From: Verrucomicrobiota bacterium
GTDB taxonomy: Bacteria; Verrucomicrobiota; Verrucomicrobiia; Verrucomicrobiales; Verrucomicrobiaceae
Reading direction: 5' to 3'
DNA length: 64,000 nt
NCBI GenBank assembly: GCA_025360015.1
Contig: JANYCZ010000045.1
Coordinates: 1-64,000, forward strand
The notes under the pieces are model-generated. The model saw nothing but the letters and a program-made list of their open reading frames with translations, searched no databases and was not told the origin of the DNA. The translations under genes and the position numbers were made by a program. Position 1 is the stretch's first letter, and each line of letters begins with the position of its first letter. Shown here piece by piece: positions 1 through 64,000 of the stretch.

Positions 1-136
1 TCCAGCATCCAGCATCCAGCATCCAGCATCCAGCATCCAGCATCCAGCATCCAGCATCCAGCATCCAGCATCCAGCATCCAGCATCCAGCATCCAGCATC
101 CAGCATCCAGCATCCAGCATCCAGCATCCAGCATCC
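1..136. repeat. Tandem heptanucleotide array (unit TCCAGCA)
   Basis: About nineteen head-to-tail copies of a 7-bp unit run without visible interruption from the first base to about position 136, then stop at TCCGATTC. The left edge cuts the array, so its full length is unknown. The unit is 7 bp, so an array in coding sequence would shift frame with each copy gained or lost. No gene reads through it with support, so it is taken as intergenic. Function is unknown. Copy number is likely to vary between strains by replication slippage. Confidence 0.95.
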
Positions 137-411
137 GATTCTGACATCCGTGCAACCCGTGGTTCACCTCCGGCCTCCCCGCATCCACTCCTCAGCCATC
201 CGGAAAAATCTTTCTGCCCTTTTCCCGTGGCCATCCTCAATCACCCCCAAGCAACGCGTCCCATCCGCCGCCCCCTCCGCCAAATCATAAATCGTAAATC
301 ATAAATAGCCCCTCCCCCCACTCCCCACTCAGGCCCCTCCCCGACCTCCTTCCACCCATCCGCCCCGCCCCCTCCCACCGAATTAGAGAAGCGCCCACAG
401 CGCGCTTTGCC
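137..411. other. Non-coding leader upstream of paoC
   Basis: This 275-base stretch has no gene I can support. It is rich in C-runs and short CATCC words, which resemble decayed copies of the flanking array, and it holds the AT-rich heptamer run at 282-307. It must carry the promoter for the paoC operon unless transcription enters from beyond the left edge. I could not pick out convincing -35/-10 boxes. A long open frame on the opposite strand here is only the GC-rich shadow of paoC. Confidence 0.5.
282..307. repeat. Short AT-rich heptamer run (AAATCRT)
   Basis: Three and a half consecutive units AAATCAT, AAATCGT, AAATCAT and a truncated AAATAG lie about 105 bp upstream of paoC. The unit length, 7 bp, equals that of the array at the left edge, although the sequence differs. 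It stands out as AT-rich in a very GC-rich context. It may simply be a slippage repeat, or it may help promoter melting. No direct evidence supports either. Confidence 0.7.
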
Positions 412-2619
412 ATGAAGTTCGACTCCCCCGCCGCCGCCAACCCGATCGACCAGCTCAACGTCATCGGCAAGCCCCTCGACCGCGTCGAAGGCCCCCTCAA
501 AGTCACCGGCACCGCCCCCTACGCCTACGAGCGCCACGACGTCGTGCCGAACCAGGCCTACGGCCACATCATCGGCGCCGGCATCGCCAAAGGCCGCATC
601 CTCTCCATCGACCTCGCCGCCGCCAAAGCCGCCCCCGGCGTCCTCGCCATCGTCACCGCCGACAACGCCGGCAAACTCGCCAAAGGCGACCACAACATCG
701 CCAATCTCCTCGGCGGCCCCGAGATCCAGCACTACCACCAGGCAGTCGCCGTCGTCGTCGCCGAGACCTTCGAGCAGGCCCGCGCCGCCGCTCTCCTGAT
801 CAAAGTCAAGTACCAGCCCGCCAAAGGCGCCTTCGACCTCGCCGCCGTCAAAGACTCCGCCATCAAGCCCAAGGCCGGGCTCGCGGGCGAGTCCGACACC
901 GCCGTAGGCGACTTCGACAGCGCCTTCACCGCCGCCCCCGTCCAGCTCGACGCCACCTACACCACCCCCGATCAATCCCACGCCATGATGGAGCCCCACG
1001 CCTCCATCGCCGCCTGGGACGGCGACAAGCTCACCCTCTGGACCTCCAACCAGATGGTCGGCTGGGCCGTGGCAGACATGGCCGAAACCCTCGGCATCCC
1101 CAAAGAAAACATCCACATCTCCACCCCCTACATCGGCGGTGGCTTCGGTGGCAAGCTCTTCCTCCGTGCCGATGCCCTCTTCGCCGCCCTCGGCGCACGC
1201 GCCGCCAATCGCCCCGTCAAGATCGCGCTCCAGCGCGCGCTCATGATGAACAACACCACCCATCGTGCCGCCACCATCCAGCGCATCCGCCTTGGCGCGG
1301 GCAAGGACGGCAGGCTCACCGCCATCGGCCATGAAAGCTGGTCCGGCAATCTCCCCAAAGGCGACCCCGAAACCGCCGTCGCCCAGACGCGCCTCCTCTA
1401 CGCCGGGGCCAATCGCATGACCTCCACCCGCCTCTCCGAGCTCAATCTCCCCGAAGGCAGCTCCATGCGCGCCCCCGGTGAAGCCTCCGGCATGATGGCC
1501 CTCGAGATCGCCATCGACGAGATGGCCGAAAAACTCAGCCTCGACCCCATCGAGTTCCGCATCCTCAACGACACCCAGGTCGATCCCGAAAAACCCGAGC
1601 GCCCCTTCTCCAAGCGCCAGCTCACCGAGTGCCTCCGCACCGGAGCCAAACGCTTCGGCTGGGACAAGCGCAAATCCGCCCCCGCCCATGTCCACGAAGG
1701 CCGCTGGCTCATCGGCATGGGCGTCGCCGCCGCCTTCCGCAACAACCTCCCCATGAAATCCGCCGCCCGCGTCAAGGTGGACAAGCGCGGCATCGTCACC
1801 GTCGAAACCGACATGACCGACATCGGCACCGGCAGCTACACCATCCTCGCCCAGACCGCCGCCGAGATGCTCGGCGTCGACCCCGAAGACGTCATCGTCC
1901 GCCTCGGCGATTCCACCTTCCCAGTCTCCTGCGGCTCCGGCGGCCAGTTCGGTGCCAACAACTCCACCTCCGGCGTCTATGCCGCCTGCACCAAGCTCCG
2001 CGAACTCATCGCCAAAAAAGCCAACGTCAAACCCGAAGACCTCGCCTTCGATGACGGCCGCGTCACCGCCGGAGCCAGCAGCTGGTCCCTCGCCGAACTC
2101 GCCGGCGACGAAGGCCTCTCCGCCGAAGACCACATCGAGTATGGCGACCTCTCCAAAAAATTCCAGCAGTCCACCTTCGGTGCCCACTTCGTCGAAGTCG
2201 GCGTGGACATTTACACCGGCGTCACCCGCGTCCGCCGCATGCTCGCCGTCTGCGCCTGCGGCCGCATCCTCAATCCCAAGACCGCCCGCAGCCAGGTCAT
2301 CGGTGCCATGACCATGGGCGTCGGTGCCGCCCTCATGGAAGAACTCGCCGTGGACACCCGCCAGGGCTTCTTCGCCAACCACGACCTCGCCGGATACGAA
2401 GTCCCCGTCCACGCCGACCTCCCCCATCAGGAAGTCATCTTCCTCGACGAAACCGATCCCATCTCCTCGCCCATGAAAGCCAAAGGCGTCGGCGAGCTCG
2501 GCATCTGCGGCATCGCCGCCGCCGTCGCCAACGCCATCCACAACGCCACCGGCATCCGCGTCCGCGACTACCCCATCACTCTCGACAAACTTATCGATCA
2601 CCTCCCCGCCATCTCATGA
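412..2619 (+). CDS. paoC: PaoC-type aldehyde oxidoreductase molybdenum-binding subunit
   Basis: The 735-residue product matches the large subunit of the periplasmic aldehyde oxidoreductase PaoABC (xanthine oxidase family), which oxidises aldehydes to acids at a molybdenum cofactor. From memory, E. coli PaoC is almost the same length and shares long stretches, such as the N-terminal KFDSPAAANPIDQLNVIGKP and the C-terminal RVRDYPITLDKL. The glycine-rich Moco loop GGGFGGKLFLRADALFAA is present near residue 245. The catalytic base is the Glu of GVGELG, about residue 695. The FeS (PaoA) and FAD (PaoB) subunits are not in the window, and at least 411 bp upstream is non-coding, so they lie further left or elsewhere. 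The stop overlaps the XdhC start (ATGA). Third positions are almost all C or G, more extreme than in later genes. Confidence 0.93.
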   Translation: MKFDSPAAANPIDQLNVIGKPLDRVEGPLKVTGTAPYAYERHDVVPNQAYGHIIGAGIAKGRILSIDLAAAKAAPGVLAIVTADNAGKLAKGDHNIANLLGGPEIQHYHQAVAVVVAETFEQARAAALLIKVKYQPAKGAFDLAAVKDSAIKPKAGLAGESDTAVGDFDSAFTAAPVQLDATYTTPDQSHAMMEPHASIAAWDGDKLTLWTSNQMVGWAVADMAETLGIPKENIHISTPYIGGGFGGKLFLRADALFAALGARAANRPVKIALQRALMMNNTTHRAATIQRIRLGAGKDGRLTAIGHESWSGNLPKGDPETAVAQTRLLYAGANRMTSTRLSELNLPEGSSMRAPGEASGMMALEIAIDEMAEKLSLDPIEFRILNDTQVDPEKPERPFSKRQLTECLRTGAKRFGWDKRKSAPAHVHEGRWLIGMGVAAAFRNNLPMKSAARVKVDKRGIVTVETDMTDIGTGSYTILAQTAAEMLGVDPEDVIVRLGDSTFPVSCGSGGQFGANNSTSGVYAACTKLRELIAKKANVKPEDLAFDDGRVTAGASSWSLAELAGDEGLSAEDHIEYGDLSKKFQQSTFGAHFVEVGVDIYTGVTRVRRMLAVCACGRILNPKTARSQVIGAMTMGVGAALMEELAVDTRQGFFANHDLAGYEVPVHADLPHQEVIFLDETDPISSPMKAKGVGELGICGIAAAVANAIHNATGIRVRDYPITLDKLIDHLPAIS

Positions 2620-3527
2620 AGGAAATCCGCGACCTCATCCGCTTCTGGGACGCGCGCAACGGCCAGCCCCTCGCCCTCGCCACCCTCGTCACCGCCCAAG
2701 GCTCCAGCTATCGCCGCCCCGGTGCCCGCATGCTCATCAACGCCTCCGGCCAGTCAGCCGGCGGAGTCAGCGCCGGCTGCATCGAAGAAGAAGTCATCGC
2801 CTGCTCCCGCAAAGTCCTCCGCAGCGGCGAATCCCAGCTCCTCACCTTCGACACCCGCCTCCGCTTCGGCTGCAACGGCACCATCCAGATCCTCGTCGAA
2901 GTCGCGCCCGCCAACGTCATGAACCACATGCGCGACTCTTTCGCCCATCGGCAGACCTGCCGCCTCGAAACCCTGTTGCAAGGAGACGCACCACGCACCC
3001 GCATTGCCGAATCCGACACACGCGCAGACAGTTTCGTCCACACCATCGAGCCCCCCGTCCGCCTCGTCCTGATCGGCGACAGCACCGACACCGCCGCCCT
3101 CCACGCCCAGGCCTCCCTCCTCGGCTGGAACGTCATGCACTGGGATGCGCCCCCACTCCCTCCAGATCTCATCGATGCACGCACCGCCGTCGTCGTCGCC
3201 ACCCACAACTTCGGGCGCGACTGTGCCGCCCTGCGCACCCTCCTGCCATCAGACCTCCGCTACCTCGGCCTCGTCGGCTCCCGCCGCCGCCGCGACGACA
3301 TCCTTTTCGACGTCCTCCACGACGGCATCAGGGTGCACGACGGCCTCTTTGCCCCCGCCGGGTTGCATCTCGGTGCAGACACCCCCGAAGAAATTGCACT
3401 ATCCATCATCGCCGAGATTCAGAGCGTATTCGGAGGCGGCACAGCGCAACAACTCCGCCATCGCACCTCCCCCATCCATCAGATCGCCACCCCCGCATTC
3501 ACCCAATGCCACGAATCGGCGGCATAA
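2616..3527 (+). CDS. XdhC/CoxI-family molybdenum cofactor maturation protein
   Basis: This 303-residue protein has the two-part XdhC layout. An N-terminal XdhC_CoxI segment carries the hallmark GGVSAGCIEEEV at about residues 49-60. A C-terminal Rossmann-like XdhC_C domain, from about 148, has VLIGDSTDTAAL and LGLVGSRRRRDDI. Members of the family bind the molybdenum cofactor, promote its sulfuration or cytidylation, and insert it into xanthine-oxidase-family enzymes; PaoD does this for PaoABC. Its start overlaps the paoC stop by four bases and its end overlaps the next gene by 22 bases, so a dedicated chaperone role for the upstream enzyme is likely. I infer PaoD-like function from position and have not proved orthology. 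Confidence 0.88.
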   Translation: MKEIRDLIRFWDARNGQPLALATLVTAQGSSYRRPGARMLINASGQSAGGVSAGCIEEEVIACSRKVLRSGESQLLTFDTRLRFGCNGTIQILVEVAPANVMNHMRDSFAHRQTCRLETLLQGDAPRTRIAESDTRADSFVHTIEPPVRLVLIGDSTDTAALHAQASLLGWNVMHWDAPPLPPDLIDARTAVVVATHNFGRDCAALRTLLPSDLRYLGLVGSRRRRDDILFDVLHDGIRVHDGLFAPAGLHLGADTPEEIALSIIAEIQSVFGGGTAQQLRHRTSPIHQIATPAFTQCHESAA

Positions 3528-4084
3528 TCCTCGCTGCCGGCGGCTCCACCCGCCTCGGCCAGCCCAAGCAGCTCCTCTCCCTGCACGGCTCTGCGCTTGT
3601 GTGCCACGCCGTTCATGCCGCTCAGGACGGCGGCTGTGACGTCGTCTGCGTCGTGACCGGTCACGCACGGGAACTCGTGGAGCGCGCTGTAGCTGCATTA
3701 CATCCACAATTCGTGCACAACGAGCACTGGCAGCGCGGCATGGGCAGCTCCATCCGACTCGGAGTAAGCGCTATCCAGCCAGTCTCCGCCCTCATCCTCA
3801 TCGCCTGCGATCAACCCGCCGTAAACGCCGCCGTCATTCGCGCACTCATTGAGCAGCATGCACTCACCGGTATGCCCATCGTTGCCTCCCGTTACGCCAA
3901 CACGCTCGGTATTCCCGCTTTGTTTGATCAAGCCTGCCTGGCCGAATTGCACGCCCTGCCCGACGACTGCGGAGCCAAATCGGTCATCCAAGCCGACCCG
4001 GCACGAGTCGCCCCATTCGATTTTCCCGCCGGAGAACTTGATCTCGACACACCCGACGATGTGCGAGCATGGCAAAGCAAGTGA
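3506..4084 (+). CDS. MocA-like molybdenum cofactor nucleotidyltransferase
   Basis: The 192-residue product is a single-domain nucleotidyltransferase of the MobA/MocA group. The signature LAAGGSTRLGQPKQLL spans residues 9-24, and the metal-binding Asp sits in IACDQPAV near residue 95. MocA adds CMP to molybdopterin to make the cytosine dinucleotide cofactor used by xanthine-oxidase-family enzymes such as PaoC. Its location as third gene of an overlapping operon with paoC and XdhC fits that role. A MobA-type GTP enzyme or another NTP transferase cannot be excluded from sequence alone, but the context favours cytidylyl transfer. The start overlaps the XdhC 3' end by 22 bases. Confidence 0.85.
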   Translation: MPRIGGIILAAGGSTRLGQPKQLLSLHGSALVCHAVHAAQDGGCDVVCVVTGHARELVERAVAALHPQFVHNEHWQRGMGSSIRLGVSAIQPVSALILIACDQPAVNAAVIRALIEQHALTGMPIVASRYANTLGIPALFDQACLAELHALPDDCGAKSVIQADPARVAPFDFPAGELDLDTPDDVRAWQSK

Positions 4085-4133
4085 GGGCAGCGCAGTGAAA
4101 CTGAAAGCATCCGCGTTCTTTACCATCCTAATA

Positions 4134-4150
4134 ACTCATTAATAATGAGT
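4134..4150 (-). terminator. Hairpin immediately 3' of tRNA-Arg
   Basis: ACTCATT and AATGAGT form a 7-bp stem with a 3-nt loop directly after the encoded CCA end of the tRNA on the minus strand, followed by TATTAGG. It could act as tRNA terminator or processing signal, and also as terminator for the convergent operon ending at 4084. The T-tract is weak. Confidence 0.5.
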
Positions 4151-4226
4151 GGCGCACCCGAGAGGATTCGAACCTCTAACCTTCTGATCCGTAGTCAGAT
4201 GCTCTAATCCGTTGAGCTACGGGTGC
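4150..4226 (-). tRNA. tRNA-Arg (anticodon ACG)
   Basis: The cloverleaf is visible on the minus strand. The acceptor GCACCCG pairs with CGGGTGC, the anticodon stem TCTGA/TCAGA closes the loop CTACGGA, and the T-arm AGAGG-TTCGAAT-CCTCT is intact. The loop gives anticodon ACG, normally read with inosine at position 34 to decode CGU, CGC and CGA. The CCA end is encoded (4150-4152). The gene is 77 nt with CCA. Confidence 0.96.
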
Positions 4227-4334
4227 GTTGAAATTATCTGGCCCGTTGCGTTGGAAACAGCGGGCAACGAGAATAGACCAATGCATTCTTTTGTCAATCA
4301 CTCCGGCACATTTTATTCACTTTATGCTAACACT

Positions 4335-5756
4335 TCAGCGTGACTGCTCATAGGCATGCGCCACCCGCAGCACGGTGGCTTCGTCCAGAGCTTTGCCGAT
4401 GATCTGCAAACCCACGGGCAGCGCGCTGCCTTCGACTTCAACCGTACCGCAGGGCAGGCTGATGCCGGGCAGGCCGGCGAGATTGACGGGGATGGTGAAG
4501 ACGTCTTCGAGATAGGCGGCCAGCGGGTTGTCTTTGAGCTCGCCCAATTTGTGCGCGGGCGTGGGGCTGGTGGGGGAAAGGATGACGTCCACCTTTTTGA
4601 AGGCTTCGGTGAAGTCATTGCGGATCAGCGTGCGGGCCTTCTGCGCGCGGATGTAGTACGCATCATAGTAGCCGGAGCTGAGCATGTAGGTGCCCAGCAG
4701 GATGCGGCGCTTCACCTCGGGACCGAAACCTTCCGAGCGGGACTTGGTGTACTGCTCCATTAAATCCCCTGCACTGCTGCTGCGGTGGCCGTAGCGCACG
4801 CCGTCAAAGCGGGCGAGATTGGCCGATGCCTCGGCGGGAGCGAGCACGTAGTAGGTGGCGACGCCGAGCTCGGTGTGCGGCAGGCTGATTTCTTCAATGA
4901 TGGCCCCTAGGGACTCAAGCTGGCGGATGGCGGCTTGCACGCTGGCGGAAACTCCGGCGTGGATGCCGTCGATGTAATATTCCTTGGGCAGGCCGATGCG
5001 CAGGCCTTTGATGTCCCGCCCGATGGAGGCGGTGAAATCGGGCACCTCGACATTCAGAGAGGTGGAGTCGTGGGCATCATGGCCGCAGAGGTGGTTCAGC
5101 AGCAGCGCGGCGTCTTCCACCGTCTTGGTGACAGGGCCGATCTGATCGAGCGAAGAAGCGAAGGCGACGAGGCCGTAGCGGGACACGCGACCGTAGGTGG
5201 GCTTGATGCCGACGCAGCCGCACAGGGCTGCGGGCTGGCGGATGGAGCCGCCGGTGTCCGAGCCGAGGGCTGCAATGGCGAGATCTCCCGCCACCGCCGC
5301 CGCGCTGCCACCGCTGGAGCCGCCGGGCACGCGGGTGAGATCACGCGGATTGCGCGTCACGCCCAGGGCGGAGTTCTCCGTGCTGGAGCCCATGGCAAAT
5401 TCATCCATGTTCAGCCGTCCAAAGGGGATGGCACCGCTGGCACGCAGCCGCTGGATGGCTCCGGCGTCGTAGGGCGCGGTGTAGTTTTCTGACAGGATGC
5501 GCGAGCCGCAGGTGCAGGGCTGCCCGGTGACATTCATGTTGTCCTTGATCGCGATGGGGATGCCGCCGAGCGGTTTCGTGATGTCCGCATGGTCCGCCTC
5601 AGCGAGTGCGGCATCGACGTCCCAAGACAAGTAAGCGCCGATCTCCGCATTGCGTGTTTCGATGGATTTGGCGACATCCAAAACGATGTCCCGGGGCGTG
5701 ATGTCACCCGCAGTGATGCCTTTGCGCAAGGCTGCGATGGTGGAGGAGGCGAGCAT
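4335..5756 (-). CDS. gatA: Asp-tRNA(Asn)/Glu-tRNA(Gln) amidotransferase subunit A
   Basis: This 473-residue amidase-signature protein is the GatA subunit of GatCAB. It releases ammonia from glutamine and feeds it to GatB to amidate mischarged Asp-tRNA(Asn) or Glu-tRNA(Gln). The Ser-cisSer-Lys triad is recognisable as Lys71 (IPIAIKDN), Ser147 (VPGGSSGGS) and Ser171 (DTGGSIRQP). The length is normal for the family. It lies 41 bp downstream of gatC on the same strand, so the two are probably co-transcribed. gatB is not in the window and must be elsewhere. Downstream, 4227-4334 has no feature I can name. Confidence 0.96.
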   Translation of the reverse strand: MLASSTIAALRKGITAGDITPRDIVLDVAKSIETRNAEIGAYLSWDVDAALAEADHADITKPLGGIPIAIKDNMNVTGQPCTCGSRILSENYTAPYDAGAIQRLRASGAIPFGRLNMDEFAMGSSTENSALGVTRNPRDLTRVPGGSSGGSAAAVAGDLAIAALGSDTGGSIRQPAALCGCVGIKPTYGRVSRYGLVAFASSLDQIGPVTKTVEDAALLLNHLCGHDAHDSTSLNVEVPDFTASIGRDIKGLRIGLPKEYYIDGIHAGVSASVQAAIRQLESLGAIIEEISLPHTELGVATYYVLAPAEASANLARFDGVRYGHRSSSAGDLMEQYTKSRSEGFGPEVKRRILLGTYMLSSGYYDAYYIRAQKARTLIRNDFTEAFKKVDVILSPTSPTPAHKLGELKDNPLAAYLEDVFTIPVNLAGLPGISLPCGTVEVEGSALPVGLQIIGKALDEATVLRVAHAYEQSR

Positions 5757-5797
5757 AAGGAAAAAAGAGAGCGGGAAGCAGCAGCGACGGTTGGCGG

Positions 5798-6088
5798 TTA
5801 CTCGATCACCTTGGGGATCTGGATCTGGTCGGCGTGGCGTTTCGGCGCATTGGACAGCGCCTGATCCTGCGTCAATCCTGGGCGGGGCACATCCGCCCGC
5901 AGTACATCATAGACGGGGATGGCGTGCGCCGTGGGCTCCACGCCGTCCAGGTCATAGCGCGTCAGGGTGTCGATGTAGGTCAGAATGCCGTTCAACTGGG
6001 ATTCGTAGCGCTTGGCTTCTTCGTCGGTAAGCGCGAGGCGGGCCAGCTTGGCCACATGATGGATGTCGATCTGATGAGCTTCAGGCAT
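5798..6088 (-). CDS. gatC: Asp-tRNA(Asn)/Glu-tRNA(Gln) amidotransferase subunit C
   Basis: The 96-residue GatC protein wraps around GatA and GatB and stabilises the complex. Typical features are an N-terminal helix with VAKLARLALTDEE, a central LNGILTYIDTL and a C-terminal LRADVPRPGLTQDQALSNAP. I chose the ATG at 6088, giving MPEAHQIDIHHVAKL, because the family begins just before this helix and an AAGGA lies upstream. The same frame stays open for another 60 codons upstream but that part has no family similarity. It is first of a gatC-gatA pair. Confidence 0.94.
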   Translation of the reverse strand: MPEAHQIDIHHVAKLARLALTDEEAKRYESQLNGILTYIDTLTRYDLDGVEPTAHAIPVYDVLRADVPRPGLTQDQALSNAPKRHADQIQIPKVIE

Positions 6089-6189
6089 GAGGAAACAGTC
6101 CTTTCTTGCCAGCGGGCAGCAGGCTTTGCAACGCAAAAGGCACAGACTGTTTGCAGTCTGTGCCTTGAAAAAAGCCCGCCGGATGGCTG

Positions 6190-6609
6190 TTACCAGCCTT
6201 GGAACGAAGAATACGGGATTTCCGACCGGAAACCCACTTCGGGTGCGAATTCCGTGTAGCCCCACCAACCGTCCAAAGCTTCCTTGTGATGATAGGGCGG
6301 GCGGTAGGTGCGCTTCCAGCTCGGAATGGGGAAGGTGGCGATCTCATAAAGACCGTAGCCAGCCCGCACGAAGGTGCGCTTGGTGCCTTCCACTAAAAAA
6401 TCAGAGGCGGCTGCGACAGCACCATCCGACTGATTGGTTTTGCGCCAAACTGCAGGATATTCAAACCAGCCAAAGAGGATATTGCCCACGCCACGGCTGA
6501 GCTTCCGGCTCCAGGTAAAATGATGCCCGGCAGGAGACTGGATGTCACCATAAGCAATGCTGGAGAGGGCGCAAAGGGTGGCGGCAAGGAATAGAAAACG
6601 ATTTTTCAT
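6190..6609 (-). CDS. Exosortase system-associated protein, TIGR04073 family
   Basis: The 139-residue product starts with a signal peptide (MKNRFLFLAATLCALSSIAYG) and is therefore exported. The mature part carries the pattern I associate with TIGR04073: RKLSRGVGNILFGWFEYP, then a glycine/valine-rich middle, then YGLYEIATFPIPSWKRTYRPP. The family occurs in genomes with an exosortase/PEP-CTERM sorting system, but its molecular role is unknown. I placed the start at the ATG before the signal peptide; an in-frame ATG 18 codons upstream would spoil it. No exosortase or PEP-CTERM substrate is recognised in the window. Confidence 0.8.
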   Translation of the reverse strand: MKNRFLFLAATLCALSSIAYGDIQSPAGHHFTWSRKLSRGVGNILFGWFEYPAVWRKTNQSDGAVAAASDFLVEGTKRTFVRAGYGLYEIATFPIPSWKRTYRPPYHHKEALDGWWGYTEFAPEVGFRSEIPYSSFQGW

Positions 6610-6830
6610 GTGTCTAAAGATGATTAACAAAATTTGGGGCTCTTTGGCAACCATTAAAACCATTAAATTGCGCTTTTTTGAGAGCCTTGTTGCGCCTGCT
6701 TATCGCTTTCCCGGGGGAAACTGGCGGTACAGAAGCTGCCGCCCCGGTTCGAGCGCCGCAAAATCAGCCATAGTGTCGAGAATATGGTTCACTCCGCCTC
6801 GTCGTGGGTGTGGTCATACTACTAGGCGAC

Positions 6831-7037
6831 TCAGGCAGCCTGACGCTGCGGCTTGTTCCGCATGCGGCGCCACTCGGCCCGGTGATGTTGCGCCCAGTCA
6901 TTGAGCGCATATTCAAACCCGATGTCATGACCTTCGTGCTCGCTGGCGATCCATTTCAGTCGCAGAATTTCCTCCTGTTCAGCAAGGAACTCACCATAGG
7001 GAGATCCAAGGGACGCGGGCAGGGTTGAACTGGTCAT
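6831..7037 (-). CDS. Small conserved-looking protein of unknown function
   Basis: This would encode 68 residues starting at the ATG at 7037 (MTSSTLPASLG), with GGTGG a few bases upstream. The body is charged and helical: EQEEILRLKWIASE, EGHDIGFEYALNDW and HRAEWRRMRN. I have an impression of similar short proteins in other bacteria with a GHDIGFE-x-AL-x-DW core, but I cannot name the family or its role. The frame is open further upstream, though those residues look non-coding. It stands alone between the TIGR04073 gene (221 bp away) and tRNA-Thr. The two flanking gaps, 6610-6830 and 7038-7229, show nothing else I can support. Confidence 0.6.
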   Translation of the reverse strand: MTSSTLPASLGSPYGEFLAEQEEILRLKWIASEHEGHDIGFEYALNDWAQHHRAEWRRMRNKPQRQAA

Positions 7038-7229
7038 TTTCCACCGATCCATGCGATCCGGGCAAGATTCAAGTGCAAGCTGCCATGACACCTTAAGAAC
7101 TGCGGCGTTTGCGCCGTCAGAGGCTCTCTGCCCTCCCCGGCACCCATGATTTCTTCGACCTGCTAAAGAAAGCAAATGACAAGGTCTGGCCACCCCTTAT
7201 ATAATGAAAGCTTAAAGTCACACGTTCAA

Positions 7230-7304
7230 GCCGGAGTAGCTCAGTGGTAGAGCATCGCATTCGTAATGCGAGGGTCGCGGGTTCAAATCCCGCCTTCGGC
7301 TCCA
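7230..7304 (+). tRNA. tRNA-Thr (anticodon CGT)
   Basis: The acceptor GCCGGAG pairs with CTTCGGC (one G-T pair). The D-arm GCTC/GAGC, the anticodon stem TCGCA/TGCGA around loop TTCGTAA, and the T-arm GCGGG-TTCAAAT-CCCGC are all present. Anticodon CGT decodes ACG. The CCA end is encoded at 7302-7304. A GTG-initiated gene frame begins within 20 bases downstream. Confidence 0.96.
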
Positions 7305-7320
7305 TCAACGCGTGTTTGCC

Positions 7321-8382
7321 ATGACGAATCCGAGCCTCGCTGACAATGATCCGCCACGCCGCAGCCGAGCCCGGCGGCGAGAGGCCATGATCAACGCTAT
7401 CGCCACGGTCTTAGGCTGCATGGCCCTGGTGGTGATGATCGCCACGGTCGTACGCGTCGTCATGGTGAAGCTCTGGGAATCTGCCCGGGTCAATCCTGAG
7501 TACGTGCAGTCGGTGTATGACAATGATCTGGAGCACCGTTGGTCGGGCAACATCAAGGAGCAGCCATCCCTGCTGAATGACCCCTCGGCGTCCCAGCCGC
7601 AATCAAGCAGTGCCCCTCGCGTGGCAGTCGCCCCCGCCACTGAAATTTTCCAGCCAAAGCCCGTGGAATCCTCGGCTGTCATCGCCGAAAGTCCGGCCAG
7701 TGTCACGGCTCCCACCTCAATTCAGGACATTGAAAGCAAAAGAGCCAAAATCGAGCTTTCGGTGCGTGGTTTTTTTGAAGCTGCCAGCATGGATCAGCGG
7801 CTTGTTTTTGCCCGCGATCCCCAGCGGGTGCGGCCACTGATGGAGAACTATTATCATAGCCATTCACAGACCCCTCTCGAATGGAAAAATCTTGGCTGGG
7901 TCCTCCCTGTTGAGGAGCCCGGCTACCGCCTCGCGTATGCCCAGGCGATCTTTACAAACGCCGAGCCTGTGAGCCTCATCATTGAAGAAATGACGGACGG
8001 CAGTTTTCGGGTGGACTGGGAAAGCTCCGTCCGCTACGGCGAACTGGACTGGGAGGTGTTTATAAAAACCCAGCCCGCAGTGCCCAAACTATTCCGCGTG
8101 ATCGCCTCCAAACCGCAGAACATGCCTTCTGAGGCCTCCCCCCAGGGCAGCGAAGTGCTGGAAATCAAACATCCTGATGATAATGACGTCATCTATGCCT
8201 ACTTTGATCGTAAAGATCCTAAATTCCAACCCCTTCTCCAGCAACTGCAGACCGGAAATTGGAAAGATGTACCCCTAACTTTGCGACTTTGTTTCCCCGG
8301 CCCCTTTGGCAGTGGCAAAAATGCGCGCATCGCAGATGTAGAGGGAAAAGGATGGCTGATATTGCATGGAACCAGGAGCTAG
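7321..8382 (+). CDS. Single-pass membrane protein of unknown function
   Basis: The 353-residue product starts 17 bases after the tRNA-Thr 3' end. A basic N-terminal segment (PRRSRARRREAM) is followed by one hydrophobic helix at about residues 24-48 (INAIATVLGCMALVVMIATV), then a proline/serine-rich linker to about 140, then a soluble domain with many aromatic and acidic residues. This predicts a protein anchored in the inner membrane with a periplasmic domain. I do not recognise the domain. A GTG at 7312 in the same frame is an alternative start; neither has a clear ribosome-binding site. Only three bases separate it from the PHP gene, so the two are likely co-transcribed. Confidence 0.7.
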   Translation: MTNPSLADNDPPRRSRARRREAMINAIATVLGCMALVVMIATVVRVVMVKLWESARVNPEYVQSVYDNDLEHRWSGNIKEQPSLLNDPSASQPQSSSAPRVAVAPATEIFQPKPVESSAVIAESPASVTAPTSIQDIESKRAKIELSVRGFFEAASMDQRLVFARDPQRVRPLMENYYHSHSQTPLEWKNLGWVLPVEEPGYRLAYAQAIFTNAEPVSLIIEEMTDGSFRVDWESSVRYGELDWEVFIKTQPAVPKLFRVIASKPQNMPSEASPQGSEVLEIKHPDDNDVIYAYFDRKDPKFQPLLQQLQTGNWKDVPLTLRLCFPGPFGSGKNARIADVEGKGWLILHGTRS

Positions 8383-8385
8383 ACT

Positions 8386-9807
8386 GTGAGCAAACCTAAA
8401 AGAAACACGAAAAAGGCGGCCCAAGGTAAGGCCAGGCCTGTTGCGGCTAAATCCAAAAAGACTGTGGTCTCCAAGAAGGCCAAGGCCTCGCCAGCCAAAA
8501 AAGCTGTGACGCAAAAGAAGCCGGTGCCCGCTAAAAAACCTGCTCTCAAAAAAGCCGCGCCAAAGCCCGCCCCCAAGAAGCCTGTCAAAAAGGCTGCTCC
8601 GACCAAGGCGGTGGTGAAGAAGCCCGCAGCCAAGGCTTCCCCTTCCAAAGGCAAAACTTCCCCGGCGAAGTCCGCTCCGGCAGCCGCCCCCCCTTCCCCG
8701 AAGCCGGCGGCTAAAGCCGCCAAACCGCAGGTGCCTGCCAAAGCTGCTCCTGCGGCCCCGGCTCCTATCGCTCAATCTGTCCCAGCCCCTGCTGCTGCCA
8801 AATCTGCGGCCGCAGCACCCGCTCCCGCCAAGCCTGCGCCCGCAGTCAAGGCCGCCGCTGCACCCGCCAAAAAAGCGGCTCCTGCGCCGGTGGAGGCCGT
8901 GGTAGTGACACCACCGCCGCCGGTCAAAAGAGTTCCCTCCCAGCCACTCCCCCCTCCCGGGCCCACGAAATCTGGTGCTCTCTTCTACGACTCCCACATG
9001 CACACTCCTTTGTGCAAGCATGCCTGGGGTGAGCCGGAAGAGTACGCCCAGCAGGCCCTCAAAGCCGGGCTGAAAGGCATCATCTTCACGTGCCACTGCC
9101 CGATGCCCAATGGCTTCTGGCCTACGGTGCGCATGTCGGAGAGCGAATTCGACATCTACGTCGGCCTCGTTCAGCGCGCCGCCGACGCCTTCAAGGGCAA
9201 GCTCGACATCCGCCTCGGCATCGAGAGCGAATATTACCCGGGGTGTGAGGAATACATCACCGCGCTGCACCAGCGCGCCGACTTCCACTACGTGCTCGGC
9301 GCCGTCCACTGGCAGGCCAAGGAATACCTCAACAAGTATGAGACTGGCACCATCGAGAACTTCCGCCGCACCTACTTCGACCACCTCGCCAAATCGGCCG
9401 AGTCCGGTCTCTACGACTGCCTGGCCCATCCCGATCTGGTGAAAAACTACCATCCAGACTCCTGGTGCTTTGCCATTGTCAAAAACACCGTCTCCACCGC
9501 CCTCGACCGCATTGCGGCCACCGGCGTGGCCATGGAGTTGAACACCTCCGGCCTCAACAAGAGCTACTCCGAGATGAATCCAGGCCTCGAAATGCTCCGC
9601 ATGATGGCTGATCGAAAGATCCCCATCGTCCTGGGATCCGACTCACATCGGCCAGTGCGCGTGGGCGAGCATTTCGTCACCGCCTTGAACCACCTGACCG
9701 AAGCAGGCTATGAACAAGTCAGCTACTTCCTCAACCGCCAGCGCATTGATCTCCAGATCTCCGATGTGCTCGCCAGTTTGAAGAAGGCCGCCGACCACAA
9801 CGCCTGA
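8386..9807 (+). CDS. PHP-domain phosphatase (HisJ-like) with histone-H1-like N-terminal tail
   Basis: The 473-residue product has two parts. Residues 1 to about 195 are almost only Lys, Ala and Pro with repeated AAPK/PAKK words, which resembles the C-terminal tail of histone H1 and is surely disordered and strongly basic at its start. From residue 200 a PHP domain follows, with metal ligands in YDSHMHTPLCKHAWGE (His204, His206), IESEYYPG, VLGAVHW and GSDSHRP. It is most like HisJ-type histidinol-phosphate phosphatases, which use a trinuclear metal site. The start is GTG at 8386, three bases after the preceding gene. Whether the enzyme makes histidinol or has another phosphoester substrate is not settled; the tail suggests binding to nucleic acid or another polyanion. 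Confidence 0.85.
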   Translation: MSKPKRNTKKAAQGKARPVAAKSKKTVVSKKAKASPAKKAVTQKKPVPAKKPALKKAAPKPAPKKPVKKAAPTKAVVKKPAAKASPSKGKTSPAKSAPAAAPPSPKPAAKAAKPQVPAKAAPAAPAPIAQSVPAPAAAKSAAAAPAPAKPAPAVKAAAAPAKKAAPAPVEAVVVTPPPPVKRVPSQPLPPPGPTKSGALFYDSHMHTPLCKHAWGEPEEYAQQALKAGLKGIIFTCHCPMPNGFWPTVRMSESEFDIYVGLVQRAADAFKGKLDIRLGIESEYYPGCEEYITALHQRADFHYVLGAVHWQAKEYLNKYETGTIENFRRTYFDHLAKSAESGLYDCLAHPDLVKNYHPDSWCFAIVKNTVSTALDRIAATGVAMELNTSGLNKSYSEMNPGLEMLRMMADRKIPIVLGSDSHRPVRVGEHFVTALNHLTEAGYEQVSYFLNRQRIDLQISDVLASLKKAADHNA

Positions 9808-9815
9808 TTTGACCC

Positions 9816-10292
9816 ATGGTTCGCACCGGCATCGGTTATGACGTCCACCCCTTTGAAGCGGGCCGCCCGCTCGTGCTGGGCGGGGTGACCATCCCGCATT
9901 CGCGCGGCCTCAAAGGCCATTCGGATGCGGATGTGCTCAGCCACGCCATTGCGGATGCCGTGCTCGGCGCTCTTGGCGAGCCCGACATCGGGCACTGGTT
10001 TCCGCCCAGCGATCCGACCATCGAAGGCATCTGCAGCCTCAGGATTCTCGAAAAGTGCGCTCAGATCGCCGCAGACAAAGGCATGCGCATTGAAAACGTG
10101 GATTCCTCCATCGTTGCTGAAGCACCCAAGGTGAATCCTCATGCCGCTGCGATGAAAAAGAACATCGCCGCCGCCTTGGGAATCCAGCCCGATCAGGTCG
10201 GCGTGAAAGCCACCACCAACGAACGCCTCGGCTTCGTCGGGCGTGAGGAAGGCATCGCCGCCATGGCCGTCGCCTGCATCAGCAAAATCTGA
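9816..10292 (+). CDS. ispF: 2-C-methyl-D-erythritol 2,4-cyclodiphosphate synthase
   Basis: This 158-residue enzyme of the MEP isoprenoid pathway cyclises CDP-methylerythritol 2-phosphate, releasing CMP. The zinc ligands are in place: Asp9 and His11 (GYDVHPFEAG) and His43 (SDADVLSHAIADA). The substrate loop GDIGHWFPP-like PDIGHWFPPSDP and the C-terminal TTNERLGFVGREEGIA are also present. Length is normal. It starts eight bases after the PHP gene and is followed by a clear intrinsic terminator, so it probably ends the transcription unit that begins at 7321. Confidence 0.97.
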   Translation: MVRTGIGYDVHPFEAGRPLVLGGVTIPHSRGLKGHSDADVLSHAIADAVLGALGEPDIGHWFPPSDPTIEGICSLRILEKCAQIAADKGMRIENVDSSIVAEAPKVNPHAAAMKKNIAAALGIQPDQVGVKATTNERLGFVGREEGIAAMAVACISKI

Positions 10293-10299
10293 TCCAGAC

Positions 10300-10322
10300 G
10301 GATTCGCGAATCCTCCTTTTTT
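10300..10322 (+). terminator. Intrinsic terminator after ispF
   Basis: GGATTC-GC-GAATCC forms a 6-bp stem, followed by TCC and six T residues. It lies eight bases past the ispF stop, ending the 7321-10292 unit and separating it from the MoxR operon. Confidence 0.8.
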
Positions 10323-10442
10323 GTCTTCTTGCCAGCATGTGCGCAAGAGTGGAAAGAAGTCGCGTTCCGTCCTCGTGTTCAATTCGTCCCCGTTGATGCC
10401 GCCTGCGGCTTCATTCTCTTTTCCCATCTGTCATCCCCACTC

Positions 10443-11444
10443 ATGTCCGACTCCGCTGCTGCCGCCGCTCTCGTCTCAGGTTACAACAAACTCAAAGCTG
10501 CCCTCGGCAAGCGCATCGTCGGACAGGAGGCCGTCATTGAGCAGGTCTTCATCGCCATCGCCGCCGGTGGTCACAGCCTGCTGGAAGGGGTGCCCGGTCT
10601 CGCGAAAACCCTGCTCGTCAAATCGTTTGCGGATGCGATGCACCTCACTTTCCGCCGCATTCAGTTCACGCCCGATCTGATGCCTGCGGACATCACCGGC
10701 ACCGAGATCATCCAGGAAGATGCCGAGACCGGCCGCCGCAAGCTCGTCTTCCAGCAGGGCCCCATCTTCTCGCAAATCATCCTCGCGGACGAAATCAACC
10801 GCACACCGCCCAAAACGCAGGCCGCACTGCTGGAGGCCATGCAGGAAAAGCACGTCACCGTCGGCCAGGTCACGCATGAACTGCCCAAGCCGTTCTTCGT
10901 GCTCGCCACGATGAACCCCATCGAGCAGGAAGGCACCTACCCCCTCCCCGAAGCGCAGAAAGACCGCTTCCTCTTCCTTATCAAAGTAGACTACCCCACG
11001 CGCGACGACGAGCGCGAAATCATCGCCCGCACCACCGGCGGTGAGACGCAGGAAATCGAAGCCGTCATCACCGCTGAAGAACTGCAGGCCGCACAGCAGC
11101 TCGCCCGCAAAGTACCAGTTCCGGATCACGTCATCGACTTCGTGCTCGATCTTGTCCGCTCCACACGCCCGACCGAGCCAGACGCCTCCGACTACGTCAA
11201 GACGATGCTTAGCTGGGGGGCCGGCCCGCGTGCCAGCCAGATGCTCGTCCTCGCCGGCAAAGTCCGCGCCTTGCTCCGGGGCCGCACCCACGTCACCACC
11301 GACGACATCGAAGCCCTCGCCGCCCCGGCCCTGCGCCACCGCCTTGTCCCCACCTTCCACGCGGAAGCCGAAGGCATCACGGTAGATCAGATCGTCGCTG
11401 AACTGATCAAGAAGGCGAAGAAGGGCGAAACGCGAGTGCTGTAA
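10443..11444 (+). CDS. MoxR-family AAA+ ATPase
   Basis: The 333-residue product is a MoxR AAA ATPase, a chaperone-like enzyme that usually works with von Willebrand A (VWA) domain partners encoded next door. Walker A is GVPGLAKT at residues 49-56, Walker B is ILADEIN at about 113-119, and sensor 1 lies in [26 protein letters not shown]-type sequence (short pieces [10 protein letters not shown] and PLPEAQ). The C-terminal lid is typical, ending near [14 protein letters not shown] chose the ATG at 10443 because upstream codons in the same frame lack similarity and cross the ispF leader. It is the first gene of a Bat-like operon with DUF58 100 bp downstream. Confidence 0.93.
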
Positions 11445-11544
11445 AGCAAAGTCAGGAGGTCAAGCCATCGTCAAGACAGTCAAGACGCCGCAAACAAACC
11501 CTTTTGACCACTCCTTGAATTTCCCCGCTCTCCCGTAACTCCCC

Positions 11545-12438
11545 GTGGCTACTCTAAGCGACATCCTTCACGCCGAAGACATCACCAGCCTGCAGTCGCT
11601 GCAGCTCTTTGCGCGTACGGTGGTCGAGGGTTTCACCACCGGTCAGCATGCCTCGCCTCACAAAGGTTTCAGCGTCGAGTTCCGCCAGCACCGCCCGTAT
11701 GTGCAGGGGGATGAAATTCGCCGCCTCGACTGGAAGATCTTTGCCCGTACGGACCGCTTCTACATCCGTGAGTTTGACGAAGAAACCAATCTGCGCGCCA
11801 CCGTTGTGCTGGATGCCAGTGGCAGCATGGGCTACCGCGGGCAGAAGGGCGTGCTGAAGTTTGACTATGCGCGTAAGCTCGCCGCATCTCTTGCCTACCT
11901 GCTCATGAGCCAGCAGGACGCCGTGGGCCTCATCACCTTCGACTCCAAAGTGCGCGACGTCATCCCCTGCCGCACCAAGATCACGCATCTGCATCTGATG
12001 CTCGAAACGATGGTCAAAACCGAGCCTGGCAAAGACACGAGCCTTGCTCCGGTGCTCGAATCTCTCGCGCAACGCCTGAAGCGGCGCGGACTTGTCATTC
12101 TCATCAGCGACTTCTTTGATAATCCCGCCGCGCTGCTCCAGGCCATCGGCGTGCTGCGCAAAAAAGGCCACGAAATCATCGCTCTGCAACTCTGGGACCG
12201 CGACGAAATCGACTTCCCCTTTGGCAACTGGGCGCGCTTTGAAAATCTCGAAAACAACGACGACTTCCTCCTGCTCGACCCCGCCACGATTCGTCTGCGC
12301 TACATCGAGGCCCAGCAGACTTTCGCCGCGCAGCTCAAGGACGGCTTCCGCAAACACCAGGTGGATTACTTGAGCCTGCCGACCGACGAATCACACTCTG
12401 CAGCGCTGCGGAATTATTTATCCCTGAGAATGCGATGA
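11545..12438 (+). CDS. DUF58 domain protein (VWA-like)
   Basis: The 297-residue soluble protein carries the DUF58 signature FRQHRPYVQGDEIRRLDWK (residues 47-64) and a VWA-type metal site DASGS at 90-94. DUF58 proteins are the standard partners of MoxR ATPases; the pair is thought to act in envelope integrity, stress tolerance or metal insertion, but the molecular step is unknown. The start is a GTG at 11545 (MATLSDILHAEDITSL). The stop overlaps the next gene start by four bases (ATGA), indicating translational coupling. Confidence 0.92.
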   Translation: MATLSDILHAEDITSLQSLQLFARTVVEGFTTGQHASPHKGFSVEFRQHRPYVQGDEIRRLDWKIFARTDRFYIREFDEETNLRATVVLDASGSMGYRGQKGVLKFDYARKLAASLAYLLMSQQDAVGLITFDSKVRDVIPCRTKITHLHLMLETMVKTEPGKDTSLAPVLESLAQRLKRRGLVILISDFFDNPAALLQAIGVLRKKGHEIIALQLWDRDEIDFPFGNWARFENLENNDDFLLLDPATIRLRYIEAQQTFAAQLKDGFRKHQVDYLSLPTDESHSAALRNYLSLRMR

Positions 12439-14591
12439 GTTTTCTTAACGGCATACTCCTCACGGGCGGCCTGGCTTTTTTGATCCCGCTGATCATCCAC
12501 TTGTTGAACAAGCGGAAGGTCGTCACTGTGCGCTGGGGTGCCATGCACCTGCTGCACCAGGTGATCCGCCAGCGGAAGCGCAAGATGAAGGTCGAGCAGC
12601 TCCTCCTGCTCATCACCCGCATCGCGATTCCCATCGTGCTCGCGCTTTGCCTTGCCCGCCCGGTTCTCACGGCGCTGCGGTCGCTGGGCCTCGGCAGTTC
12701 CTCGCTCATCGTCATGCTGGACGACTCCTTCTCCATGCGCGCCCCCGCCGCACAGACCACGCTGCCAGGTGGCACGGTGATGCAGCAGGCGCGCCAAGAC
12801 ATGCAGACGATGCTGTCCGATCTGCCGGACGGCTCCAGCACACAGGTCGTTCTCTCCGGTGGCACGCCGCGCAAGTTGCTCGACCAGGCCACCACGGATC
12901 GCACGGTGGTGACGAAGCAGCTCAGCGAGGTGCCTTCCATGTCCGGCCCATTGGCTGCGAATGACGCCTTTCAGGCTGCCATGTCGGCCTTGAAGGATTC
13001 ACCCAATGCTGCGCGCGAAGTCGTCATCGTTTCCGATTTCCAGGAAGCCGACTGGAAAGCCATCGCGGAAGGTGCCGCGCTGCCTGCGCTCGACGCTCTT
13101 TCCAAACAGGAGCCCAAGCCGCAGATCACTTTCTATCGTGTGGGCAGCGATCTCGCGGAGAACCTGAGCATCGCCAGCGCCGACATCTCCGCACTCGTCG
13201 CGGCCGAGTCCCAGCCCATCGGTCTGCGGGTGCGCATCAAAAACCACGGCAAGCGCCCCTGGCAGGACATTCCCGTACATCTCGAAGCCGACGGCGCACG
13301 CCTGCGCACCGCACGGGTCTCTCTCGCACCAGAAGGCGAAGCTGTGCTCTCCTTCACGCATGCGTTTGACAAAGTCGGCGACCATTCGCTGTCCGTCCGA
13401 CTCGAAGGCGACAGCTTCGCTGATGACAACGCCTTCCACTCCATCGTGCAAGTGCGCAATCAGCTCAACGTCCTGCTCATCGACGGCAATCCCAGCAACG
13501 AACCGCTCAGTGGCGCCACCGACTTCCTGGAGATCGCGCTCACGCCGCACACCGTCGCCGCCGCCACCCTCAAGGACCTCATCCGCACCAAGAAGGTCGA
13601 TCTGCGCAAAATTCGCAATGAGGATCTCCGCCAGCAGGAGGTCATCATCATGGCCGATGTGGAAAAGCTGCAAGGCCACACGCTGAATGACATCGACAAA
13701 TTCGTCAAAGAAGGCGGCGGCCTGCTTGTCTTCGCCGGACCCAACTGCGATCAGGAATGGTACAACCGCGACTTTTACCGCAAAGGCGAAGGGCTGTATC
13801 CTGCCGCTATCAGGGGCCAGGCCCGCGCCGATTCCGACTCCCTGCCCGCGCGCATTCTCATGCAGCGCTTCACGCATCCCGCTGCACTGTACTTCAATGA
13901 TGCCCGCGCCGGGCGTCTCCAAGACGCCGAGTTCCGCCACTGGTTTGAATTCACCGTGCAGGGCGACCAGACGCAGCGCATCTTCAATCTCGACCGCAAC
14001 GTGCCGCTGATGATCGAGAAAAAATACGGACGCGGACGCGTCATCGCCGCCGCCACCACGGCTAATGCCGAGTGGAGCAATCTGCCGCTGCAGCCTTTCT
14101 TCGTTCCACTCATGCAGCGCCTCACCACCTACCTCGCCACGGAGGGCAGCGCGCCCGCCTGGCAGCTCGTGGGTTCCACGGTGCGCCTGCCGCTTGAGAA
14201 AGCCGAGCTCGGCTCTGAGTTCACGCTGCGTGATCCCACCGGCCAGACGCAGACGCTCAAGTCCATCAAGGAAGGTGAGTCCGTCTTTGTGCAGAGCCCC
14301 GTGATCACCCAGTCCGGCATCTTCCAACTGCAAAAGGTCGGCACGGAAAAGACCACGCTGCTCGCCTTCAACATCGACGGTGCTGAATCCAATCTCAAAG
14401 CGCTGCCTGCCGCCGACATACAAAAAATAGCCCAGCGTCACGGTGCCTCCTTTGCCGACACCCTGCCAGCCTACCAGGCGCTCGACCGCACCCGCCGCCA
14501 CGGAAGCGAACTCTGGCAGCCGCTGCTCATCGCCCTGCTGGTGCTGCTCTTCGCCGAAGTGCTGCTGCAACAGCACATCGCCAAAGGCTGA
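12435..14591 (+). CDS. BatA-like membrane protein with VWA-type domain
   Basis: The 718-residue product begins with the aerotolerance-regulator N-terminal (BatA) region: two transmembrane helices at about 5-23 and 56-78, with IHLLNKRKVVTVRWGAM between. A VWA-like domain follows, with metal-site residues in LIVMLDDSFSM (about 92-101). The middle has beta-rich CARDB-like sequence around 250-330 and a glutamine-amidotransferase-like fold region with EGGGLLVFAGPN near 430. A final helix lies at 697-715 (LLIALLVLLFAEVLL). It should be an inner-membrane protein with a large periplasmic part. It overlaps the DUF58 gene by four bases and works with MoxR/DUF58 by family precedent. Confidence 0.85.
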   Translation: MSFLNGILLTGGLAFLIPLIIHLLNKRKVVTVRWGAMHLLHQVIRQRKRKMKVEQLLLLITRIAIPIVLALCLARPVLTALRSLGLGSSSLIVMLDDSFSMRAPAAQTTLPGGTVMQQARQDMQTMLSDLPDGSSTQVVLSGGTPRKLLDQATTDRTVVTKQLSEVPSMSGPLAANDAFQAAMSALKDSPNAAREVVIVSDFQEADWKAIAEGAALPALDALSKQEPKPQITFYRVGSDLAENLSIASADISALVAAESQPIGLRVRIKNHGKRPWQDIPVHLEADGARLRTARVSLAPEGEAVLSFTHAFDKVGDHSLSVRLEGDSFADDNAFHSIVQVRNQLNVLLIDGNPSNEPLSGATDFLEIALTPHTVAAATLKDLIRTKKVDLRKIRNEDLRQQEVIIMADVEKLQGHTLNDIDKFVKEGGGLLVFAGPNCDQEWYNRDFYRKGEGLYPAAIRGQARADSDSLPARILMQRFTHPAALYFNDARAGRLQDAEFRHWFEFTVQGDQTQRIFNLDRNVPLMIEKKYGRGRVIAAATTANAEWSNLPLQPFFVPLMQRLTTYLATEGSAPAWQLVGSTVRLPLEKAELGSEFTLRDPTGQTQTLKSIKEGESVFVQSPVITQSGIFQLQKVGTEKTTLLAFNIDGAESNLKALPAADIQKIAQRHGASFADTLPAYQALDRTRRHGSELWQPLLIALLVLLFAEVLLQQHIAKG

Positions 14592-14642
14592 GGAGACTGA
14601 ACGACCTATTGAAACACAGCTCCAAGAACTGTATTTAACAGC

Positions 14643-14897
14643 ATGACGACTGCCACCCAATCCGCCAACTCCTTGCTATCACGGATCACGATTGATCCTG
14701 AGATCTGCCATGGGAAGCCCGTCATTCGCGGCCTGCGTTATCCCGTGGAGTCCATCTTGGAGTATCTTTCCGCCGGCGACAGCTTTGAAGATGTGCTGGC
14801 CGAATTCTCCGATCTCGAACGCGATGATTTGCGCGCCTGCATTGAGTTCGCGAATCAATCCCTCAAGCTCCGAAGCTGGCAGCTCATCGCGGCATGA
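14643..14897 (+). CDS. DUF433 antitoxin-like protein
   Basis: The 84-residue product is a DUF433 protein (ITIDPEICHGKPVIRGLRYPVESI and VLAEFSDLERDDLRACIEFA). This winged-helix family is usually the antitoxin of a pair whose toxin is a DUF5615 PIN-like protein. Here no DUF5615 or other PIN gene is next to it. It sits 51 bp after the BatA-like gene and 7 bp before the second VWA membrane protein on the same strand, inside what is otherwise a single Bat operon. It could be a solitary antitoxin relic or a transcription factor adopted by the operon. Start codon is the ATG at 14643. Confidence 0.88.
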   Translation: MTTATQSANSLLSRITIDPEICHGKPVIRGLRYPVESILEYLSAGDSFEDVLAEFSDLERDDLRACIEFANQSLKLRSWQLIAA

Positions 14898-14904
14898 ATT
14901 GAGC

Positions 14905-17199
14905 ATGTCCCCCCAAACCGAAACCACCCTGCGCTTCACCGGCGGCTATCCGCCGTTGCCGGTGATCCTGCTCGCGTTTGGTCTGGCGGCGCTGATGTGG
15001 TTTCTCTACCGCCGTGAGTTAAAGTTTGTCGGCAGTCGTGCGGCGCAGGTGCCCGCTGTACTGCGATCGCTGGCGGTCTTCATTTTGGCCCTGGCACTCG
15101 CGGGTCCAGTTTTGCGCCACGTCACCACTTTGCGGCAGCTTGGGCGGGTGGTTGTTGCGGTGGACAGTTCGGCCAGCATGCAGCTCACGGACGAAGCCGC
15201 TGGCGCTGCCGCAGGCACTTCCAAGGCACGCTTTCAACGTGCGGAGGATCTGCTGCTCAAAGGCACGACGCCGCTGCTGAAAAAACTCGCCGAGACGCAG
15301 GATGTGGAACTCGTGGCATTGCGCGGCATGAACACGCAGCGGCTGTGGTGGTACCGCCAGGGTGGCAAGGACACCTCCGGCGATATGCCGGCGACGTTTG
15401 AACTGCCGGCCACGTCTCCGATCACCAATCTCGATCAAACGCTGCGCGCCGCGCTCGGCCCCGCCACGCCTGGCACCGCACTCGTCGTGCTCACTGACGG
15501 CCAGCACAACTCCAGCGGCTCTCCCGAGGAATTCAGTACCGCGCTCAAGGCCAGCGGCACGGCCATCTTCACCATCGGCTTTGGCACGGAAATCCCGCCA
15601 GCGGATCTGGCGCTGCTGGCCGTCACGGCTCCTGAGTCCGTCTTTTCCAAAGAAAACTTTCAGGGTCGCCTCACGGTCAATGACAGCATGCCCGCCGGTG
15701 TGCCCGCCAATGTGCGCATCGAGAGCCAAGGCAAGGTGCTGTGGAAAAAGGATTTCACCACGGACGGCAAAGGTGAAAAGGGTTTCGATTTCATCTTCCC
15801 CGTCACCGAGTTGCCACCGCCCGCTCCTGGTCAGCGTGATAAAACGCTGCGCAGCGTGAACATCCTCATCTCCGCCAGCGGCGACCGCGCCGCGCTGGAA
15901 AAAACCCGCTCCAACAACGCCCGCGAGCTCTCCATTCATCTGCTGGAAAAGAAGCGCAAGGTGCTCATCCTCGATGGACGCCCGCGCTGGGAGTCCCGCT
16001 ACATCCACAGCCACTTTGACCGCGATGAGCGCTGGCAGGCCACCCTCATCTTTGATGACATGGCCGACAACGCCGCCAATGGAAGCCTGCAAAAAGACTT
16101 CCCCAAGACACGCGACGACCTGCTCAGCTACGACCTCATCATCCTCGGTGAAGTCGCGCTGAATCGCCTCAAGCCGGACACCCTCGACTGGATCATCGAG
16201 TTTGTCGAAAAACGCGGCGGCGGCCTGATCATGATCGACGGCCAGCGCGGCAAACTGCACGAATGGAGCCAGGGGAAAACCGCCCCTCTCATCCCGGTCA
16301 AATTTAACACCCGCAGCACCAAGCTCGCCCCCACCAGTCTGGAACTCACCTCGGACGGCCAGCGCTTTGATGCGCTGCGCCTCAGCGATAGCCCCAGCGC
16401 GAACACCGCGCTGTGGCCTACGCTTTCCAAAGTGAACTGGCACTCGAACGTCGAGCCCCTACCTGCCGCCATCACACTCGCCAAGGCGCAGCAGCCCGCG
16501 ATTGTGTTTCGTCAGGTCGGTGCCGGTGCGGTGCTATATCTTGGCACGGATGAGCTCTGGCGCTGGCGCTTCCAGGTCGCGGATTTGTATCATCAGCGTC
16601 TGTGGATGCAGCTTGGCGCATGGATCGCTGCGCCGCCGTTTCAGATCGACCAAAAGAAACTCTCCGTGGGCACCGACCGCTTGCGTTACTCGCCCGGCGA
16701 AGCCTCTGAAATCCGCGTGCGCGTGCGTAATGACAAGGGCGACATCATTGCTGATGCGCAGCCGCGGGCCTACCTCCTGCACGATGGCGTAGAAGTCGCC
16801 ACACTCCAACTCGAAGCCGACCCCACCCACATCGGTGTCTATCGCGCTCTCACGCCACCGCTCAAGGCAGGCACCTATGAGATCGCCGTGGCGGAAAGCC
16901 CCAGCGCGCCACGCAGCGATGCACGCCTTTCTTTGCACGTCTCCGACACCGGCAATCCCGAGTGGGCCACGCTCACGATGAACCGCGCCCTGCTGGAAAC
17001 CATGGCCACCAACAGCGGCGGTCGTTTCCTACGCGAAGAACAGGCCGCCACCGATCTCCCCGGCCTGCTGCAAAGCATCGACGGCAAACAAGTCATCACC
17101 CAGGAGACGAACCTGTGGTCAAGCTGGTGGTGGTTTGGTACCGCCATCCTGCTGCTCACCGCCGAGTGGCTCATGCGCAAGCGGCTGAAACTCGTCTGA
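14905..17199 (+). CDS. Membrane protein with VWA and glutamine-amidotransferase-like domains
   Basis: The 764-residue product has two N-terminal transmembrane helices (about 18-36 and 52-70), then a VWA domain with DSSAS at residues 87-91 and VVLTDGQHNSSG near 198. A region like the glutamine-amidotransferase fold follows, with KVLILDGRPRWESRY and VEKRGGGLIMIDGQ, and then a C-terminal helix (FGTAILLLTAEWLM). It is the usual last large gene of MoxR/DUF58/BatA operons in Planctomycetes and Verrucomicrobia. The start at 14905 was chosen because it precedes the first helix and follows the DUF433 stop by seven bases. A longer frame opens at 14692 but would overlap DUF433 out of frame. Confidence 0.85.
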   Translation: MSPQTETTLRFTGGYPPLPVILLAFGLAALMWFLYRRELKFVGSRAAQVPAVLRSLAVFILALALAGPVLRHVTTLRQLGRVVVAVDSSASMQLTDEAAGAAAGTSKARFQRAEDLLLKGTTPLLKKLAETQDVELVALRGMNTQRLWWYRQGGKDTSGDMPATFELPATSPITNLDQTLRAALGPATPGTALVVLTDGQHNSSGSPEEFSTALKASGTAIFTIGFGTEIPPADLALLAVTAPESVFSKENFQGRLTVNDSMPAGVPANVRIESQGKVLWKKDFTTDGKGEKGFDFIFPVTELPPPAPGQRDKTLRSVNILISASGDRAALEKTRSNNARELSIHLLEKKRKVLILDGRPRWESRYIHSHFDRDERWQATLIFDDMADNAANGSLQKDFPKTRDDLLSYDLIILGEVALNRLKPDTLDWIIEFVEKRGGGLIMIDGQRGKLHEWSQGKTAPLIPVKFNTRSTKLAPTSLELTSDGQRFDALRLSDSPSANTALWPTLSKVNWHSNVEPLPAAITLAKAQQPAIVFRQVGAGAVLYLGTDELWRWRFQVADLYHQRLWMQLGAWIAAPPFQIDQKKLSVGTDRLRYSPGEASEIRVRVRNDKGDIIADAQPRAYLLHDGVEVATLQLEADPTHIGVYRALTPPLKAGTYEIAVAESPSAPRSDARLSLHVSDTGNPEWATLTMNRALLETMATNSGGRFLREEQAATDLPGLLQSIDGKQVITQETNLWSSWWWFGTAILLLTAEWLMRKRLKLV

Positions 17200-17201
17200 C
17201 C

Positions 17202-17483
17202 ATGGCCGCCTCCAACGATCTCACCCAGCTTGCTGTACGCGTGTCACCCAACGCGAAGAAATCTGCCTTCGCCGGATGGACTGCCGACGAGAAAGGCCGC
17301 CCCGTGCTGCTGGTGAAACTGCACGCGCAGCCCGTCGATGGCCAGGCCAACACCGAACTGCTGCGCTTCCTCGCTGAAGCTCTCGACTGTCCCAAAAGCC
17401 AGATCACTTTGCTGCGTGGTACTTCCAGCCGACAAAAGACTGTGGAACTGCCTGCGGCGATGATGGAGCGGCTGCCGAAGTAG
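17202..17483 (+). CDS. DUF167 (YggU) family protein
   Basis: The 93-residue product is a YggU-like DUF167 protein, recognised by LAVRVSPNAKKSAFAG, VKLHAQPVDGQANTELLRFLAE and ITLLRGTSSRQKTVEL. The family folds as a small alpha/beta domain of unknown function. The start at 17202 lies two bases after the stop of the VWA gene, so it is co-transcribed as the last gene of the Bat-like operon. Its link to that operon's function is unknown. Confidence 0.92.
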   Translation: MAASNDLTQLAVRVSPNAKKSAFAGWTADEKGRPVLLVKLHAQPVDGQANTELLRFLAEALDCPKSQITLLRGTSSRQKTVELPAAMMERLPK

Positions 17484-17525
17484 CCTTGTTGCTGCGCAAC
17501 AAGGGTTCCCTGTTCCGCAGGAACA
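17484..17525. terminator. Two tandem perfect hairpins between convergent genes
   Basis: CCTTGTTGC-TGC-GCAACAAGG (17484-17504) is a 9-bp perfect stem with a 3-nt loop, starting at the base after the YggU stop. TGTTCC-GCA-GGAACA (17511-17525) is a second, 6-bp stem. Neither has a T-tract. They occupy most of the 54-bp gap between convergent genes and probably terminate both directions. Confidence 0.65.
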
Positions 17526-17537
17526 TGGCTCCTTTCC

Positions 17538-18131
17538 TCACCCCCGCGTCCGTTCCAGCAGGTTCATCATGAGGAAGGACAGCAGCAGCGCGAGTTGCTC
17601 GCCATCATCCGCCGGGCCTTCCTGGATCAATCCGAAGCGGCCTTCGAAAAAGGCGGACTGCTTGGTCAGGCGCAGCGTGGGCGCACCGGCTTCCCCACGG
17701 GTGGCGATGTAGCTCGGGTGTAGCATGAAGCCGGTGAACATGCCCACGATGGGGATTTCCCCGACCAAGCCATCCAGCATTTTCGTCCACGGATTGGCTT
17801 CCTGAATCATAAACGTCGGCGTCTGCATTCCTGGAGCAAAGACATCGTAGTGCGCCCTCCACAGGGACTTCATCCCGCGCCTGCCGATTGCACCGAGCAC
17901 CAGCCCCGTGGGAGATTTAAACGTGTAGCGCGCCGACCAGTCGATGATGCGGTCCGCCTCGATCGTCGCCAGCAGCGTCTGCATTGTGTCATCCGTGAAG
18001 ACCTCCACCTTTTCCCGAATGCGAAACAGCTTCTGTTTCACGTAGCAGATCGTTCTGCCGCCGGCATCCGTCACGTAGATCTGCGGAGAGAGTGCGAGAA
18101 GTTTGAAGGTGAAAGTGAGCGGGTAGTTCAT
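17538..18131 (-). CDS. LURP-one/scramblase-like family protein
   Basis: The 197-residue product looks like the LURP-one-related (Tubby-like, phospholipid scramblase-related) family. Beta-strand repeats such as IYVTDAGGRTICYVKQKLFRIREKVEVF and ADRIIDWSARYTFKSPTG-type pieces are typical: short tags ITDAGG-like VTDAGGRTICYVKQKLF, and LGAIGRRGMKSLWRAHYDVF. Bacterial members are cytoplasmic and their role is not known. It is transcribed away from the LRR gene's 3' end by 108 bp on the same strand. Nothing in the sequence points to a substrate. Family assignment is moderately sure; function is not. Confidence 0.72.
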   Translation of the reverse strand: MNYPLTFTFKLLALSPQIYVTDAGGRTICYVKQKLFRIREKVEVFTDDTMQTLLATIEADRIIDWSARYTFKSPTGLVLGAIGRRGMKSLWRAHYDVFAPGMQTPTFMIQEANPWTKMLDGLVGEIPIVGMFTGFMLHPSYIATRGEAGAPTLRLTKQSAFFEGRFGLIQEGPADDGEQLALLLSFLMMNLLERTRG

Positions 18132-18239
18132 GAGGCGGCCAAGGTGGCTGGACGGGACGTGGTTGCAATGAGAGAACTGGCGTGGTTTTGGAATCGCCGC
18201 CCAGCATGCCCTTAAGTCACTTTTGCGAACATGGGCAGG

Positions 18240-20042
18240 CTACCAGTCACGTTGATCGAGAATGTCATCGATATTCTCCAAACCGGCCAGTTTTGCGATC
18301 TCCTCCAAAAGTGAGCAAAAATATTCCCTCTCATCGGTATCAATGCCGTTTTCGAGGTTCTCATCGTCGTTCACCTCGTTTAGCTCTTCGATGCAGGTCT
18401 GAAAAAGTTCACGTCCTTGCATTTTGCTGGCACTTCCAGGCAACGCGACCAGATTTTTGAGAAGCTTGTTAAACACAGGCTTCGCTGCTTTCATCACATC
18501 CTCATATCCGAAGTCCATGTCGAAATACTTGGTCCTTCGATATTTGGTCAGCGCCTCCCGATCCAGTGGCAGTGCGTCACAGGCAGGCGAAATTTGAGCC
18601 GCAGCAGCCCCTTGGTCGTTTCGCAAATGCTTCAGCAGCTTTTTCCCACTGCCTCCGGCCAGCTTGAGCAATTCTGGAGGGAGCGGATTTCCCTGCACAA
18701 AGACCTCGCATGCCGAAAGCGCACCCAGGCTTCTGGGGAGTTCATGCAGCCGGTTCCCTCTGAGGCTAAAGCTTTCCATGGATAACAGCAGCCCGATCTC
18801 CTCCGGCAACACGCCAATTTGGTTGCCATCAATATTTAAAACCATCAAAGCAGCAAGCCGCCCGATCTCAGGAGGCAAGGCCGTGAGAAGATTTTCATCC
18901 AGCATGAGATGAGTCATCGCGCAAAGGTCGCCTATCTCCGGGGGGAGCCGTGTAATTTGATTGTTGTTTAGCTGCAAATCCGTCAACGCCAGAAGCCGCC
19001 CCAGTTCAGGCGGCAGTTCGTTGAGATTGTTGCCTCGCAAACTGAGCTCTCTTAGACACTGCAACTGGCCGACCTCGGATGCCAATGTTTCCAGCTTGTT
19101 ATCAGAGAGATCCAAGGTCGTCAGCGCCAAAAGCTCACCCACCTCCGGCGGGAGCTTCCTGAGTTGATTATTGCAGAGCCACAGCTCCTCCAAGCTCTTG
19201 ATCCGGCACACTCCCGAAGAAATCAAAGAGCAATGGTTATTGCTGAGATCAAGCACCCTCAATGCAATGAGCCCAGACAGATCCTCCGGCAACGCCGTGA
19301 GTTCATTGCCCTCCAGCCTAAGCTCTGTCAAAGCAGAGAGCCGACCGATTTCACGCGGCAGGCGTGTCATGCCATTGCTTCCGAGTGAAAGTTTCGTCAA
19401 CGAATTCAGCCCTGCAATTTCATCCGGGAGCGTAACAAGTCTGTTTTTGGCAAGGGTAAGTTCCTGAAGCGCTGCGAGCCTGCCAATCTCCGGCGGAATT
19501 GAGGCAAGTTGATTGTCATCAACAAAGAGCTTTGTCAGCTTTGGCAGGTTGCCAATTTCACAGGGCAATGATGTGAGCTGATTTCGTCTGATCCTCAGTT
19601 CATCCAAAGTCGATAGGCGCTCGATTTCTGGCCCCAGTTCGGAAATCTGGGTGTTGTCAAGATTCAACAGTTTCAGTTCCGGAAGCTGAAAAACTGCGGG
19701 CGGCACCCCCTTGATCCTGTTGCCTTGTAAATCAAGCTCTTCCAATGCCCTGAGATGGCTCATCTCGGGAGGCAGTGTCGTCAGTTGATTGTTTTCGAGA
19801 ACAAGTCTCCTCAATTTGCCAAGCCCGCAGATTTCGGGAGGCAACGAAGTGAGTTTGTTATTCCAAAGGATAAGAACCCGCAGCTCACCCAGTTGCCCGA
19901 TCTCAGGCGGCAAGGCTTCCAACCCGATCTCAGCAAAAGAAAGCCTCTCCTCCACGTCCCCAGCACGCAACCACGCATCGATTCTTCGTAAAGCTTCCGC
20001 ATACGCTTCTTGAGGATCGTCGAAATTATAGCGAACCCACAT
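18240..20042 (-). CDS. Leucine-rich repeat protein with unassigned C-terminal domain
   Basis: The 600-residue product has a short N-terminal cap (about 1-40), then about 18 leucine-rich repeats of 23 residues with consensus LPPEIGxLxxLxxLxLxxN, to about residue 450. The last 145 residues form a separate charged, helical domain (DREALTKYRRTKYFDMDF, CIEELNEVNDDENLENG, DEREYFCSLLEEIAKLAG) that I do not recognise. No signal peptide or membrane helix is visible, so it is probably cytoplasmic. LRR arrays of this type bind proteins. The gene is visibly poorer in GC and uses different codons from its neighbours, which suggests recent acquisition. It lies 108 bp upstream of the LURP-one-like gene on the same strand, and that gene might be a partner. 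Confidence 0.88.
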   Translation of the reverse strand: MWVRYNFDDPQEAYAEALRRIDAWLRAGDVEERLSFAEIGLEALPPEIGQLGELRVLILWNNKLTSLPPEICGLGKLRRLVLENNQLTTLPPEMSHLRALEELDLQGNRIKGVPPAVFQLPELKLLNLDNTQISELGPEIERLSTLDELRIRRNQLTSLPCEIGNLPKLTKLFVDDNQLASIPPEIGRLAALQELTLAKNRLVTLPDEIAGLNSLTKLSLGSNGMTRLPREIGRLSALTELRLEGNELTALPEDLSGLIALRVLDLSNNHCSLISSGVCRIKSLEELWLCNNQLRKLPPEVGELLALTTLDLSDNKLETLASEVGQLQCLRELSLRGNNLNELPPELGRLLALTDLQLNNNQITRLPPEIGDLCAMTHLMLDENLLTALPPEIGRLAALMVLNIDGNQIGVLPEEIGLLLSMESFSLRGNRLHELPRSLGALSACEVFVQGNPLPPELLKLAGGSGKKLLKHLRNDQGAAAAQISPACDALPLDREALTKYRRTKYFDMDFGYEDVMKAAKPVFNKLLKNLVALPGSASKMQGRELFQTCIEELNEVNDDENLENGIDTDEREYFCSLLEEIAKLAGLENIDDILDQRDW

Positions 20043-20062
20043 TCAACTAATCAATCAGGAAA

Positions 20063-21271
20063 TCATTTGGCTGGCAAGCTCTGAAGCAGCGCCCCCGCAC
20101 ACGCCGCCGCAAATTCTGGGGCGTTGATCTCGCAGTCCATCTCAATGAGCGGAATGCCGGGGCGCAGGTGCTGGCGGATGGCGTCAAACAGCGCCGCATC
20201 GGCCTCGGCATCATGGAACGGTTTGCCGGCAGCGCTGATGATGCTGATGGCCCGCAGCGGCAGCAGCACAGTGACGGGACCACGATAGGCGTTCGCCTTT
20301 AAGGCGAGGATGCGGCCCAATTCCGCACACTCGGCAGCATCCGTGCGCATCAGCGTCACCTGCGGATTGTGGATGTAGAAGTGCCGTCCTTCAAATTTCG
20401 AAGGCACACTCGCACGCTCGCCAAAATTCACCATGTCGAGGCAGCCAGGTGTGATGATGGCCGGAGTGCCCGCCCTTGCGGCCGCATCCAGGCGTGTCGG
20501 TCCGGCGCTGAGAATACCGCCCAAAAGCTCATCGGCCCATTCCGTGGTGGTGATGTCGAGCACGCCTGCAAACATCCCGCTTTCGATCAGCGATTCCATG
20601 ATTTTGCCGCCCGTCCCCGTCGAGTGGAAGACGAGCACTTCGTACCCGGCTTCTTCGAGAATTTGTTTGGCCATGTTGACGCAGCTTGTCGTGTTGCCGA
20701 ACATCGAGGCGGCGATCAGCGGCTTGTCTTCGCCTTCGGGCACTGTGGTTTCCACCATGCCGCAGATCGCCCCTGCCGCACGGGCAAGCAACACGCGGGA
20801 AATGCGGTTGATGCCGCTGACATCGACGATGCTCGGAAACATCACGATATCCTTCGTGCCGACATACGGGGCCACATTGCCAGCAGCCAGAGTGGAGACC
20901 ATCACCTTCGGAAAACCGACCGGCAGCGCCCGCATGGCCGCCGTGCCGATGGCCGTGCCGCCGCCGCCGCCGAGCGAGATGACGCCCTGCACCTTGCCAC
21001 TGGCGACCAGCGCCGACAAAAATGCCGCTGCCGCACCTGCCATGGCCGTCACCGCCTCGCCTCGGTCCTGACGCTCCATGATGCCTGCCAGGTCCACCTT
21101 CCCCGCCGCCGCGACCTGCTCGCGGGTGACATCCGGCTTTACCTGCGGCACATCCCCGCTGCCGGTGTCGATGAGAAGCGTCTGATGCCCGCGTGCGCGG
21201 ATGATGTCCGCCACATAGGCGTGTTCGTGACCTTTGGTGTCGAGCGTGCCGAGAACTGCGATGGTTGCCAT
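20063..21271 (-). CDS. Tm-1-like ATP-binding domain protein (UPF0261)
   Basis: The 402-residue product has the full UPF0261/Tm-1 N-terminal layout. The start MATIAVLGTLDTKGHEHAYV, the ISLGGGGGTAIGTAAMRALP loop and PYVGTKDIVMFPSIVDVSGIN are characteristic, as is the C-terminal GRHFYIHNPQVTLMRT. Plant Tm-1 inhibits tomato mosaic virus replication through this fold; bacterial members are ATP-binding proteins of unsettled function. Length fits single-domain bacterial members. It ends 20 bp from the LRR gene start but belongs to a different compositional class, so co-transcription is uncertain. A divergent gene starts 109 bp upstream. Confidence 0.9.
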   Translation of the reverse strand: MATIAVLGTLDTKGHEHAYVADIIRARGHQTLLIDTGSGDVPQVKPDVTREQVAAAGKVDLAGIMERQDRGEAVTAMAGAAAAFLSALVASGKVQGVISLGGGGGTAIGTAAMRALPVGFPKVMVSTLAAGNVAPYVGTKDIVMFPSIVDVSGINRISRVLLARAAGAICGMVETTVPEGEDKPLIAASMFGNTTSCVNMAKQILEEAGYEVLVFHSTGTGGKIMESLIESGMFAGVLDITTTEWADELLGGILSAGPTRLDAAARAGTPAIITPGCLDMVNFGERASVPSKFEGRHFYIHNPQVTLMRTDAAECAELGRILALKANAYRGPVTVLLPLRAISIISAAGKPFHDAEADAALFDAIRQHLRPGIPLIEMDCEINAPEFAAACAGALLQSLPAK

Positions 21272-21380
21272 GGTGGCAGCATAAAAGCGGGTGCCAGAAG
21301 AACAGCAACCGTTTCACACCACCTCCTATCCGGGCTGCACCCGGCTTGACGGGCCAACTGCTGGCCATTAGTCTCGCAGG

Positions 21381-21662
21381 ATGCCGCCTGTAGCAGCCAT
21401 GCCCGCTGACAATCTCGATTTTGCGTGGGACCGTCCTGAAACGGCTTCCAGCCTGCGGGCACGTCTTGCCACTAGCACGGGCATTGACTGGCTGCACACC
21501 GCCGCCTGGCTCATGCGTGAGGCGCGGGTGGACCAGGTCTGGCAGTTTCTCACTCTGAAACAAGTCGCCGAAAGCTTCCCTCAGCTCAGCCCCATGCTTG
21601 GACGTCGTCGCCCCGTCTGGGAACATCTCCTTCGCGCCGCTCATGAGCTGGGAAGAATCTAA
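21381..21662 (+). CDS. Small partner protein of an AbiEii-type nucleotidyltransferase
   Basis: The 93-residue product is unnamed by sequence alone. It contains DNLDFAWDRPETASSLRARLA, TGIDWLHTAAWLMREARVD and VWQFLTLKQVAESFPQL, largely helical and mixed in charge. Its 3' end overlaps by 20 bases the next gene, a nucleotidyltransferase of the AbiEii/AbiGii toxin group, so the two are translationally coupled. By position it could be the antitoxin or an accessory subunit, as many such toxins are preceded by a short antitoxin. It is not an obvious AbiEi-type winged-helix antitoxin. The start could also be the ATG at 21399. Confidence 0.7.
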   Translation: MPPVAAMPADNLDFAWDRPETASSLRARLATSTGIDWLHTAAWLMREARVDQVWQFLTLKQVAESFPQLSPMLGRRRPVWEHLLRAAHELGRI

Positions 21663-22305
21663 TTCCTGCACACCGCTGAAACGTGATTTTCTCCGCGCTT
21701 GGTTCGCGCAGGAACAGCGTTTTTTCCTCACCGGTGGCAGTGCTCTGGGGCTGTTTTATCTCGATCACCGCCGCTCCTATGATCTGGATCTTTTCACCAG
21801 CGACGAGGTTGAGGGGATCGAAGTGCAAAACTTTGTGCACCGTATCGCGGCTGAAATCAAAGCCGACTGTCAGGCCCTGCGTACGGCTCCGGACTTTCAC
21901 CGTTTTCGACTTACGCGTGGCGAGGAGCGTGAACTGGTGGACGTCGTCGTGGACCGTGCGCCACAGCTTGACGTGCAGAAGGTGGATTTCGATGGCATCC
22001 GCGTGGACACGCTGCGGGAAATCATTGCCAACAAGCTGACCACCCTGATCAGTCGCAGCGAATTGAAGGACGTGGTGGACCTCTACTTTCTGGAACAGGC
22101 AGGCCACGACCTGCTCGCCTCCCTGCCAGATGCTCAAACCAAAGACGGCGGCTGGGAGCCTGCCGTCGTCGCCATGCTTTTGGACGGGCTGCGCGTCACC
22201 GAACTACCGGCGTGGATGATACGCCATCTAGAGCCTGCGGAACTCCAGGCGTTTCTGAACCGCCTGCGCATGGCCATTGCGGAGAAAGCCTTGCCTGCGG
22301 CATAG
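21643..22305 (+). CDS. AbiEii/AbiGii-family nucleotidyltransferase (toxin-like)
   Basis: The 220-residue product has the nucleotidyltransferase signature of the AbiEii toxin group: FFLTGGSALGLFYLDHRRSY followed by DLDLFTSDE for metal binding. Downstream, NKLTTLISRSELKDVVDLYFL matches the family helix. AbiEii-type enzymes inactivate tRNA or other targets by transferring nucleotides and are found as toxin halves of toxin-antitoxin or phage-abortive systems. I chose the ATG at 21643, inside the end of the upstream gene, because it begins just before conserved sequence. Its true target and whether the neighbour is its antitoxin are inference. Confidence 0.85.
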   Translation: MSWEESNSCTPLKRDFLRAWFAQEQRFFLTGGSALGLFYLDHRRSYDLDLFTSDEVEGIEVQNFVHRIAAEIKADCQALRTAPDFHRFRLTRGEERELVDVVVDRAPQLDVQKVDFDGIRVDTLREIIANKLTTLISRSELKDVVDLYFLEQAGHDLLASLPDAQTKDGGWEPAVVAMLLDGLRVTELPAWMIRHLEPAELQAFLNRLRMAIAEKALPAA

Positions 22306-22425
22306 GGGGGAAAAGATGGCCCGGAGCGGGGCCTTCAGCAGCCCTCAAAGCAATACCCCCTCCATTTTCCTCCCCCTCCGGCATTGAACCCGGCGGATTC
22401 CTCGCCAAGTCAGGGGGTCCCACCC

Positions 22426-24816
22426 ATGTCCCAAGCCGTCTTCCGCACCATCCCCCTCCGCGAACTCAACGCCGACCAGCTCCTCGATCTCTCGAAGCGC
22501 ATGAAGCTCTCGCTCTCACGCGCCGACATGCTCGCCGTGCAGAAGATTTACCAGGACGAAGGCCGCGAGGCCACGGACGTCGAGATGGAAGTCATCGCCC
22601 AGACCTGGAGCGAGCACTGCAAGCACCGCATCTTTGGCGCGAAGATTCTGCACACGCTCGATGGCAAGGAGGAGGTCGTGGACGGCCTGTTCAAGACCTA
22701 CATCCGCGCCGTGACGGAGGACATCTGCAAGACCAAGCTGGACTTCGTGCTCGGTGCGTTCGAAGACAACGCAGGCTTCGTGCGCCTGGACGCCGACAAG
22801 GCCGTGTGCCTCAAGGTGGAAACGCACAACCACCCGAGCGCCATCGAGCCCTACGCGGGTGCGAATACCGGCCTCGGCGGCGTGATCCGCGACATCCTCG
22901 GCGCAGGCAAAGGCGCGAAGCCGGTGGCCTCCATCGACGTATTCTGCTTTGGTCCGCCTGACATCGAGCAGGAGGACATCAAGGCCAAGGACGTCATCCA
23001 TCCGCTGGGCGTCATGCGTGGCGTGGTGCGCGGCGTGCGCGATTATGGAAACCGCATGGGCATCCCCACCGTGAATGGCGCGATCCAGTTTGACGACACC
23101 TTCATTTACAATCCCCTCGTGTTCTGCGGCACCGCCGGCATCATCCCGATCAAGGACATCGCCAAGGAAGTGAAGCCAGGACATCTGCTCATCGCCGCCG
23201 GCGGTCGCACCGGCAAGGACGGTCTCAAAGGCGCCACCTTCTCCTCCGCATCGCTCACCACCGACTCGCACGAGGAAGACCAGACTGCGGTGCAGATTGG
23301 CAATCCCATTGAAGAAAAGAAGGCTGCCGACTTCGTGCTCGCCGCACGTGAGAAGGGCCTCATCCAGTTCGTCACCGACTGCGGTGCCGGTGGTTTCAGC
23401 TCCGCCGCAGGCGAAATGCTGCGCGACACTGGCGGTGAAGTGTGGCTGGAAAACGCCCCGCTCAAAGCCCCCGACCTCGAAAGCTGGCAGATCTTCATCA
23501 GCGAGTCCCAGGAGCGCATGGTCATCGCCATCGAGGAAAAAGACCTCGCTGCGATGCACGAACTTGCCGCCATTTACCAGACTGAACTCTGCGTGCTGGC
23601 CAAGGCCGATGGCTCCCAGCGCCTCAAAGTTTCCCATCACGGCACCATCGTCTGCGATCTACACGTGTCCGCTCTTCATGAGGCCCCGCGCCGCGAGATG
23701 AAGGCCAAATGGCGCACCCCGCCTGCGGTGAAGCCCGTAGTGCCCGTGCGTCCTGAATCCTGGACGGCCACGCTCAAGACCCTGCTCGCCGATTTCTCCA
23801 TCGTCTCCCGTGAGCCGATCATCCGCGAGTACGACCACGAAGTGCAGGGCAACACCGTTCTCAAACCCCTCGCCGGCGCTTCAGGCGACGCCCCGCAGGA
23901 CGGCAGCGTCATCCGTGTGGATGGCAGCCAGCAGCTCGTCGCCCTCGCTTGTGCCTTGCTCCCTGAGTGGGGCAAGACCGACCCGCATCTCATGGGCCGC
24001 GCCGTGGTGGATGAGTGCGTGCGCCAGCTCGTCGCCATGGGGTCCAATCCCGACCGCATCGCCATCCTGGACAATTTCTGCATGGGCAACCCAGACAACG
24101 AGCGCGAGCTCGGTGCCCTGGTGGAATGCACCAAGGGCATGGCCAAGACCGCCATCGCCTACGCTGCGCCCTTCGTCTCCGGCAAGGACAGCTTCTACAA
24201 CTACTTCATCACGGATGAAGGCCCCGTCTCCATCCCTGTCACGCTGCTGCTCAGCGGCTTCGGTGTCGTGGAAGACGCCAAGCACGTCATCGGTGCCTCC
24301 CTGCGCCGCATCGGCAGCAAGATCGCCATCCTCGGCAAGGTCAGCGCCGGACTGCGCGGCAGCATCGTCGCCAAGTACACCAAGGGCATCGGCATGGACG
24401 CCGGCCCCGACTTCTGCGAAGTGGAAAGCCTCGCCGCCTACCGCCGCTACTTTGAACTCGTGAAGCAGGGCGCCATCCTCAGCGCGCATGACATCGGCGA
24501 GGGCGGCCTCGCCGTCGCCCTGGCCGAAATGGCCTTCAGCGGCAAAGGCGGCCTGCGCATCGCCACGGACAAGATGCCCGTCGCGGGCAGCGGTCTTACC
24601 ACCGCCGAGCTTCTCTTCGGCGAAACCCCGGGCCGCCTGCTCATCGAGATTGCCCCCGAACACGTCAGCGCCGCCGAAGCTGCCGGCCTCACCATCATCG
24701 GCGACTCCACGCGCGATCCTTACCTCTACATCTCCCACAACGGCACCACCCTGATCGACTCCCCGATTGATCAGCTCAAGCCGCTGTGGCGGGACGGGCT
24801 GGTGAAGTATTATTGA
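22426..24816 (+). CDS. purL: Phosphoribosylformylglycinamidine synthase subunit PurL
   Basis: The 796-residue product is the small-type PurL that makes FGAM from FGAR and ATP, taking ammonia from PurQ with PurS. Motifs include TWSEHCKHRIF (60-70), KVETHNHPSAIEPYAGANTG and ILSAHDIGEGGLAVALAEM. Small PurL proteins are usually 720-760 residues, so this one is slightly long. The start is the ATG at 22426, preceded by AGGGGG with nine bases spacing; an upstream in-frame ATG (22384) adds residues without similarity. purQ and purS are not in the window. A hairpin follows 8 bases after the stop. Confidence 0.96.
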   Translation: MSQAVFRTIPLRELNADQLLDLSKRMKLSLSRADMLAVQKIYQDEGREATDVEMEVIAQTWSEHCKHRIFGAKILHTLDGKEEVVDGLFKTYIRAVTEDICKTKLDFVLGAFEDNAGFVRLDADKAVCLKVETHNHPSAIEPYAGANTGLGGVIRDILGAGKGAKPVASIDVFCFGPPDIEQEDIKAKDVIHPLGVMRGVVRGVRDYGNRMGIPTVNGAIQFDDTFIYNPLVFCGTAGIIPIKDIAKEVKPGHLLIAAGGRTGKDGLKGATFSSASLTTDSHEEDQTAVQIGNPIEEKKAADFVLAAREKGLIQFVTDCGAGGFSSAAGEMLRDTGGEVWLENAPLKAPDLESWQIFISESQERMVIAIEEKDLAAMHELAAIYQTELCVLAKADGSQRLKVSHHGTIVCDLHVSALHEAPRREMKAKWRTPPAVKPVVPVRPESWTATLKTLLADFSIVSREPIIREYDHEVQGNTVLKPLAGASGDAPQDGSVIRVDGSQQLVALACALLPEWGKTDPHLMGRAVVDECVRQLVAMGSNPDRIAILDNFCMGNPDNERELGALVECTKGMAKTAIAYAAPFVSGKDSFYNYFITDEGPVSIPVTLLLSGFGVVEDAKHVIGASLRRIGSKIAILGKVSAGLRGSIVAKYTKGIGMDAGPDFCEVESLAAYRRYFELVKQGAILSAHDIGEGGLAVALAEMAFSGKGGLRIATDKMPVAGSGLTTAELLFGETPGRLLIEIAPEHVSAAEAAGLTIIGDSTRDPYLYISHNGTTLIDSPIDQLKPLWRDGLVKYY

Positions 24817-24823
24817 AGCACCG

Positions 24824-24841
24824 ATCTCACTCCGCTGAGAT
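24824..24841 (+). terminator. Hairpin after purL
   Basis: ATCTCA-CTCCGC-TGAGAT forms a 6-bp stem with a 6-nt loop, eight bases past the purL stop. It lacks a strong T-tract, so termination is likely but not certain. Confidence 0.5.
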
Positions 24842-25020
24842 GAGCCACACACTTTCGCGAGCAGGAACTCGCTTGCGAATTCTGTGTCCGAATTCTTATT
24901 GAATCAGTTCCGCGACTTCCGCGTGAACCTGAGCCAGACCCGCATCCATTGATCCATCCCGACATCAGAGCTCCGCACAGCGGCCAGCCGGTGGACTCTC
25001 ATGGTTGACTCCACTCGTGC

Positions 25021-25039
25021 CCATTGCGTGTGGCAATGG
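25021..25039 (-). terminator. Hairpin after the orphan histidine kinase
   Basis: CCATTGC-GTGTG-GCAATGG forms a 7-bp perfect stem with a 5-nt loop, about 25 bases beyond the stop of the minus-strand kinase gene. The rest of 24842-25020 shows no gene I can support; a shorter stem (GCGAG/CTCGC) lies near 24860. Confidence 0.45.
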
Positions 25040-25063
25040 ATATGTCTGCGTCGCATGTCCTCC

Positions 25064-26170
25064 TTAGTTTGAGCCCTGAGCCCCCGCCGCCTGCGCAGGC
25101 AGCCTTAGCCGGCAGCAGACGCAGGTGCCGCCAGCGCTGCGAGGTGTGATTTCAAAGGTCGCCCCCACGCTCTGGGCTCGGTAGCGCATGGTGCGCAGGC
25201 CCATGCCTGCGCCTGCGAGCGACTTGCCTGCGCCCATGCCCACGCCGTTGTCTTCCAGACGCAGTTCCAGCACATCGCCCAGCCGGTTCAAGACGATGAT
25301 GATTTCACGGGCGCGGCCGTGCCGCACCGCGTTGGCCAGCGCCTCCTGGGCGATGCGATAGAGATGCATGGCCGCCTTGGGGCAGTCGATGTGGATCTTG
25401 CCGTTCTCCTGGACTACGATGGCGACGCCGGTCAGCCTGCTGGTGTTGGCCGCGAGCTCCTTCACGGCGACGGAGAAACCGAACTCATCCACATGCATCG
25501 GGGAAATGCCACGGGCGAGATCACGCGCATCCGCCACCGTCTGCTGCACAGACACCTCCACCAGGGAGGCATCCTGCGCCACCGGCAGCTTCAGCGAGTG
25601 CAGTTCCTCTGCCAGCGAATGCACAGCGCAGCCGATGGCCGCCAGTTGCTGGCAGAGACCGTCGTGGAGATCTTGGCCGATGCGCTGCTGCTCATGCTCG
25701 CTGACCTGGATGATGTCCAGCTCGAGCTGGCGGCGCTCCTCCAGCATCCGAATGTGGGACGCGTCAGCGTCCTGCTTGCTGCGCACGGCAGCCACGGCAA
25801 ACACGAGCACACAGAAGTAGAACTCTCGGTTGAGCATGGCCCAGGCATAGCCCATCTGTGTCGCATAGGGGTGGGTGTCTTTGTTTGCCACCCACCACAC
25901 CCCGCCGGCCACGATGGCAACAAACAGCCCCCCGCGGGCACCTGACCACCAGACGGCCAGAATGATGGGCAGCGCGTAAAAGATAAACCAACTGATCTCC
26001 CAACCGGTGATGTTGTCCAGCCAGCCAAGAGACACCGTGAGCAGCACGGGCATTAAAAGGGAAAGCCAGAGAGGACTGGCGCGCATTTTGACGGTGAGGC
26101 TGCCCGAACGCATTCTGAAGGGCAAAGGCAGCGGCCAGAACTCCGGGCTGTTCAAAGCGATGTCGCTCAT
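25064..26170 (-). CDS. NarL-type sensor histidine kinase, orphan
   Basis: The 368-residue product has four hydrophobic helices between about 34 and 130, then a HisKA_3-type dimerisation segment with phosphoacceptor His169 in HEQQRIGQDLHDGLCQQLAA. A HATPase domain follows, with N-box IAQEALANAVRHGRA, LEDNGVGMG and GAGMGLRTMRYRA. The catalytic part is complete. It is closely similar in layout and motifs to the kinase at 30411-31523 but has no response regulator beside it, so it may signal to that regulator or to an unlinked one. The input signal is unknown; the sensing part is membrane-embedded with little periplasmic sequence. Confidence 0.92.
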   Translation of the reverse strand: MSDIALNSPEFWPLPLPFRMRSGSLTVKMRASPLWLSLLMPVLLTVSLGWLDNITGWEISWFIFYALPIILAVWWSGARGGLFVAIVAGGVWWVANKDTHPYATQMGYAWAMLNREFYFCVLVFAVAAVRSKQDADASHIRMLEERRQLELDIIQVSEHEQQRIGQDLHDGLCQQLAAIGCAVHSLAEELHSLKLPVAQDASLVEVSVQQTVADARDLARGISPMHVDEFGFSVAVKELAANTSRLTGVAIVVQENGKIHIDCPKAAMHLYRIAQEALANAVRHGRAREIIIVLNRLGDVLELRLEDNGVGMGAGKSLAGAGMGLRTMRYRAQSVGATFEITPRSAGGTCVCCRLRLPAQAAGAQGSN

Positions 26171-26487
26171 GAGATGAAAAGTGGCGAATTCAGCATGGGA
26201 GCAGAGAAGCGCAATAATGGAAATGTGCCAAGGATAATACCTTCCTTCTCATTCGAAAAATCTTAGAATGCAGTGATTGCAGCCGCCACACGCTCGCTCC
26301 CCCTTCCAAACGCAAAGGCTCAAGGCCTGAGTGACCCGCAGGGGGCGGATCCCTCCAGTCGACAGGTCTTCCCCGGGTTCAGGCCCATGCGCGAAAGGAG
26401 CATGAACTGTGGCGTTCAAATCATTGGGATCCCTTCCCTGCTGGATCCATCATTGTCTTCCTATCTCCGGCCTGCTTGCATGGCAGC
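26171..26487. other. Intergenic region between divergent genes
   Basis: These 317 bases separate the minus-strand kinase from the plus-strand hydrolase and must hold promoters for both. I see an AT-rich stretch near 26215-26265 upstream of the kinase but no boxes I can call with confidence. No tRNA, riboswitch or small gene is evident. Confidence 0.5.
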
Positions 26488-27654
26488 ATGTCTTCACCTC
26501 TCGTCCTCCTGAAAGCATTCGTTCTGCTGCTGGCGCTGACCGTACTGCCGATGGCGCTTTTCGGCCTGTGCTGCACGGTGACCTGGCAGAGCAGGTTGTT
26601 CAGTGCGTCCGTCGGCATGATCGGCCTTGGGCCGCTGTTGTGGTGCATCGGGTATGAGAGGGGGTCGTTGCTTCAGGGGCGTGTGGGGAAAAGCTTGCTG
26701 GTGGCGGGCGTCGCCGGATTGGCGGTGGTGGGCTGGCTGGCACCGGATGGGCACACCGCTGAAGGTGCGAAAATTCACACGCGCTACTCGCCCCGTGGCG
26801 GCCAATACATCGCGTGGTCCATTGGGGGCTTGCTGCCTGAGATTGATCAGCTTCATCTCGGATACGCGGTGGCAGTGGCCTTCGATCCTTTGTTCACTCG
26901 GCAGCAGCGCCGTGATATTTCGGCAATGACCGACACGATGTATGCCGAGATGGGGGCGGACGCAGACTTCACTGCCGTCGGCTCCGCACTGCCGTCGATC
27001 TACCGAGAGATGGGCTTCGAAGAGTTTCGTGACGGGCATTACTTCCACTACATTCCGGCGGGCGTGGACCGCGGCAAACCGACGCCGACACTCGTCTTTC
27101 TGCATGGCAGCGGCGGGAATTTCAAAGCCTACGTCTGGCTGTTGTCAAAGGTCGCCGATGAGCTTGGCATCACGGTCATCGCGCCCACCTTCGGCATGGG
27201 GAACTGGGAGAAACGAGGGGGGTATGAAGCCATCACGCGGGCGATTGCGGATGCCGGACGGCACGCAGCGATTGATCCTGACCAAATCCACCTCATGGGC
27301 CTTTCGAATGGCGGCAAAGGTTTGTGCCTGGCTGAATCAACCGCCGGGCCAAAGTTCCGCACGCTGATTTTTCTCTCTGCAGTGCTGCATGACCGCATCA
27401 AACCGGGCGAACTCGCCGCGCGTTTGCAGCAGCGCCGGATCCTGATTCTTTCGGGCGGCAGCGATGACCGCGTGCCGTGGGAGTATGTCGCAGGCTATGC
27501 CGAGAAGTTAAAAGCAGGCGGCCTGGACGTTACGACCCGCCGCTTTGAGGGTGAAGATCATTTTTTGTTTTTCCGACAGCGCGCCGAAGTCCTCAAACTC
27601 GTCACCGAGTGGATCCCAGCGGCAGAGGCCGCACCCATTCCACCGCCGCGCTGA
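26488..27654 (+). CDS. Membrane-anchored alpha/beta hydrolase
   Basis: The 388-residue product opens with three hydrophobic helices in the first 90 residues and then an alpha/beta-hydrolase domain. The oxyanion segment LVFLHGSGGN and the nucleophile elbow GLSNGG are clear, with a late GSDDRVPWE for the acid and GEDHFLFF for the His. It may act on esters at the outer face of the inner membrane. The substrate is unknown. I placed the start at the ATG at 26488; a TTG 12 bases upstream is an alternative. It converges with the TPR gene at 27658 with only three bases between stops. Confidence 0.8.
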   Translation: MSSPLVLLKAFVLLLALTVLPMALFGLCCTVTWQSRLFSASVGMIGLGPLLWCIGYERGSLLQGRVGKSLLVAGVAGLAVVGWLAPDGHTAEGAKIHTRYSPRGGQYIAWSIGGLLPEIDQLHLGYAVAVAFDPLFTRQQRRDISAMTDTMYAEMGADADFTAVGSALPSIYREMGFEEFRDGHYFHYIPAGVDRGKPTPTLVFLHGSGGNFKAYVWLLSKVADELGITVIAPTFGMGNWEKRGGYEAITRAIADAGRHAAIDPDQIHLMGLSNGGKGLCLAESTAGPKFRTLIFLSAVLHDRIKPGELAARLQQRRILILSGGSDDRVPWEYVAGYAEKLKAGGLDVTTRRFEGEDHFLFFRQRAEVLKLVTEWIPAAEAAPIPPPR

Positions 27655-27657
27655 ATC

Positions 27658-29622
27658 TCACCTCACCCCGCCTTTTTCAGCCAAAGAAACTTTGGCCTCC
27701 TCGATGAACTTGAGAAGCTGCGGGTCTTCCGGCTGGGCGCGGGCGGCGTGCTGATAGTGATCAAGGGCGCGATGCGGCAGGCCGGTTTGGTAATAGACGA
27801 GGCCCAGGGCCTTGTGCGTCTGCGGGTCGTCGGGGATGGTGGTGAGGATGTCGCGGAAGACGGCTACGGCATCATCGTATCTGCCCACACCCGCGAGGCT
27901 GAGGCCCAGAGTGAAGGCCACCGGCGGCCTGGCGGTGGCGGTCTTGTCCATGTTGATGAGCTGCAGGGTGGTGTCCAGCGCCTCCTTGGGGCGGTTGAGC
28001 CTGAGCAGTGAATTAGAGAGATTGAGCAGCCCATTTTGAAAGCGCGGCTCGACTTTGAGCGCCTCGCGGAAGCATTTCACCGCCTGTTCGTTCTTCCCCG
28101 CGTCGGAGTAGGCCGCGCCCAGATTGCCCCAGGTGCGATATTTGCCGGGACTCTTGGCCACGGTGTCTTCCCAGAGGCTCTCACGCGTGCGCCAGACATT
28201 GTTGCGGATGCAGGTTTTCCAGGACAGGGCACTGAGGCACAGGAGTGCAAACACCGGCACACCCACGCGGAGCACAGCGGGACGCAGGCTTCTGCTGCGC
28301 AGCCGGTCCAGCAGGCAGGCCACCAGGATGAAGATGCCGATGGAGGGCAGGTAGGAGCGATGCTCCGCCACGAGATCTGGCAGCGGCACCAGCCCTGATG
28401 ACACGAAGAGAGTGAGGAAAAACCACACCACGCAGGCAAAGCCCAAAACAAAACGCACATCCCCACGGAAACGGCGGAACAACGCCCAGGTGGACAGCAC
28501 CAGCCCGCCCAAGACCGCCACCGCCAGCAGCACCGGCCCTTGAAAGAGCGATCCATAAATCGGCCATTCCGGATCGAGGTTCAATCCATTGGGCCAAAAC
28601 AACTGCCGCAGGTAGTGCGTCATCACCGTCAGTTCGGTCACGATGTAATGCCAGTGATGCAAGGGCGCATCCCGCGAGTTCACAATGTTCACGGCGGCGT
28701 GCATGTCATAGCCGCCGTGCTGCGCTGCGGCAGTCAGAAACACGAGCAGCGGTATGAGCGGCATGCACAGCAGCAGCGGCAGCGCCCTGAGAAGTGCGGC
28801 CCGCAGCCGTGTGCCGACCACCAGCCAGTCCAGCAGCAATGCCAGCAGCGGCACCACGCAGGCGTCTTCCTTCGTCTGCATGGCCAGGAGTACCGCGACC
28901 ACCGCCCCGCCACGCAGCAGCCCCCTGCCCCACGGTGACCGCATGTAGGCAGAGGCAAAATACAGGCTCAGGCTCAGGAGTGAAAACAGCACCACCAGCG
29001 AGGTGAAGCGCTGGATGATGTAGGTCACGGATTCCGTGGCAAGCGGATGCACCGCAAACAGCAGCGCCGCAGTGGCGGAGATGAAGAGCACGGAGCCGCG
29101 CTGCAACTGAGCGGCCAGCACGGAGCGGCAGAGCAGCAAATTTACCAGCGCGTAGATCAGGATCGAATTCAGGGCGTGAATGGCGATGTTCACGAGCCGG
29201 AACCCGTGCGGATTGAAATCATCCAGCAGGTAGTTCAGGTGAAAACTCGCGTAGGCGACCGGGCGCAGGATGGCATTGACGGCATAGTCAGGATCGGTCC
29301 CAATTTTCAGCGGACGGTTCGCGAACTCGTCGAAGTTTTTCAGATAGTCGAAGTTGCTGGCGTCGCGGAAAAAGGGGTTGTCCTTGAGATACGTGTGGTC
29401 GTCAAACGCCATGGGGAAGTCGGCCGTCCAGACATACAGACCGGCACAAAGGCCCGCCAGCACAACTGTCAGAACAGCGTGGACCCAAAGCCGGGATACT
29501 GATGAAGTCTGCCCGGGCGTTTCCGCCAGCGCAGGTGATGGCATGGCATCGACAGCAGGAGTCGTTGCAGGCCGTACCGCATGTCTTTCTTTGGGGTGTT
29601 TTTTGCGGCTGCGTTTTGGCAT
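27658..29622 (-). CDS. TMTC-like multi-pass membrane protein with TPR repeats
   Basis: The 654-residue product has a basic N-terminus, about eleven hydrophobic helices to about residue 450, and at least four tetratricopeptide repeats at about 475-640 (GNLGAAYSDAGKNEQAVKCF, ALGLVYYQTGLPHRALDHYQ). The first extramembrane loop contains DDHTYLKDNPFFRD, like the acidic catalytic loop of O-mannosyltransferase/TMTC proteins. That suggests a polyprenol-phosphate-sugar-dependent glycosyltransferase, but I can only infer it. It lies downstream of the glycan operon ending at 29737 yet is separated by a strong terminator at 29688-29712, so it probably has its own promoter. Confidence 0.78.
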   Translation of the reverse strand: MPKRSRKKHPKERHAVRPATTPAVDAMPSPALAETPGQTSSVSRLWVHAVLTVVLAGLCAGLYVWTADFPMAFDDHTYLKDNPFFRDASNFDYLKNFDEFANRPLKIGTDPDYAVNAILRPVAYASFHLNYLLDDFNPHGFRLVNIAIHALNSILIYALVNLLLCRSVLAAQLQRGSVLFISATAALLFAVHPLATESVTYIIQRFTSLVVLFSLLSLSLYFASAYMRSPWGRGLLRGGAVVAVLLAMQTKEDACVVPLLALLLDWLVVGTRLRAALLRALPLLLCMPLIPLLVFLTAAAQHGGYDMHAAVNIVNSRDAPLHHWHYIVTELTVMTHYLRQLFWPNGLNLDPEWPIYGSLFQGPVLLAVAVLGGLVLSTWALFRRFRGDVRFVLGFACVVWFFLTLFVSSGLVPLPDLVAEHRSYLPSIGIFILVACLLDRLRSRSLRPAVLRVGVPVFALLCLSALSWKTCIRNNVWRTRESLWEDTVAKSPGKYRTWGNLGAAYSDAGKNEQAVKCFREALKVEPRFQNGLLNLSNSLLRLNRPKEALDTTLQLINMDKTATARPPVAFTLGLSLAGVGRYDDAVAVFRDILTTIPDDPQTHKALGLVYYQTGLPHRALDHYQHAARAQPEDPQLLKFIEEAKVSLAEKGGVR

Positions 29623-29687
29623 TGCTTCAGGGGTTTAATTCCGAAGCGTACTTTGCCCTGCAATGGCCCATCCCAGCAAATAACACA

Positions 29688-29712
29688 CCCTGTGGTGTCA
29701 CACACCACAGGG
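29688..29712 (-). terminator. Strong hairpin closing the glycan/two-component operon
   Basis: CCCTGTGGTGT-CAC-ACACCACAGGG forms an 11-bp perfect stem with a 3-nt loop, 24 bases downstream of the response-regulator stop on the minus strand. The following GTGTGTTATTTG is a modest T-rich tail. It is the strongest hairpin I found in the window. Confidence 0.8.
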
Positions 29713-29736
29713 GCTAAAGCAATCACGCAGAGTGGT

Positions 29737-30414
29737 TTAAGCACCGTGGTCGCGCACCCACTGCCCGGCACGCAGATAGAGCTCCGCCGCGCTGCGAAGC
29801 TGCAGCTTTTCCTTGATGCGGGCGCGATAGGTTTCCACCGTGGATTCACCCAGATTGAGCGTCTGCGCGATCTCGCGCGTGCTCTTGCCACGGCCAAGCA
29901 TTTGAAACACTTCGAGTTCACGATCTGCGAGGGTTTCCATGCCGGCCAATTCGCTGTTGCCGCGCTTCTGCGTCATGCGCTCCAGCAGCTTCGCCGTCAT
30001 CTGCCGGCTGGCGTAGACATCGCCCTTCATCACGCAGCGGATGGCTTCGATCACCTCGGTGGAGGCTTCGTTTTTGGTGATGTAGCCCTTGGCACCGGCA
30101 CGCAGGGCGCGCTCGGCGTAGAGTTCCTCATCATGCATGGAGAGCACGAGCACATTGACGTCCAGCCCCTGGGCCTTGATATCCTTGAGCAGTTCCAGTC
30201 CGCTGGAGCCATGCAGGGTGATGTCCACAATGGCGATGTCAGGCTTGGTCTCCAAGATCAGCCGCATGGCGTCGCGGATGTTGTCCGCCTCCCCGCAGAT
30301 GGACATGCCGAGGTCACGGTCAATGAGCTGTCCCAGATGCTCGCGGAACATGGGATGGTCCTCCACCAGGAGCACCTTGTAACTGTTCGCTGTTTTTAAT
30401 TCGTTTTTCTTCAT
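29737..30414 (-). CDS. NarL/FixJ-type response regulator
   Basis: The 225-residue product has a receiver domain with VLLVEDHPMF (Glu18, Asp19) and phosphoacceptor Asp64 (DIAIVDITLHGSSG), then a LuxR/NarL helix-turn-helix near 155-215 (LADRELEVFQMLGRGKST, REIAQTLNLGESTVETYRAR). It should bind DNA as a dimer after phosphorylation. It starts inside the stop of the kinase gene (ATGA), so the two are made together. Target genes are unknown; the operon itself is a natural candidate. Confidence 0.95.
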   Translation of the reverse strand: MKKNELKTANSYKVLLVEDHPMFREHLGQLIDRDLGMSICGEADNIRDAMRLILETKPDIAIVDITLHGSSGLELLKDIKAQGLDVNVLVLSMHDEELYAERALRAGAKGYITKNEASTEVIEAIRCVMKGDVYASRQMTAKLLERMTQKRGNSELAGMETLADRELEVFQMLGRGKSTREIAQTLNLGESTVETYRARIKEKLQLRSAAELYLRAGQWVRDHGA

Positions 30415-31523
30415 GGGTTTTGAGATTTTTTGAACTGGTCCAGCGGCACGCTGCAGAGAACGCGCGTGCCTCCCTGGCTCCGGGGCTCGACTGCGAGGCC
30501 GCCGCGCAGCGCCTGCGTACGGTAGTACATGGTGCGCAGGCCCATGCCGTCGTCCGGCCGGTCTGCCACGGCGGGCATGCCCCGGCCATTGTCGTCCACG
30601 CTGAGCTCCAGCCGGCCGTCTGTGATCTTGGTCGCGATGGTGATCTCCGTCGCACCGCTGTGCTTCACAGCATTGGCCACCGCCTCCTGGGCGATGCGGT
30701 AAAGATTCATGGAGACTTCCGGCGCATCCAGCGGCACGTCCACGCAGTCCTTCACCACGATGGGGATGCCTGTGAGGCGGCTGGTCACCTTCCCCAGATC
30801 CTCCAGCGACGCCGCCAGGCCGCTGCGGTCCACATGCACGGGAAAGATGCCGCGCGCGAGATTGCGCGCCTCCAGCACCACCTCCTGGAGAGAGGTCTCG
30901 ATCAAGCTGGCGTCATGCGCGGACTGCACGCCCTGCGCCTGCAGATCCTCCGCCAGCACGCGCGCCGCGCAGCCGATGGCCGCGAGCTGCTGGCAGATGC
31001 CGTCATGCAGATCCTGGCCGATGCGCTGCTGCTCATGCTCGCTGACGCTGACGATGTCCTTTTCCAGCTGCCGGCGCTCCTCCAGCATGCGAATGCGCGC
31101 CGCGTCCGTCTCATGCTTGTTGCGCAGTGCGGAAACCGCAAACACCAGCGCACACTGGTACACCAGGCGGTTCACCAGTGTCCAGACGTAGCCCTGCGCC
31201 GAAAGCCGGGTTGTGCTCATGTTCGCCAGCCACCAGACCACGGCGGAGAGGAGCGCAATGAACATCCCCGGCTTGTTGCCAGCCCACCATACCGCCAGGA
31301 AAATGGGCACCCCGTAGAAGATGAGCAACGTCACCTGAAAGCCGGTGATGTAATCCAGCCAGCCGATGCCCAGAACGATGACCGTCATTATCACGATCGT
31401 CAGCCACATCGACTGGCTGCGCATCGTTTCCGTGACTCCCGACCACAGCTTTGACCGCTTTCTGCCTGCGTCCTGCGACAGGCTGGTGGTGATCGGGGGG
31501 CTGGGGCTGCTGGTGGCATTCAT
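30411..31523 (-). CDS. NarL-type sensor histidine kinase in a glycan operon
   Basis: The 370-residue product has four hydrophobic helices at about 38-135, dimerisation helix with His173 in HEQQRIGQDLHDGICQQLAA, and a HATPase domain with IAQEAVANAVKHSGAT and DDNGRGMPAV, ending GMGLRTMYYRTQAL. I chose the ATG at 31523 because it overlaps the stop of the upstream ketoisomerase as ATGA; an ATG five codons earlier is also possible. It is the fifth gene of a six-gene overlapping operon and a near relative of the orphan kinase at 25064-26170. The signal is unknown. Confidence 0.92.
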   Translation of the reverse strand: MNATSSPSPPITTSLSQDAGRKRSKLWSGVTETMRSQSMWLTIVIMTVIVLGIGWLDYITGFQVTLLIFYGVPIFLAVWWAGNKPGMFIALLSAVVWWLANMSTTRLSAQGYVWTLVNRLVYQCALVFAVSALRNKHETDAARIRMLEERRQLEKDIVSVSEHEQQRIGQDLHDGICQQLAAIGCAARVLAEDLQAQGVQSAHDASLIETSLQEVVLEARNLARGIFPVHVDRSGLAASLEDLGKVTSRLTGIPIVVKDCVDVPLDAPEVSMNLYRIAQEAVANAVKHSGATEITIATKITDGRLELSVDDNGRGMPAVADRPDDGMGLRTMYYRTQALRGGLAVEPRSQGGTRVLCSVPLDQFKKSQNP

Positions 31524-31972
31524 GGCATTGATTTCCATTCTTTTACCATACCCTTAAACTCATTGTAATCACGAATGTAATCCGCTGGTTCATACGGGTG
31601 CGAGGCCAGCACCAGGAGCACCGAGTCGACGGAATGCAGGTGCTCCCGCGCCCATACCAAGGGCGGCACCAGCACGCCATGGGTCGGCCGGTTCAGGCAG
31701 AACTCCTCGCGGTTCTCCCCATCATCCACGCAGAGGTGGCACTCCCCATGCACGCAGATCAGAAACTGCGCGCACTGCCGGTGGGCATGCTCCCCGCGCG
31801 TGCTTTCCGAAGGGATCCCGTAGGTCATGAAGATGCGCTGCGGCACAAACGGCAGGTCCTGGTTGAACTCCAGCGCCGCCAGATTCCCCCGCACACTGTC
31901 CACCACATGGCGCAGATCAAACAGGCGCACCCCGCGCACCGTGCAGTCTTCAATGGTGGTCTCGTGGATCAT
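31520..31972 (-). CDS. FdtA-type cupin sugar 3,4-ketoisomerase
   Basis: The 150-residue cupin matches the FdtA/QdtA/WxcM C-terminal family. Telling pieces are LFDLRHVVDSVRGNLAALEF, RIFMTYGIPSESTRGEHAHR (catalytic His of GEHAHR) and CQFLICVHGECHLCVDD. These enzymes shift the keto group of dTDP-4-keto-6-deoxyglucose to carbon 3, ready for a 3-aminotransferase. A DegT-type aminotransferase is three genes upstream. The start overlaps the GT2 stop by four bases and the end overlaps the kinase start. Enzymes for dTDP-4-keto-6-deoxyglucose itself (RmlA, RmlB) are not in the window. Confidence 0.87.
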   Translation of the reverse strand: MIHETTIEDCTVRGVRLFDLRHVVDSVRGNLAALEFNQDLPFVPQRIFMTYGIPSESTRGEHAHRQCAQFLICVHGECHLCVDDGENREEFCLNRPTHGVLVPPLVWAREHLHSVDSVLLVLASHPYEPADYIRDYNEFKGMVKEWKSMP

Positions 31973-32928
31973 GCGGAAAGGGGTTGTGCATGGGTCATCA
32001 AAGTACGCACCAGGGACTGCGGCTTGCCGGAGACGGTCATGAAAGCACGGCCGACATACTCGCCGATGAGCCCGAGCATCAGCAGTTGTGCACCGCTGAA
32101 AACTGCCAACGCCCCCATCAGCGATCCCCAGCCGAGCTGCCGCTGCCCCACGAGGCAGGTTTCCAGCACCACTTCCGCCAGCACCACCGCGCCCAGTGCG
32201 CAGAGCAGCCCGCCCAGCACACTGGCCAATCGCAGCGGCATGACGCTGAAATCAAAGAGGAGGTTCATCGCCAGGCGGATCAGCTTGCGCGACGTGTACC
32301 CGCTGCTGCTGCCGCTGCGCTCCACATGAGCCACCTCCAGCGTGGCGATGCGGTTGGTGGCCCCGAGAATGAGCCCATCAATGTAGGGGTAAGGACCGCG
32401 ATAGAGAACGATGCGGTCAATCAATGAGCGCCGCAGCGCGCGGAAGCTTGAGAGGTAGAGGTCGCTCGGCTTGCCCAACAGAAAGACCGCGCAGCGGTTC
32501 ACCAGCCAGCTCGCTGCATTGCGCGCCCAGTGATGCTGCTTTTCCACATAGCGCGAATACACCACCTCGGCCCCGGATTCACGCAGGTGCTGCAGCAGTC
32601 TGACCGCTTCAGCGGGCGGATTCTGCAGATCATCATCCAGATTCACCACGTATTCCCCACGGGCACGGCGGTAGCCTTCCAGCACGGCGGCGTGCTCGCC
32701 AAAATTGCGCGCCAGCTCCACCAGCGTCACCGGCATAGGAAAATCCGCAACCATGCGCGTCGCCGTCATGAAAGTCGCGTCCGTGCTGCCGTCATCCACC
32801 AGCACCAGTTCCCAGCTTTCCGGCAAAGACAAAGCGCGGAAAGCCTCCAGCAACGGACGCAGGCCGGGACCGGTGTTGTACAGCGGCACCACAAAGCTCA
32901 GCCCCGGTGCAGCTTCAGTATCTGCCAT
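31969..32928 (-). CDS. GT2 polyprenyl-phosphate glycosyltransferase (GtrB/DPM1-like)
   Basis: The 319-residue product is a family 2 glycosyltransferase. The N-terminal GT-A fold starts LSFVVPLYNTGPGL and contains LVLVDDGSTDATF and NLDDDLQNPP, the nucleotide-sugar and metal motifs. Two hydrophobic helices near the C-terminus anchor it in the inner membrane, as in GtrB and ArnC, which load a sugar on undecaprenyl phosphate. The ATG at 32928 has GGAGGG upstream and overlaps the methyltransferase end by 14 bases. I infer it transfers the amino sugar made by its neighbours. Confidence 0.88.
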   Translation of the reverse strand: MADTEAAPGLSFVVPLYNTGPGLRPLLEAFRALSLPESWELVLVDDGSTDATFMTATRMVADFPMPVTLVELARNFGEHAAVLEGYRRARGEYVVNLDDDLQNPPAEAVRLLQHLRESGAEVVYSRYVEKQHHWARNAASWLVNRCAVFLLGKPSDLYLSSFRALRRSLIDRIVLYRGPYPYIDGLILGATNRIATLEVAHVERSGSSSGYTSRKLIRLAMNLLFDFSVMPLRLASVLGGLLCALGAVVLAEVVLETCLVGQRQLGWGSLMGALAVFSGAQLLMLGLIGEYVGRAFMTVSGKPQSLVRTLMTHAQPLSA

Positions 32929-33691
32929 CTGGCTTCCCTCCGGCAGGCAGTTGGATTTTGCGCGCGACGGCAAAGACCGAAGACCCAAATGGCAGGCGAA
33001 ACTCACGGCACATCTCCGCATCCACCCGGCCCATGCCCGCGAGCATCCAATGCATCCAGCCCGGAGTCAGCGCCAGGTCCGACCCCGCCGCAGCACGGCT
33101 GCCTTTCAGGCGGCTCAGGTGCCGCCACACCAGCAGCGGCAGAAACAGCCAGGCATTCCAGTAATGGATGTTTTCAACCACAAACCCGCAGCGGTCCAGC
33201 AGCGCCCGCACTTCACCTTCGGCATAGCGCCTGGCACCGCTGACAGCCACGTCATGGGCGCCGCGCAGCTCCTCAAACGCAGGCAGGTTCAGCACCAGCA
33301 GGCCATCCGGTCGCAGCACGCGGGCCATTTGCACCAGCGCCCGATCATCACTCACCCCGGCATGATAGAGCACATCCAGGCTGAGCACGGCATCAAAGGC
33401 GGCGTCGGCAAACGGCAGCGCCTCCACCGAGCCGAGCTGCACGCTGGCCAAGCCACGCTGGTGGCAGTGGCTCACCGCCGCGTCCGCAGCATCGACGCCC
33501 GTCATTTCCAGATCGCCGTTTTTTGCCTGCAAAAACTCCAGCATGCCGCCAGTGCCGCAGCCGGCGTCCAGCAGCCGTGCACCCGCTGGCAGTCTGCCTG
33601 ACAGAGCGTTCACCACCAAACTGCGCAGCACCGCATGCCACCAGTGGCGGTCCTCCACCGCCCGCATGAGATCATATTCAGCGGCCTGCAT
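32915..33691 (-). CDS. Class I SAM-dependent methyltransferase
   Basis: The 258-residue product carries the SAM-binding motif LLDAGCGTGG (residues 40-49), acidic motif VDAADAA and a post-motif ALPFADAAFDAVLSLDVL. The opening YDLMRAVEDRHWWH is common in methyltransferases near lipid-linked sugar genes. Since it is between a 3-aminotransferase and a glycosyltransferase, N- or O-methylation of the sugar is a reasonable guess; sugar N-methyltransferases of antibiotic pathways follow the same order of steps. It overlaps both neighbours by 14 bases. The start at 33691 was chosen by fit to the family and overlap. Confidence 0.82.
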   Translation of the reverse strand: MQAAEYDLMRAVEDRHWWHAVLRSLVVNALSGRLPAGARLLDAGCGTGGMLEFLQAKNGDLEMTGVDAADAAVSHCHQRGLASVQLGSVEALPFADAAFDAVLSLDVLYHAGVSDDRALVQMARVLRPDGLLVLNLPAFEELRGAHDVAVSGARRYAEGEVRALLDRCGFVVENIHYWNAWLFLPLLVWRHLSRLKGSRAAAGSDLALTPGWMHWMLAGMGRVDAEMCREFRLPFGSSVFAVARKIQLPAGGKPDGRY

Positions 33692-34808
33692 GATCCAACG
33701 CCTCCATGACATCACACACGGCATCCACCGCCCCTTCGGACAGGCAGGGATGCAACGGCAGTGAGATGACTTTTTCGGCGGCTCTTTCCGATTCCAAGAG
33801 CGACACGTGGCTGCCACCAAAGGCAGGCTGCCGGTGCAGCGGCAGCGGGTAATGCACCGCCACCGGGATCTGAGCCTCCTGCAGATGCTGCCTCAAATCA
33901 TCCCTGCGTTCACAACGCACGACGTACTGATGATAAGCATGCTCGCACCCGCCACGCACCAGCGGCAAAGTCACTACCGCGCTGCCTCGCAGCCTGGCAT
34001 CATACTCCGCCGCCAGCTTCCGCCGTTGCTGAATGTTTTTGGAAAGTGACCCCAGCTTCACCCGCAGCACCGCCGCCTGCAGCTCATCCATGCGGCTGTT
34101 CACGCCGGCATGCTCGCTGATGTAGCGCTGCCTCCAGCCGTACTGACGGATCATATGCAGGCGCTCCGCCAGCGCGGCATCATTCGTGACCACCGCACCG
34201 GCATCTCCCATGGCCGCCAGATTCTTCGTGGGATAAAAGCTGAACGCCGCCGCCCGGCCCAGCGTCCCCACCATGCGCCCCTGCCAGCGGGCCCCATGCG
34301 CCTGCGCGCAGTCTTCCAGCAGTTCGATGCCGTGCTCATCGGCCACCTGCTGCAGCCTGCCCCAGTCCGCCGGATGCCCATACAAATGCACGACCACCGC
34401 CGCCTTCACGCAGCGCCCCTGCGGAGAGCGCAGCAGGGCGTCCAGCGAGACAGGACAAAGCGTGAAGGTGGTCGGCTCGATGTCGGCAAACACCGGCTCC
34501 GCACCACTGCGTGCCACGCCTGACGCCACCGCCGAGGGGGCAAAAGCCGGCACCACCACCTTGCTGCCCGCACCGATCTTCAGCGCCCGCAGCATCAGCT
34601 CGATCGCATCCGTGCCGTTCGCCACACCGACCACCTGCGCCGCGCCCAGAAAAGCGGCAAACTCCGTTTCGAAAGCCGCCACCTCAGCACCTAGAATGTA
34701 GCTGCCACTGTCACACACGCGCTGCAGTGCGCCCGCCAGTTCAGCGCGATGCGCCCGCTGATCCGACTGCGGATAGAGCACTGACCAGGAATTTGAGGAA
34801 TATGACAT
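33678..34808 (-). CDS. DegT/DnrJ/EryC1-family sugar aminotransferase
   Basis: The 376-residue PLP enzyme belongs to the DegT family. The PLP lysine is Lys195 in FSFYPTKNLAAMGDAG, with LEDCAQAHGA at about 164-173 for cofactor contact. In FdtB-type pathways this enzyme aminates a dTDP-3-keto sugar made by an FdtA-type ketoisomerase, and that enzyme is in the same operon. The gene is the first of the six-gene overlapping operon. Upstream, 34809-35004 must hold the promoter; GGTGG directly precedes the ATG. The exact sugar is not determined by sequence. Confidence 0.88.
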   Translation of the reverse strand: MSYSSNSWSVLYPQSDQRAHRAELAGALQRVCDSGSYILGAEVAAFETEFAAFLGAAQVVGVANGTDAIELMLRALKIGAGSKVVVPAFAPSAVASGVARSGAEPVFADIEPTTFTLCPVSLDALLRSPQGRCVKAAVVVHLYGHPADWGRLQQVADEHGIELLEDCAQAHGARWQGRMVGTLGRAAAFSFYPTKNLAAMGDAGAVVTNDAALAERLHMIRQYGWRQRYISEHAGVNSRMDELQAAVLRVKLGSLSKNIQQRRKLAAEYDARLRGSAVVTLPLVRGGCEHAYHQYVVRCERRDDLRQHLQEAQIPVAVHYPLPLHRQPAFGGSHVSLLESERAAEKVISLPLHPCLSEGAVDAVCDVMEALDHAGR

Positions 34809-35004
34809 CCACCATTTTCATCCCCGACACATTTGTCGCAAATAACGCTACGCGTGGCGGAAAATGCCACACTGGGTAAATGCCTCGCCTAGCAGCAGGC
34901 GGTGAGTTCTTTGCAGGACTCTTATGCGACTCGGTCAGCGTGCAAGAAAAACCGCGAAATCATGAAGGCAGATATGATTTTCATTTCCGCAGCGATCATC
35001 TTCC

Positions 35005-36309
35005 CTACAGCAGCCCGCCGGCCTTCACGTCGAGATATTTGTTGGCCAGCGCCACGGGGAGCATCTGCGCGGATTCATCCACGGTGAGTACGCGGCGGGC
35101 GCGCAGGGATTCCATCAGCTTGCGGCGCTCGCCGAAGTAATGGGTCAGCGCGCCGTATTGCAGCGCATCATGCAGGTGGTCGATAGGGGCCGCCGCGCGC
35201 TGCTCCAGCTCCTGCTCGCGCAGGGTGGCGGTGAGGACGAGATGCCGCTTCTGCATGGCACCGACGGCAGAGACCAGCGTGGCACCGTCTTCGCTGCGGA
35301 GATTGGTCAGCAGGATCACCAGCGCCCGCCGCTTTTGCAGCGTCATCACGCGTTCTGCGGCCTCGATGAAGTCGCTGGGCTCGCTGCTGGCCTCGTAGTT
35401 GTAAAGGTGATTGAGCAGCTTCGGCATGCTGTGCGCGCCTTTCACCGGCGGTAGCCAGCGCTGCACGCCGCCAAAGCCCACGACACCCACTTCATCCCCC
35501 TGCCGCAGGGCGATGAAGGCGATCAGCAGCATGGCATTGAGGCAGTGGTCAAATTGGCTGAGCCCGCCGTCCAGCGCGCGCATGCGGCGGCCGCAGTCGG
35601 GGACGAGCAGGATGGTCTGATTGCGCGTCTCTTCGTAATCACGGCTCACGAGCATTGAGCGGCGGGAGGTGGCCTTCCAGTCGATGCGGGAAAGCACATC
35701 GCCGTCCTGATAGTCGCGCAGTTGATGGAAATCGAGGGAGGCCCCCATGCGGCGGCGTTTGATGATGCCCATCTGCTCCACGCGGTTGGCCATGGCCAGC
35801 ATGGCAAAGCGCACCACGGGCTCGTAGTTTGGATAAGCACGCGTCTGGCTCTCTCCTGCGATGAAATGCAGCCTCCGCCACAGGCCCAGGGCTGAATGCA
35901 CCAGTACATGCGCTGGGGTGAAGGCATGCTGCCCACGGCGCACAAAGCGCGCCTCATAGGAGATCGCGGCAAACTCACCCGCAGGGATGCTGACACGATG
36001 AGGCAGACCTTCGGCCTCGGCTGCGGTGGGAATGCCGTCAAACACCTCCAGCGTCAGCGTGCGCCCGGCAGTGTGCGTCACCGTCAGCGTCACGGAAGAC
36101 CCCACGCTCAGGGCAAAGCGGCCCGGCAGCGAGCGCTGGCCGGTGATGCGCCCGCGCCGTGGCAGCGTGCAGGCATCCACCAGCAAGAAGAGCAGCAGCG
36201 CTCCGCCGCCGATCTGCCAGACGAGAATGAAGCTGTCCCAAAGACATGCCGCCACCGCCAGGACGAGCCAGGCGATGAAGAGTCGGAGCAACAGGGCGGT
36301 CGGGCGCAT
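35005..36309 (-). CDS. DUF58 domain protein with two membrane helices
   Basis: The 434-residue product starts with two hydrophobic helices (about 5-25 and 29-45), then a DUF58 domain with FHQLRDYQDGDVLSRIDWK and SRRSMLVSRDYEETR. The VWA metal site that is DASGS in the other DUF58 protein of this window is here PDCGRRM, so it is degraded. This larger type is the normal partner of MoxR in RDD/SpoIIM/DUF4129 clusters. I chose the ATG at 36309 (MRPTALLLRLF) because it precedes the first helix. It is the last gene of the operon, ten bases after MoxR. Confidence 0.9.
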   Translation of the reverse strand: MRPTALLLRLFIAWLVLAVAACLWDSFILVWQIGGGALLLFLLVDACTLPRRGRITGQRSLPGRFALSVGSSVTLTVTHTAGRTLTLEVFDGIPTAAEAEGLPHRVSIPAGEFAAISYEARFVRRGQHAFTPAHVLVHSALGLWRRLHFIAGESQTRAYPNYEPVVRFAMLAMANRVEQMGIIKRRRMGASLDFHQLRDYQDGDVLSRIDWKATSRRSMLVSRDYEETRNQTILLVPDCGRRMRALDGGLSQFDHCLNAMLLIAFIALRQGDEVGVVGFGGVQRWLPPVKGAHSMPKLLNHLYNYEASSEPSDFIEAAERVMTLQKRRALVILLTNLRSEDGATLVSAVGAMQKRHLVLTATLREQELEQRAAAPIDHLHDALQYGALTHYFGERRKLMESLRARRVLTVDESAQMLPVALANKYLDVKAGGLL

Positions 36310-36319
36310 GAAATTCAAA

Positions 36320-37351
36320 TCAGACGCGGGGAGCCTCGATGGTCTTGAGCAGCGAGTTGAGCATGTCATCCACGCTCTGGCCGCTGATCGCGATTTCCGG
36401 CGCGAGCTGCACGCGGTGGCGCAGCACGGGCAGCACGGCGCGCTTCACATCTGCCGGGGTGATGTAGCCGCGCCCTTCCAGCAGCGCGTAGGATTTCGCG
36501 ATGCGCACCAGGCTGATGGCCCCGCGCGTCCCAGCACCCAGCGAGATGGCGCTGTGCTGGCGCGTGGCACGCACGATTTTCACCGCGTAGTCCACCACCT
36601 GCTCCACCGCCTGCACGGCGGCGGCTTCTTCCTGCGCAGCGAGGATGTCCGCCGTGGTACAGATCTGCGGCACCGACTCGGTGGAAAGGCCGCCCCCTGC
36701 AGCCCGGGATGAGACGGCCTTCACGATCCACGTCTCGTTCGCCACATCCGGGTAGTCGATGAGCACCTTGAGCAGGAAGCGGTCGAGCTGCGCCTCTGGC
36801 AGCGGGTAGGTGCCCTCCTGTTCAATGGGATTCTGCGTGGCAAAAGTCATGAAGGGCGGCGTGAGCACGTGGCTCTCACCATCAATCGTCACCTGCGTTT
36901 CCTGCATCACTTCGAGCAGCGAGGACTGCGTCTTGGCCGGCGCGCGGTTGATTTCATCTGCCAGCAGCAGATTGGCAAACACCGGGCCACGGCGCACGCG
37001 AAAGGTGCTGCTGCTCATGTCAAAGAGCGTGTGGCCGCAGACGTCGGAGGGCATCAGGTCAGGCGTGAACTGGATGCGGCGGAAGGTGCCGCCAAAGGTG
37101 TGTGAGAGGGCCAGCACGAGATGCGTCTTGCCCAGGCCCGGCTTGCCTTCCAGCAGCACATGGCCGCCCGCCAGCAAAGCAGCGAGGACTTGGAACAGCA
37201 CCTCCTCCTGCCCCACAAACACCTGGGCCACGGCCGCGTGGATCTTCCGGAAAATCTCCGTGCTGCGTGGCACGGACGGCGGCGCAAAACTGCCGGGTGG
37301 CGGCGGCGTGTAGAGGCTGGAGACGTCAGGTTCAGGGAGGAGCGGATTCAT
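36320..37351 (-). CDS. MoxR-family AAA+ ATPase (second copy)
   Basis: The 343-residue product has a proline-rich N-terminus, Walker A GKPGLGKT at residues 69-76, Walker B LLLADEINR and sensor segment ATQNPIEQEG, PLPEAQLDRF. It resembles the MoxR at 10443-11444 but belongs to a different subtype, as the partner genes differ. It probably remodels the DUF58 or other VWA-like protein encoded next to it. It lies 18 bases after the DUF4350 gene and 10 bases before DUF58. Confidence 0.92.
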   Translation of the reverse strand: MNPLLPEPDVSSLYTPPPPGSFAPPSVPRSTEIFRKIHAAVAQVFVGQEEVLFQVLAALLAGGHVLLEGKPGLGKTHLVLALSHTFGGTFRRIQFTPDLMPSDVCGHTLFDMSSSTFRVRRGPVFANLLLADEINRAPAKTQSSLLEVMQETQVTIDGESHVLTPPFMTFATQNPIEQEGTYPLPEAQLDRFLLKVLIDYPDVANETWIVKAVSSRAAGGGLSTESVPQICTTADILAAQEEAAAVQAVEQVVDYAVKIVRATRQHSAISLGAGTRGAISLVRIAKSYALLEGRGYITPADVKRAVLPVLRHRVQLAPEIAISGQSVDDMLNSLLKTIEAPRV

Positions 37352-37369
37352 GGAGGTGAGGGTGAGGAT

Positions 37370-38644
37370 TTAAAGCGCGCGGCGGATGGCCTGGAGATCG
37401 CGCATGAGATTGACGAAGTTGTGGGCGCTGTCTGGAGTTGACACGTCGAACGCGGCGGAGACGCGCTTGGCAGCAAGCCCGGTGCGGCGGGAGATTTCTT
37501 CGGCGAGCTGGTCGTTCATCTGCCGACTGCCGTCGTCCAGCGAGCGGTGGCGCTCACGCACCCGCTCCCATACGGCCTCACGCGCGGCATTCACCAGCAG
37601 CGGACTGCGCCGCATGCGCCAGAAGAACTCCCCCAGCGCGCCGATATGGCTGGCAAAATGGCGCGTGGAGTCCAGCTCCACCTCTGCCAGCGGCCCAAAG
37701 CGAGGCATCTGCTGCCAGAGCCAGAAGACGAGGCACAGCGCCAGCGTGACCACGGCCATCCAGCCATGCTGCCAGAGCAGCCCGAAGAAGCTCCCCGTCA
37801 TGGTGGAGACAAACAGCACCTCCTTGCCGCCACGCTCCCCCACCAGCGCCGCCAGCCAGCGCGCATGATCGTGCTCGCCGATCCAGTGATTGCGGAAAGG
37901 CCGTGCATGCGCCAGCAGCGTGACGCTGCCCATGCCATGCTGCAGATGCAGCGCCTGCGACTCGTTCTTGGACCCGGCCGAGAACTCGCCCGGCCGCAGC
38001 TTGCGCTTGAGCACCATGCTGCGATAGCCGCCGAGGCTGAGATGGTAGGCCCTGCCATTCCATGCGACATCCTGCTCGGACTCCAGCCAGGACACATCAT
38101 GCCGGTCTCCGTCCTCGTCGTCCTCCTCATCCGCAGCGGGTTTGTTTTCGTCTTTTTTCCCCGACTCTTCGCCATGGAATTTTTCCAGGGTGTCATTGCT
38201 CGCATCCTCCCGGACACGCTTTTGCACACCGACACCGAGCTGCTCCAGCACGGGGTCCTTCTGCTCCTCCAGCAGGATGGCGGAAATGAAGGCGCCATAC
38301 TGCGTTTCAAAATCATTGTAGGGCCGTGTGCCGTCCAGAATGTAGATGAGGTGCCCGCCGCTGAAGGTCCAGCGCAGGAGCTGCCTGGCCCGCGCCTCCG
38401 GCAGGCCGCCTTCACCCGAGATGAAAATCACCGCGTCATGCCCGGGCATTATCCCCAGCGACTTCGCTTCATGGGCGTTGTGCCCGAGCTCATCCAGCAG
38501 CCGCTCCGCCGCGAGGAAGGGCTTCACCCGCGCCTTGCCTTTGAAGCCGGTGGTTTTTTCCACCTCCTCCCACTTGCCGTCCCAGCAGCCGCAGAGAAGC
38601 AGCATACCAGAAAGTGCCATGAAGGCGCGGATGGAGTGCGTCAT
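37370..38644 (-). CDS. DUF4350-type membrane lipoprotein
   Basis: The 424-residue product starts MTHSIRAFMALSGMLLLCGC, a lipoprotein signal with Cys18 or Cys20 at the cleavage point. A DUF4350-like domain follows (GLPEARARQLLRWTFSGGHLIYILDG), then a very acidic linker (DEEDDEDGD), then a transmembrane helix near 290-310 (GWMAVVTLALCLVFWLW) and a C-terminal cytoplasmic-type segment. DUF4350 is a regular component of the MoxR/DUF4129 cluster; its function is unknown. The start ATG shares one base with the stop of the preceding DUF4129 gene, so the two are translationally coupled. Confidence 0.82.
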   Translation of the reverse strand: MTHSIRAFMALSGMLLLCGCWDGKWEEVEKTTGFKGKARVKPFLAAERLLDELGHNAHEAKSLGIMPGHDAVIFISGEGGLPEARARQLLRWTFSGGHLIYILDGTRPYNDFETQYGAFISAILLEEQKDPVLEQLGVGVQKRVREDASNDTLEKFHGEESGKKDENKPAADEEDDEDGDRHDVSWLESEQDVAWNGRAYHLSLGGYRSMVLKRKLRPGEFSAGSKNESQALHLQHGMGSVTLLAHARPFRNHWIGEHDHARWLAALVGERGGKEVLFVSTMTGSFFGLLWQHGWMAVVTLALCLVFWLWQQMPRFGPLAEVELDSTRHFASHIGALGEFFWRMRRSPLLVNAAREAVWERVRERHRSLDDGSRQMNDQLAEEISRRTGLAAKRVSAAFDVSTPDSAHNFVNLMRDLQAIRRAL

Positions 38645-40203
38645 CACGCCGCGCCTCCTTTCTCCACAAACGGCCACTGGTCGCACAGCGCGCCCATTTC
38701 TTCGTTCGACACCGGCATCACCGCGTACGCCACCTGCACCCACGCTCCCGTGAGCTGGCGGAAGTAGTCGGCCTCGCGTTTCTCTCCGGCCTGCACCACC
38801 TGCAGCAGGCAGTCTTCCTCCGTGTCGCTGTCAGTGATCGGCACCCGGCGGCGGTTCACCAGCCAGGACAAGGAGCCGCGATACAGCAGGCTGAGCGCTT
38901 CTTTGAAATCGCCTGCAGCCCACGCGGCGCGTGCAGCGGTCACGATGTCATCCGGCAGGCTCTCCGGCGTGATGTTCATACCCATCAGCACCCTTGGCGC
39001 ACGCACCGGTGCCCTGCTGACACCGCGCGAGATGAACAGATGGCGGTTGTTCCAGAGATACACGATGAGCCAGATCACCACACCAATCACCAGCCCCCAA
39101 AGCAGCACCTCACCGATGAGTCCGAAAAAGTCCAGGACCCCAGCCCCTGACCCGCCAGATCTTGAACCCTTTTTGTCTTTATCTTTCTTCTCATCCCACA
39201 CCCACCTCCGGGTTTGAATCTTGTGGATCTCAAACTCAGGCTCCTTGAGCACCTTCTGCACGGCCTTCGCAGGGTCTGCTTTCTCAGCAGGCTGCGCGTG
39301 AGAGTTCTTCGGCAGGTTGTTTAAATAGCCCTCCAGATTTTTGATCGCCGTGCGCGCGTCTTTGGCAGACCCTGGGGGTTCAAGGGCCTGCACGGAAGAC
39401 TGCGCGCCGCAGATCATCAGCAAGGCAAGGATCAACGCCGCAACGGTGGAGGTCAGCCGCGTGGCCAGGCGGCGGAAGGCCAGTTCCACATCCCAGCCTT
39501 CGATGCGCGTGCGGCAGTTCAAATACAGCGCGAAACCAGCCCCCACATAGAAGGGCTCGACCAGCGTGACGACGACCATGTGGCAGGCCGCGCCCCACCA
39601 GAAAAACCCATTCGGAATCGTCGTCTCGAAGTCGAAGGATTGACCAAAGCCCGCCCAGTCAGGCTGGGCAGATTCCGGCAGCATGCCATACGTGCCCCAC
39701 ATGAGCCCGATCCATGCGGCCATCTCCAGGTTGGAAAACGCAAAGGTCGTGGACACGCCGGAACCGCCGCCGTCCATCGCCAGCGTTTTGATGCGCTGAT
39801 GCACCGCCGCGCCGCGCAGCCCTTCCAGCATCTGCGGAGGCAGGGCAAAGCTGCGGATGAAGGACAGCCGCCGCCATAGCAGCGCAGGCAGGCAGTTCTT
39901 GATCCACAGCCGCGGCCACTGCTTCCACGTTTCCATGAAGGTGGGCCGCACCCCGAAGGCGGCGCGGCTCAGAAAAAACAGTGGCACCCGGTCATACAGC
40001 GGCTTCAGCCACCACACGGCCAGCGGGATCCACTCCGGCGCTGAGCGCAGCAGCACGCACACCAGCGCCCACAGCGGCAGCACCGTACAAGCCCACAGCG
40101 CCATGATGCCGCCGTAGTCCCGCCGCACCATCGCGCAGCCCAGGTCCACGGACTCCCACGGCTGGCGCGGCCGCAGCGTGACGGTGATGTCCTCAAGCCG
40201 CAT
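38644..40203 (-). CDS. DUF4129 domain membrane protein
   Basis: The 519-residue product has several hydrophobic helices in the first 260 residues, a linker with KEPEFEIHKIQTRRW, another helix near 365-390 (VLLWGLVIGVVIWLIVYLW) and a C-terminal DUF4129 segment (DFKEALSLLYRGSLSWLVNRR, DTEEDCLLQV). DUF4129 proteins resemble the C-terminal part of some transglutaminase-like membrane proteins and are linked to MoxR clusters. The start ATG at 40203 overlaps the SpoIIM gene end by 11 bases. Function in the cluster is unknown. Confidence 0.85.
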   Translation of the reverse strand: MRLEDITVTLRPRQPWESVDLGCAMVRRDYGGIMALWACTVLPLWALVCVLLRSAPEWIPLAVWWLKPLYDRVPLFFLSRAAFGVRPTFMETWKQWPRLWIKNCLPALLWRRLSFIRSFALPPQMLEGLRGAAVHQRIKTLAMDGGGSGVSTTFAFSNLEMAAWIGLMWGTYGMLPESAQPDWAGFGQSFDFETTIPNGFFWWGAACHMVVVTLVEPFYVGAGFALYLNCRTRIEGWDVELAFRRLATRLTSTVAALILALLMICGAQSSVQALEPPGSAKDARTAIKNLEGYLNNLPKNSHAQPAEKADPAKAVQKVLKEPEFEIHKIQTRRWVWDEKKDKDKKGSRSGGSGAGVLDFFGLIGEVLLWGLVIGVVIWLIVYLWNNRHLFISRGVSRAPVRAPRVLMGMNITPESLPDDIVTAARAAWAAGDFKEALSLLYRGSLSWLVNRRRVPITDSDTEEDCLLQVVQAGEKREADYFRQLTGAWVQVAYAVMPVSNEEMGALCDQWPFVEKGGAA

Positions 40204-41164
40204 CCGTCTGCCTCCTCCCGCTGAACATGAGAAACATCGCCACCGCCAGCCAGCAGAGAGCGCCAACGGTAAACTTGATCGTGGGAGGGTAATCCATCGG
40301 CGACCAAAATCCCTCCAGCACCGCCGCGAGGCTGGTCAGCACCGCCGCACCGATGAGCAGAGGCAGCGCCTTCCTCCCGGCCAGCACCAGCGCCGCGCGC
40401 CGCTCCAGCCTGCCGGGCCGCAGCACGGACCAGCCGACACGCATGCCGGCCATTGCCGAGATCACGATGCCCGTGAGCTCCGGCGCCCCATGCGCCACCA
40501 CCCAGGTGTACAGCGTCAGCGGATTGCCCGAGTAATGCACGTAGCCAAACACCGCACCGAGGTGGATGGAATTGTACAGCAGCACCCCCAGCGCGCCCAC
40601 CCCGCCCAGAATGCCACCAGCGAAGGTTCGGAAGTCGATGCTGACATTGTTCATGATGTAAAAACAAAACGCGCTGAAGCCAGAGCCAAAGCTGTCGCGC
40701 ACATAGTCAGACGGCTTGCTGGCCTCTCCATACATGCTCTCGATCTGCGCCATGCCGCCCGGCCCCAGCAGCGCCATCGCCCATTCAGGATGCGCAGGTG
40801 TGATGACGGCGATCAGCACCGCCGGCAGATAAAACAGCGCCGTGCACCACCAGAAGAGCTTCCACTCCGCGCGCACCGCCTGCGGAAACTCCACCAGAAA
40901 CAGGCGCACAAACGTCTCCCAGCCCCCGGCGCTGCGGCGCTCCAGCAGGCGGTAGCCACGGATCGCCAGCGCATTGAGCTGCTGCGTCAGGCGCTGCGGG
41001 CTCATGCGGTGCTGCGCAATGCTCAGATCATGGCACACCTGGCGAAACGTGGCCGGCAGTTCCTCCACCGCCGCTGTGGGGTGTGGCTTCTCCGCTTCAT
41101 CCAGCAGCCTCTCCAGCTTTTGCCAGCGCGGCCCGATGTGCTTTTCAAACTGGGACGGCGTCAT
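40193..41164 (-). CDS. Stage II sporulation protein M (SpoIIM) family protein
   Basis: The 323-residue product is a polytopic membrane protein of the SpoIIM family, with SAFCFYIMNNVSIDFRTFAGG and NSIHLGAVFGYVHYSG, and VAHGAPELTGIVISAMAGMR as family hallmarks. Non-sporulating bacteria often have SpoIIM next to RDD, DUF4129 and MoxR genes; no sporulation role is implied. The start at 41164 overlaps the RDD stop by four bases (ATGA). Confidence 0.9.
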   Translation of the reverse strand: MTPSQFEKHIGPRWQKLERLLDEAEKPHPTAAVEELPATFRQVCHDLSIAQHRMSPQRLTQQLNALAIRGYRLLERRSAGGWETFVRLFLVEFPQAVRAEWKLFWWCTALFYLPAVLIAVITPAHPEWAMALLGPGGMAQIESMYGEASKPSDYVRDSFGSGFSAFCFYIMNNVSIDFRTFAGGILGGVGALGVLLYNSIHLGAVFGYVHYSGNPLTLYTWVVAHGAPELTGIVISAMAGMRVGWSVLRPGRLERRAALVLAGRKALPLLIGAAVLTSLAAVLEGFWSPMDYPPTIKFTVGALCWLAVAMFLMFSGRRQTDAA

Positions 41165-41952
41165 GTGTGGAACAATCGGGCTCCTTTCAGCGGTGGCGGT
41201 GTCCCGCTTTTCTCTTCCGGGTCCTGCAGCCACAGGGCCATGCCGCACAGGCGGCGCAGCCCCTCCACGCCCACCACTCCTGTCAGCGGCTGCGCCAGTG
41301 CGGCCAGCTCGATGCGGCGCTCATCCGCCCACAGCGGCGCGCGTTCGATGAACTGCAGCAGCGCCGCCTGCTCCTCCCGCGTCAGCACCTGCGCAGGCGC
41401 GCGCCTTTCAGCACGGATCTCCACCTGCGGCGTGAGCACCGGCGGCACTTCGGCATAGGTCACCACGGTGTGTGCCACCAGATCCCCCAGCCGCTGAAAC
41501 CGCTTCGTAAACAGCATGCACACGATGCCCGTGAGGTACAGCCCCGGCATGAAATCCGCCACCCGCATGAAATTGCGCATCACCGCCTGTGCCAGCGACA
41601 CCGGCCCGCCCGTGACGCTCATCACCCGCAGCTTCATGGAGCGCTGCCCCGGCGTCGCGCCCTTCGCACCGGCTTCGAAAAACACGTTGTAAAACCACTC
41701 CATGAAAAACGCGAACAGCATCATCAGCCCGCCCGCCATTTCCGCGCCAATCAGCGGCGGCAGCAGCATGAACACGGCCATCCCCACCGCGAAGTCGATG
41801 CCGATGCGGATGAGCAGATCGATCATGTACGCCATGCTGCGCACCGCCGGACCCGCCACACGGAGCTGGATCTCCACGCCGTCTGCGAGTTCAACTGATT
41901 GCAAGGTATCCGCGCGTGCCGCTGCCATTGTTGAACAATGAAGCGGTTCCAT
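41161..41952 (-). CDS. RDD family membrane protein
   Basis: The 263-residue product begins with VELADGVEIQLRVAGPAVRSM, followed by hydrophobic helices at about 45-65, 70-95 and 150-170 and a soluble C-terminus. It matches RDD proteins, the first gene of typical RDD-SpoIIM-DUF4129-MoxR-DUF58 clusters. I used the ATG at 41952; an ATG at 41928 (MAAARADTL) is an equally plausible start and neither has a strong ribosome-binding site. A divergent small membrane protein starts about 90 bp away. Confidence 0.85.
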   Translation of the reverse strand: MEPLHCSTMAAARADTLQSVELADGVEIQLRVAGPAVRSMAYMIDLLIRIGIDFAVGMAVFMLLPPLIGAEMAGGLMMLFAFFMEWFYNVFFEAGAKGATPGQRSMKLRVMSVTGGPVSLAQAVMRNFMRVADFMPGLYLTGIVCMLFTKRFQRLGDLVAHTVVTYAEVPPVLTPQVEIRAERRAPAQVLTREEQAALLQFIERAPLWADERRIELAALAQPLTGVVGVEGLRRLCGMALWLQDPEEKSGTPPPLKGARLFHT

Positions 41953-42044
41953 TTGGTTTTGACAACCCCCGAATTGTTTTCGTAGGATTCATCAATGCCC
42001 GGCGTTTTGCCGGTGCTCACTCACTCCCCCTCATCCCACCTACC

Positions 42045-42566
42045 ATGGAATCCCCCGTCAATCCCTACTCCACGCCCGCCGCCAACCTGTACGCTTCCCC
42101 TCCGGTCAGTTCGGGTGAAGCCGTCGCCGCCAGTACCCTCGCCGTTCTTTCCGCCACCAAGCCCTGGGTGCGCTTCATGTCCGTGCTGATGTGGATTGGC
42201 GTCGTCTTCATGCTGTTGGTCGCTGCCGGCATGGGCATTTTTTCGACCCTGGGCGCGGCCAAATCCTTCCCGACCGGTCCCCTGGGTGGGGCGCAGTTCA
42301 TCATCTTCGCCGCGTTCTACGGAGTCTTGGCATTCGTTTATATCTACCCCGCCCTCAAACTGTGGAAATACGCCAATCGCATTGGCTCGCTGGCCGCCAG
42401 CCGCTCGGTGATCGATCTCGATGCCGCGCTGAATGAACAGCGTAGTTTTTGGAAGTTCCTCGGCGTCATGACCATCATCATGCTTTCCTTGTACCTCGTC
42501 GCCATCATTGGTTTCGTCGCTTTGGGTGCCACCGCAGCCATGAAATCCGGCGCTTTCTCCCACTAA
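42045..42566 (+). CDS. Small multi-pass membrane protein (DUF5362-like)
   Basis: The 173-residue product opens with MESPVNPYSTPAANLYASPP, a soluble proline-rich head, and then shows three hydrophobic stretches (about 48-66, 82-104 and 144-166). Between them lies FVYIYPALKLWKYANRI and a helix with DAALNEQRSFWKFLGVM. That arrangement recalls DUF5362-type proteins, but I am not certain. The start was placed at the ATG before the soluble head; the frame is open further upstream into the promoter region of the divergent RDD gene. Function unknown. Confidence 0.65.
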   Translation: MESPVNPYSTPAANLYASPPVSSGEAVAASTLAVLSATKPWVRFMSVLMWIGVVFMLLVAAGMGIFSTLGAAKSFPTGPLGGAQFIIFAAFYGVLAFVYIYPALKLWKYANRIGSLAASRSVIDLDAALNEQRSFWKFLGVMTIIMLSLYLVAIIGFVALGATAAMKSGAFSH

Positions 42567-42705
42567 GTAATTGAATGATTGAATAGCCTCAATGGCTCAC
42601 ATCGCGCCGACACAAAGCGGATCCCCTCTCCCCATCGCTGATATGGCAAGGCCCAAGATGAACCTTGGGGAGAGGTAAGGGTGAAGGGCGTTACACTGCC
42701 CTCAT

Positions 42706-43830
42706 TCACCCCATCAGCGCCACGGCGATCGGATCCACCAGCGGCTTGCCCATGCGTGTGAGCCGTACGTGGTGCTCATCATGGCTCAGCAGCCCCTGTT
42801 CACGCAGCGTCTCCAGCATCTTGCGTGACTCAGGGAGGATCAATCCCAGCGGCAGGCCGCGTGCGGTGCGCAGTTCCAGCCCGAAGCGCTCGGTGCGGCG
42901 CTGATCCGGAGTGAGTTCCTCGATCTCCACCGCCGTGGCTTCACCGGCCAGCGTCATCGCCATGTAGCGCGGTGTGTCTTTCACATTGTGCCAGCGCTTC
43001 TCGCCCACTGTGGAAAACGCCCCTGGGCCGATGCCGAGGTAGTCCTCGCCGAGCCAGTACGCCTCATTGTGCACGGAGCGGTGCCCCGGCTGCGAGTAGT
43101 TTGAAATCTCGTAGTGGTCGAAGCCACCCGCCTCCAGCGTATCGATGGCCAGATCGAAAAACTCCGCATCACGCCCTTCGTCTTCGCGATACTCCCCTGC
43201 CCTGAGCCGGCGGAAAAAGTCGGTGTCCTCCTCATAGTTGAGATTGTAGGCCGAGATGTGATCCGGCTTCAGCGAGATCGAGTGCTCCAATGTTTTGCGC
43301 CAGGTGTCCACGCTCTGCCCAGGGATGGAAAACATCAGGTCGAGATTCAGGCTCGGAAAGCCCGCTTTCTTCAGTACCTGCCACGTCTCTTCAGCATCGG
43401 CACGCGCATGATCGCGCCCCAGCGTCTTCAGCGTCTCATCATCCCAGGCCTGAATCCCCAGGCTCACCCGCGTCACATTCATCGCACGCATGATGGCTGC
43501 CTTGGAAGCCGTCACGGTGCGCGGATTGGCCTCCATCGTGAACTCGGCGACTTCAGTCATATCGACGCGCTCTTTGAGCCCGCGCAGCAGCCGCTCCAGG
43601 TGCACATCACTGAGCATCGTCGGCGTGCCACCGCCGAAAAAGATCGTCTGCGGCCGCAGCGGCTGCTTCTCCGCCTCCCGCAGCAGCGCATCCACAAACG
43701 CCGTCATGTCCGTGCCGCCCGGCGTGTGCTTGTGAAAGCTGCAATACGGGCAGATGCGGTGGCAGAAAGGAATATGGACGTAAAGATGCTTCACTCTGCG
43801 AATGCTAGCAGAGAAAACTTGCTCCGGCAT
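42706..43830 (-). CDS. hemW: HemW-like radical SAM heme chaperone
   Basis: The 374-residue product has the radical SAM cluster motif CHRICPYCSF near the N-terminus, then FFGGGTPTML and SLGIQAWDDETLKTLGR, which are typical of HemW and its relative HemN. HemW binds heme and helps insert it into respiratory enzymes; it lacks coproporphyrinogen oxidase activity. The start is uncertain: ATG at 43830 gives normal HemW length, while GTG at 43794 would start just before LYVHIPFC. The gene is alone on its strand with 42567-42705 empty behind it. Confidence 0.88.
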   Translation of the reverse strand: MPEQVFSASIRRVKHLYVHIPFCHRICPYCSFHKHTPGGTDMTAFVDALLREAEKQPLRPQTIFFGGGTPTMLSDVHLERLLRGLKERVDMTEVAEFTMEANPRTVTASKAAIMRAMNVTRVSLGIQAWDDETLKTLGRDHARADAEETWQVLKKAGFPSLNLDLMFSIPGQSVDTWRKTLEHSISLKPDHISAYNLNYEEDTDFFRRLRAGEYREDEGRDAEFFDLAIDTLEAGGFDHYEISNYSQPGHRSVHNEAYWLGEDYLGIGPGAFSTVGEKRWHNVKDTPRYMAMTLAGEATAVEIEELTPDQRRTERFGLELRTARGLPLGLILPESRKMLETLREQGLLSHDEHHVRLTRMGKPLVDPIAVALMG

Positions 43831-43859
43831 CCTGCATCTACCATCTAGCCCTCCCCCAC

Positions 43860-44837
43860 ATGTCAGACGAAACTCATCACGAACGCGAACTCGGCGGCCA
43901 GTTGCTGGCCTCAGTCTCACGCTCGTTCTACCTCACGCTCAAGGCGCTGCCCAAGGAGCTGCGCGAGCCCATTTCCCTCGCCTATCTGCTGGCCCGCACC
44001 GCAGACACCATCGCCGACACCGCCCTCGTCAGCACCATGGTCCGCCTCGACTGCCTCGAACGCTACCGCGCCCTCGTGCGTGGCAGCGGCGAAGTACAAC
44101 CCCTCGCCAGCACACTCATCACGCAGTTTTGCACCCAGCAGAGCGACGACGCGGAGCGCCGCCTCATGGAGAAATTTGCCGACGGCATCGCCTGGCTGCG
44201 CACCATGCCGCCCGTACCGCTCGCCGCCATCCAGAGCGTGCTGGAGCACATCATCGACGGCCAGATGCTCGACATCCGCCGCTTTCCTGCGGATGGCCGC
44301 TTGCGCAGCCTCGCCAGCGCGAAAGAACTCGATGAATACACCTGGCTCGTCGCCGGCTGTGTCGGTGAATTCTGGACCCAGCTCTGCGCCACCGAACTCC
44401 CCGGCTCGCTCGATCCCACCGTCACCACGGCGCAAATGCAGGAATGGGGTGCAAAGATGGGCAAAGGCCTGCAGCTCATCAACATCCTCCGCGACATCGG
44501 CGAAGACACCCGCGATGGCCGCTGCTACCTGCCCTGCCAGCCTGAGGACATTCAAACCGAGTGGAGCCTCTGGCTGCAAACCTGCACCGAGCACCTCGAC
44601 TGCGGCCTGCGCTACGTCCAGCACGTGACCCACACCAAGCTCCGCTACGCCACCGCCCTGCCCCTCCTCCTCGGTATTCAAACCGTCGCGAAGATGCGCG
44701 CCTCACCGTGGGACAAAGTCCAGCAAGGCATCAAAATCTCCCGCCTCGATGTGGCGAGCATTCTTGCCCAGGCGGCCATCGCCTGCCGCAGTGCCGCCGC
44801 GATGGAGAAGCTGTACCGGAAGCTCGCACAAAGTTGA
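43860..44837 (+). CDS. Squalene/phytoene synthase family protein
   Basis: The 325-residue product belongs to the head-to-head prenyl synthases. It has SRSFYLTLKALPKELR, the first aspartate motif DTIAD (49-53) in LARTADTIADTALV, and the second NILRDIGEDTRDGRCYLP. These bind the two farnesyl or geranylgeranyl diphosphates through magnesium. It could make squalene for hopanoids/sterols or phytoene for carotenoids; the first motif context leans to squalene synthase. No shc, hpn or crt gene is in the window. It diverges from hemW with 29 bp between starts. Confidence 0.85.
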   Translation: MSDETHHERELGGQLLASVSRSFYLTLKALPKELREPISLAYLLARTADTIADTALVSTMVRLDCLERYRALVRGSGEVQPLASTLITQFCTQQSDDAERRLMEKFADGIAWLRTMPPVPLAAIQSVLEHIIDGQMLDIRRFPADGRLRSLASAKELDEYTWLVAGCVGEFWTQLCATELPGSLDPTVTTAQMQEWGAKMGKGLQLINILRDIGEDTRDGRCYLPCQPEDIQTEWSLWLQTCTEHLDCGLRYVQHVTHTKLRYATALPLLLGIQTVAKMRASPWDKVQQGIKISRLDVASILAQAAIACRSAAAMEKLYRKLAQS

Positions 44838-44887
44838 CCAGTTGCGCCGCAACTGGTCTGCAAAGACTCCAGTTGCGGCGCAACTGG
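44837..44887. repeat. Pair of near-identical perfect palindromes after the prenyl synthase
   Basis: ACCAGTTGCG-C-CGCAACTGGT (44837-44857) and CCAGTTGCG-G-CGCAACTGG (44869-44887) are two palindromes that share the same core word. They start at the stop codon of the synthase and probably terminate its transcript. They resemble the hairpins at 17484 and 62440 in having perfect stems, tiny loops and no T-tract. Confidence 0.75.
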
Positions 44888-44903
44888 GTTACTTTGCTTC
44901 GAA

Positions 44904-44972
44904 CTAACCCTTCCTAAACCACCCCTTCACCTTCGTGAAGAAGCCCTTCTTCGGCGCGGTTGAACCCAGCGC
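44904..44972 (-). pseudogene. Remnant of the 3' end of an outer-membrane efflux gene
   Basis: These 69 bases read on the minus strand as ALGSTAPKKGFFTKVKGWFR-KG then TAG. That is the last 22 residues of the adjacent efflux outer-membrane gene (45041-46561), which end in KGWFKKG. Over 65 aligned bases (44908-44972 against 45045-45109) I count four differences: three are silent and one is Lys to Arg. So the copy once evolved as coding sequence. Nothing of the gene body remains upstream of it: the frame runs into the hairpin at 44983-45000. Most likely a second, related efflux gene was lost by deletion. Confidence 0.85.
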
Positions 44973-44982
44973 CCCAAGGTGC

Positions 44983-45000
44983 CGGGGTCTCCCGACCCCG
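44983..45000 (-). terminator. Hairpin downstream of the RND operon
   Basis: CGGGGTC-TCCC-GACCCCG forms a 7-bp GC-rich stem with a 4-nt loop, about 40 bases past the stop of the outer-membrane factor gene and just before the duplicated remnant. It is a likely terminator, though no T-tract follows. Confidence 0.55.
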
Positions 45001-45040
45001 TCTGGATTCTGAGGAAGTCAGGAGCCCCCACACCTTCGCC

Positions 45041-46561
45041 TCATCCCTTCTTAAACCACCCCTTCACCTTCGTGAAAAAACCCTTCTTCGGCGCGGTGGA
45101 ACCCAGCGCTTCTGGATCAGGCGTGCTCACAGGCACCATCACCGGCAGGCTTTGATCCCACCCACCTCCCAGCGCCTTGATCAAACTCACGCTGGCGATC
45201 AACCGCTGTCCGGCCAGCGTCGCGCAGGCCCGTTCGGTGGTGAGCAAAGAGCGATTCGCTTCGATCACATTCAAATAGGGACTGGTGCCGGACTCATAGC
45301 GCGCACGAGCGATCTTCGCCGCCTCCTGCGCACTGGCACGTGCACGATGCTGCGCCTCAGTCTGCGTGCTGAGATTGCGCAGGGAGGCCAGCGCGTTTTC
45401 CACATCGCTGAAGGAGACAAGTATCGCCTGCCGGTAATTCGCCAGCGCTTCATCATGCGCGGCACGCGCTCTCTCCATGTAGGCCCGGTTCCTGCCACCG
45501 GCCAGCAGAGGCACGCTGATGCTCGGGCCGATGTTCCAGTTCATACTGCTCATCTCGAACAGTTTTTCCACATCACCGCTCAGGTAACCAGCGCGGCCCA
45601 TGAGCCGGATGCTGGGAAAAAAGTTCGCCTTGGTGACTCCGATCTGCGCCGTGGTGGAGGCCAGCGCGCGTTCGGCGGCGGCCACATCCGGGCGGCGTTC
45701 CAGCAGGTCGGTGGGCACTCCAGCAGGAACGCTCGGAGGTGTGGGCAGCAGGCTGGAATTCCCGCTGAGTCTGAAGGCGCTGGGATTCGTGCCGGTCAGC
45801 AGAGCGACGGCGTTTTCAAGCTGGTCGCGCTGATTCTGCAGAGCGCTCACTTCCGCCTCGGCAGTCGCCACTTCGGTCTCGGCCTGGGCTTGCTCCAGTT
45901 CGCTGCCCGCACCCGCTTTGACTCGCGCCGTGGCGATGCCCAGTGCCTGCCTGCGCAGGCCAACGGCATCACGCACGGTCTGCAACTCGCCATCCAGAGC
46001 ACGAATGCGGAAGTAGTTCGTGGCCACATCCGCATGCATGCCGAGCAGCACGTTTTGCATCACGTTGGCAGCGGCAGCCGCATCAGCGCGTGAGCTTTCG
46101 TTCTGCCGGCGGATCTTGCCCCACAGGTCCAGCTCCCAGCTAAAGTCGAGCGGCACGGCATAACTCGGCCCCACGTAGTGCAGGCCGTTCAGAGGGAAGG
46201 CGCTGGGCATGTTTGGAGACGTTCGCTGCGTGGTGAAGGCGGAATTGATGTCCGCCGTGGGGAAGAAGGCCGCGCGGGCGATGCCGGTGCCAGCACGGGC
46301 TGTGTCAAACCGCGCCACCGACGCTTTGAGCGTCTGGTTGTGCGCTGTGGCGAGCTCCATGAGATTGTTCAGCCGTGTGTCGCCAAACACGCGCCACCAG
46401 GTGCCCTTGGGCAGCGTGTCCAGCGGACGTGCTTCGCGCCAGTTCACGCTGTTTTTATAGCTCGGCGTCGTCGCCGTTTCCGGCCGCTCATAGTTGGGCC
46501 CGACTTGAGCGATGGCACTGGTCGCGAGGAGGAATGAAAAGAGAAGGCGCATGAGGATCAA
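45041..46561 (-). CDS. RND efflux outer-membrane factor (TolC/NodT family)
   Basis: The 506-residue product is an outer-membrane channel of the NodT/OprM type, with VGPNYERPETATTPSYKN after the signal peptide, two repeated OEP regions (TLKASVARFDTARAGTG; RNRAYMERARAAHDEALANY) and FEMSSMNWNIGPSISVPL. NodT-type proteins normally start with a lipidated Cys before GPNY; here the sequence is AIAQVGPNY, so the anchor Cys is missing and it should be a non-lipidated channel. The start overlaps the RND gene stop. The short basic end KKGFFTKVKGWFKKG is duplicated at 44904-44972. Confidence 0.93.
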   Translation of the reverse strand: MILMRLLFSFLLATSAIAQVGPNYERPETATTPSYKNSVNWREARPLDTLPKGTWWRVFGDTRLNNLMELATAHNQTLKASVARFDTARAGTGIARAAFFPTADINSAFTTQRTSPNMPSAFPLNGLHYVGPSYAVPLDFSWELDLWGKIRRQNESSRADAAAAANVMQNVLLGMHADVATNYFRIRALDGELQTVRDAVGLRRQALGIATARVKAGAGSELEQAQAETEVATAEAEVSALQNQRDQLENAVALLTGTNPSAFRLSGNSSLLPTPPSVPAGVPTDLLERRPDVAAAERALASTTAQIGVTKANFFPSIRLMGRAGYLSGDVEKLFEMSSMNWNIGPSISVPLLAGGRNRAYMERARAAHDEALANYRQAILVSFSDVENALASLRNLSTQTEAQHRARASAQEAAKIARARYESGTSPYLNVIEANRSLLTTERACATLAGQRLIASVSLIKALGGGWDQSLPVMVPVSTPDPEALGSTAPKKGFFTKVKGWFKKG

Positions 46562-49500
46562 TGAGAAGCTGGAAGGGCTGTGATGGGAAGCTCGGCGGCA
46601 GGGGCGGCTTTTTTTCTCCGGCCCAGGGTCATCACCAGCACATAGAAGACCGGCGTGAAGAACAGGCCGAGGAAGGTCACGCCGATCATGCCGGCAAACA
46701 CCGCCGTGCCCATGGCGCGGCGCATTTCAGCACCGGCACCGGTGGAAACCACCAAAGGATACACACCCGCGATGAAGGCGATGGAGGTCATCAAAATCGG
46801 GCGCAGGCGCAGGCGACAGGCTTCGATGGCCGCATCAAACGCACTCAGCCCATGGTCAAACCGCTCCTTGGCAAACTCAACGATGAGGATGGCGTTTTTA
46901 CAGGCCAGCCCGATCAGCACGATGAAGCCGATCTGCGTGAAGATGTTGTTGTCACCGTGGGTGATCATGACCCCCGCCAGGGCAAACAGCAGGCACAGCG
47001 GCACGATCAAGATGATGGCCAGCGGCAGGCGCAGACTTTCATACTGCGCAGCCAGCACCATGAAGACGAGCAGGATGCAGAGCGGATAGACAAACACGGC
47101 GGTGTTCCCAGCGATGATCTTCTGATACACCAGCTCCGTCCATTGGAACTCAAATCCCGGTGGCAGCGATTTCGCGAGTTCGGCCATCACCGCCTCCCCC
47201 TGTCCCGAACTCAGCGGCGGCGCGGCAGCCCCATTGATGTCTGCGGCGAGGTAGCCGTTGTAATGCGTCACGCGATCCGGGCCGAAGCTTTCGTTCACCT
47301 TGATGAGCGAGCCCACGGGGACCATCTCGCCCGCCAGATTGCGGGTCTTCAAACGCGTGATGTCCTTCACGTCGTCGCGGAACTGCGGCTCCGCCTGCGC
47401 CACCACCTGGTAGGTGCGGCCAAAGCGGTTGAAGTCGTTCACGTAGAGACTGCCGAGATTGATCTGCAACGTCTCAAACAGGTTCGCTAGCGGCACGCCC
47501 TGCATCTTGGCCTTCTCACGGTCCACATCCGCCTCAAGCTGCGGCACATTCACCGTGTAGCCCGAATAGACCTGCATCAGTTTCCCGCTGCCATACGCCG
47601 CACCGATCAGTGCCTGCGTGGCCTGATACGTGGCGGCGTAGCCTTGATCTCCACGGTCCTGCACCATCAGCTTGAAACCGCCCGTGGTGCCGATGCCGTT
47701 CACCGGTGGCGGCGAAAGCACGAGCACCATGGCGTCCTGAATGGCCATGAACTTGCCGTTCAGCGCACCCGCGATTGCGTCACCTGAAAGCTCAGGCGTC
47801 GTGCGGTCCTCGAAGTCATCCAGACCGACAAACACGATGCCGCTGTTGGGGCTGATGGTGAAGCCGTGGATCGACAGGCCGGGGAAAGCGATGGCATCCT
47901 TCACGCCGGGATGACTCAGCGCGATCGCGGACATTTTACGCATCACCTCTTCGGTGCGATCCAGCGAGGCACCATCCGGAAGCTGGGCAAAGCCCACCAG
48001 GTACTGCTTGTCTTGCCCCGGCACGAAACCCGTCGGCACCATCTCGAAGCCCTTCCACGTCGCCCACACAAGGCCGCAGTAGATGACCACCGCGACGAAG
48101 CTGAAGCGGATGATGCGCTTCACGATGCCAACGTAGGCGTTCGACGACCACTCAAAGAAGCGGTTGAACGGGCGGAAGAACCAGCCCAGCAGCGCATCAA
48201 TGATGCGTGAGAGAATGTCCTTCTTCGCATGATGTTCCTTCAGGAGCAGCGCGGAGAGCGCAGGGCTGAGCGTGAGCGAATTGATGGCCGAAATGACTGT
48301 CGAGATGGCGATGGTGACGGCGAACTGTTTATAAAACTGACCGCTGAGACCGCTGATGAATGCCGTGGGAATGAACACTGCGCAAAGCACCAGCGCCGTG
48401 GCCACAATGGGGCCCGTGACCTCGGTCATCGCCTGCTTGGTAGCCTCCACCGGGTTCAAGCCGTTGCGGATGTTACGCTCGACGTTTTCCACCACCACGA
48501 TGGCATCATCCACGACGATGCCGATGGCTAGCACGAGACCGAAGAGCGAGAGGTTATTGATCGAGAAGCCCAGCAAATGCATCACCGCAAAGGTGCCGAC
48601 GAGGGACACCGGCACGGCCGCCAGCGGGATGATCGAAGCGCGCCAGGTCTGCAGGAACACGACCACCACGAGAACGACGAGCAGCAGCGCCTCGATGAGC
48701 GTGTGAATGACGGCGTCGATGGACTTTTTCACAAACACCGTCGGATCGTAGGCGATGGCGTAATCGAGACCTTCCGGGAACTTCTTCTTCAGCTCGTCCA
48801 TCTTGGCACGCACCGCCTCAGAAAGGGCCAGCGCATTGGCTCCTGGCAGCTGAAACACAGGAATGCCCAGGGCCGTCTTGTTGTTCAGCAGGCTGCGCAA
48901 AGCATACTCGCTGGAGCCCATTTCGAGCCGTGCAACGTCCCTCAGCCGGAGCTTCTCACCATGCTCCCCGATTTTGACAATGATGTTCTCAAACTCCTGC
49001 TCGCTTAGCAGACGCCCCTTGGCATTCACCGTCAGCTCAAACGCGACGTCGTTCTTCACCGGCTGCTGCCCAATTGCTCCGGCGGCCACCTGCACATTCT
49101 GTTCGCGAATGGCGTTCACAATATCCGAGGAGGTCAGTCCGCGTGCAGCGGCCTTGTCGGGGTCGATCCACACACGCATGGCATACTCACCGCCGCCAAA
49201 GAGCTGCACCTGGCCAACGCCGGGCAGGCGGGCGAGTTCATCCTTCACATTGAGCGTGGCGTAGTTGCGCAGATAGAGCTGGTCGTAGCGGTCATTCGGC
49301 GAGAGCAGATGCACCACCATCGTGAGATTCGGCGAGGACTTCACCGTGGTGACCCCAAAGCGCCGCACTTCTTCCGGCAGCTTGGGCAGCACCTGGGAAA
49401 CGCGGTTCTGCACCTGCACCTGCGCGAGATCGATGTCGATGCCCAGCTTGAACGTGACCGTGAGCGTCATCACGCCGTTGGCCGTGCTTTGCGACGACAT

Positions 49501-49737
49501 GTAGAGCATGTTTTCGATGCCGTTGAGCGTCTGCTCCAGCGGCGAAGCCACCGTCTCAGCAATCGTCTTCGGATTTGCGCCCGGATAGGTCGCCGTCACG
49601 ATGACGGTCGGCGGCGCGACTTCCGGGTATTCGGAGATCGGCAGTTGAAACAGCGAGATCGCACCGAGGATGAAGATCAGCAGCGACAGCACGCCCGCGA
49701 AAATAGGGCGCGTAATAAAGAAACGGGAAAAGTTCAT
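46558..49737 (-). CDS. RND multidrug efflux permease (HAE1/AcrB family)
   Basis: The 1059-residue product is a full-length HAE1-type RND pump in the inner membrane. It shows the start FSRFFITRPIFAGVLSLLIF, the proton-relay pair in GIVVDDAIVVVENVERN and the partner Lys in LIGLACKNAILIVEFAKE. The two large periplasmic loops and 12 helices are of normal size. Proton influx drives export of hydrophobic or amphiphilic compounds such as drugs or detergents, together with the adaptor and outer-membrane channel of the same operon. It starts 31 bases after the adaptor stop. Confidence 0.97.
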   Translation of the reverse strand: MNFSRFFITRPIFAGVLSLLIFILGAISLFQLPISEYPEVAPPTVIVTATYPGANPKTIAETVASPLEQTLNGIENMLYMSSQSTANGVMTLTVTFKLGIDIDLAQVQVQNRVSQVLPKLPEEVRRFGVTTVKSSPNLTMVVHLLSPNDRYDQLYLRNYATLNVKDELARLPGVGQVQLFGGGEYAMRVWIDPDKAAARGLTSSDIVNAIREQNVQVAAGAIGQQPVKNDVAFELTVNAKGRLLSEQEFENIIVKIGEHGEKLRLRDVARLEMGSSEYALRSLLNNKTALGIPVFQLPGANALALSEAVRAKMDELKKKFPEGLDYAIAYDPTVFVKKSIDAVIHTLIEALLLVVLVVVVFLQTWRASIIPLAAVPVSLVGTFAVMHLLGFSINNLSLFGLVLAIGIVVDDAIVVVENVERNIRNGLNPVEATKQAMTEVTGPIVATALVLCAVFIPTAFISGLSGQFYKQFAVTIAISTVISAINSLTLSPALSALLLKEHHAKKDILSRIIDALLGWFFRPFNRFFEWSSNAYVGIVKRIIRFSFVAVVIYCGLVWATWKGFEMVPTGFVPGQDKQYLVGFAQLPDGASLDRTEEVMRKMSAIALSHPGVKDAIAFPGLSIHGFTISPNSGIVFVGLDDFEDRTTPELSGDAIAGALNGKFMAIQDAMVLVLSPPPVNGIGTTGGFKLMVQDRGDQGYAATYQATQALIGAAYGSGKLMQVYSGYTVNVPQLEADVDREKAKMQGVPLANLFETLQINLGSLYVNDFNRFGRTYQVVAQAEPQFRDDVKDITRLKTRNLAGEMVPVGSLIKVNESFGPDRVTHYNGYLAADINGAAAPPLSSGQGEAVMAELAKSLPPGFEFQWTELVYQKIIAGNTAVFVYPLCILLVFMVLAAQYESLRLPLAIILIVPLCLLFALAGVMITHGDNNIFTQIGFIVLIGLACKNAILIVEFAKERFDHGLSAFDAAIEACRLRLRPILMTSIAFIAGVYPLVVSTGAGAEMRRAMGTAVFAGMIGVTFLGLFFTPVFYVLVMTLGRRKKAAPAAELPITALPASH

Positions 49738-49768
49738 GGCAGCGTGAGAGGGGTTGAGCGCGGAGCCA

Positions 49769-50929
49769 TTACTTGGCCGCCGTTACCTTGGCCGGAGCGG
49801 CAGCAGGGGCCGAGGGCGCGACCGGCATGCCAGGCTGTGGCAGTCGTGCCATGCCATTGACGATGATTTTGTCGCCGAACACGAGACCGCTGCGGATGAT
49901 GCGCTTGCCGTCGATGGTCGGGCCGATCACCACGGGTTTGTAAACCGAGATCGGCGGGGTCTTTGTTTCATCAATGCCGAGCACAAACTTGTTCGCCTGA
50001 TCGGTGAGGATGCTTTTTTCATCGACCAGCAGCGCCTTGTACTTGCCGGTCATGGGGATGCGGATGCGGGCAAAGAGACCCGGTGTGAGCATGCCGTCGG
50101 TGTTCGCAAATTCAGCCCGCAGCACCATGCTGCCGGTGCTGGCATCGAGGCGGTTGTCGAAGGATTCGACGTGGCCCTTGTGCGAAAACACCGTTTCATT
50201 CGAAAGCTGGAGCTCCACCGGCATGCGGCCATCTCCATTCATGAAGGTCTTCTTGTCACGCTGCAGAGCCTGGATCTTGAGCAGGCTGTTCTCGTCAATA
50301 TCCGAGTACACATACACAGGGTCCACGGTGACGATGGTCGTCAGCAGCGTGGTTCCCGCCGTGACAAAATTCCCCGTCGTCGTGATCGCCCGGCTGATGC
50401 GCCCGCCGATGGGAGCTTTGACAGAGCTGTGTTCGAATTCGATCTCCGCACTGTGCTGCGCCGCTTTAGCGGCCTCCAGACCGGCCTGCGCCTGCAAATT
50501 CATCGATTCGCGCGTTTCCGCCTGCTCTGGGGCGATGGCCTTCGCATCCAGCAAGATCTTGACGCGGTCAAATTCACGCTTCATGCCCTGGGCATTGGCC
50601 TCGGCACGCGCCACCTCCGCGCCCGTCGCACGCACCCGCGTCTGAAACGGACGCTGGTCGATGGTAAAGAGGACATCCCCTTTGTTCACCAGAGCCCCGG
50701 ATTGAAAGTGCACTTCCGTGATGTAGCCGGACACGCGCGGCTTCAAATCCACCGTCTCCATCGGCTCGACACGTCCGGTGAACTCCTCCCACTCGACGAG
50801 TTCTTTCTGTTCGACGGGGGCGAGCGTCACCGGAGCCGGAGGCATCTGACCGCCGCCATGGCCACCCGCAGGGGGCTTGCCACAGGCAGCGAGAAGCAGG
50901 AGGAATGGGAGGAAGGTTTGGAGTTTCAA
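49769..50929 (-). CDS. RND efflux periplasmic adaptor (membrane fusion protein)
   Basis: The 386-residue product is a lipoprotein: the signal FLPFLLLLAACGK gives lipidated Cys16. The mature part has the barrel-sandwich (lipoyl) halves VSGYITEVHFQSGALVNKGD and SVKAPIGGRISRAITTTGN around a short helical hairpin, a beta-barrel domain and a C-terminal membrane-proximal domain. It bridges the RND pump and the outer-membrane channel. An alanine/proline tail ends the protein. It lies 69 bp after the tetR gene and 31 bp before the pump on the same strand. Confidence 0.95.
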   Translation of the reverse strand: MKLQTFLPFLLLLAACGKPPAGGHGGGQMPPAPVTLAPVEQKELVEWEEFTGRVEPMETVDLKPRVSGYITEVHFQSGALVNKGDVLFTIDQRPFQTRVRATGAEVARAEANAQGMKREFDRVKILLDAKAIAPEQAETRESMNLQAQAGLEAAKAAQHSAEIEFEHSSVKAPIGGRISRAITTTGNFVTAGTTLLTTIVTVDPVYVYSDIDENSLLKIQALQRDKKTFMNGDGRMPVELQLSNETVFSHKGHVESFDNRLDASTGSMVLRAEFANTDGMLTPGLFARIRIPMTGKYKALLVDEKSILTDQANKFVLGIDETKTPPISVYKPVVIGPTIDGKRIIRSGLVFGDKIIVNGMARLPQPGMPVAPSAPAAAPAKVTAAK

Positions 50930-50998
50930 GAGGCGCGTGGGTTTTGGGGGTGGAAAGTTGACTGGTTGGTTAGTTTGAAAGCAAAAAATGATGCCGCA

Positions 50999-51595
50999 TC
51001 AGCCTTTGACGCCGAGGATGATCTTGGCTCCGGATTCGAACTCATCCAGACGACCGAGGTCATTCCACATGCGGGCGTGGAGCAGCAGCCCCTCGCTGTA
51101 GGCAAACACAATCCGTGCCAAGGCCATCGCATCATGCGTGACAATGCTGCCCTGCGCCTGCGCATCGCGGATGGCGCTCTCGTAGTAGCGGATGAACTGG
51201 CTCAGAATTTCCTGCAGTTTGTCCCGCAGGCGCTCGTCCACCGTGCTGACCTCAGCCCCCAGTGAATGGATCGGGCAACCCAGCACACGCCCGTGCTTTT
51301 TAAACAACTCCTCCTGCTCTTGGCGGAAATTGCGGAAGCAATTCAGGATGCGCTCAACCGGCGGCACCACGGGCGAGAATATCTGGTCCAGTTCCTTGCG
51401 GTGCTCAGTCCAGCCGTGCTCGATCGCAGCGACGGCCAGCTCGGTCTTGGACTCAAAGAAATGGTAGAAGCTGCCCTTCTTCACCCCTGCCTTGTCACAA
51501 ATATGATCCACCGAGGTGCTGCCATAGCTCCCCGCCCAGATCAATTCGATCATGGCATCAATCAGGCGGTCTTTGGCGGTCGAGGTGCGTCCCAT
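50999..51595 (-). CDS. TetR/AcrR-family transcriptional regulator
   Basis: The 198-residue product has a TetR helix-turn-helix near 10-55 (KDRLIDAMIELIWAGSYGST, CDKAGVKKGSFYHFFESK) and a helical ligand-binding C-terminal domain. It is the first gene of the efflux operon and probably represses it, releasing DNA when a pump substrate binds. An operator-like palindrome lies 34 bases upstream at 51629-51644. It diverges from the NtrC-type gene at 51713, which might share the control region. Confidence 0.94.
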   Translation of the reverse strand: MGRTSTAKDRLIDAMIELIWAGSYGSTSVDHICDKAGVKKGSFYHFFESKTELAVAAIEHGWTEHRKELDQIFSPVVPPVERILNCFRNFRQEQEELFKKHGRVLGCPIHSLGAEVSTVDERLRDKLQEILSQFIRYYESAIRDAQAQGSIVTHDAMALARIVFAYSEGLLLHARMWNDLGRLDEFESGAKIILGVKG

Positions 51596-51628
51596 GGAGA
51601 TTTCGGTAAGGTGGCCAGCTTTAAATTA

Positions 51629-51644
51629 GACTAGACGGTCAGTC
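51629..51644. promoter_or_regulatory. Candidate TetR operator / efflux promoter
   Basis: GACTAGACGGTCAGTC is an imperfect inverted repeat; on the minus strand TTGACTGACCGTCTAGTC includes a TTGACT that could be the -35 box of the tetR-efflux operon. TetR-family efflux repressors often bind this kind of TTGACTGACC...GTC site. The half-sites agree at five of eight positions. Confidence 0.55.
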
Positions 51645-51712
51645 AACAATTATTCCACCTCCCCGTTTGCCCCCGTAGCCTTCACCTTCCATAATGTGCC
51701 ATTCCTTCACAC

Positions 51713-53173
51713 ATGACCGACCAAGCCACAGTCCTGATCGTCGATGACGAAAAGCACACCCGCGATGGCCTGCGCCTCTCGCTGGAGGATGACTTCGACT
51801 GCTACGTGGCCTCCAACGCGGCTGAGGCAATGGAATACCTTACCAATGACCGCATTGACGTCATGCTCACTGACCTCCGCCTGGGCGAGGACGATGGCAT
51901 GAAGCTGCTGGACGCCGCGCTGGCCCAGCCCAAGCCGCCGGTGTGCATCATGATGACCGCCTACGGCAGCGTGGATACCGCCGTGGAGGCCATGCGCCGC
52001 GGTGCCTATCATTTCGTCACCAAGCCGCTGAACTTGGATGAGGTGGAGATCCTCATCAAACGCGCCCTGCGCAGCCGCTCGCTGGAGCACGAAAACGTCG
52101 CGCTGAAGCAGCAGGTGGAGCGCAAATTCTCCATCGAAGGCATCCTCGGCCAGGCGGAGGTGATGAAACCGATCATCGACACCATCCAGCAAGTGGCCCC
52201 TTCCCGTGCCACCGTATTGATCGAAGGCGAAAGCGGCACCGGCAAGGAACTCGTGGCCCGCGCGATTCACAATCTCAGCGGTCGGCCGAAGGCAAACATC
52301 GTCTCCGTGCACTGCGCGGCGCTCTCCCCGCAGATCCTCGAAAGCGAACTCTTCGGCCACGAGAAAGGCGCCTTCACCGGCGCACAGGAGCGCCGCATCG
52401 GCCGCTTTGAGCAGGCGAATGGCGGCACGCTCTTCCTGGATGAAATCGGCGAGATCGACGCCAGCACCCAGGTGAAGCTGCTGCGCGCCCTCGGCGAGCA
52501 AACCATCGAGCGCGTCGGCAGCAGCAAGCCGATTTCCATCGACGTCCGCGTCATTGCCGCCACGAATCGCGACCTCGCCAAGATGGTGGAGGAAGGCAAA
52601 TTCCGTGAGGATCTCTACTGGCGCCTGCGTGTCGTCACCATCCAGCTTCCACCGTTGCGCGCCCGCAAGAGCGACATCTCCGTGCTTGCTGATCACTTCC
52701 TCAAGGAACTCGCCAAGGCCAACGGCAAGACTTACAAGCCCCTCGGCGAAGACGCCCTGCCTGCGATGATGAACTACGACTGGCCCGGCAACATCCGCGA
52801 GCTGCGCGCCGCCATCGAACATGGCGTGGTCATGAGCAACAGCAACCGCGTCATGCTCAAGCACCTGCCGTCCTACCTGCTCAATCCGCGTGGCCTTGGC
52901 ATCGGCTTGCGCGCCCCGTCATTGATCGCCGCCAAGGATGCCGCCACCGCCATGGCACCCGTCGATCCCACGCTCAAGCCGAAGAGCGATCTCGACATCA
53001 CCGAGGCCGAGCATCAGCTCATCCTCACCGCCTTGCAGCGCAGCGGCAACAACCGCACCGTGGCCGCCGAAATGCTCGGCATGAGCCGCCGCACGCTCCA
53101 GCGCAAGCTCAAGGACCTCAACATGGTCCGCACGCACCGCCGCCGCGTCACGCTGCCTCAGTCGGCCGCGTAA
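51713..53173 (+). CDS. NtrC-type sigma-54-dependent response regulator
   Basis: The 486-residue product has a receiver domain (VLIVDDEKHT, phosphoacceptor Asp54 in MLTDLRLGE), a sigma-54 AAA+ domain with Walker A GESGTGKE, the loop EKGAFTGAQ and GGTLFLDEIGEI, and a Fis-type helix-turn-helix at the C-terminus (NNRTVAAEMLGMSRRTLQRK). It should activate sigma-54 promoters after phosphorylation. No histidine kinase is beside it. Its 3' end overlaps the convergent queC gene by 16 bases. Target genes are not evident. Confidence 0.95.
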   Translation: MTDQATVLIVDDEKHTRDGLRLSLEDDFDCYVASNAAEAMEYLTNDRIDVMLTDLRLGEDDGMKLLDAALAQPKPPVCIMMTAYGSVDTAVEAMRRGAYHFVTKPLNLDEVEILIKRALRSRSLEHENVALKQQVERKFSIEGILGQAEVMKPIIDTIQQVAPSRATVLIEGESGTGKELVARAIHNLSGRPKANIVSVHCAALSPQILESELFGHEKGAFTGAQERRIGRFEQANGGTLFLDEIGEIDASTQVKLLRALGEQTIERVGSSKPISIDVRVIAATNRDLAKMVEEGKFREDLYWRLRVVTIQLPPLRARKSDISVLADHFLKELAKANGKTYKPLGEDALPAMMNYDWPGNIRELRAAIEHGVVMSNSNRVMLKHLPSYLLNPRGLGIGLRAPSLIAAKDAATAMAPVDPTLKPKSDLDITEAEHQLILTALQRSGNNRTVAAEMLGMSRRTLQRKLKDLNMVRTHRRRVTLPQSAA

Positions 53174-53817
53174 ATCGTCGGATCGTGAAGGCCGGCCAGC
53201 ACAAAGGCCTCAATGCGCTCCACGCACGTGCCGCACTTTCCACAGTGCAAGTCCCCGCCTTTGTAGCACGACCACGTCTTGCCGTAATCCACTCCCAAAG
53301 ATGCACCGAGCTTCGCGATGCCTGTCTTGTCGAGATGAATGAACGGACGCAGCAGTTCGATACGCGCATAGGTGCCCTCACGCATCGCCGCTGCCATTCC
53401 TTGCATGAAAGGCTCGCGGCAGTCGGGGTAGATCGTATGATCCCCTGCATGCGCGGCGATGACAAGCGCCTGCGCCTCACGGCTTTCCGCCAGACCACAG
53501 GCGATGGCAAGCATGATGCCATTGCGAAACGGCACGACCGTCCGCTTCATGTTTTCGTCCGCGTAATGACCGTCGGGAATCTCGCCGCCTGATTTGAGCA
53601 GGTCGGAGGCAAAGAGCTGATTCACAAAACCCAGGTCAATGATGTCATGCTTCACACCGGAGTCTGCGCACTGCCACGCGGCCAGCGGGATCTCGCGGTG
53701 GTTGTGCTTGGCACCATAATCAAAACTCACCGCGCCCACCACCTCATGCTCCCGCCGCGCCCAGTGCAGCGCGGTCACGGAGTCCATCCCGCCGGAGAGC
53801 AGCACGACCGTTTTCAT
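53158..53817 (-). CDS. queC: 7-cyano-7-deazaguanine synthase
   Basis: The 219-residue product converts 7-carboxy-7-deazaguanine to preQ0 using ammonia and ATP. The PP-loop LLSGGMDSVTAL is at residues 6-17, and four zinc cysteines appear in SCYKGGDLHCGKCGTC near the C-terminus. It follows queF with a four-base overlap (ATGA). preQ0 feeds queuosine in tRNA or, in some bacteria, 7-deazaguanine DNA modification; queD, queE and tgt are not in the window. Its stop lies inside the end of the convergent NtrC-type gene. Confidence 0.96.
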   Translation of the reverse strand: MKTVVLLSGGMDSVTALHWARREHEVVGAVSFDYGAKHNHREIPLAAWQCADSGVKHDIIDLGFVNQLFASDLLKSGGEIPDGHYADENMKRTVVPFRNGIMLAIACGLAESREAQALVIAAHAGDHTIYPDCREPFMQGMAAAMREGTYARIELLRPFIHLDKTGIAKLGASLGVDYGKTWSCYKGGDLHCGKCGTCVERIEAFVLAGLHDPTIYAAD

Positions 53818-54245
53818 TCCGGCAGCCTCAGGGTTTCTTCCAGATCCGGATAGCGGGCCTCGCAGGTGAGCTGAATGCCACCCCGCGCGCCAAACTTGCC
53901 ACGCACCACCACCTGCTTCGGCGCGCAGGCTTTCACGATGTCATCCAGCACGCGGTTCACGATCGCCTCATTGAAGGACGCATGATTGCGATACGAAGCC
54001 AGGTAGAACTTCAGCGACTTCGTTTCTATACAGGTAGCCTCCGGAATGTAGAGAATCTCCAGATGCGCCGAGTCCGGCTGCCCCGTCACGGGACAGATCG
54101 AGCTGAATTCCGGCGCGCTGAGGTGGATGCGGTAATTCCGCCCCGCCGTGCGATTGGGGAACGTCTCCAGCACCGCGACATCCGGCGAGGCCGGGAGGCG
54201 ATTTTCAGAACGTCCGAGCAATGTAAGGTCTTTTTCCTGACTCAT
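53814..54245 (-). CDS. queF: NADPH-dependent preQ0 reductase
   Basis: The 143-residue unimodular QueF reduces preQ0 to preQ1 with NADPH. The nucleophile Cys51 and Asp58 lie in SSICPVTGQPD, and the NADPH motif ESKSLK-like ETKSLKFYLASYRNH follows. I chose the ATG at 54245 (MSQEKDLTLLG) because the upstream in-frame residues do not fit. The presence of QueF points to queuosine rather than only archaeosine or DNA modification. I looked for a preQ1 riboswitch in 54246-54364 and did not recognise one. Confidence 0.95.
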   Translation of the reverse strand: MSQEKDLTLLGRSENRLPASPDVAVLETFPNRTAGRNYRIHLSAPEFSSICPVTGQPDSAHLEILYIPEATCIETKSLKFYLASYRNHASFNEAIVNRVLDDIVKACAPKQVVVRGKFGARGGIQLTCEARYPDLEETLRLPE

Positions 54246-54364
54246 GTCCGTGCAGAATGCGGGAGAGTGCGGAGAATGCAACGACCTGCATTAAAATGAA
54301 GTTGTGGATTCTTTTTTCATCTATTACTGGGTTGATTTGATTCAAATAGAAGCCATATTCCCTC

Positions 54365-54571
54365 ATGCGAATCACCGTTGATATTGAAGACGACATCATC
54401 AGCGACGCCATGGAGTTGACCGGGGAAAAGAACAAAAGTCCCGCCATCGCCAAGGCCGTGGAGCATTATGTGAAGAGAATGCGGGCGAAAGAGTTCGCAA
54501 ATCGTCTCCGCGAAGGGTTTTACGACTATCCCTCCACTAACGACGAAGTCGAAGCGCTCGAAATCATCTAG
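54365..54571 (+). CDS. VapB-type antitoxin
   Basis: The 68-residue product has the beta-strand start MRITVDIEDDIISDAME and helices KSPAIAKAVEHYVKRMRAKEF of a ribbon-helix-helix or VapB-like antitoxin, with a C-terminal tail (FYDYPSTNDEVEALEII) that would bind the toxin. It is three bases upstream of a PIN-domain toxin gene. Such antitoxins bind their own promoter. It diverges from queF with 119 bp between. Confidence 0.88.
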   Translation: MRITVDIEDDIISDAMELTGEKNKSPAIAKAVEHYVKRMRAKEFANRLREGFYDYPSTNDEVEALEII

Positions 54572-54574
54572 GCC

Positions 54575-54997
54575 ATGGTCCTCGTCGATTCTTCCATCTG
54601 GATCGAGGCCTCCAGACGCACGGGCAGCCTGGAGGTCAAGGTCGGCATCGAAGGCCTGCTGAATGCCTATGAGGCCGCGCTCTGCTCCCCAGTGATGCTC
54701 GAAGTTCTGGGTGGTGCACGTAAAGAAGAGCGCAAGCAGCTCAATGCCGATTTCTCCTGCCTGCCCTACATCCGCGCGACGGAGGCGGACTACATCGCGG
54801 CCGTCCGCCATAACTGGAAACTGCGCGACGCCGGCATCACCTCCCCAGCCAACGACGTCCTCATCGCCACCATCGCCGTCCGCCTCCTGTGCCGTGTGTA
54901 TGCGCAGGACAAACACTTTGAGGCCATGGCTCCGGTGCTCGGCTTTGCGCTTTATGAGCCGGGCTACGGCGGCTCATTTCGCCCTGATAGTGGCTGA
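54575..54997 (+). CDS. VapC-type PIN-domain toxin
   Basis: The 140-residue product is a PIN-domain ribonuclease. The four acidic residues for metal binding are visible: Asp5 (MVLVDSSIW), Glu43 (PVMLEVLGG), Asp94 (SPANDVLIA) and Asp112 (AQDKHF). VapC toxins cleave tRNA or rRNA when the antitoxin is lost. It starts three bases after the antitoxin stop, as normal. The gene appears intact. Confidence 0.93.
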   Translation: MVLVDSSIWIEASRRTGSLEVKVGIEGLLNAYEAALCSPVMLEVLGGARKEERKQLNADFSCLPYIRATEADYIAAVRHNWKLRDAGITSPANDVLIATIAVRLLCRVYAQDKHFEAMAPVLGFALYEPGYGGSFRPDSG

Positions 54998-55037
54998 GTG
55001 ATAGTTTTCCAAATGTGGGAGCGTTTCTAAATCCAGA

Positions 55038-55823
55038 ATGCTCAAAGAAGCCGCCATCCCACTCACTGACGACACCCTCGCGCCCGGCACGGAGCGCACG
55101 CTTGCCATCCTCGAACTCCTCGGCCGCCACCGCGCCGGACTCAGTCTGACTGAGATCGCCCGTGAGCTGGATCTGCCGGTGAATTCCGTCTTCCGCATCA
55201 CCGGCACGCTGCACAGCCGCGGCTACCTCCAGCGCCGCGAAGATGATAAACGCTTCGTGCTCACCAACAAACTCTTCGACCTCTCCCGCCCGCAGGTGCG
55301 CGAGAAAAGCCTCGTCGTCTGCGCCTTGGAGTCGCTCAAATGGCTACGCGATGAAACCGGCGAGACCACGCAAATCCTCGCCAGCGTGAATCACAAGATG
55401 ACCGTGCTCGAGCAGTGCATCTCCTCGCAGCCGATCAAGGTCAGCAGCACCGTCGGCCTGCAGGTGCCCATGTACTCCTGCGCTCCCGGCAAGGCGGTGC
55501 TGGCGCATCTTCCATCAGCGGAGCTTGAGAAGTTCTTCGCCGCCGTAGATCTCAAACAATACACGCCGACCACACTCGCCACGCAGATTTCACTCGAAAC
55601 CGATCTCGTTAAAACACGCAAGCGCGGCTTTGCCACGGACATCGCCGAGGGGCTCGAAGGCATCCATTGCGTCGCTGCGGCCATCCTCGACGAATACCAT
55701 TACCCCGTTGCCGCCATCACCGTCATGTCACCTTCCTTTCGTCTGAAACGCGACCAGTTTGATCAAGCAGGCAAGCTTTGCCTCGAAGCCGCTGCAGCCA
55801 TCACCCGGAGGCTCCTGGCATGA
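55038..55823 (+). CDS. IclR-family transcriptional regulator
   Basis: The 261-residue product has an N-terminal winged helix-turn-helix (ERTLAILELLGRHRAGLSLT, IARELDLPVNSVFRITGTL) and a C-terminal IclR effector domain with VGLQVPMYSCAPGKAVLAHL and GFATDIAEGLEGIHCVAAAI. IclR regulators usually bind small carbon metabolites and control catabolic operons. Its stop overlaps the start of the PSD1 gene (ATGA), so it is the first gene of an operon of exported proteins and probably controls it. Confidence 0.95.
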   Translation: MLKEAAIPLTDDTLAPGTERTLAILELLGRHRAGLSLTEIARELDLPVNSVFRITGTLHSRGYLQRREDDKRFVLTNKLFDLSRPQVREKSLVVCALESLKWLRDETGETTQILASVNHKMTVLEQCISSQPIKVSSTVGLQVPMYSCAPGKAVLAHLPSAELEKFFAAVDLKQYTPTTLATQISLETDLVKTRKRGFATDIAEGLEGIHCVAAAILDEYHYPVAAITVMSPSFRLKRDQFDQAGKLCLEAAAAITRRLLA

Positions 55824-58800
55824 ACAAGCATCTTATCACACTCTCCGTCGCGCTGTTGGGCGGCAAGCTTCTCGCAGCGCCCACACCTGCACAGATCGAG
55901 TTCTTCGAATCGCGCATCCGCCCCATCCTCGCGCAGGAGTGCTATGAATGCCACAGTACCGGCACCAAGAAAAAAGGCGGCCTCGTGCTCGACTCCCGCC
56001 CCGGCTGGCAGGCCGGGGGAGAATCTGGCGATGCCATCAAACCCGGTGATCCTGATGGCTCGCTACTGGTGCAAACCATCAAGCACCAGCACGAAGACAT
56101 CAAGATGCCCAAAGCTGGAGCGAAGCTCGATGACAAAGTCGTCGCCGACTTCGAGCAATGGATTCGCGAGGGTGCCGCCGATCCACGCGACACGCCGCCT
56201 TCCAAAGCGGAGATCGCCAAGGAGACCGATTGGAAAAGCATCCTCCAACGCCGCAAGCAGTGGTGGGCTTTTCAACCCGTCTCGAAGCAGCCTGCGAACA
56301 AGACCATCGATGATTACATTGACGCAGAACTCGCCAAGCAGGGCATCCCCGCCGCGCCTCCTGCCGATGCGCAAACGCTGCGCCGCCGCATGAGCTTTAT
56401 CCTCACAGGCCTTCCCCCTTCAGGGGATCAAAGCATCGATGACCTGCTTGCGTCTCCACACTTTGGCGAGAAATGGGCCCGCCACTTCATGGACTGGGTG
56501 CGCTACGCCGAGACCTACGGCTCTGAGGGCGACCCCGCCATCCCCTACGCCTACCAGTACCGCGACTACCTCATTCGTGCGTTCAACGCTGACGTGCCGT
56601 ATCCGCAGCTCGTGAAGGAAGCCATCGCTGGCGATCTCCTGCCCAATCCACGCATCAAGAACGGCCTCAACGAAAGCGCCATCGGCATCGCGCAGCTCCG
56701 CATGGTGCTGCACGGTTTCTCCCCGGTCGATTCGCTCGATGAAATGGTCACCTTCACGGACAACCAGATCGACACGATCACCAAAGCCTTCCAGTCCCTC
56801 ACCGTGAGCTGCGCCCGCTGCCACAATCACAAATTCGACGCCATCTCCCAGGCCGACTTCTATTCCCTCTACGGCATCTTCACCAGCACGCACCCTGCCG
56901 TCATCGACGTGAATGCACCCGGCACCGGCAAAGCGGAGCGTGAAGAACTCACGCAGATCAAAGCGCAGATCAAAGACGCTGTAGCTGCACACTGGCTGAA
57001 GGTGGCACCCAAGACCGTGTCCTACGACACCTCCGACTCCGCACACCCCGGCCTCGACAAATACCAGTGGTTCACCAATGGCGTCAGCCTTACCAAGGCG
57101 GGCGAGTTTTCAGTCGCTCTTCAAGGCGATGGCATTGTCTCGCAGATCTATCCCGGCGGTTACTTCAGCAATCTGCTCACCACCAAGGAACGCGCGGTCA
57201 TTTTCACCAACCGCTTCAAATGCGAAGGCGGCACACTGTGGTTTCGCGTCGCGGGCAATGGCGGCGTGAAGGCCAAGTACGTCGTGGAGAACTACCCGCG
57301 CACAGGCACGATTCACAAGGCAGTGTTGCTGGGTGAGGCCAAGGACGAGAAGCTCGGCTGGCGCTCGCTCGATCTCGACTTTTGGAAGGGCGACGAGATC
57401 TTCCTCCAGATCACCACCTCCGCCGACATGCCGGCGGAGTACAACAGCGACGCACGCTCGTGGTTTGGCCTCACCGATGTCGTCATCACGCAGGACAAAA
57501 CACCGCCCTCAAAAGAGGAGCGCACACAGTTCTCCGCCGCTGAAGTCATCAAGGCATGGCAAGACAACACCCTCAGCAACAGCCAGGCCGAGGCGCTCAA
57601 CCGGCTTGTCCAAGCGGTCCCGTTGCCAAATCAACTGAAGGACATTCCTGCAGCCGCCAGTCTGGTTACCCGCTACCGCGAAGTCGAAGCCAAGCTGCCC
57701 ATGCCCACCCGTGTGCCCGGCGTCATCGAAGCCGATGCCAAAGACGCTCCGCTGTTTGTACGCGGTGAACACAAACAACCTGCCGAGATCGTCTCACGCC
57801 ACTTCCTCGACGCACTCGACCCCGCGCCCTTCAACACCACGGGCAGCGGTCGTCTGCAGCTCGCCGAACACATGGCGGACATGAAAACCAATCCGCTCAC
57901 CGCACGCGTCATCGTCAATCGCCTCTGGCATCATATCTTTGGTCGCGGCATCGTCGCCAGCGTCGATAACTTCGGCAAGCTCGGCGACCTGCCTACGCAT
58001 CCCGAGCTGCTCGACTTCCTCGCGCAGCGTTTTATCGACAGCGGTGGCTCCATCAAAGCCATGCTGAAGCTCATCGTGAGTTCCAAAGCCTTTCAGCGCA
58101 GCGCGCAGGCCTCCGACATCGCCATGCAGAAAGACCCCGAGAATAAACTGCTGAGCCACTGGAGCATTCATCGTCTCGAAGCTGAAGCCATTCGCGATTC
58201 CATCCTTACTTTGACCGGCAAGCTTGAGGACAAGCTCTACGGCGAACCAGCCCCCAGCGGCATACCGCGCCGCGGCATCTACGTCAAAGTCACACGCAAT
58301 TCGCTCGACCCCTTTCTCACCACCTTCGATTCCCCCGTGCCCTTCAGCACCCGTGGCAAGCGCGACACTACCAACGTCCCCGCGCAGTCGCTCACCCTGC
58401 TCAACGACAAAAACGTCATCCGCTGGTCCCGCGAATGGGCGCTGCGTTCCAGCAAAGTCGCTGACGAGCCGCGCGTAAAAGAAATGTTTCAAGAAGCCTT
58501 CGCACGCGAAGCCACAGTGGATGAGGTGAAGCAAAGCCTCGCCTATCTGGCGTCCTTGCAGCAGGAAAACAACGAGCGCTCCAAAGAGCTCGCCTTTCAA
58601 GAACAGGAGCTTGCCAGCTTGAACCGCCAGATCACTGCCATCCTCGATCCAGCACTCATCAAATTGCATGCCGAGCGCAAAGTCCCTGCCGCGCCTTTGA
58701 ATACACCTGAACCACTGGCCGAGTGGACCTTTGACAAGGATGCCAGAGACACCAAAGGCCGCATGAATCTCGAACTCGTCGGCAATGCCCATGTCGAAAA

Positions 58801-59524
58801 AGGCGCGCTCATTCTCGATGGCAAGTCAAAGGCTACATCCAATTCCCTGCCGAAAAAACTCAAAGCCAAGACCCTCGAAGCTTGGGTCATGCTGGACAAT
58901 CTCGCCCAGCGCGGCGGCGGCGTCATCACCGTGCAGGGCAAGGACGGCGTGCTGTTTGACTCCATCGTCTTTGCCGAAAAAACACCGCAGCACTGGGTTG
59001 CTGGCAGCAACTTCTTTGACCGCAGCGAGCTCTTTGAAGGCACCGCCGAAACCGAAGCGGCCACGCGCCCCGTGCATATTGCCGTCGTGTATCAGCCCGA
59101 TGGCACCATCAGCGGCTACCGCGATGGCAAGCCCTACGGCCGCACCTACCGCAAAGCTCCTGCCGCAATCTTTGAGGCCGATTCCTCCGAGGTTCTCCTT
59201 GGCTGCCGTCACGGCTCGCCCGCTGGCAACAAAGGCCTGAGCGGCCGCATCTTCCGCGCCCGCCTCTATGATCGCGCTCTGACTCCCGAAGAAATCTCCC
59301 AAACCGCCGGCATCGAATCTAGCAGCATCACCGAGGCAGACATTATCGCCACCCTCACCGCCGAGCAGCGCGTTCAACTCACCAAACTCAACACCAAGCG
59401 TAAGCAGCAGGCCGCTCAGCTCGAATCCGTGCACTCAACCGCCGGCGATGATCCCGAACTCCAAGCCTGGACCAGCCTCGCGCAGTCACTCATCAACCTG
59501 AAGGAGTTCATTTATCTGCAATGA
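55820..59524 (+). CDS. Planctomycete-type cytochrome C / PSD1 domain protein with LamG domain
   Basis: The 1234-residue product has a signal peptide, a PSCyt1 heme motif CYECH at 41-45, a DUF1549-like (PSCyt2) region with a second CxxCH in [13 protein letters not shown], and a DUF1553 (PSD1) region with [19 protein letters not shown] and [21 protein letters not shown]-terminal concanavalin/LamG-like domain ([39 protein letters not shown]) follows a coiled segment near 920-940. Proteins of this type are abundant in Planctomycetes and Verrucomicrobia and pair with DUF1501 proteins; a role in polysaccharide degradation is suspected. Start at 55820 overlaps iclR. Confidence 0.93.
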
Positions 59525-60936
59525 ATACGATCAATCGCCGCCAACTCCTCTCCCGCGCCTCCACCGGCTTCGGCATGGCCGCGCTTGCAGGACTCATGCA
59601 GGAGCAAGCGCTCGCAGACATGCCGCTCGTTAATCGTGCGCAGAAGTTCGCACCGAAGGCACGCAGCGTGATCTTTCTCTACATGAGCGGCGGGGTGTCA
59701 CATGTCGATTCCTTCGACCACAAGCCGATGCTGACGAAGTTCGCGGGCCAGCCGATGCCTGGTGAGGTGAAGAAGACGCAGTTCAACAATCCCGGCACCG
59801 TTCAACCCTCCCACTGGGACTTTAAACGCTACGGGAAGTCGGGCTTGGAAGTGAGCGACCTGTTTCCGCAGGTTGGCGGCGTGGCGGATGAACTGTGCAT
59901 GATTCGCAGCATGACCGCGAAGTTCAGCGAGCACGCGCAGGGGAATTTCTTCATGCACACCGGCTTCCCCTTCCTCGGCTTCCCGAGCGCGGGCGCCTGG
60001 ACGAGTTACGGCCTCGGCACTGACTCGCGAGATCTCCCCGGTTACATCGTGCTTCAAAGCGGCGGCGCGTCCACGCCGCATGGTGGCGTGGGCCTATTCA
60101 GCAACGGCTTCCTGCCAGCGCAGCATCAGGCCAGCATCGTGAAGGCGGATGAAGCCGAAGCGGTGGTCAACATCCGCCCGCGCCAATCGCCGGGCATTCA
60201 GCGCAAGCAGCTCGATTTCATCGGCGCGATGGACCGCAGCTTCGCCAGCACCACGCAGCATGACATGCACGTGGAGGCCGCCATTTCAAACTACGAGATG
60301 GCTTGGCGCATGCAGTCCGCCGTGCCTGATCTTTGCGACATCAGCGGCGAAACCGAAGCAACCAAGAAACTCTACGGTCTCGACGACCCCGAGCCGAAAA
60401 AGGCCGCTTACGCTCGCCAGTGCCTGCTCGCGCGCCGCCTCGTCGAACGCGGCGTGCGCTTCATCGAACTCAGCACGCTCGCCTACAACCTCGGTGGTGG
60501 CAACGGTTCCAATCCCTGGGATCATCACAGCGCACTTCAGGAAGGCCACGGCAAGATGGCGAATCAGATCGACCAGCCCATCGCCGCCCTCATCAAAGAT
60601 CTCAAATCACGTGGCCTGCTCGACAGTACGCTCGTCGTCTGGGCCGGTGAATTTGGCCGCACACCATTTGCCCAGGGAGCGAACGGCCGCGACCACAACC
60701 CGTACGGCTTCACCGTCTGGATGGCCGGCGGCGGCGTCAAAGGCGGCCACGTCCACGGTGCCACCGACGACTTCGGCTACAACGCCGTCGAAAACATCTC
60801 CAGCGTCTATGACATGTGGGCCACCGTATTGCACCTCATGGGCATCGACCACGAAGAGCTCACCTACCGCTTCAGCGGACGAGATCTGCGCCTCACCGAT
60901 GTGCATGGAAACGTACTCAAAGACATTATCGCCTGA
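59521..60936 (+). CDS. DUF1501 domain protein, copy 1
   Basis: The 471-residue product starts with a twin-arginine-like signal ([20 protein letters not shown]), so it is exported folded. The DUF1501 core resembles sulfatase/phosphatase folds: [37 protein letters not shown] and [21 protein letters not shown]1501 genes habitually follow PSD1 genes and may encode hydrolases or export partners. It overlaps the PSD1 gene stop by four bases and the next DUF1501 gene start. It is nearly collinear with copy 2. Confidence 0.94.
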
Positions 60937-62339
60937 TGAACACCCCCTTTTCACGCCGCCAGCTCCTCTCCCAGGCCTCCACCGGCTTTGGCATGGCCGC
61001 ATTGGCCGGCCTGATGCAGGCCGAGTCGCCGGTGAATCGTGCCAAGCGTTTTGCGCCGAAGGCCCGCAGCGTGATCTTCTGCTACATGAGCGGCGGGGTG
61101 TCGCACCTGGATTCGTTTGATCCGAAGCCGCTGCTGGAAAAATACGCGGGGCAGCCGATGCCCGGCGAGGTGAAGAAGACGCAGTTCAACAACAACGGCA
61201 CTGTGCAGCCTTCCCACTGGGAGTTTCGTCAGCGCGGCCAGAGCGGCATGCCGGTGAGCGAGCTCTTCCCGCACATGGCGACAGTCGCGGATGAGCTCTG
61301 TGTGATCCGCAGCATGACGGCGAAGTTCAGCGAGCATGCTCAGGGGAATTTCTTCATGCACAGCGGTTTCCCCTTCCTGGGTTATCCGAGTGCCGGCGCG
61401 TGGGCCAGCTACGGTCTTGGAACGGAATCGCGGGACCTGCCGGGTTACATCGTGCTGCAAAGCGGAGGTGCCAAGGTGCCACATGGCGGCGTGGGTGTCT
61501 TCAGCAACGGCTTTCTCCCGGCGCAGCATCAGGCCAGCATTGTGCAGGCAGACGCCGAAGAAGCGGTGAAAAACATCCGTCCTCACCAATCGCGCGATAC
61601 GCAGCGCAAGCAGCTCGATTTCATCGGCGCGATGGACCGCCGTTTCGTCAGCACCACGCAGCATGACATGCAGGTCGAGGCCGCCATTTCAAACTACGAG
61701 ATGGCTTGGCGCATGCAGTCCGCCGTGCCGGAGCTGTGCGACATCTCAGGCGAAACCGAAGCGACGAAGCAGCTCTATGGCATGGACGGCCCGGACTCCC
61801 CACGCACCGCGTATGCACAGCAGTGCCTGCTCGCCCGGCGTCTGGTGGAGCGTGGCGTACGCTTTGTGGAGCTGAGCTGCCTGCCGCAAACACTCGGAGG
61901 CGCTCAGGCGGCGAATCCCTGGGACCAGCACGGGCAGATCAAAAAAGGCCACGGCAACATGGCGCATCAGGTGGACCAGCCCATTGCCGCGCTGGTCAAA
62001 GACCTCAAGTCACGCGGTCTGCTCGACAGCACGCTCGTCATCTGGGCCGGAGAATTTGGCCGCACGCCCTTCGCGCAGGGCACCGATGGCCGCGACCACA
62101 ATCCCTACGGCTTCACCATCTGGATGGCCGGTGGCGGCGTCAAACCCGGCCACATCTACGGCGGCACGGATGACTTCGGCTACCACGCCATCGAAAACGC
62201 CTGCACCGTCTATGACATGTGGGCCACCGTGCTGCACCTCATGGGCATTGATCATGAGCAGCTCACCTACCGCTTCAGCGGCCGCGACCTTCGCCTCACG
62301 GATGTGCACGGCAACGTGCTGCGCGATGTGATCGCGTAA
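60936..62339 (+). CDS. DUF1501 domain protein, copy 2
   Basis: The 467-residue product also starts with a twin-arginine-like signal ([20 protein letters not shown]) and shares nearly all motifs with copy 1, including [37 protein letters not shown] and [18 protein letters not shown]. It lacks a few N-terminal residues of copy 1 ([11 protein letters not shown] against MQAESP). Its start shares one base with the stop of copy 1 (TGATG). The two are clearly tandem duplicates; whether they have different substrates is unknown. I excluded an upstream extension of the frame that lies inside copy 1. Confidence 0.94.
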
Positions 62340-62354
62340 GCATCTGGGGTAGGG

Positions 62355-62372
62355 CGGGCTGTCCTCAGCCCG
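62355..62372 (+). terminator. Hairpin after the DUF1501 operon
   Basis: CGGGCTG-TCCT-CAGCCCG is a 7-bp stem with a 4-nt loop, 15 bases past the stop of the second DUF1501 gene. No T-tract follows. Confidence 0.55.
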
Positions 62373-62439
62373 GCCGCCAGCGTGAACTTCAACACCTGCG
62401 GCCACCAAGGACAAGAACAGAACTCAAAGGCCGAAGGCG

Positions 62440-62458
62440 GCGCTTGCGGAGCAAGCGC
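62440..62458. terminator. Perfect hairpin before the convergent oxidoreductase
   Basis: GCGCTTGC-GGA-GCAAGCGC is an 8-bp perfect stem with a 3-nt loop, 17 bases from the stop of the minus-strand oxidoreductase gene. It belongs to the compact, T-less hairpins seen elsewhere in the window. Confidence 0.6.
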
Positions 62459-62475
62459 CTACCAGCCAGATCAGA

Positions 62476-63855
62476 CTACACCTCCAGCTTCCACGGACCG
62501 CGATACTCACGGCTCAGCAGTTTGCTGGCGTCCGCATCACCGATGATCTCTTCCTTCACGGGATCCCATTTGATGGCACGGTTGGTGAGGAACGAAATGA
62601 GGGCGAGATGGCCGGGAGTGGCGCTGCGATGCGCGGTCTCCACCGGTGTAACGGTGGGCTGGCGGCTCTTCACGCTGTCGAGGAAGTTGCGATGATGCCC
62701 CTTGGTTTCATAGAGACGCGTTTTGATGATGTCGTCCCCGAGCTTCGGCGCTTTGGCCACTTCGATGATCTCGCTCTTCGGATCCTTCTCGTCCTTGCGC
62801 CTCTTCACCAGTTGTTTAAACGCCGGGTTCGAGCAGTCGTAGGCACCGCTGCGATTCACATAGACCCAGCCGTCAGCACCGATCCACTTGGTGCCCATCT
62901 TGATGTCGTCATGGCCACCTGCGATGGTCATGACAATGTCGCCCGCATACTTGGCTTCGGCGCGGTATTTCGTGGCGGTGTTCCAGATGTCCGTGCGCGG
63001 CGGCATGTCCACCTGAATGGGGCTGACCTCAAGCGGGCCGCTGCTGTCCATGTCCATGCCCCAGTGGGCGATGTCGCAATGGTGGCCCACCCAATCGAGC
63101 AATTGACCGCCGCCGATGTTGTAATCCCAACGCCAGTTTTTATGCACGCGGCACTCAATGTAGTCCTGCATTGTCGCCGGACCGATCCACATCTCGTAAT
63201 CGAGCTCGGGCGGCGGTGGCGTGACGCTGCGCTTGTCGCCGGTTTTGGCGAAATCGCTGTGCCCGCTCGGCAGACCTACGTGCACTTCCTTCAGCTTTCC
63301 AATGAGTCCGTTGCGCACGATTTCAGCGCCGATGCGGAAGTTGTCCTCACTGCGCTGCCAGGAGCCGGTCTGCCAGACACGCCCATGTTTCTGCACAGCC
63401 TTCACAATGGCCTGCTGCTCGGCGATGGTGCGCGCCAGCGGCTTCTCACCGTAGATGTCCTTGCCGTTTTTCGCGGCTTCAATGGCGGTCAGCGCATGCC
63501 AGTTGTCCGGCAGCGCCAGCATGACGGTGTCGATGTCCTTGCGGGCCATGACTTCGCGGTAGTCGTGGTAAGGTTTGCAGTCCTGGTTCTTGTAAGCGCC
63601 GTTGATGGTGTCCAGCGCCTTCTGCAAATTGCGTTTGTCGATGTCGCACGCGGCCACAATCTGACAGTCCTGCTCCTGGAGGAATTTACTGGTGTTGCTT
63701 GGCCCCATCATGCCCCAGCCGAAGACGGCCATGGTGATCTTGCTCGAAGGCGCATTCTGCCCGATCACACTGGCAGGAATGATGGTGGGAAAGCCGATGG
63801 CAGCGGCAGACTTGACGAGGAAATGACGGCGGGAGGAAACAGGAATGCGTTTCAT
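62476..63855 (-). CDS. Gfo/Idh/MocA-family oxidoreductase, exported
   Basis: The 459-residue product carries a twin-arginine-like signal (SSRRHFLVKSAAAIGFPTII), so it probably acts in the periplasm. The Rossmann part has AVFGWGMMGPSNT and the catalytic EKPLARTIAEQQA motif. The C-terminal alpha/beta domain is of the Gfo/Idh type (WDYNIGGGQLLDWVGHHCDI). Exported members are common in Verrucomicrobia and Planctomycetes and are thought to act on sugars or sugar acids with tightly bound NAD(P). I chose the ATG at 63855, which gives the intact signal; the frame is open further upstream. Confidence 0.92.
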   Translation of the reverse strand: MKRIPVSSRRHFLVKSAAAIGFPTIIPASVIGQNAPSSKITMAVFGWGMMGPSNTSKFLQEQDCQIVAACDIDKRNLQKALDTINGAYKNQDCKPYHDYREVMARKDIDTVMLALPDNWHALTAIEAAKNGKDIYGEKPLARTIAEQQAIVKAVQKHGRVWQTGSWQRSEDNFRIGAEIVRNGLIGKLKEVHVGLPSGHSDFAKTGDKRSVTPPPPELDYEMWIGPATMQDYIECRVHKNWRWDYNIGGGQLLDWVGHHCDIAHWGMDMDSSGPLEVSPIQVDMPPRTDIWNTATKYRAEAKYAGDIVMTIAGGHDDIKMGTKWIGADGWVYVNRSGAYDCSNPAFKQLVKRRKDEKDPKSEIIEVAKAPKLGDDIIKTRLYETKGHHRNFLDSVKSRQPTVTPVETAHRSATPGHLALISFLTNRAIKWDPVKEEIIGDADASKLLSREYRGPWKLEV

Positions 63856-64000
63856 GGGAGTGGTTTGGCTGACAGCAGAGTTGTAATCGAGACCCCGAGG
63901 GCAAGTCCAGCCGCAAATGCGCTGTCGGTGCATGATACAGCCTGCTTAAAGCGCGAGAGCGTCCTGGAGTGCGTGCGGTTCACCGCCGCTTTCGAACGTC
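63856..64000. other. Right-edge sequence upstream of the oxidoreductase
   Basis: No gene is supported in the last 145 bases. They should contain the oxidoreductase promoter. The terminal 60 bases, read on the minus strand, carry AAAGCGGCGGTGAACCGC and CGAGCCTC-like GCGCTTTAA words that remind me of repeated intergenic elements in Verrucomicrobia, but only this one copy is visible. Confidence 0.4.

Follow-up and report, generated by a model that had tools for sequence, protein, structure and literature searches.

A two-component system encoded inside a glycan-synthesis operon of a Verrucomicrobiota bacterium (Verrucomicrobiaceae) probably forms an autoregulated circuit, under which a 3-amino-dideoxy sugar would be made, linked to undecaprenyl phosphate, and passed on by a GT-C enzyme. 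This operon lies in a 64,000-nucleotide stretch of DNA, hereafter the window; its gene order, the conservation of this order, the co-occurrence of the parts, and the promoter element common to them are computational observations.

Gene Organization of the Unit

Six minus-strand genes succeed one another from the aminotransferase to the regulator with overlaps of 14, 14, 4, 4, and 4 nt. The first-pass annotation of this DNA had described such a six-gene overlapping series, and its coordinates, overlaps, and domains were all borne out. It had limited the unit to these six genes; we also include the TMTC-like gene that follows, since a TMTC-like gene follows the kinase–regulator pair in 25 of the 31 genus members that have the regulator, as well as in 7 genomes from four further genera. 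The genes concerned are as follows.

33678–34808, minus strand: DegT-type sugar aminotransferase, first gene (PF01041, E 1e-102)
32915–33691, minus strand: SAM-dependent class I methyltransferase (PF08241)
31969–32928, minus strand: GT2 polyprenyl-phosphate glycosyltransferase, ArnC/GtrB type (PF00535; hydrophobic segments at 223–288 by hydropathy estimate)
31520–31972, minus strand: FdtA/QdtA-type dTDP-6-deoxy-hexulose 3,4-ketoisomerase, cupin, predicted (PF05523, E 2.5e-47)
30411–31523, minus strand: HisKA_3 sensor kinase (HisKA_3 and HATPase_c)
29737–30414, minus strand: NarL/FixJ-type response regulator (PF00072 and PF00196, i.e., Response_reg and GerE)
27658–29622, minus strand: TMTC-like membrane protein, putative GT-C part with TPR, counted into the unit by linkage and co-occurrence with the regulator
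25064–26170, minus strand: HK2, a paralogous kinase (49–52% identical) with no regulator adjoining

An alternative in-frame ATG at 31538 would start the kinase 15 nt earlier and lengthen its overlap with the FdtA gene to 19 nt. A DUF58 gene ends at 35005, before the DegT gene.

Conservation across Genomes

Of the 31 genomes of the genus with the regulator, 27 also have FdtA, which lies adjacent to the kinase–regulator pair in every case, a recurrence that speaks against chance; in a 28th genome (G047), no FdtA was detected and the kinase has GT2 as its neighbor. The coupling of amino-sugar enzymes to a two-component system that had been proposed at first pass is supported. Seven genomes, belonging to four other genera, have their glycan genes elsewhere, and G002 also carries two further kinase–regulator pairs without an adjoining TMTC gene. 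Unlinked two-component genes had been named as evidence against the coupling, and they do occur; however, a pair is still linked to TMTC in 7/7 of these genomes and to the methyltransferase in 3/7, so that these genomes modify the proposed coupling without overturning it. The best match of the regulator is 64–99% identical in 38 other genomes of the family. The N-terminal part of the TMTC-like protein was found in 36 of 39 regulator-bearing family genomes (in G054 as fragments only) versus none of 29 regulator-lacking ones, and the promoter element described below in 33/39 versus 0/29. Fisher values for these family associations (e.g., 1.2e-13) overstate independence, as the genomes are kin and no tree correction was applied.

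A Conserved Promoter Element

The TMTC-like gene and the first operon gene are each preceded by a conserved element of approximately 36 bp, TGTGGCG-N5-CGYNACA-N5-TGTC-N-TTTGC, which consists of an inverted repeat (TGTGGCG/CGYNACA) and a TTTGC box at fixed spacing.

29676–29711, minus strand: element upstream of the TMTC-like gene, holding most of the hairpin at 29688–29712
34838–34873, minus strand: diverged form of the element, 29 nt upstream of the DegT start (PWM and genus conservation)

The motif set comprised 35 TMTC upstream regions without coding sequence, from which two (scores 9.2 and 12.4) were left out to give a PWM of 33 promoters. The loci contain 35 DegT genes, and this PWM recovered 18 annotated DegT promoters, all outside its training set. 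When the window was scanned with the sites of G000, G041, and G047 removed from the PWM, the TMTC site scored 36.4 bits and the DegT site 15.4 bits, the latter being the second-best of 127,930 window positions. In the bacterium's own 6.6-Mb genome, a strict pattern derived from the two window sites matched these two perfectly and nothing else, even with one mismatch allowed. Over 68 family genomes, 52 sites were detected versus 4 for the reversed control. Among the six regulator-bearing family genomes without a pattern match, G028, G032, G034, and G048 gave weaker PWM hits and G037 and G054 none; G048, in which neither FdtA nor GT2 was detected, has the element 169 nt ahead of its kinase gene. 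No element match was obtained for the extra off-locus TMTC-like genes of G003, G016, G024, and G049, nor for the glycan operons of other genera (0/15 loci above 11 bits, some lacking a DegT upstream region). When the pattern was given a TATTTGC box and the spacing of the DegT site, it failed to detect most of the relatives' TMTC sites, and no convincing common motif appeared upstream of 12 kinase genes. A sigma-54 reading of GG-N10-GC at the TMTC sites was rejected, since T frequently replaces the second G, this signature is missing from the DegT sites, and Pfam identifies no AAA+ domain in the regulator. The element is most likely the binding site of the regulator, and comparison between genomes gives the promoter logic good support.

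The first-pass annotation had closed the unit with an 11-bp hairpin. Such a hairpin exists at 29712–29688 (11 pairs, 3-nt loop, −17.0 kcal/mol), and strong stems are also predicted in G041 (−16.6) and G050 (−16.0), as would suit a true intrinsic terminator that leaves TMTC a separate unit. We nevertheless regard this main role as quite improbable: the tail TGTGTTATTT is a weak T-tract, the stem ranges from −17.0 to −0.9 kcal/mol over the 33 TMTC sites (−11 or below in 7/33) while the element persists, and TMTC co-occurs with the regulator. The hairpin is thus better read as part of the conserved promoter element, though in this window it could serve in both roles. Separate promoters, which had been taken to speak against a single six-gene unit, are found in part, in that TMTC has its own element and many relatives carry a copy inside the methyltransferase gene; the window's own methyltransferase gene has no such copy (score −10.1). 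That these internal copies are coding sequence only, and not promoters, is conceivable but doubtful. They do lie within the gene at a protein motif, GxRRY, and 12 of 27 scorable methyltransferase genes beside two-component genes, the window's included, remain below 12 bits; however, the other 15 score 17.8–36.7 bits, whereas none of the five scorable methyltransferase genes away from two-component genes exceeds 10.0 (GxRRY is absent from another three), and the Cys codons that an element match usually brings are missing in those five.

Predicted Functions of the Encoded Proteins

The solved relatives of the aminotransferase include WbpE, QdtB, and 2OGA, which we take to be a DesV-type transaminase. 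The FdtA protein contains the WxcM-like cupin domain (PF05523, 160.4 bits versus a cut-off of 23) and matches the solved FdtA 2PA7 at E 2e-28, with GEHAH aligned to GFHAH of 2PA7, so that the HAH motif is kept. The HAH histidines of FdtA are catalytic; the 2PAE chain has N at the first of them, indicating that its depositors varied this residue. The protein is predicted to be a dTDP-6-deoxy-hexulose 3,4-ketoisomerase of the FdtA/QdtA type. An RmlB match above cut-off is located elsewhere in the genome (C22), and judging from Pfam domains there is no FdtC/QdtC acetyltransferase among the genes of the unit. The methyltransferase, which may methylate the amine as suggested at first pass, gave 44 solved matches of mixed kind (best E 2e-11), which indicate no one substrate. 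For GT2, the best solved matches are ArnC (9BHC, E 3e-41, aligned over residues 7–310 of 319 with the C-terminal TM region covered) and GtrB sll0501, in agreement with the earlier suggestion that it loads undecaprenyl phosphate. As it scores 157.2 bits against the ArnC equivalog NF007986, below the 529-bit cut-off, it is ArnC-like but not ArnC.

The TMTC-like protein has about 10 hydrophobic segments by hydropathy estimate and, in 34/34 members, a TPR tail. D74-D75, the DD motif of the first extracytoplasmic loop, as well as R120-P121, K251-E252, and D350 are invariant in 34 sequences; by eye, the latter three are equivalent to RP (M2), KE (M4), and the EL4 Asp (M5). E420 and Y424, the by-eye equivalent of EL5 E-Y (M7), are nearly invariant in a 12-row N-terminal alignment, and the RxD motif (M3) is not kept, its by-eye equivalent having R205 but T207. 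TMTC_DUF1736 and named GT-C families were absent from the full Pfam table of the window protein and from the 25 of 46 families listed for all members; the N-terminal profile matched no solved PDB entry up to E 5, GT-C structures included, and the structure model is poor (pLDDT 48). This protein is probably the final glycosyltransferase, the role for which it had been put forward, and linkage and regulator co-occurrence now tie it strongly to the unit.

The adjoining kinase and regulator carry HisKA_3 and HATPase_c, and Response_reg and GerE, respectively, which makes them a NarL/FixJ pair of conserved adjacency. In a moderate-quality model of the kinase (pLDDT 66), helices span 39–60, 65–81, 84–101, and the start of 109–196, joined by loops of 2–7 residues; hydropathy at a strict threshold detected only two of these four. 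The kinase apparently crosses the membrane four times, its TM helices being joined by short loops, and lacks an extracytoplasmic domain, as in the intramembrane-sensing type; its sensor part matched no Pfam family. HK2 is a possible second input to the circuit.

Proposed Circuit and Comparison with Known Systems

In the proposed circuit, the intramembrane-type HisKA_3 kinase would phosphorylate the NarL-type regulator, which would bind the copies of the element that closely precede the TMTC-like gene and the operon's first gene, DegT. With both genes preceded by the element, the kinase, regulator, sugar enzymes, and transferase should rise together, giving positive feedback. FdtA and then DegT would convert dTDP-4-keto-6-deoxyglucose to dTDP-3-amino-3,6-dideoxyhexose, which would probably be methylated, placed on undecaprenyl phosphate by the ArnC-like GT2, and moved by the TMTC-like GT-C enzyme to an extracytoplasmic acceptor, most likely protein. 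We infer activation by the regulator at its element, the sugar, the acceptor, and a kinase signal that may be the membrane or lipid-carrier state. A more far-reaching version is offered tentatively: TMTC-type general O-glycosylation would attach a methylated 3-amino-3,6-dideoxy sugar to secreted or surface proteins under a dedicated self-amplifying circuit, whose intramembrane kinase reads the undecaprenyl-phosphate or membrane state, and an ancestral kinase–regulator–TMTC circuit would have captured an already existing amino-sugar operon via an operator gained before it and inside the methyltransferase gene.

The Arn pathway combines an ArnC-type GT2 with GT-C transfer of lipid A aminoarabinose under PmrAB, the regulator of which is of OmpR type. 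The present unit resembles it in the predicted two-component control of an undecaprenyl-phosphate amino sugar, in the ArnC-type GT2, and in GT-C transfer, but differs in its probable dTDP-3-amino route via FdtA instead of UDP-Ara4N, its NarL/HisKA_3 type, its TMTC-like transferase with TPR, and the position of sensor and regulator inside the biosynthetic operon. By Pfam, UDP-Ara4N genes and an OmpR regulator are absent from the unit, whose regulator is of GerE type and whose enzymes differ. By analogy, the circuit would work like PmrAB-Arn in a new arrangement, and is not PmrAB-Arn. The FdtA/QdtA-FdtB/QdtB routes to S-layer and O-antigen sugars share the isomerase and a 3-aminotransferase-like DegT, whereas the unit has a methyltransferase instead of the FdtC/QdtC acetyltransferase. 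LiaS, VraS, and DesK are intramembrane-sensing kinases that share HisKA_3 and, as far as the moderate model indicates, a short TM sensor without an extracytoplasmic domain, although the four-TM sensor here belongs to no Pfam family. In the Pgf protein glycosylation of Streptococcus mutans, as given in the available text of PMC5856776, PgfS, PgfM1, PgfE, and PgfM2 form one operon joining a GT2 of related type (our GT2 scores 105 bits against NF047588, below its cut-off of 500) with PMT-type membrane proteins; that account describes no two-component genes and no FdtA/DegT sugar genes in the operon, and the transferase is different. According to PMC7801869, the O-mannosyltransferases TMTC1–4 combine a membrane-embedded N-terminal part with C-terminal TPR, an architecture that our protein shares, along with (by eye) the DD, RP, KE, and Asp motifs, whereas our protein lacks a TMTC_DUF1736 match and RxD and probably uses an amino-sugar donor.

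As in the Arn pathway, the sugar may instead be received by a polysaccharide or lipid, such as O-chain or lipid A, which we consider a serious though somewhat less probable alternative. GT2 is nearest to ArnC, and PMC7801869 ranks ArnT well ahead of all other structural templates for the TMTC family; on the other hand, the universal TPR tail fits a protein partner, and PMC7801869 and PMC11292533 regard proteins as the substrates of eukaryotic TMTCs. Another reading, which we consider unlikely, is that the two-component genes are passengers, with a general regulator lying by chance in a glycan operon and some other regulator or a sigma factor acting at the element. Among near relatives, the regulator shows 95–99% conservation versus 68–78% for the kinase and 80–85% for GT2, as would suit a general regulator; it is unlinked to glycan genes in four genera, and outside the family (220 genomes) 8 genomes have the regulator and 7 of these 8 show no element match, the one match being the only one in all 220 and comparing with 5 for the reversed control. 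Against this stand the element–regulator co-occurrence within the family, the location of 48 of the 52 sites within 6 kb of a regulator gene, and the pair in the unlinked genera, which still adjoins a TMTC gene bearing the element. The autoregulated circuit is our preferred reading.

To our knowledge, little is known about the control of protein and envelope glycosylation in bacteria, and a literature search, judged by title and start of abstract, yielded no report of a comparable Verrucomicrobiota system. In the present case, the sugar pathway and transferase are encoded at a single locus together with a sensor, its regulator, and the candidate site at which this regulator would act. As all parts lie in this locus and dozens of natural variants of it exist (fused, split, with the kinase broken, or with the operator overprinted in coding sequence), the circuit, sugar, and acceptor are directly testable. 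The whole looks like an operon recruited to a regulator through the gain of that regulator's candidate binding site.

Conservation of the Six-Gene Unit

The window lies on contig C56 of a 6.6-Mb genome (G000; G, C and L numbers denote genomes searched, contigs and fetched loci), and carries the following features.

25064–26170, minus strand: HK2, a paralogous kinase
27658–29622, minus strand: TMTC-like membrane protein (putative GT-C plus TPR)
29676–29711: putative regulator site (the element) before the TMTC gene
29737–34808, minus strand: six-gene unit
34838–34873: second copy of the element, before DegT
35005–38605, minus strand: DUF58, MoxR-like (named from inspection) and DUF4350 genes upstream of the unit, kept beside it in several relatives

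The six genes and their overlaps agreed with the first-pass annotation and were assigned to DegT, class I methyltransferase, GT2, FdtA, HisKA_3 kinase and NarL/LuxR regulator, with 31538 as a possible kinase start instead of 31523. The proposed coupling of two-component and glycan genes was real, and stronger than could be seen by a reader of the sequence alone. Searches of 68 family genomes detected FdtA in 43 (E ≤ 0.001); the regulator and GT2, both at E ≤ 1e-60, in 39 and 41, respectively; the kinase in 41 (E ≤ 1e-50); and the N-terminal part of TMTC in 36 (E ≤ 1e-20). The regulator occurred in 31 of the 48 genomes of the window's genus, FdtA being present in 27 of these and in none lacking the regulator, and kinase and regulator directly followed FdtA in all 27; the other 17 genomes had neither FdtA nor regulator. 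G047 showed the order GT2-kinase-regulator with FdtA not found, and kinase-regulator pairs without FdtA or GT2 were present in G032, G048 (both on short contigs) and G054. The 4-nt overlap of GT2 and FdtA was kept even in several other genera; the FdtA-kinase junction ranged from overlap to more than 100 nt across loci, and the sensor is therefore not translationally coupled throughout.

The unit had been taken to end at the regulator, which proved to be a misread boundary, as TMTC directly follows the regulator in 25 of the 31 regulator-bearing genomes of the genus. The exceptions are G028, with TMTC upstream of GT2, G030, with TMTC on another contig, and G032, G037, G048 and G054, with no TMTC or fragments only. 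Since TMTC also lies upstream of GT2 in G026 and G050 (contig C388), as in G028, it is tied directly to the glycan genes too. Seven genomes of other genera (G002, G003, G004, G009, G010, G062 and G063) have the kinase-regulator pair apart from FdtA-GT2, and a TMTC-like gene follows such a pair in all seven; a methyltransferase precedes the pair in G002, G003 and G004, and G002 has two further pairs without adjoining TMTC. In L088 (G009; 116–8409), four tandem TMTC-like genes follow kinase-regulator, the element being strong at three and weak at one.

Glycan operons of other genera often carry a different large membrane protein upstream of DegT, belonging to protein clusters c18 (five loci) and c21 (four loci). 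Most of these have 7–9 hydrophobic segments, the first of them followed by an acidic D-D/H-W motif, which we take to be GT-C hallmarks; one scanned member of each cluster matched no Pfam family. Their sequences suggest candidate alternative GT-C transferases.

Table. Large membrane proteins upstream of DegT or methyltransferase.
Cluster: loci
c18: L064, L071, L073, L075, L077
c21: L062, L064, L078, L079

A Shared Element Upstream of DegT and TMTC

The hairpin previously regarded as a terminator was also misread: it lies mostly within the TMTC copy of the element and resembles the stretch before DegT, and alignment of the two upstream regions gave the common pattern GTGGY-N7-RCCAC-N9-TATTTG. 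In G000 this pattern, post hoc as derived from the two window sites, matched perfectly only at those sites, with no one-mismatch and seven two-mismatch hits; its reversed control gave 20 matches. A motif search in the upstream regions of 35 TMTC genes yielded CGCGACAGGGCATGTCTTTT, which was extended to TGTGGCG-N5-CGYNACA-N5-TGTC-N-TTTGC. The fetched loci, 915,647 bases in all, were scanned with a PWM built from 33 TMTC sites; 86 matches exceeded the 11-bit threshold, at 35 TMTC (the training set), 18 DegT, 18 GT2, 6 kinase and 9 other genes, several of the last preceding DegT, TMTC or kinase genes missed by gene calling (G028, G002). No match above 11 bits was found in 15 glycan loci with two-component genes absent or elsewhere, some of them without a DegT upstream region. 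When the PWM was trained without sites of G000, G041 and G047, the two best of 127,930 positions were the window sites (29.7 and 13.7 bits), and the next scored 6.0.

Most GT2-labelled matches sit inside the methyltransferase gene. Among 27 scorable copies beside two-component genes, 15 scored 17.8–36.7 bits and 12 below 12; the five scorable copies from other loci reached at most 10.0. As the match usually brings Cys codons, which are absent from these five, a putative operator seems to be overprinted on the coding sequence; the window's own gene has no internal element (−10.1).

In the 68 family genomes, the element pattern (up to two mismatches) gave 52 matches versus 4 for the reversed pattern, 48 of them no more than 6 kb from a regulator gene; the other four lay before DegT on a contig fragment, before TMTC, before a G044 membrane protein gene and within a gene. 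Uncorrected for shared descent, matches occurred in 33 of 39 genomes with the regulator versus 0 of 29 without, and TMTC in 36 of 39 versus 0 of 29. Four of the six regulator-bearing genomes lacking a match (G028, G032, G034 and G048) show weaker PWM matches, and no match was found at four additional TMTC-like genes located elsewhere in their genomes (G003, G016, G024, G049). The G044 copy (L183, 6241–6276, on a contig other than the locus) lies about 100 nt upstream of the gene for a 737-aa membrane protein with a spermine-synthase-like domain, a possible extra target.

Outside the family, among 288 genomes of the order, the element was found in 1 of 220 (G080), versus five for the reversed control. 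This genome, of another family, carries the regulator 1.7 kb from its element (L174, 10816–10851; 35.0 bits), which has no TMTC nearby and precedes an ORF of at least 2639 aa by about 230 nt. The first 800 residues matched no Pfam family above cut-off; from its size and an LEPR-type motif, a giant surface protein would be our guess. Because no match was found in the seven further genomes outside the family that carry the regulator, the element-regulator association is claimed for this family only.

Predicted Proteins and Proposed Mechanism

FdtA aligns with solved FdtA, HAH included, and QdtB is among the solved relatives of DegT. GT2 aligns with ArnC and GtrB over nearly its whole length and scores far below the ArnC equivalog cut-off, and an RmlB above cut-off is encoded elsewhere in G000 (C22). 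The TMTC-like protein retains the DD, RP, KE and Asp motifs, which one paper connects with the binding of lipid-linked sugar and metal (PMC7801869). It is named only “TMTC-like” because the RxD motif is not retained, no solved structure matched its N-terminal part and Pfam showed no named GT-C family. In the kinase model (pLDDT 66), four membrane-part helices are joined by only 2–7 residues, the last continuing into the cytoplasm, and such short joints would place sensing within the membrane. Our views on the acceptor, the identity of the sugar, its methyl position and the signal are inferences.

HK2 and its copies in G037, G041, G047 and G059 form one clade (support 100/100) and lie within 9 kb of a regulator gene, except in G037 (another contig). 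There, the operon kinase is internally deleted (L044, 2512–2943), leaving residues 4–143 and 333–370, the regulator is intact and 95% identical, HK2 is intact, and no TMTC match was found in the genome. That the regulator and HK2 persist where the operon kinase is broken suggests that HK2 may feed the same regulator.

No paper on this system was found by title and abstract opening, subscription papers being mostly outside the search. The unit would work in parts like PmrAB-Arn and in parts like Pgf, as a member of neither.
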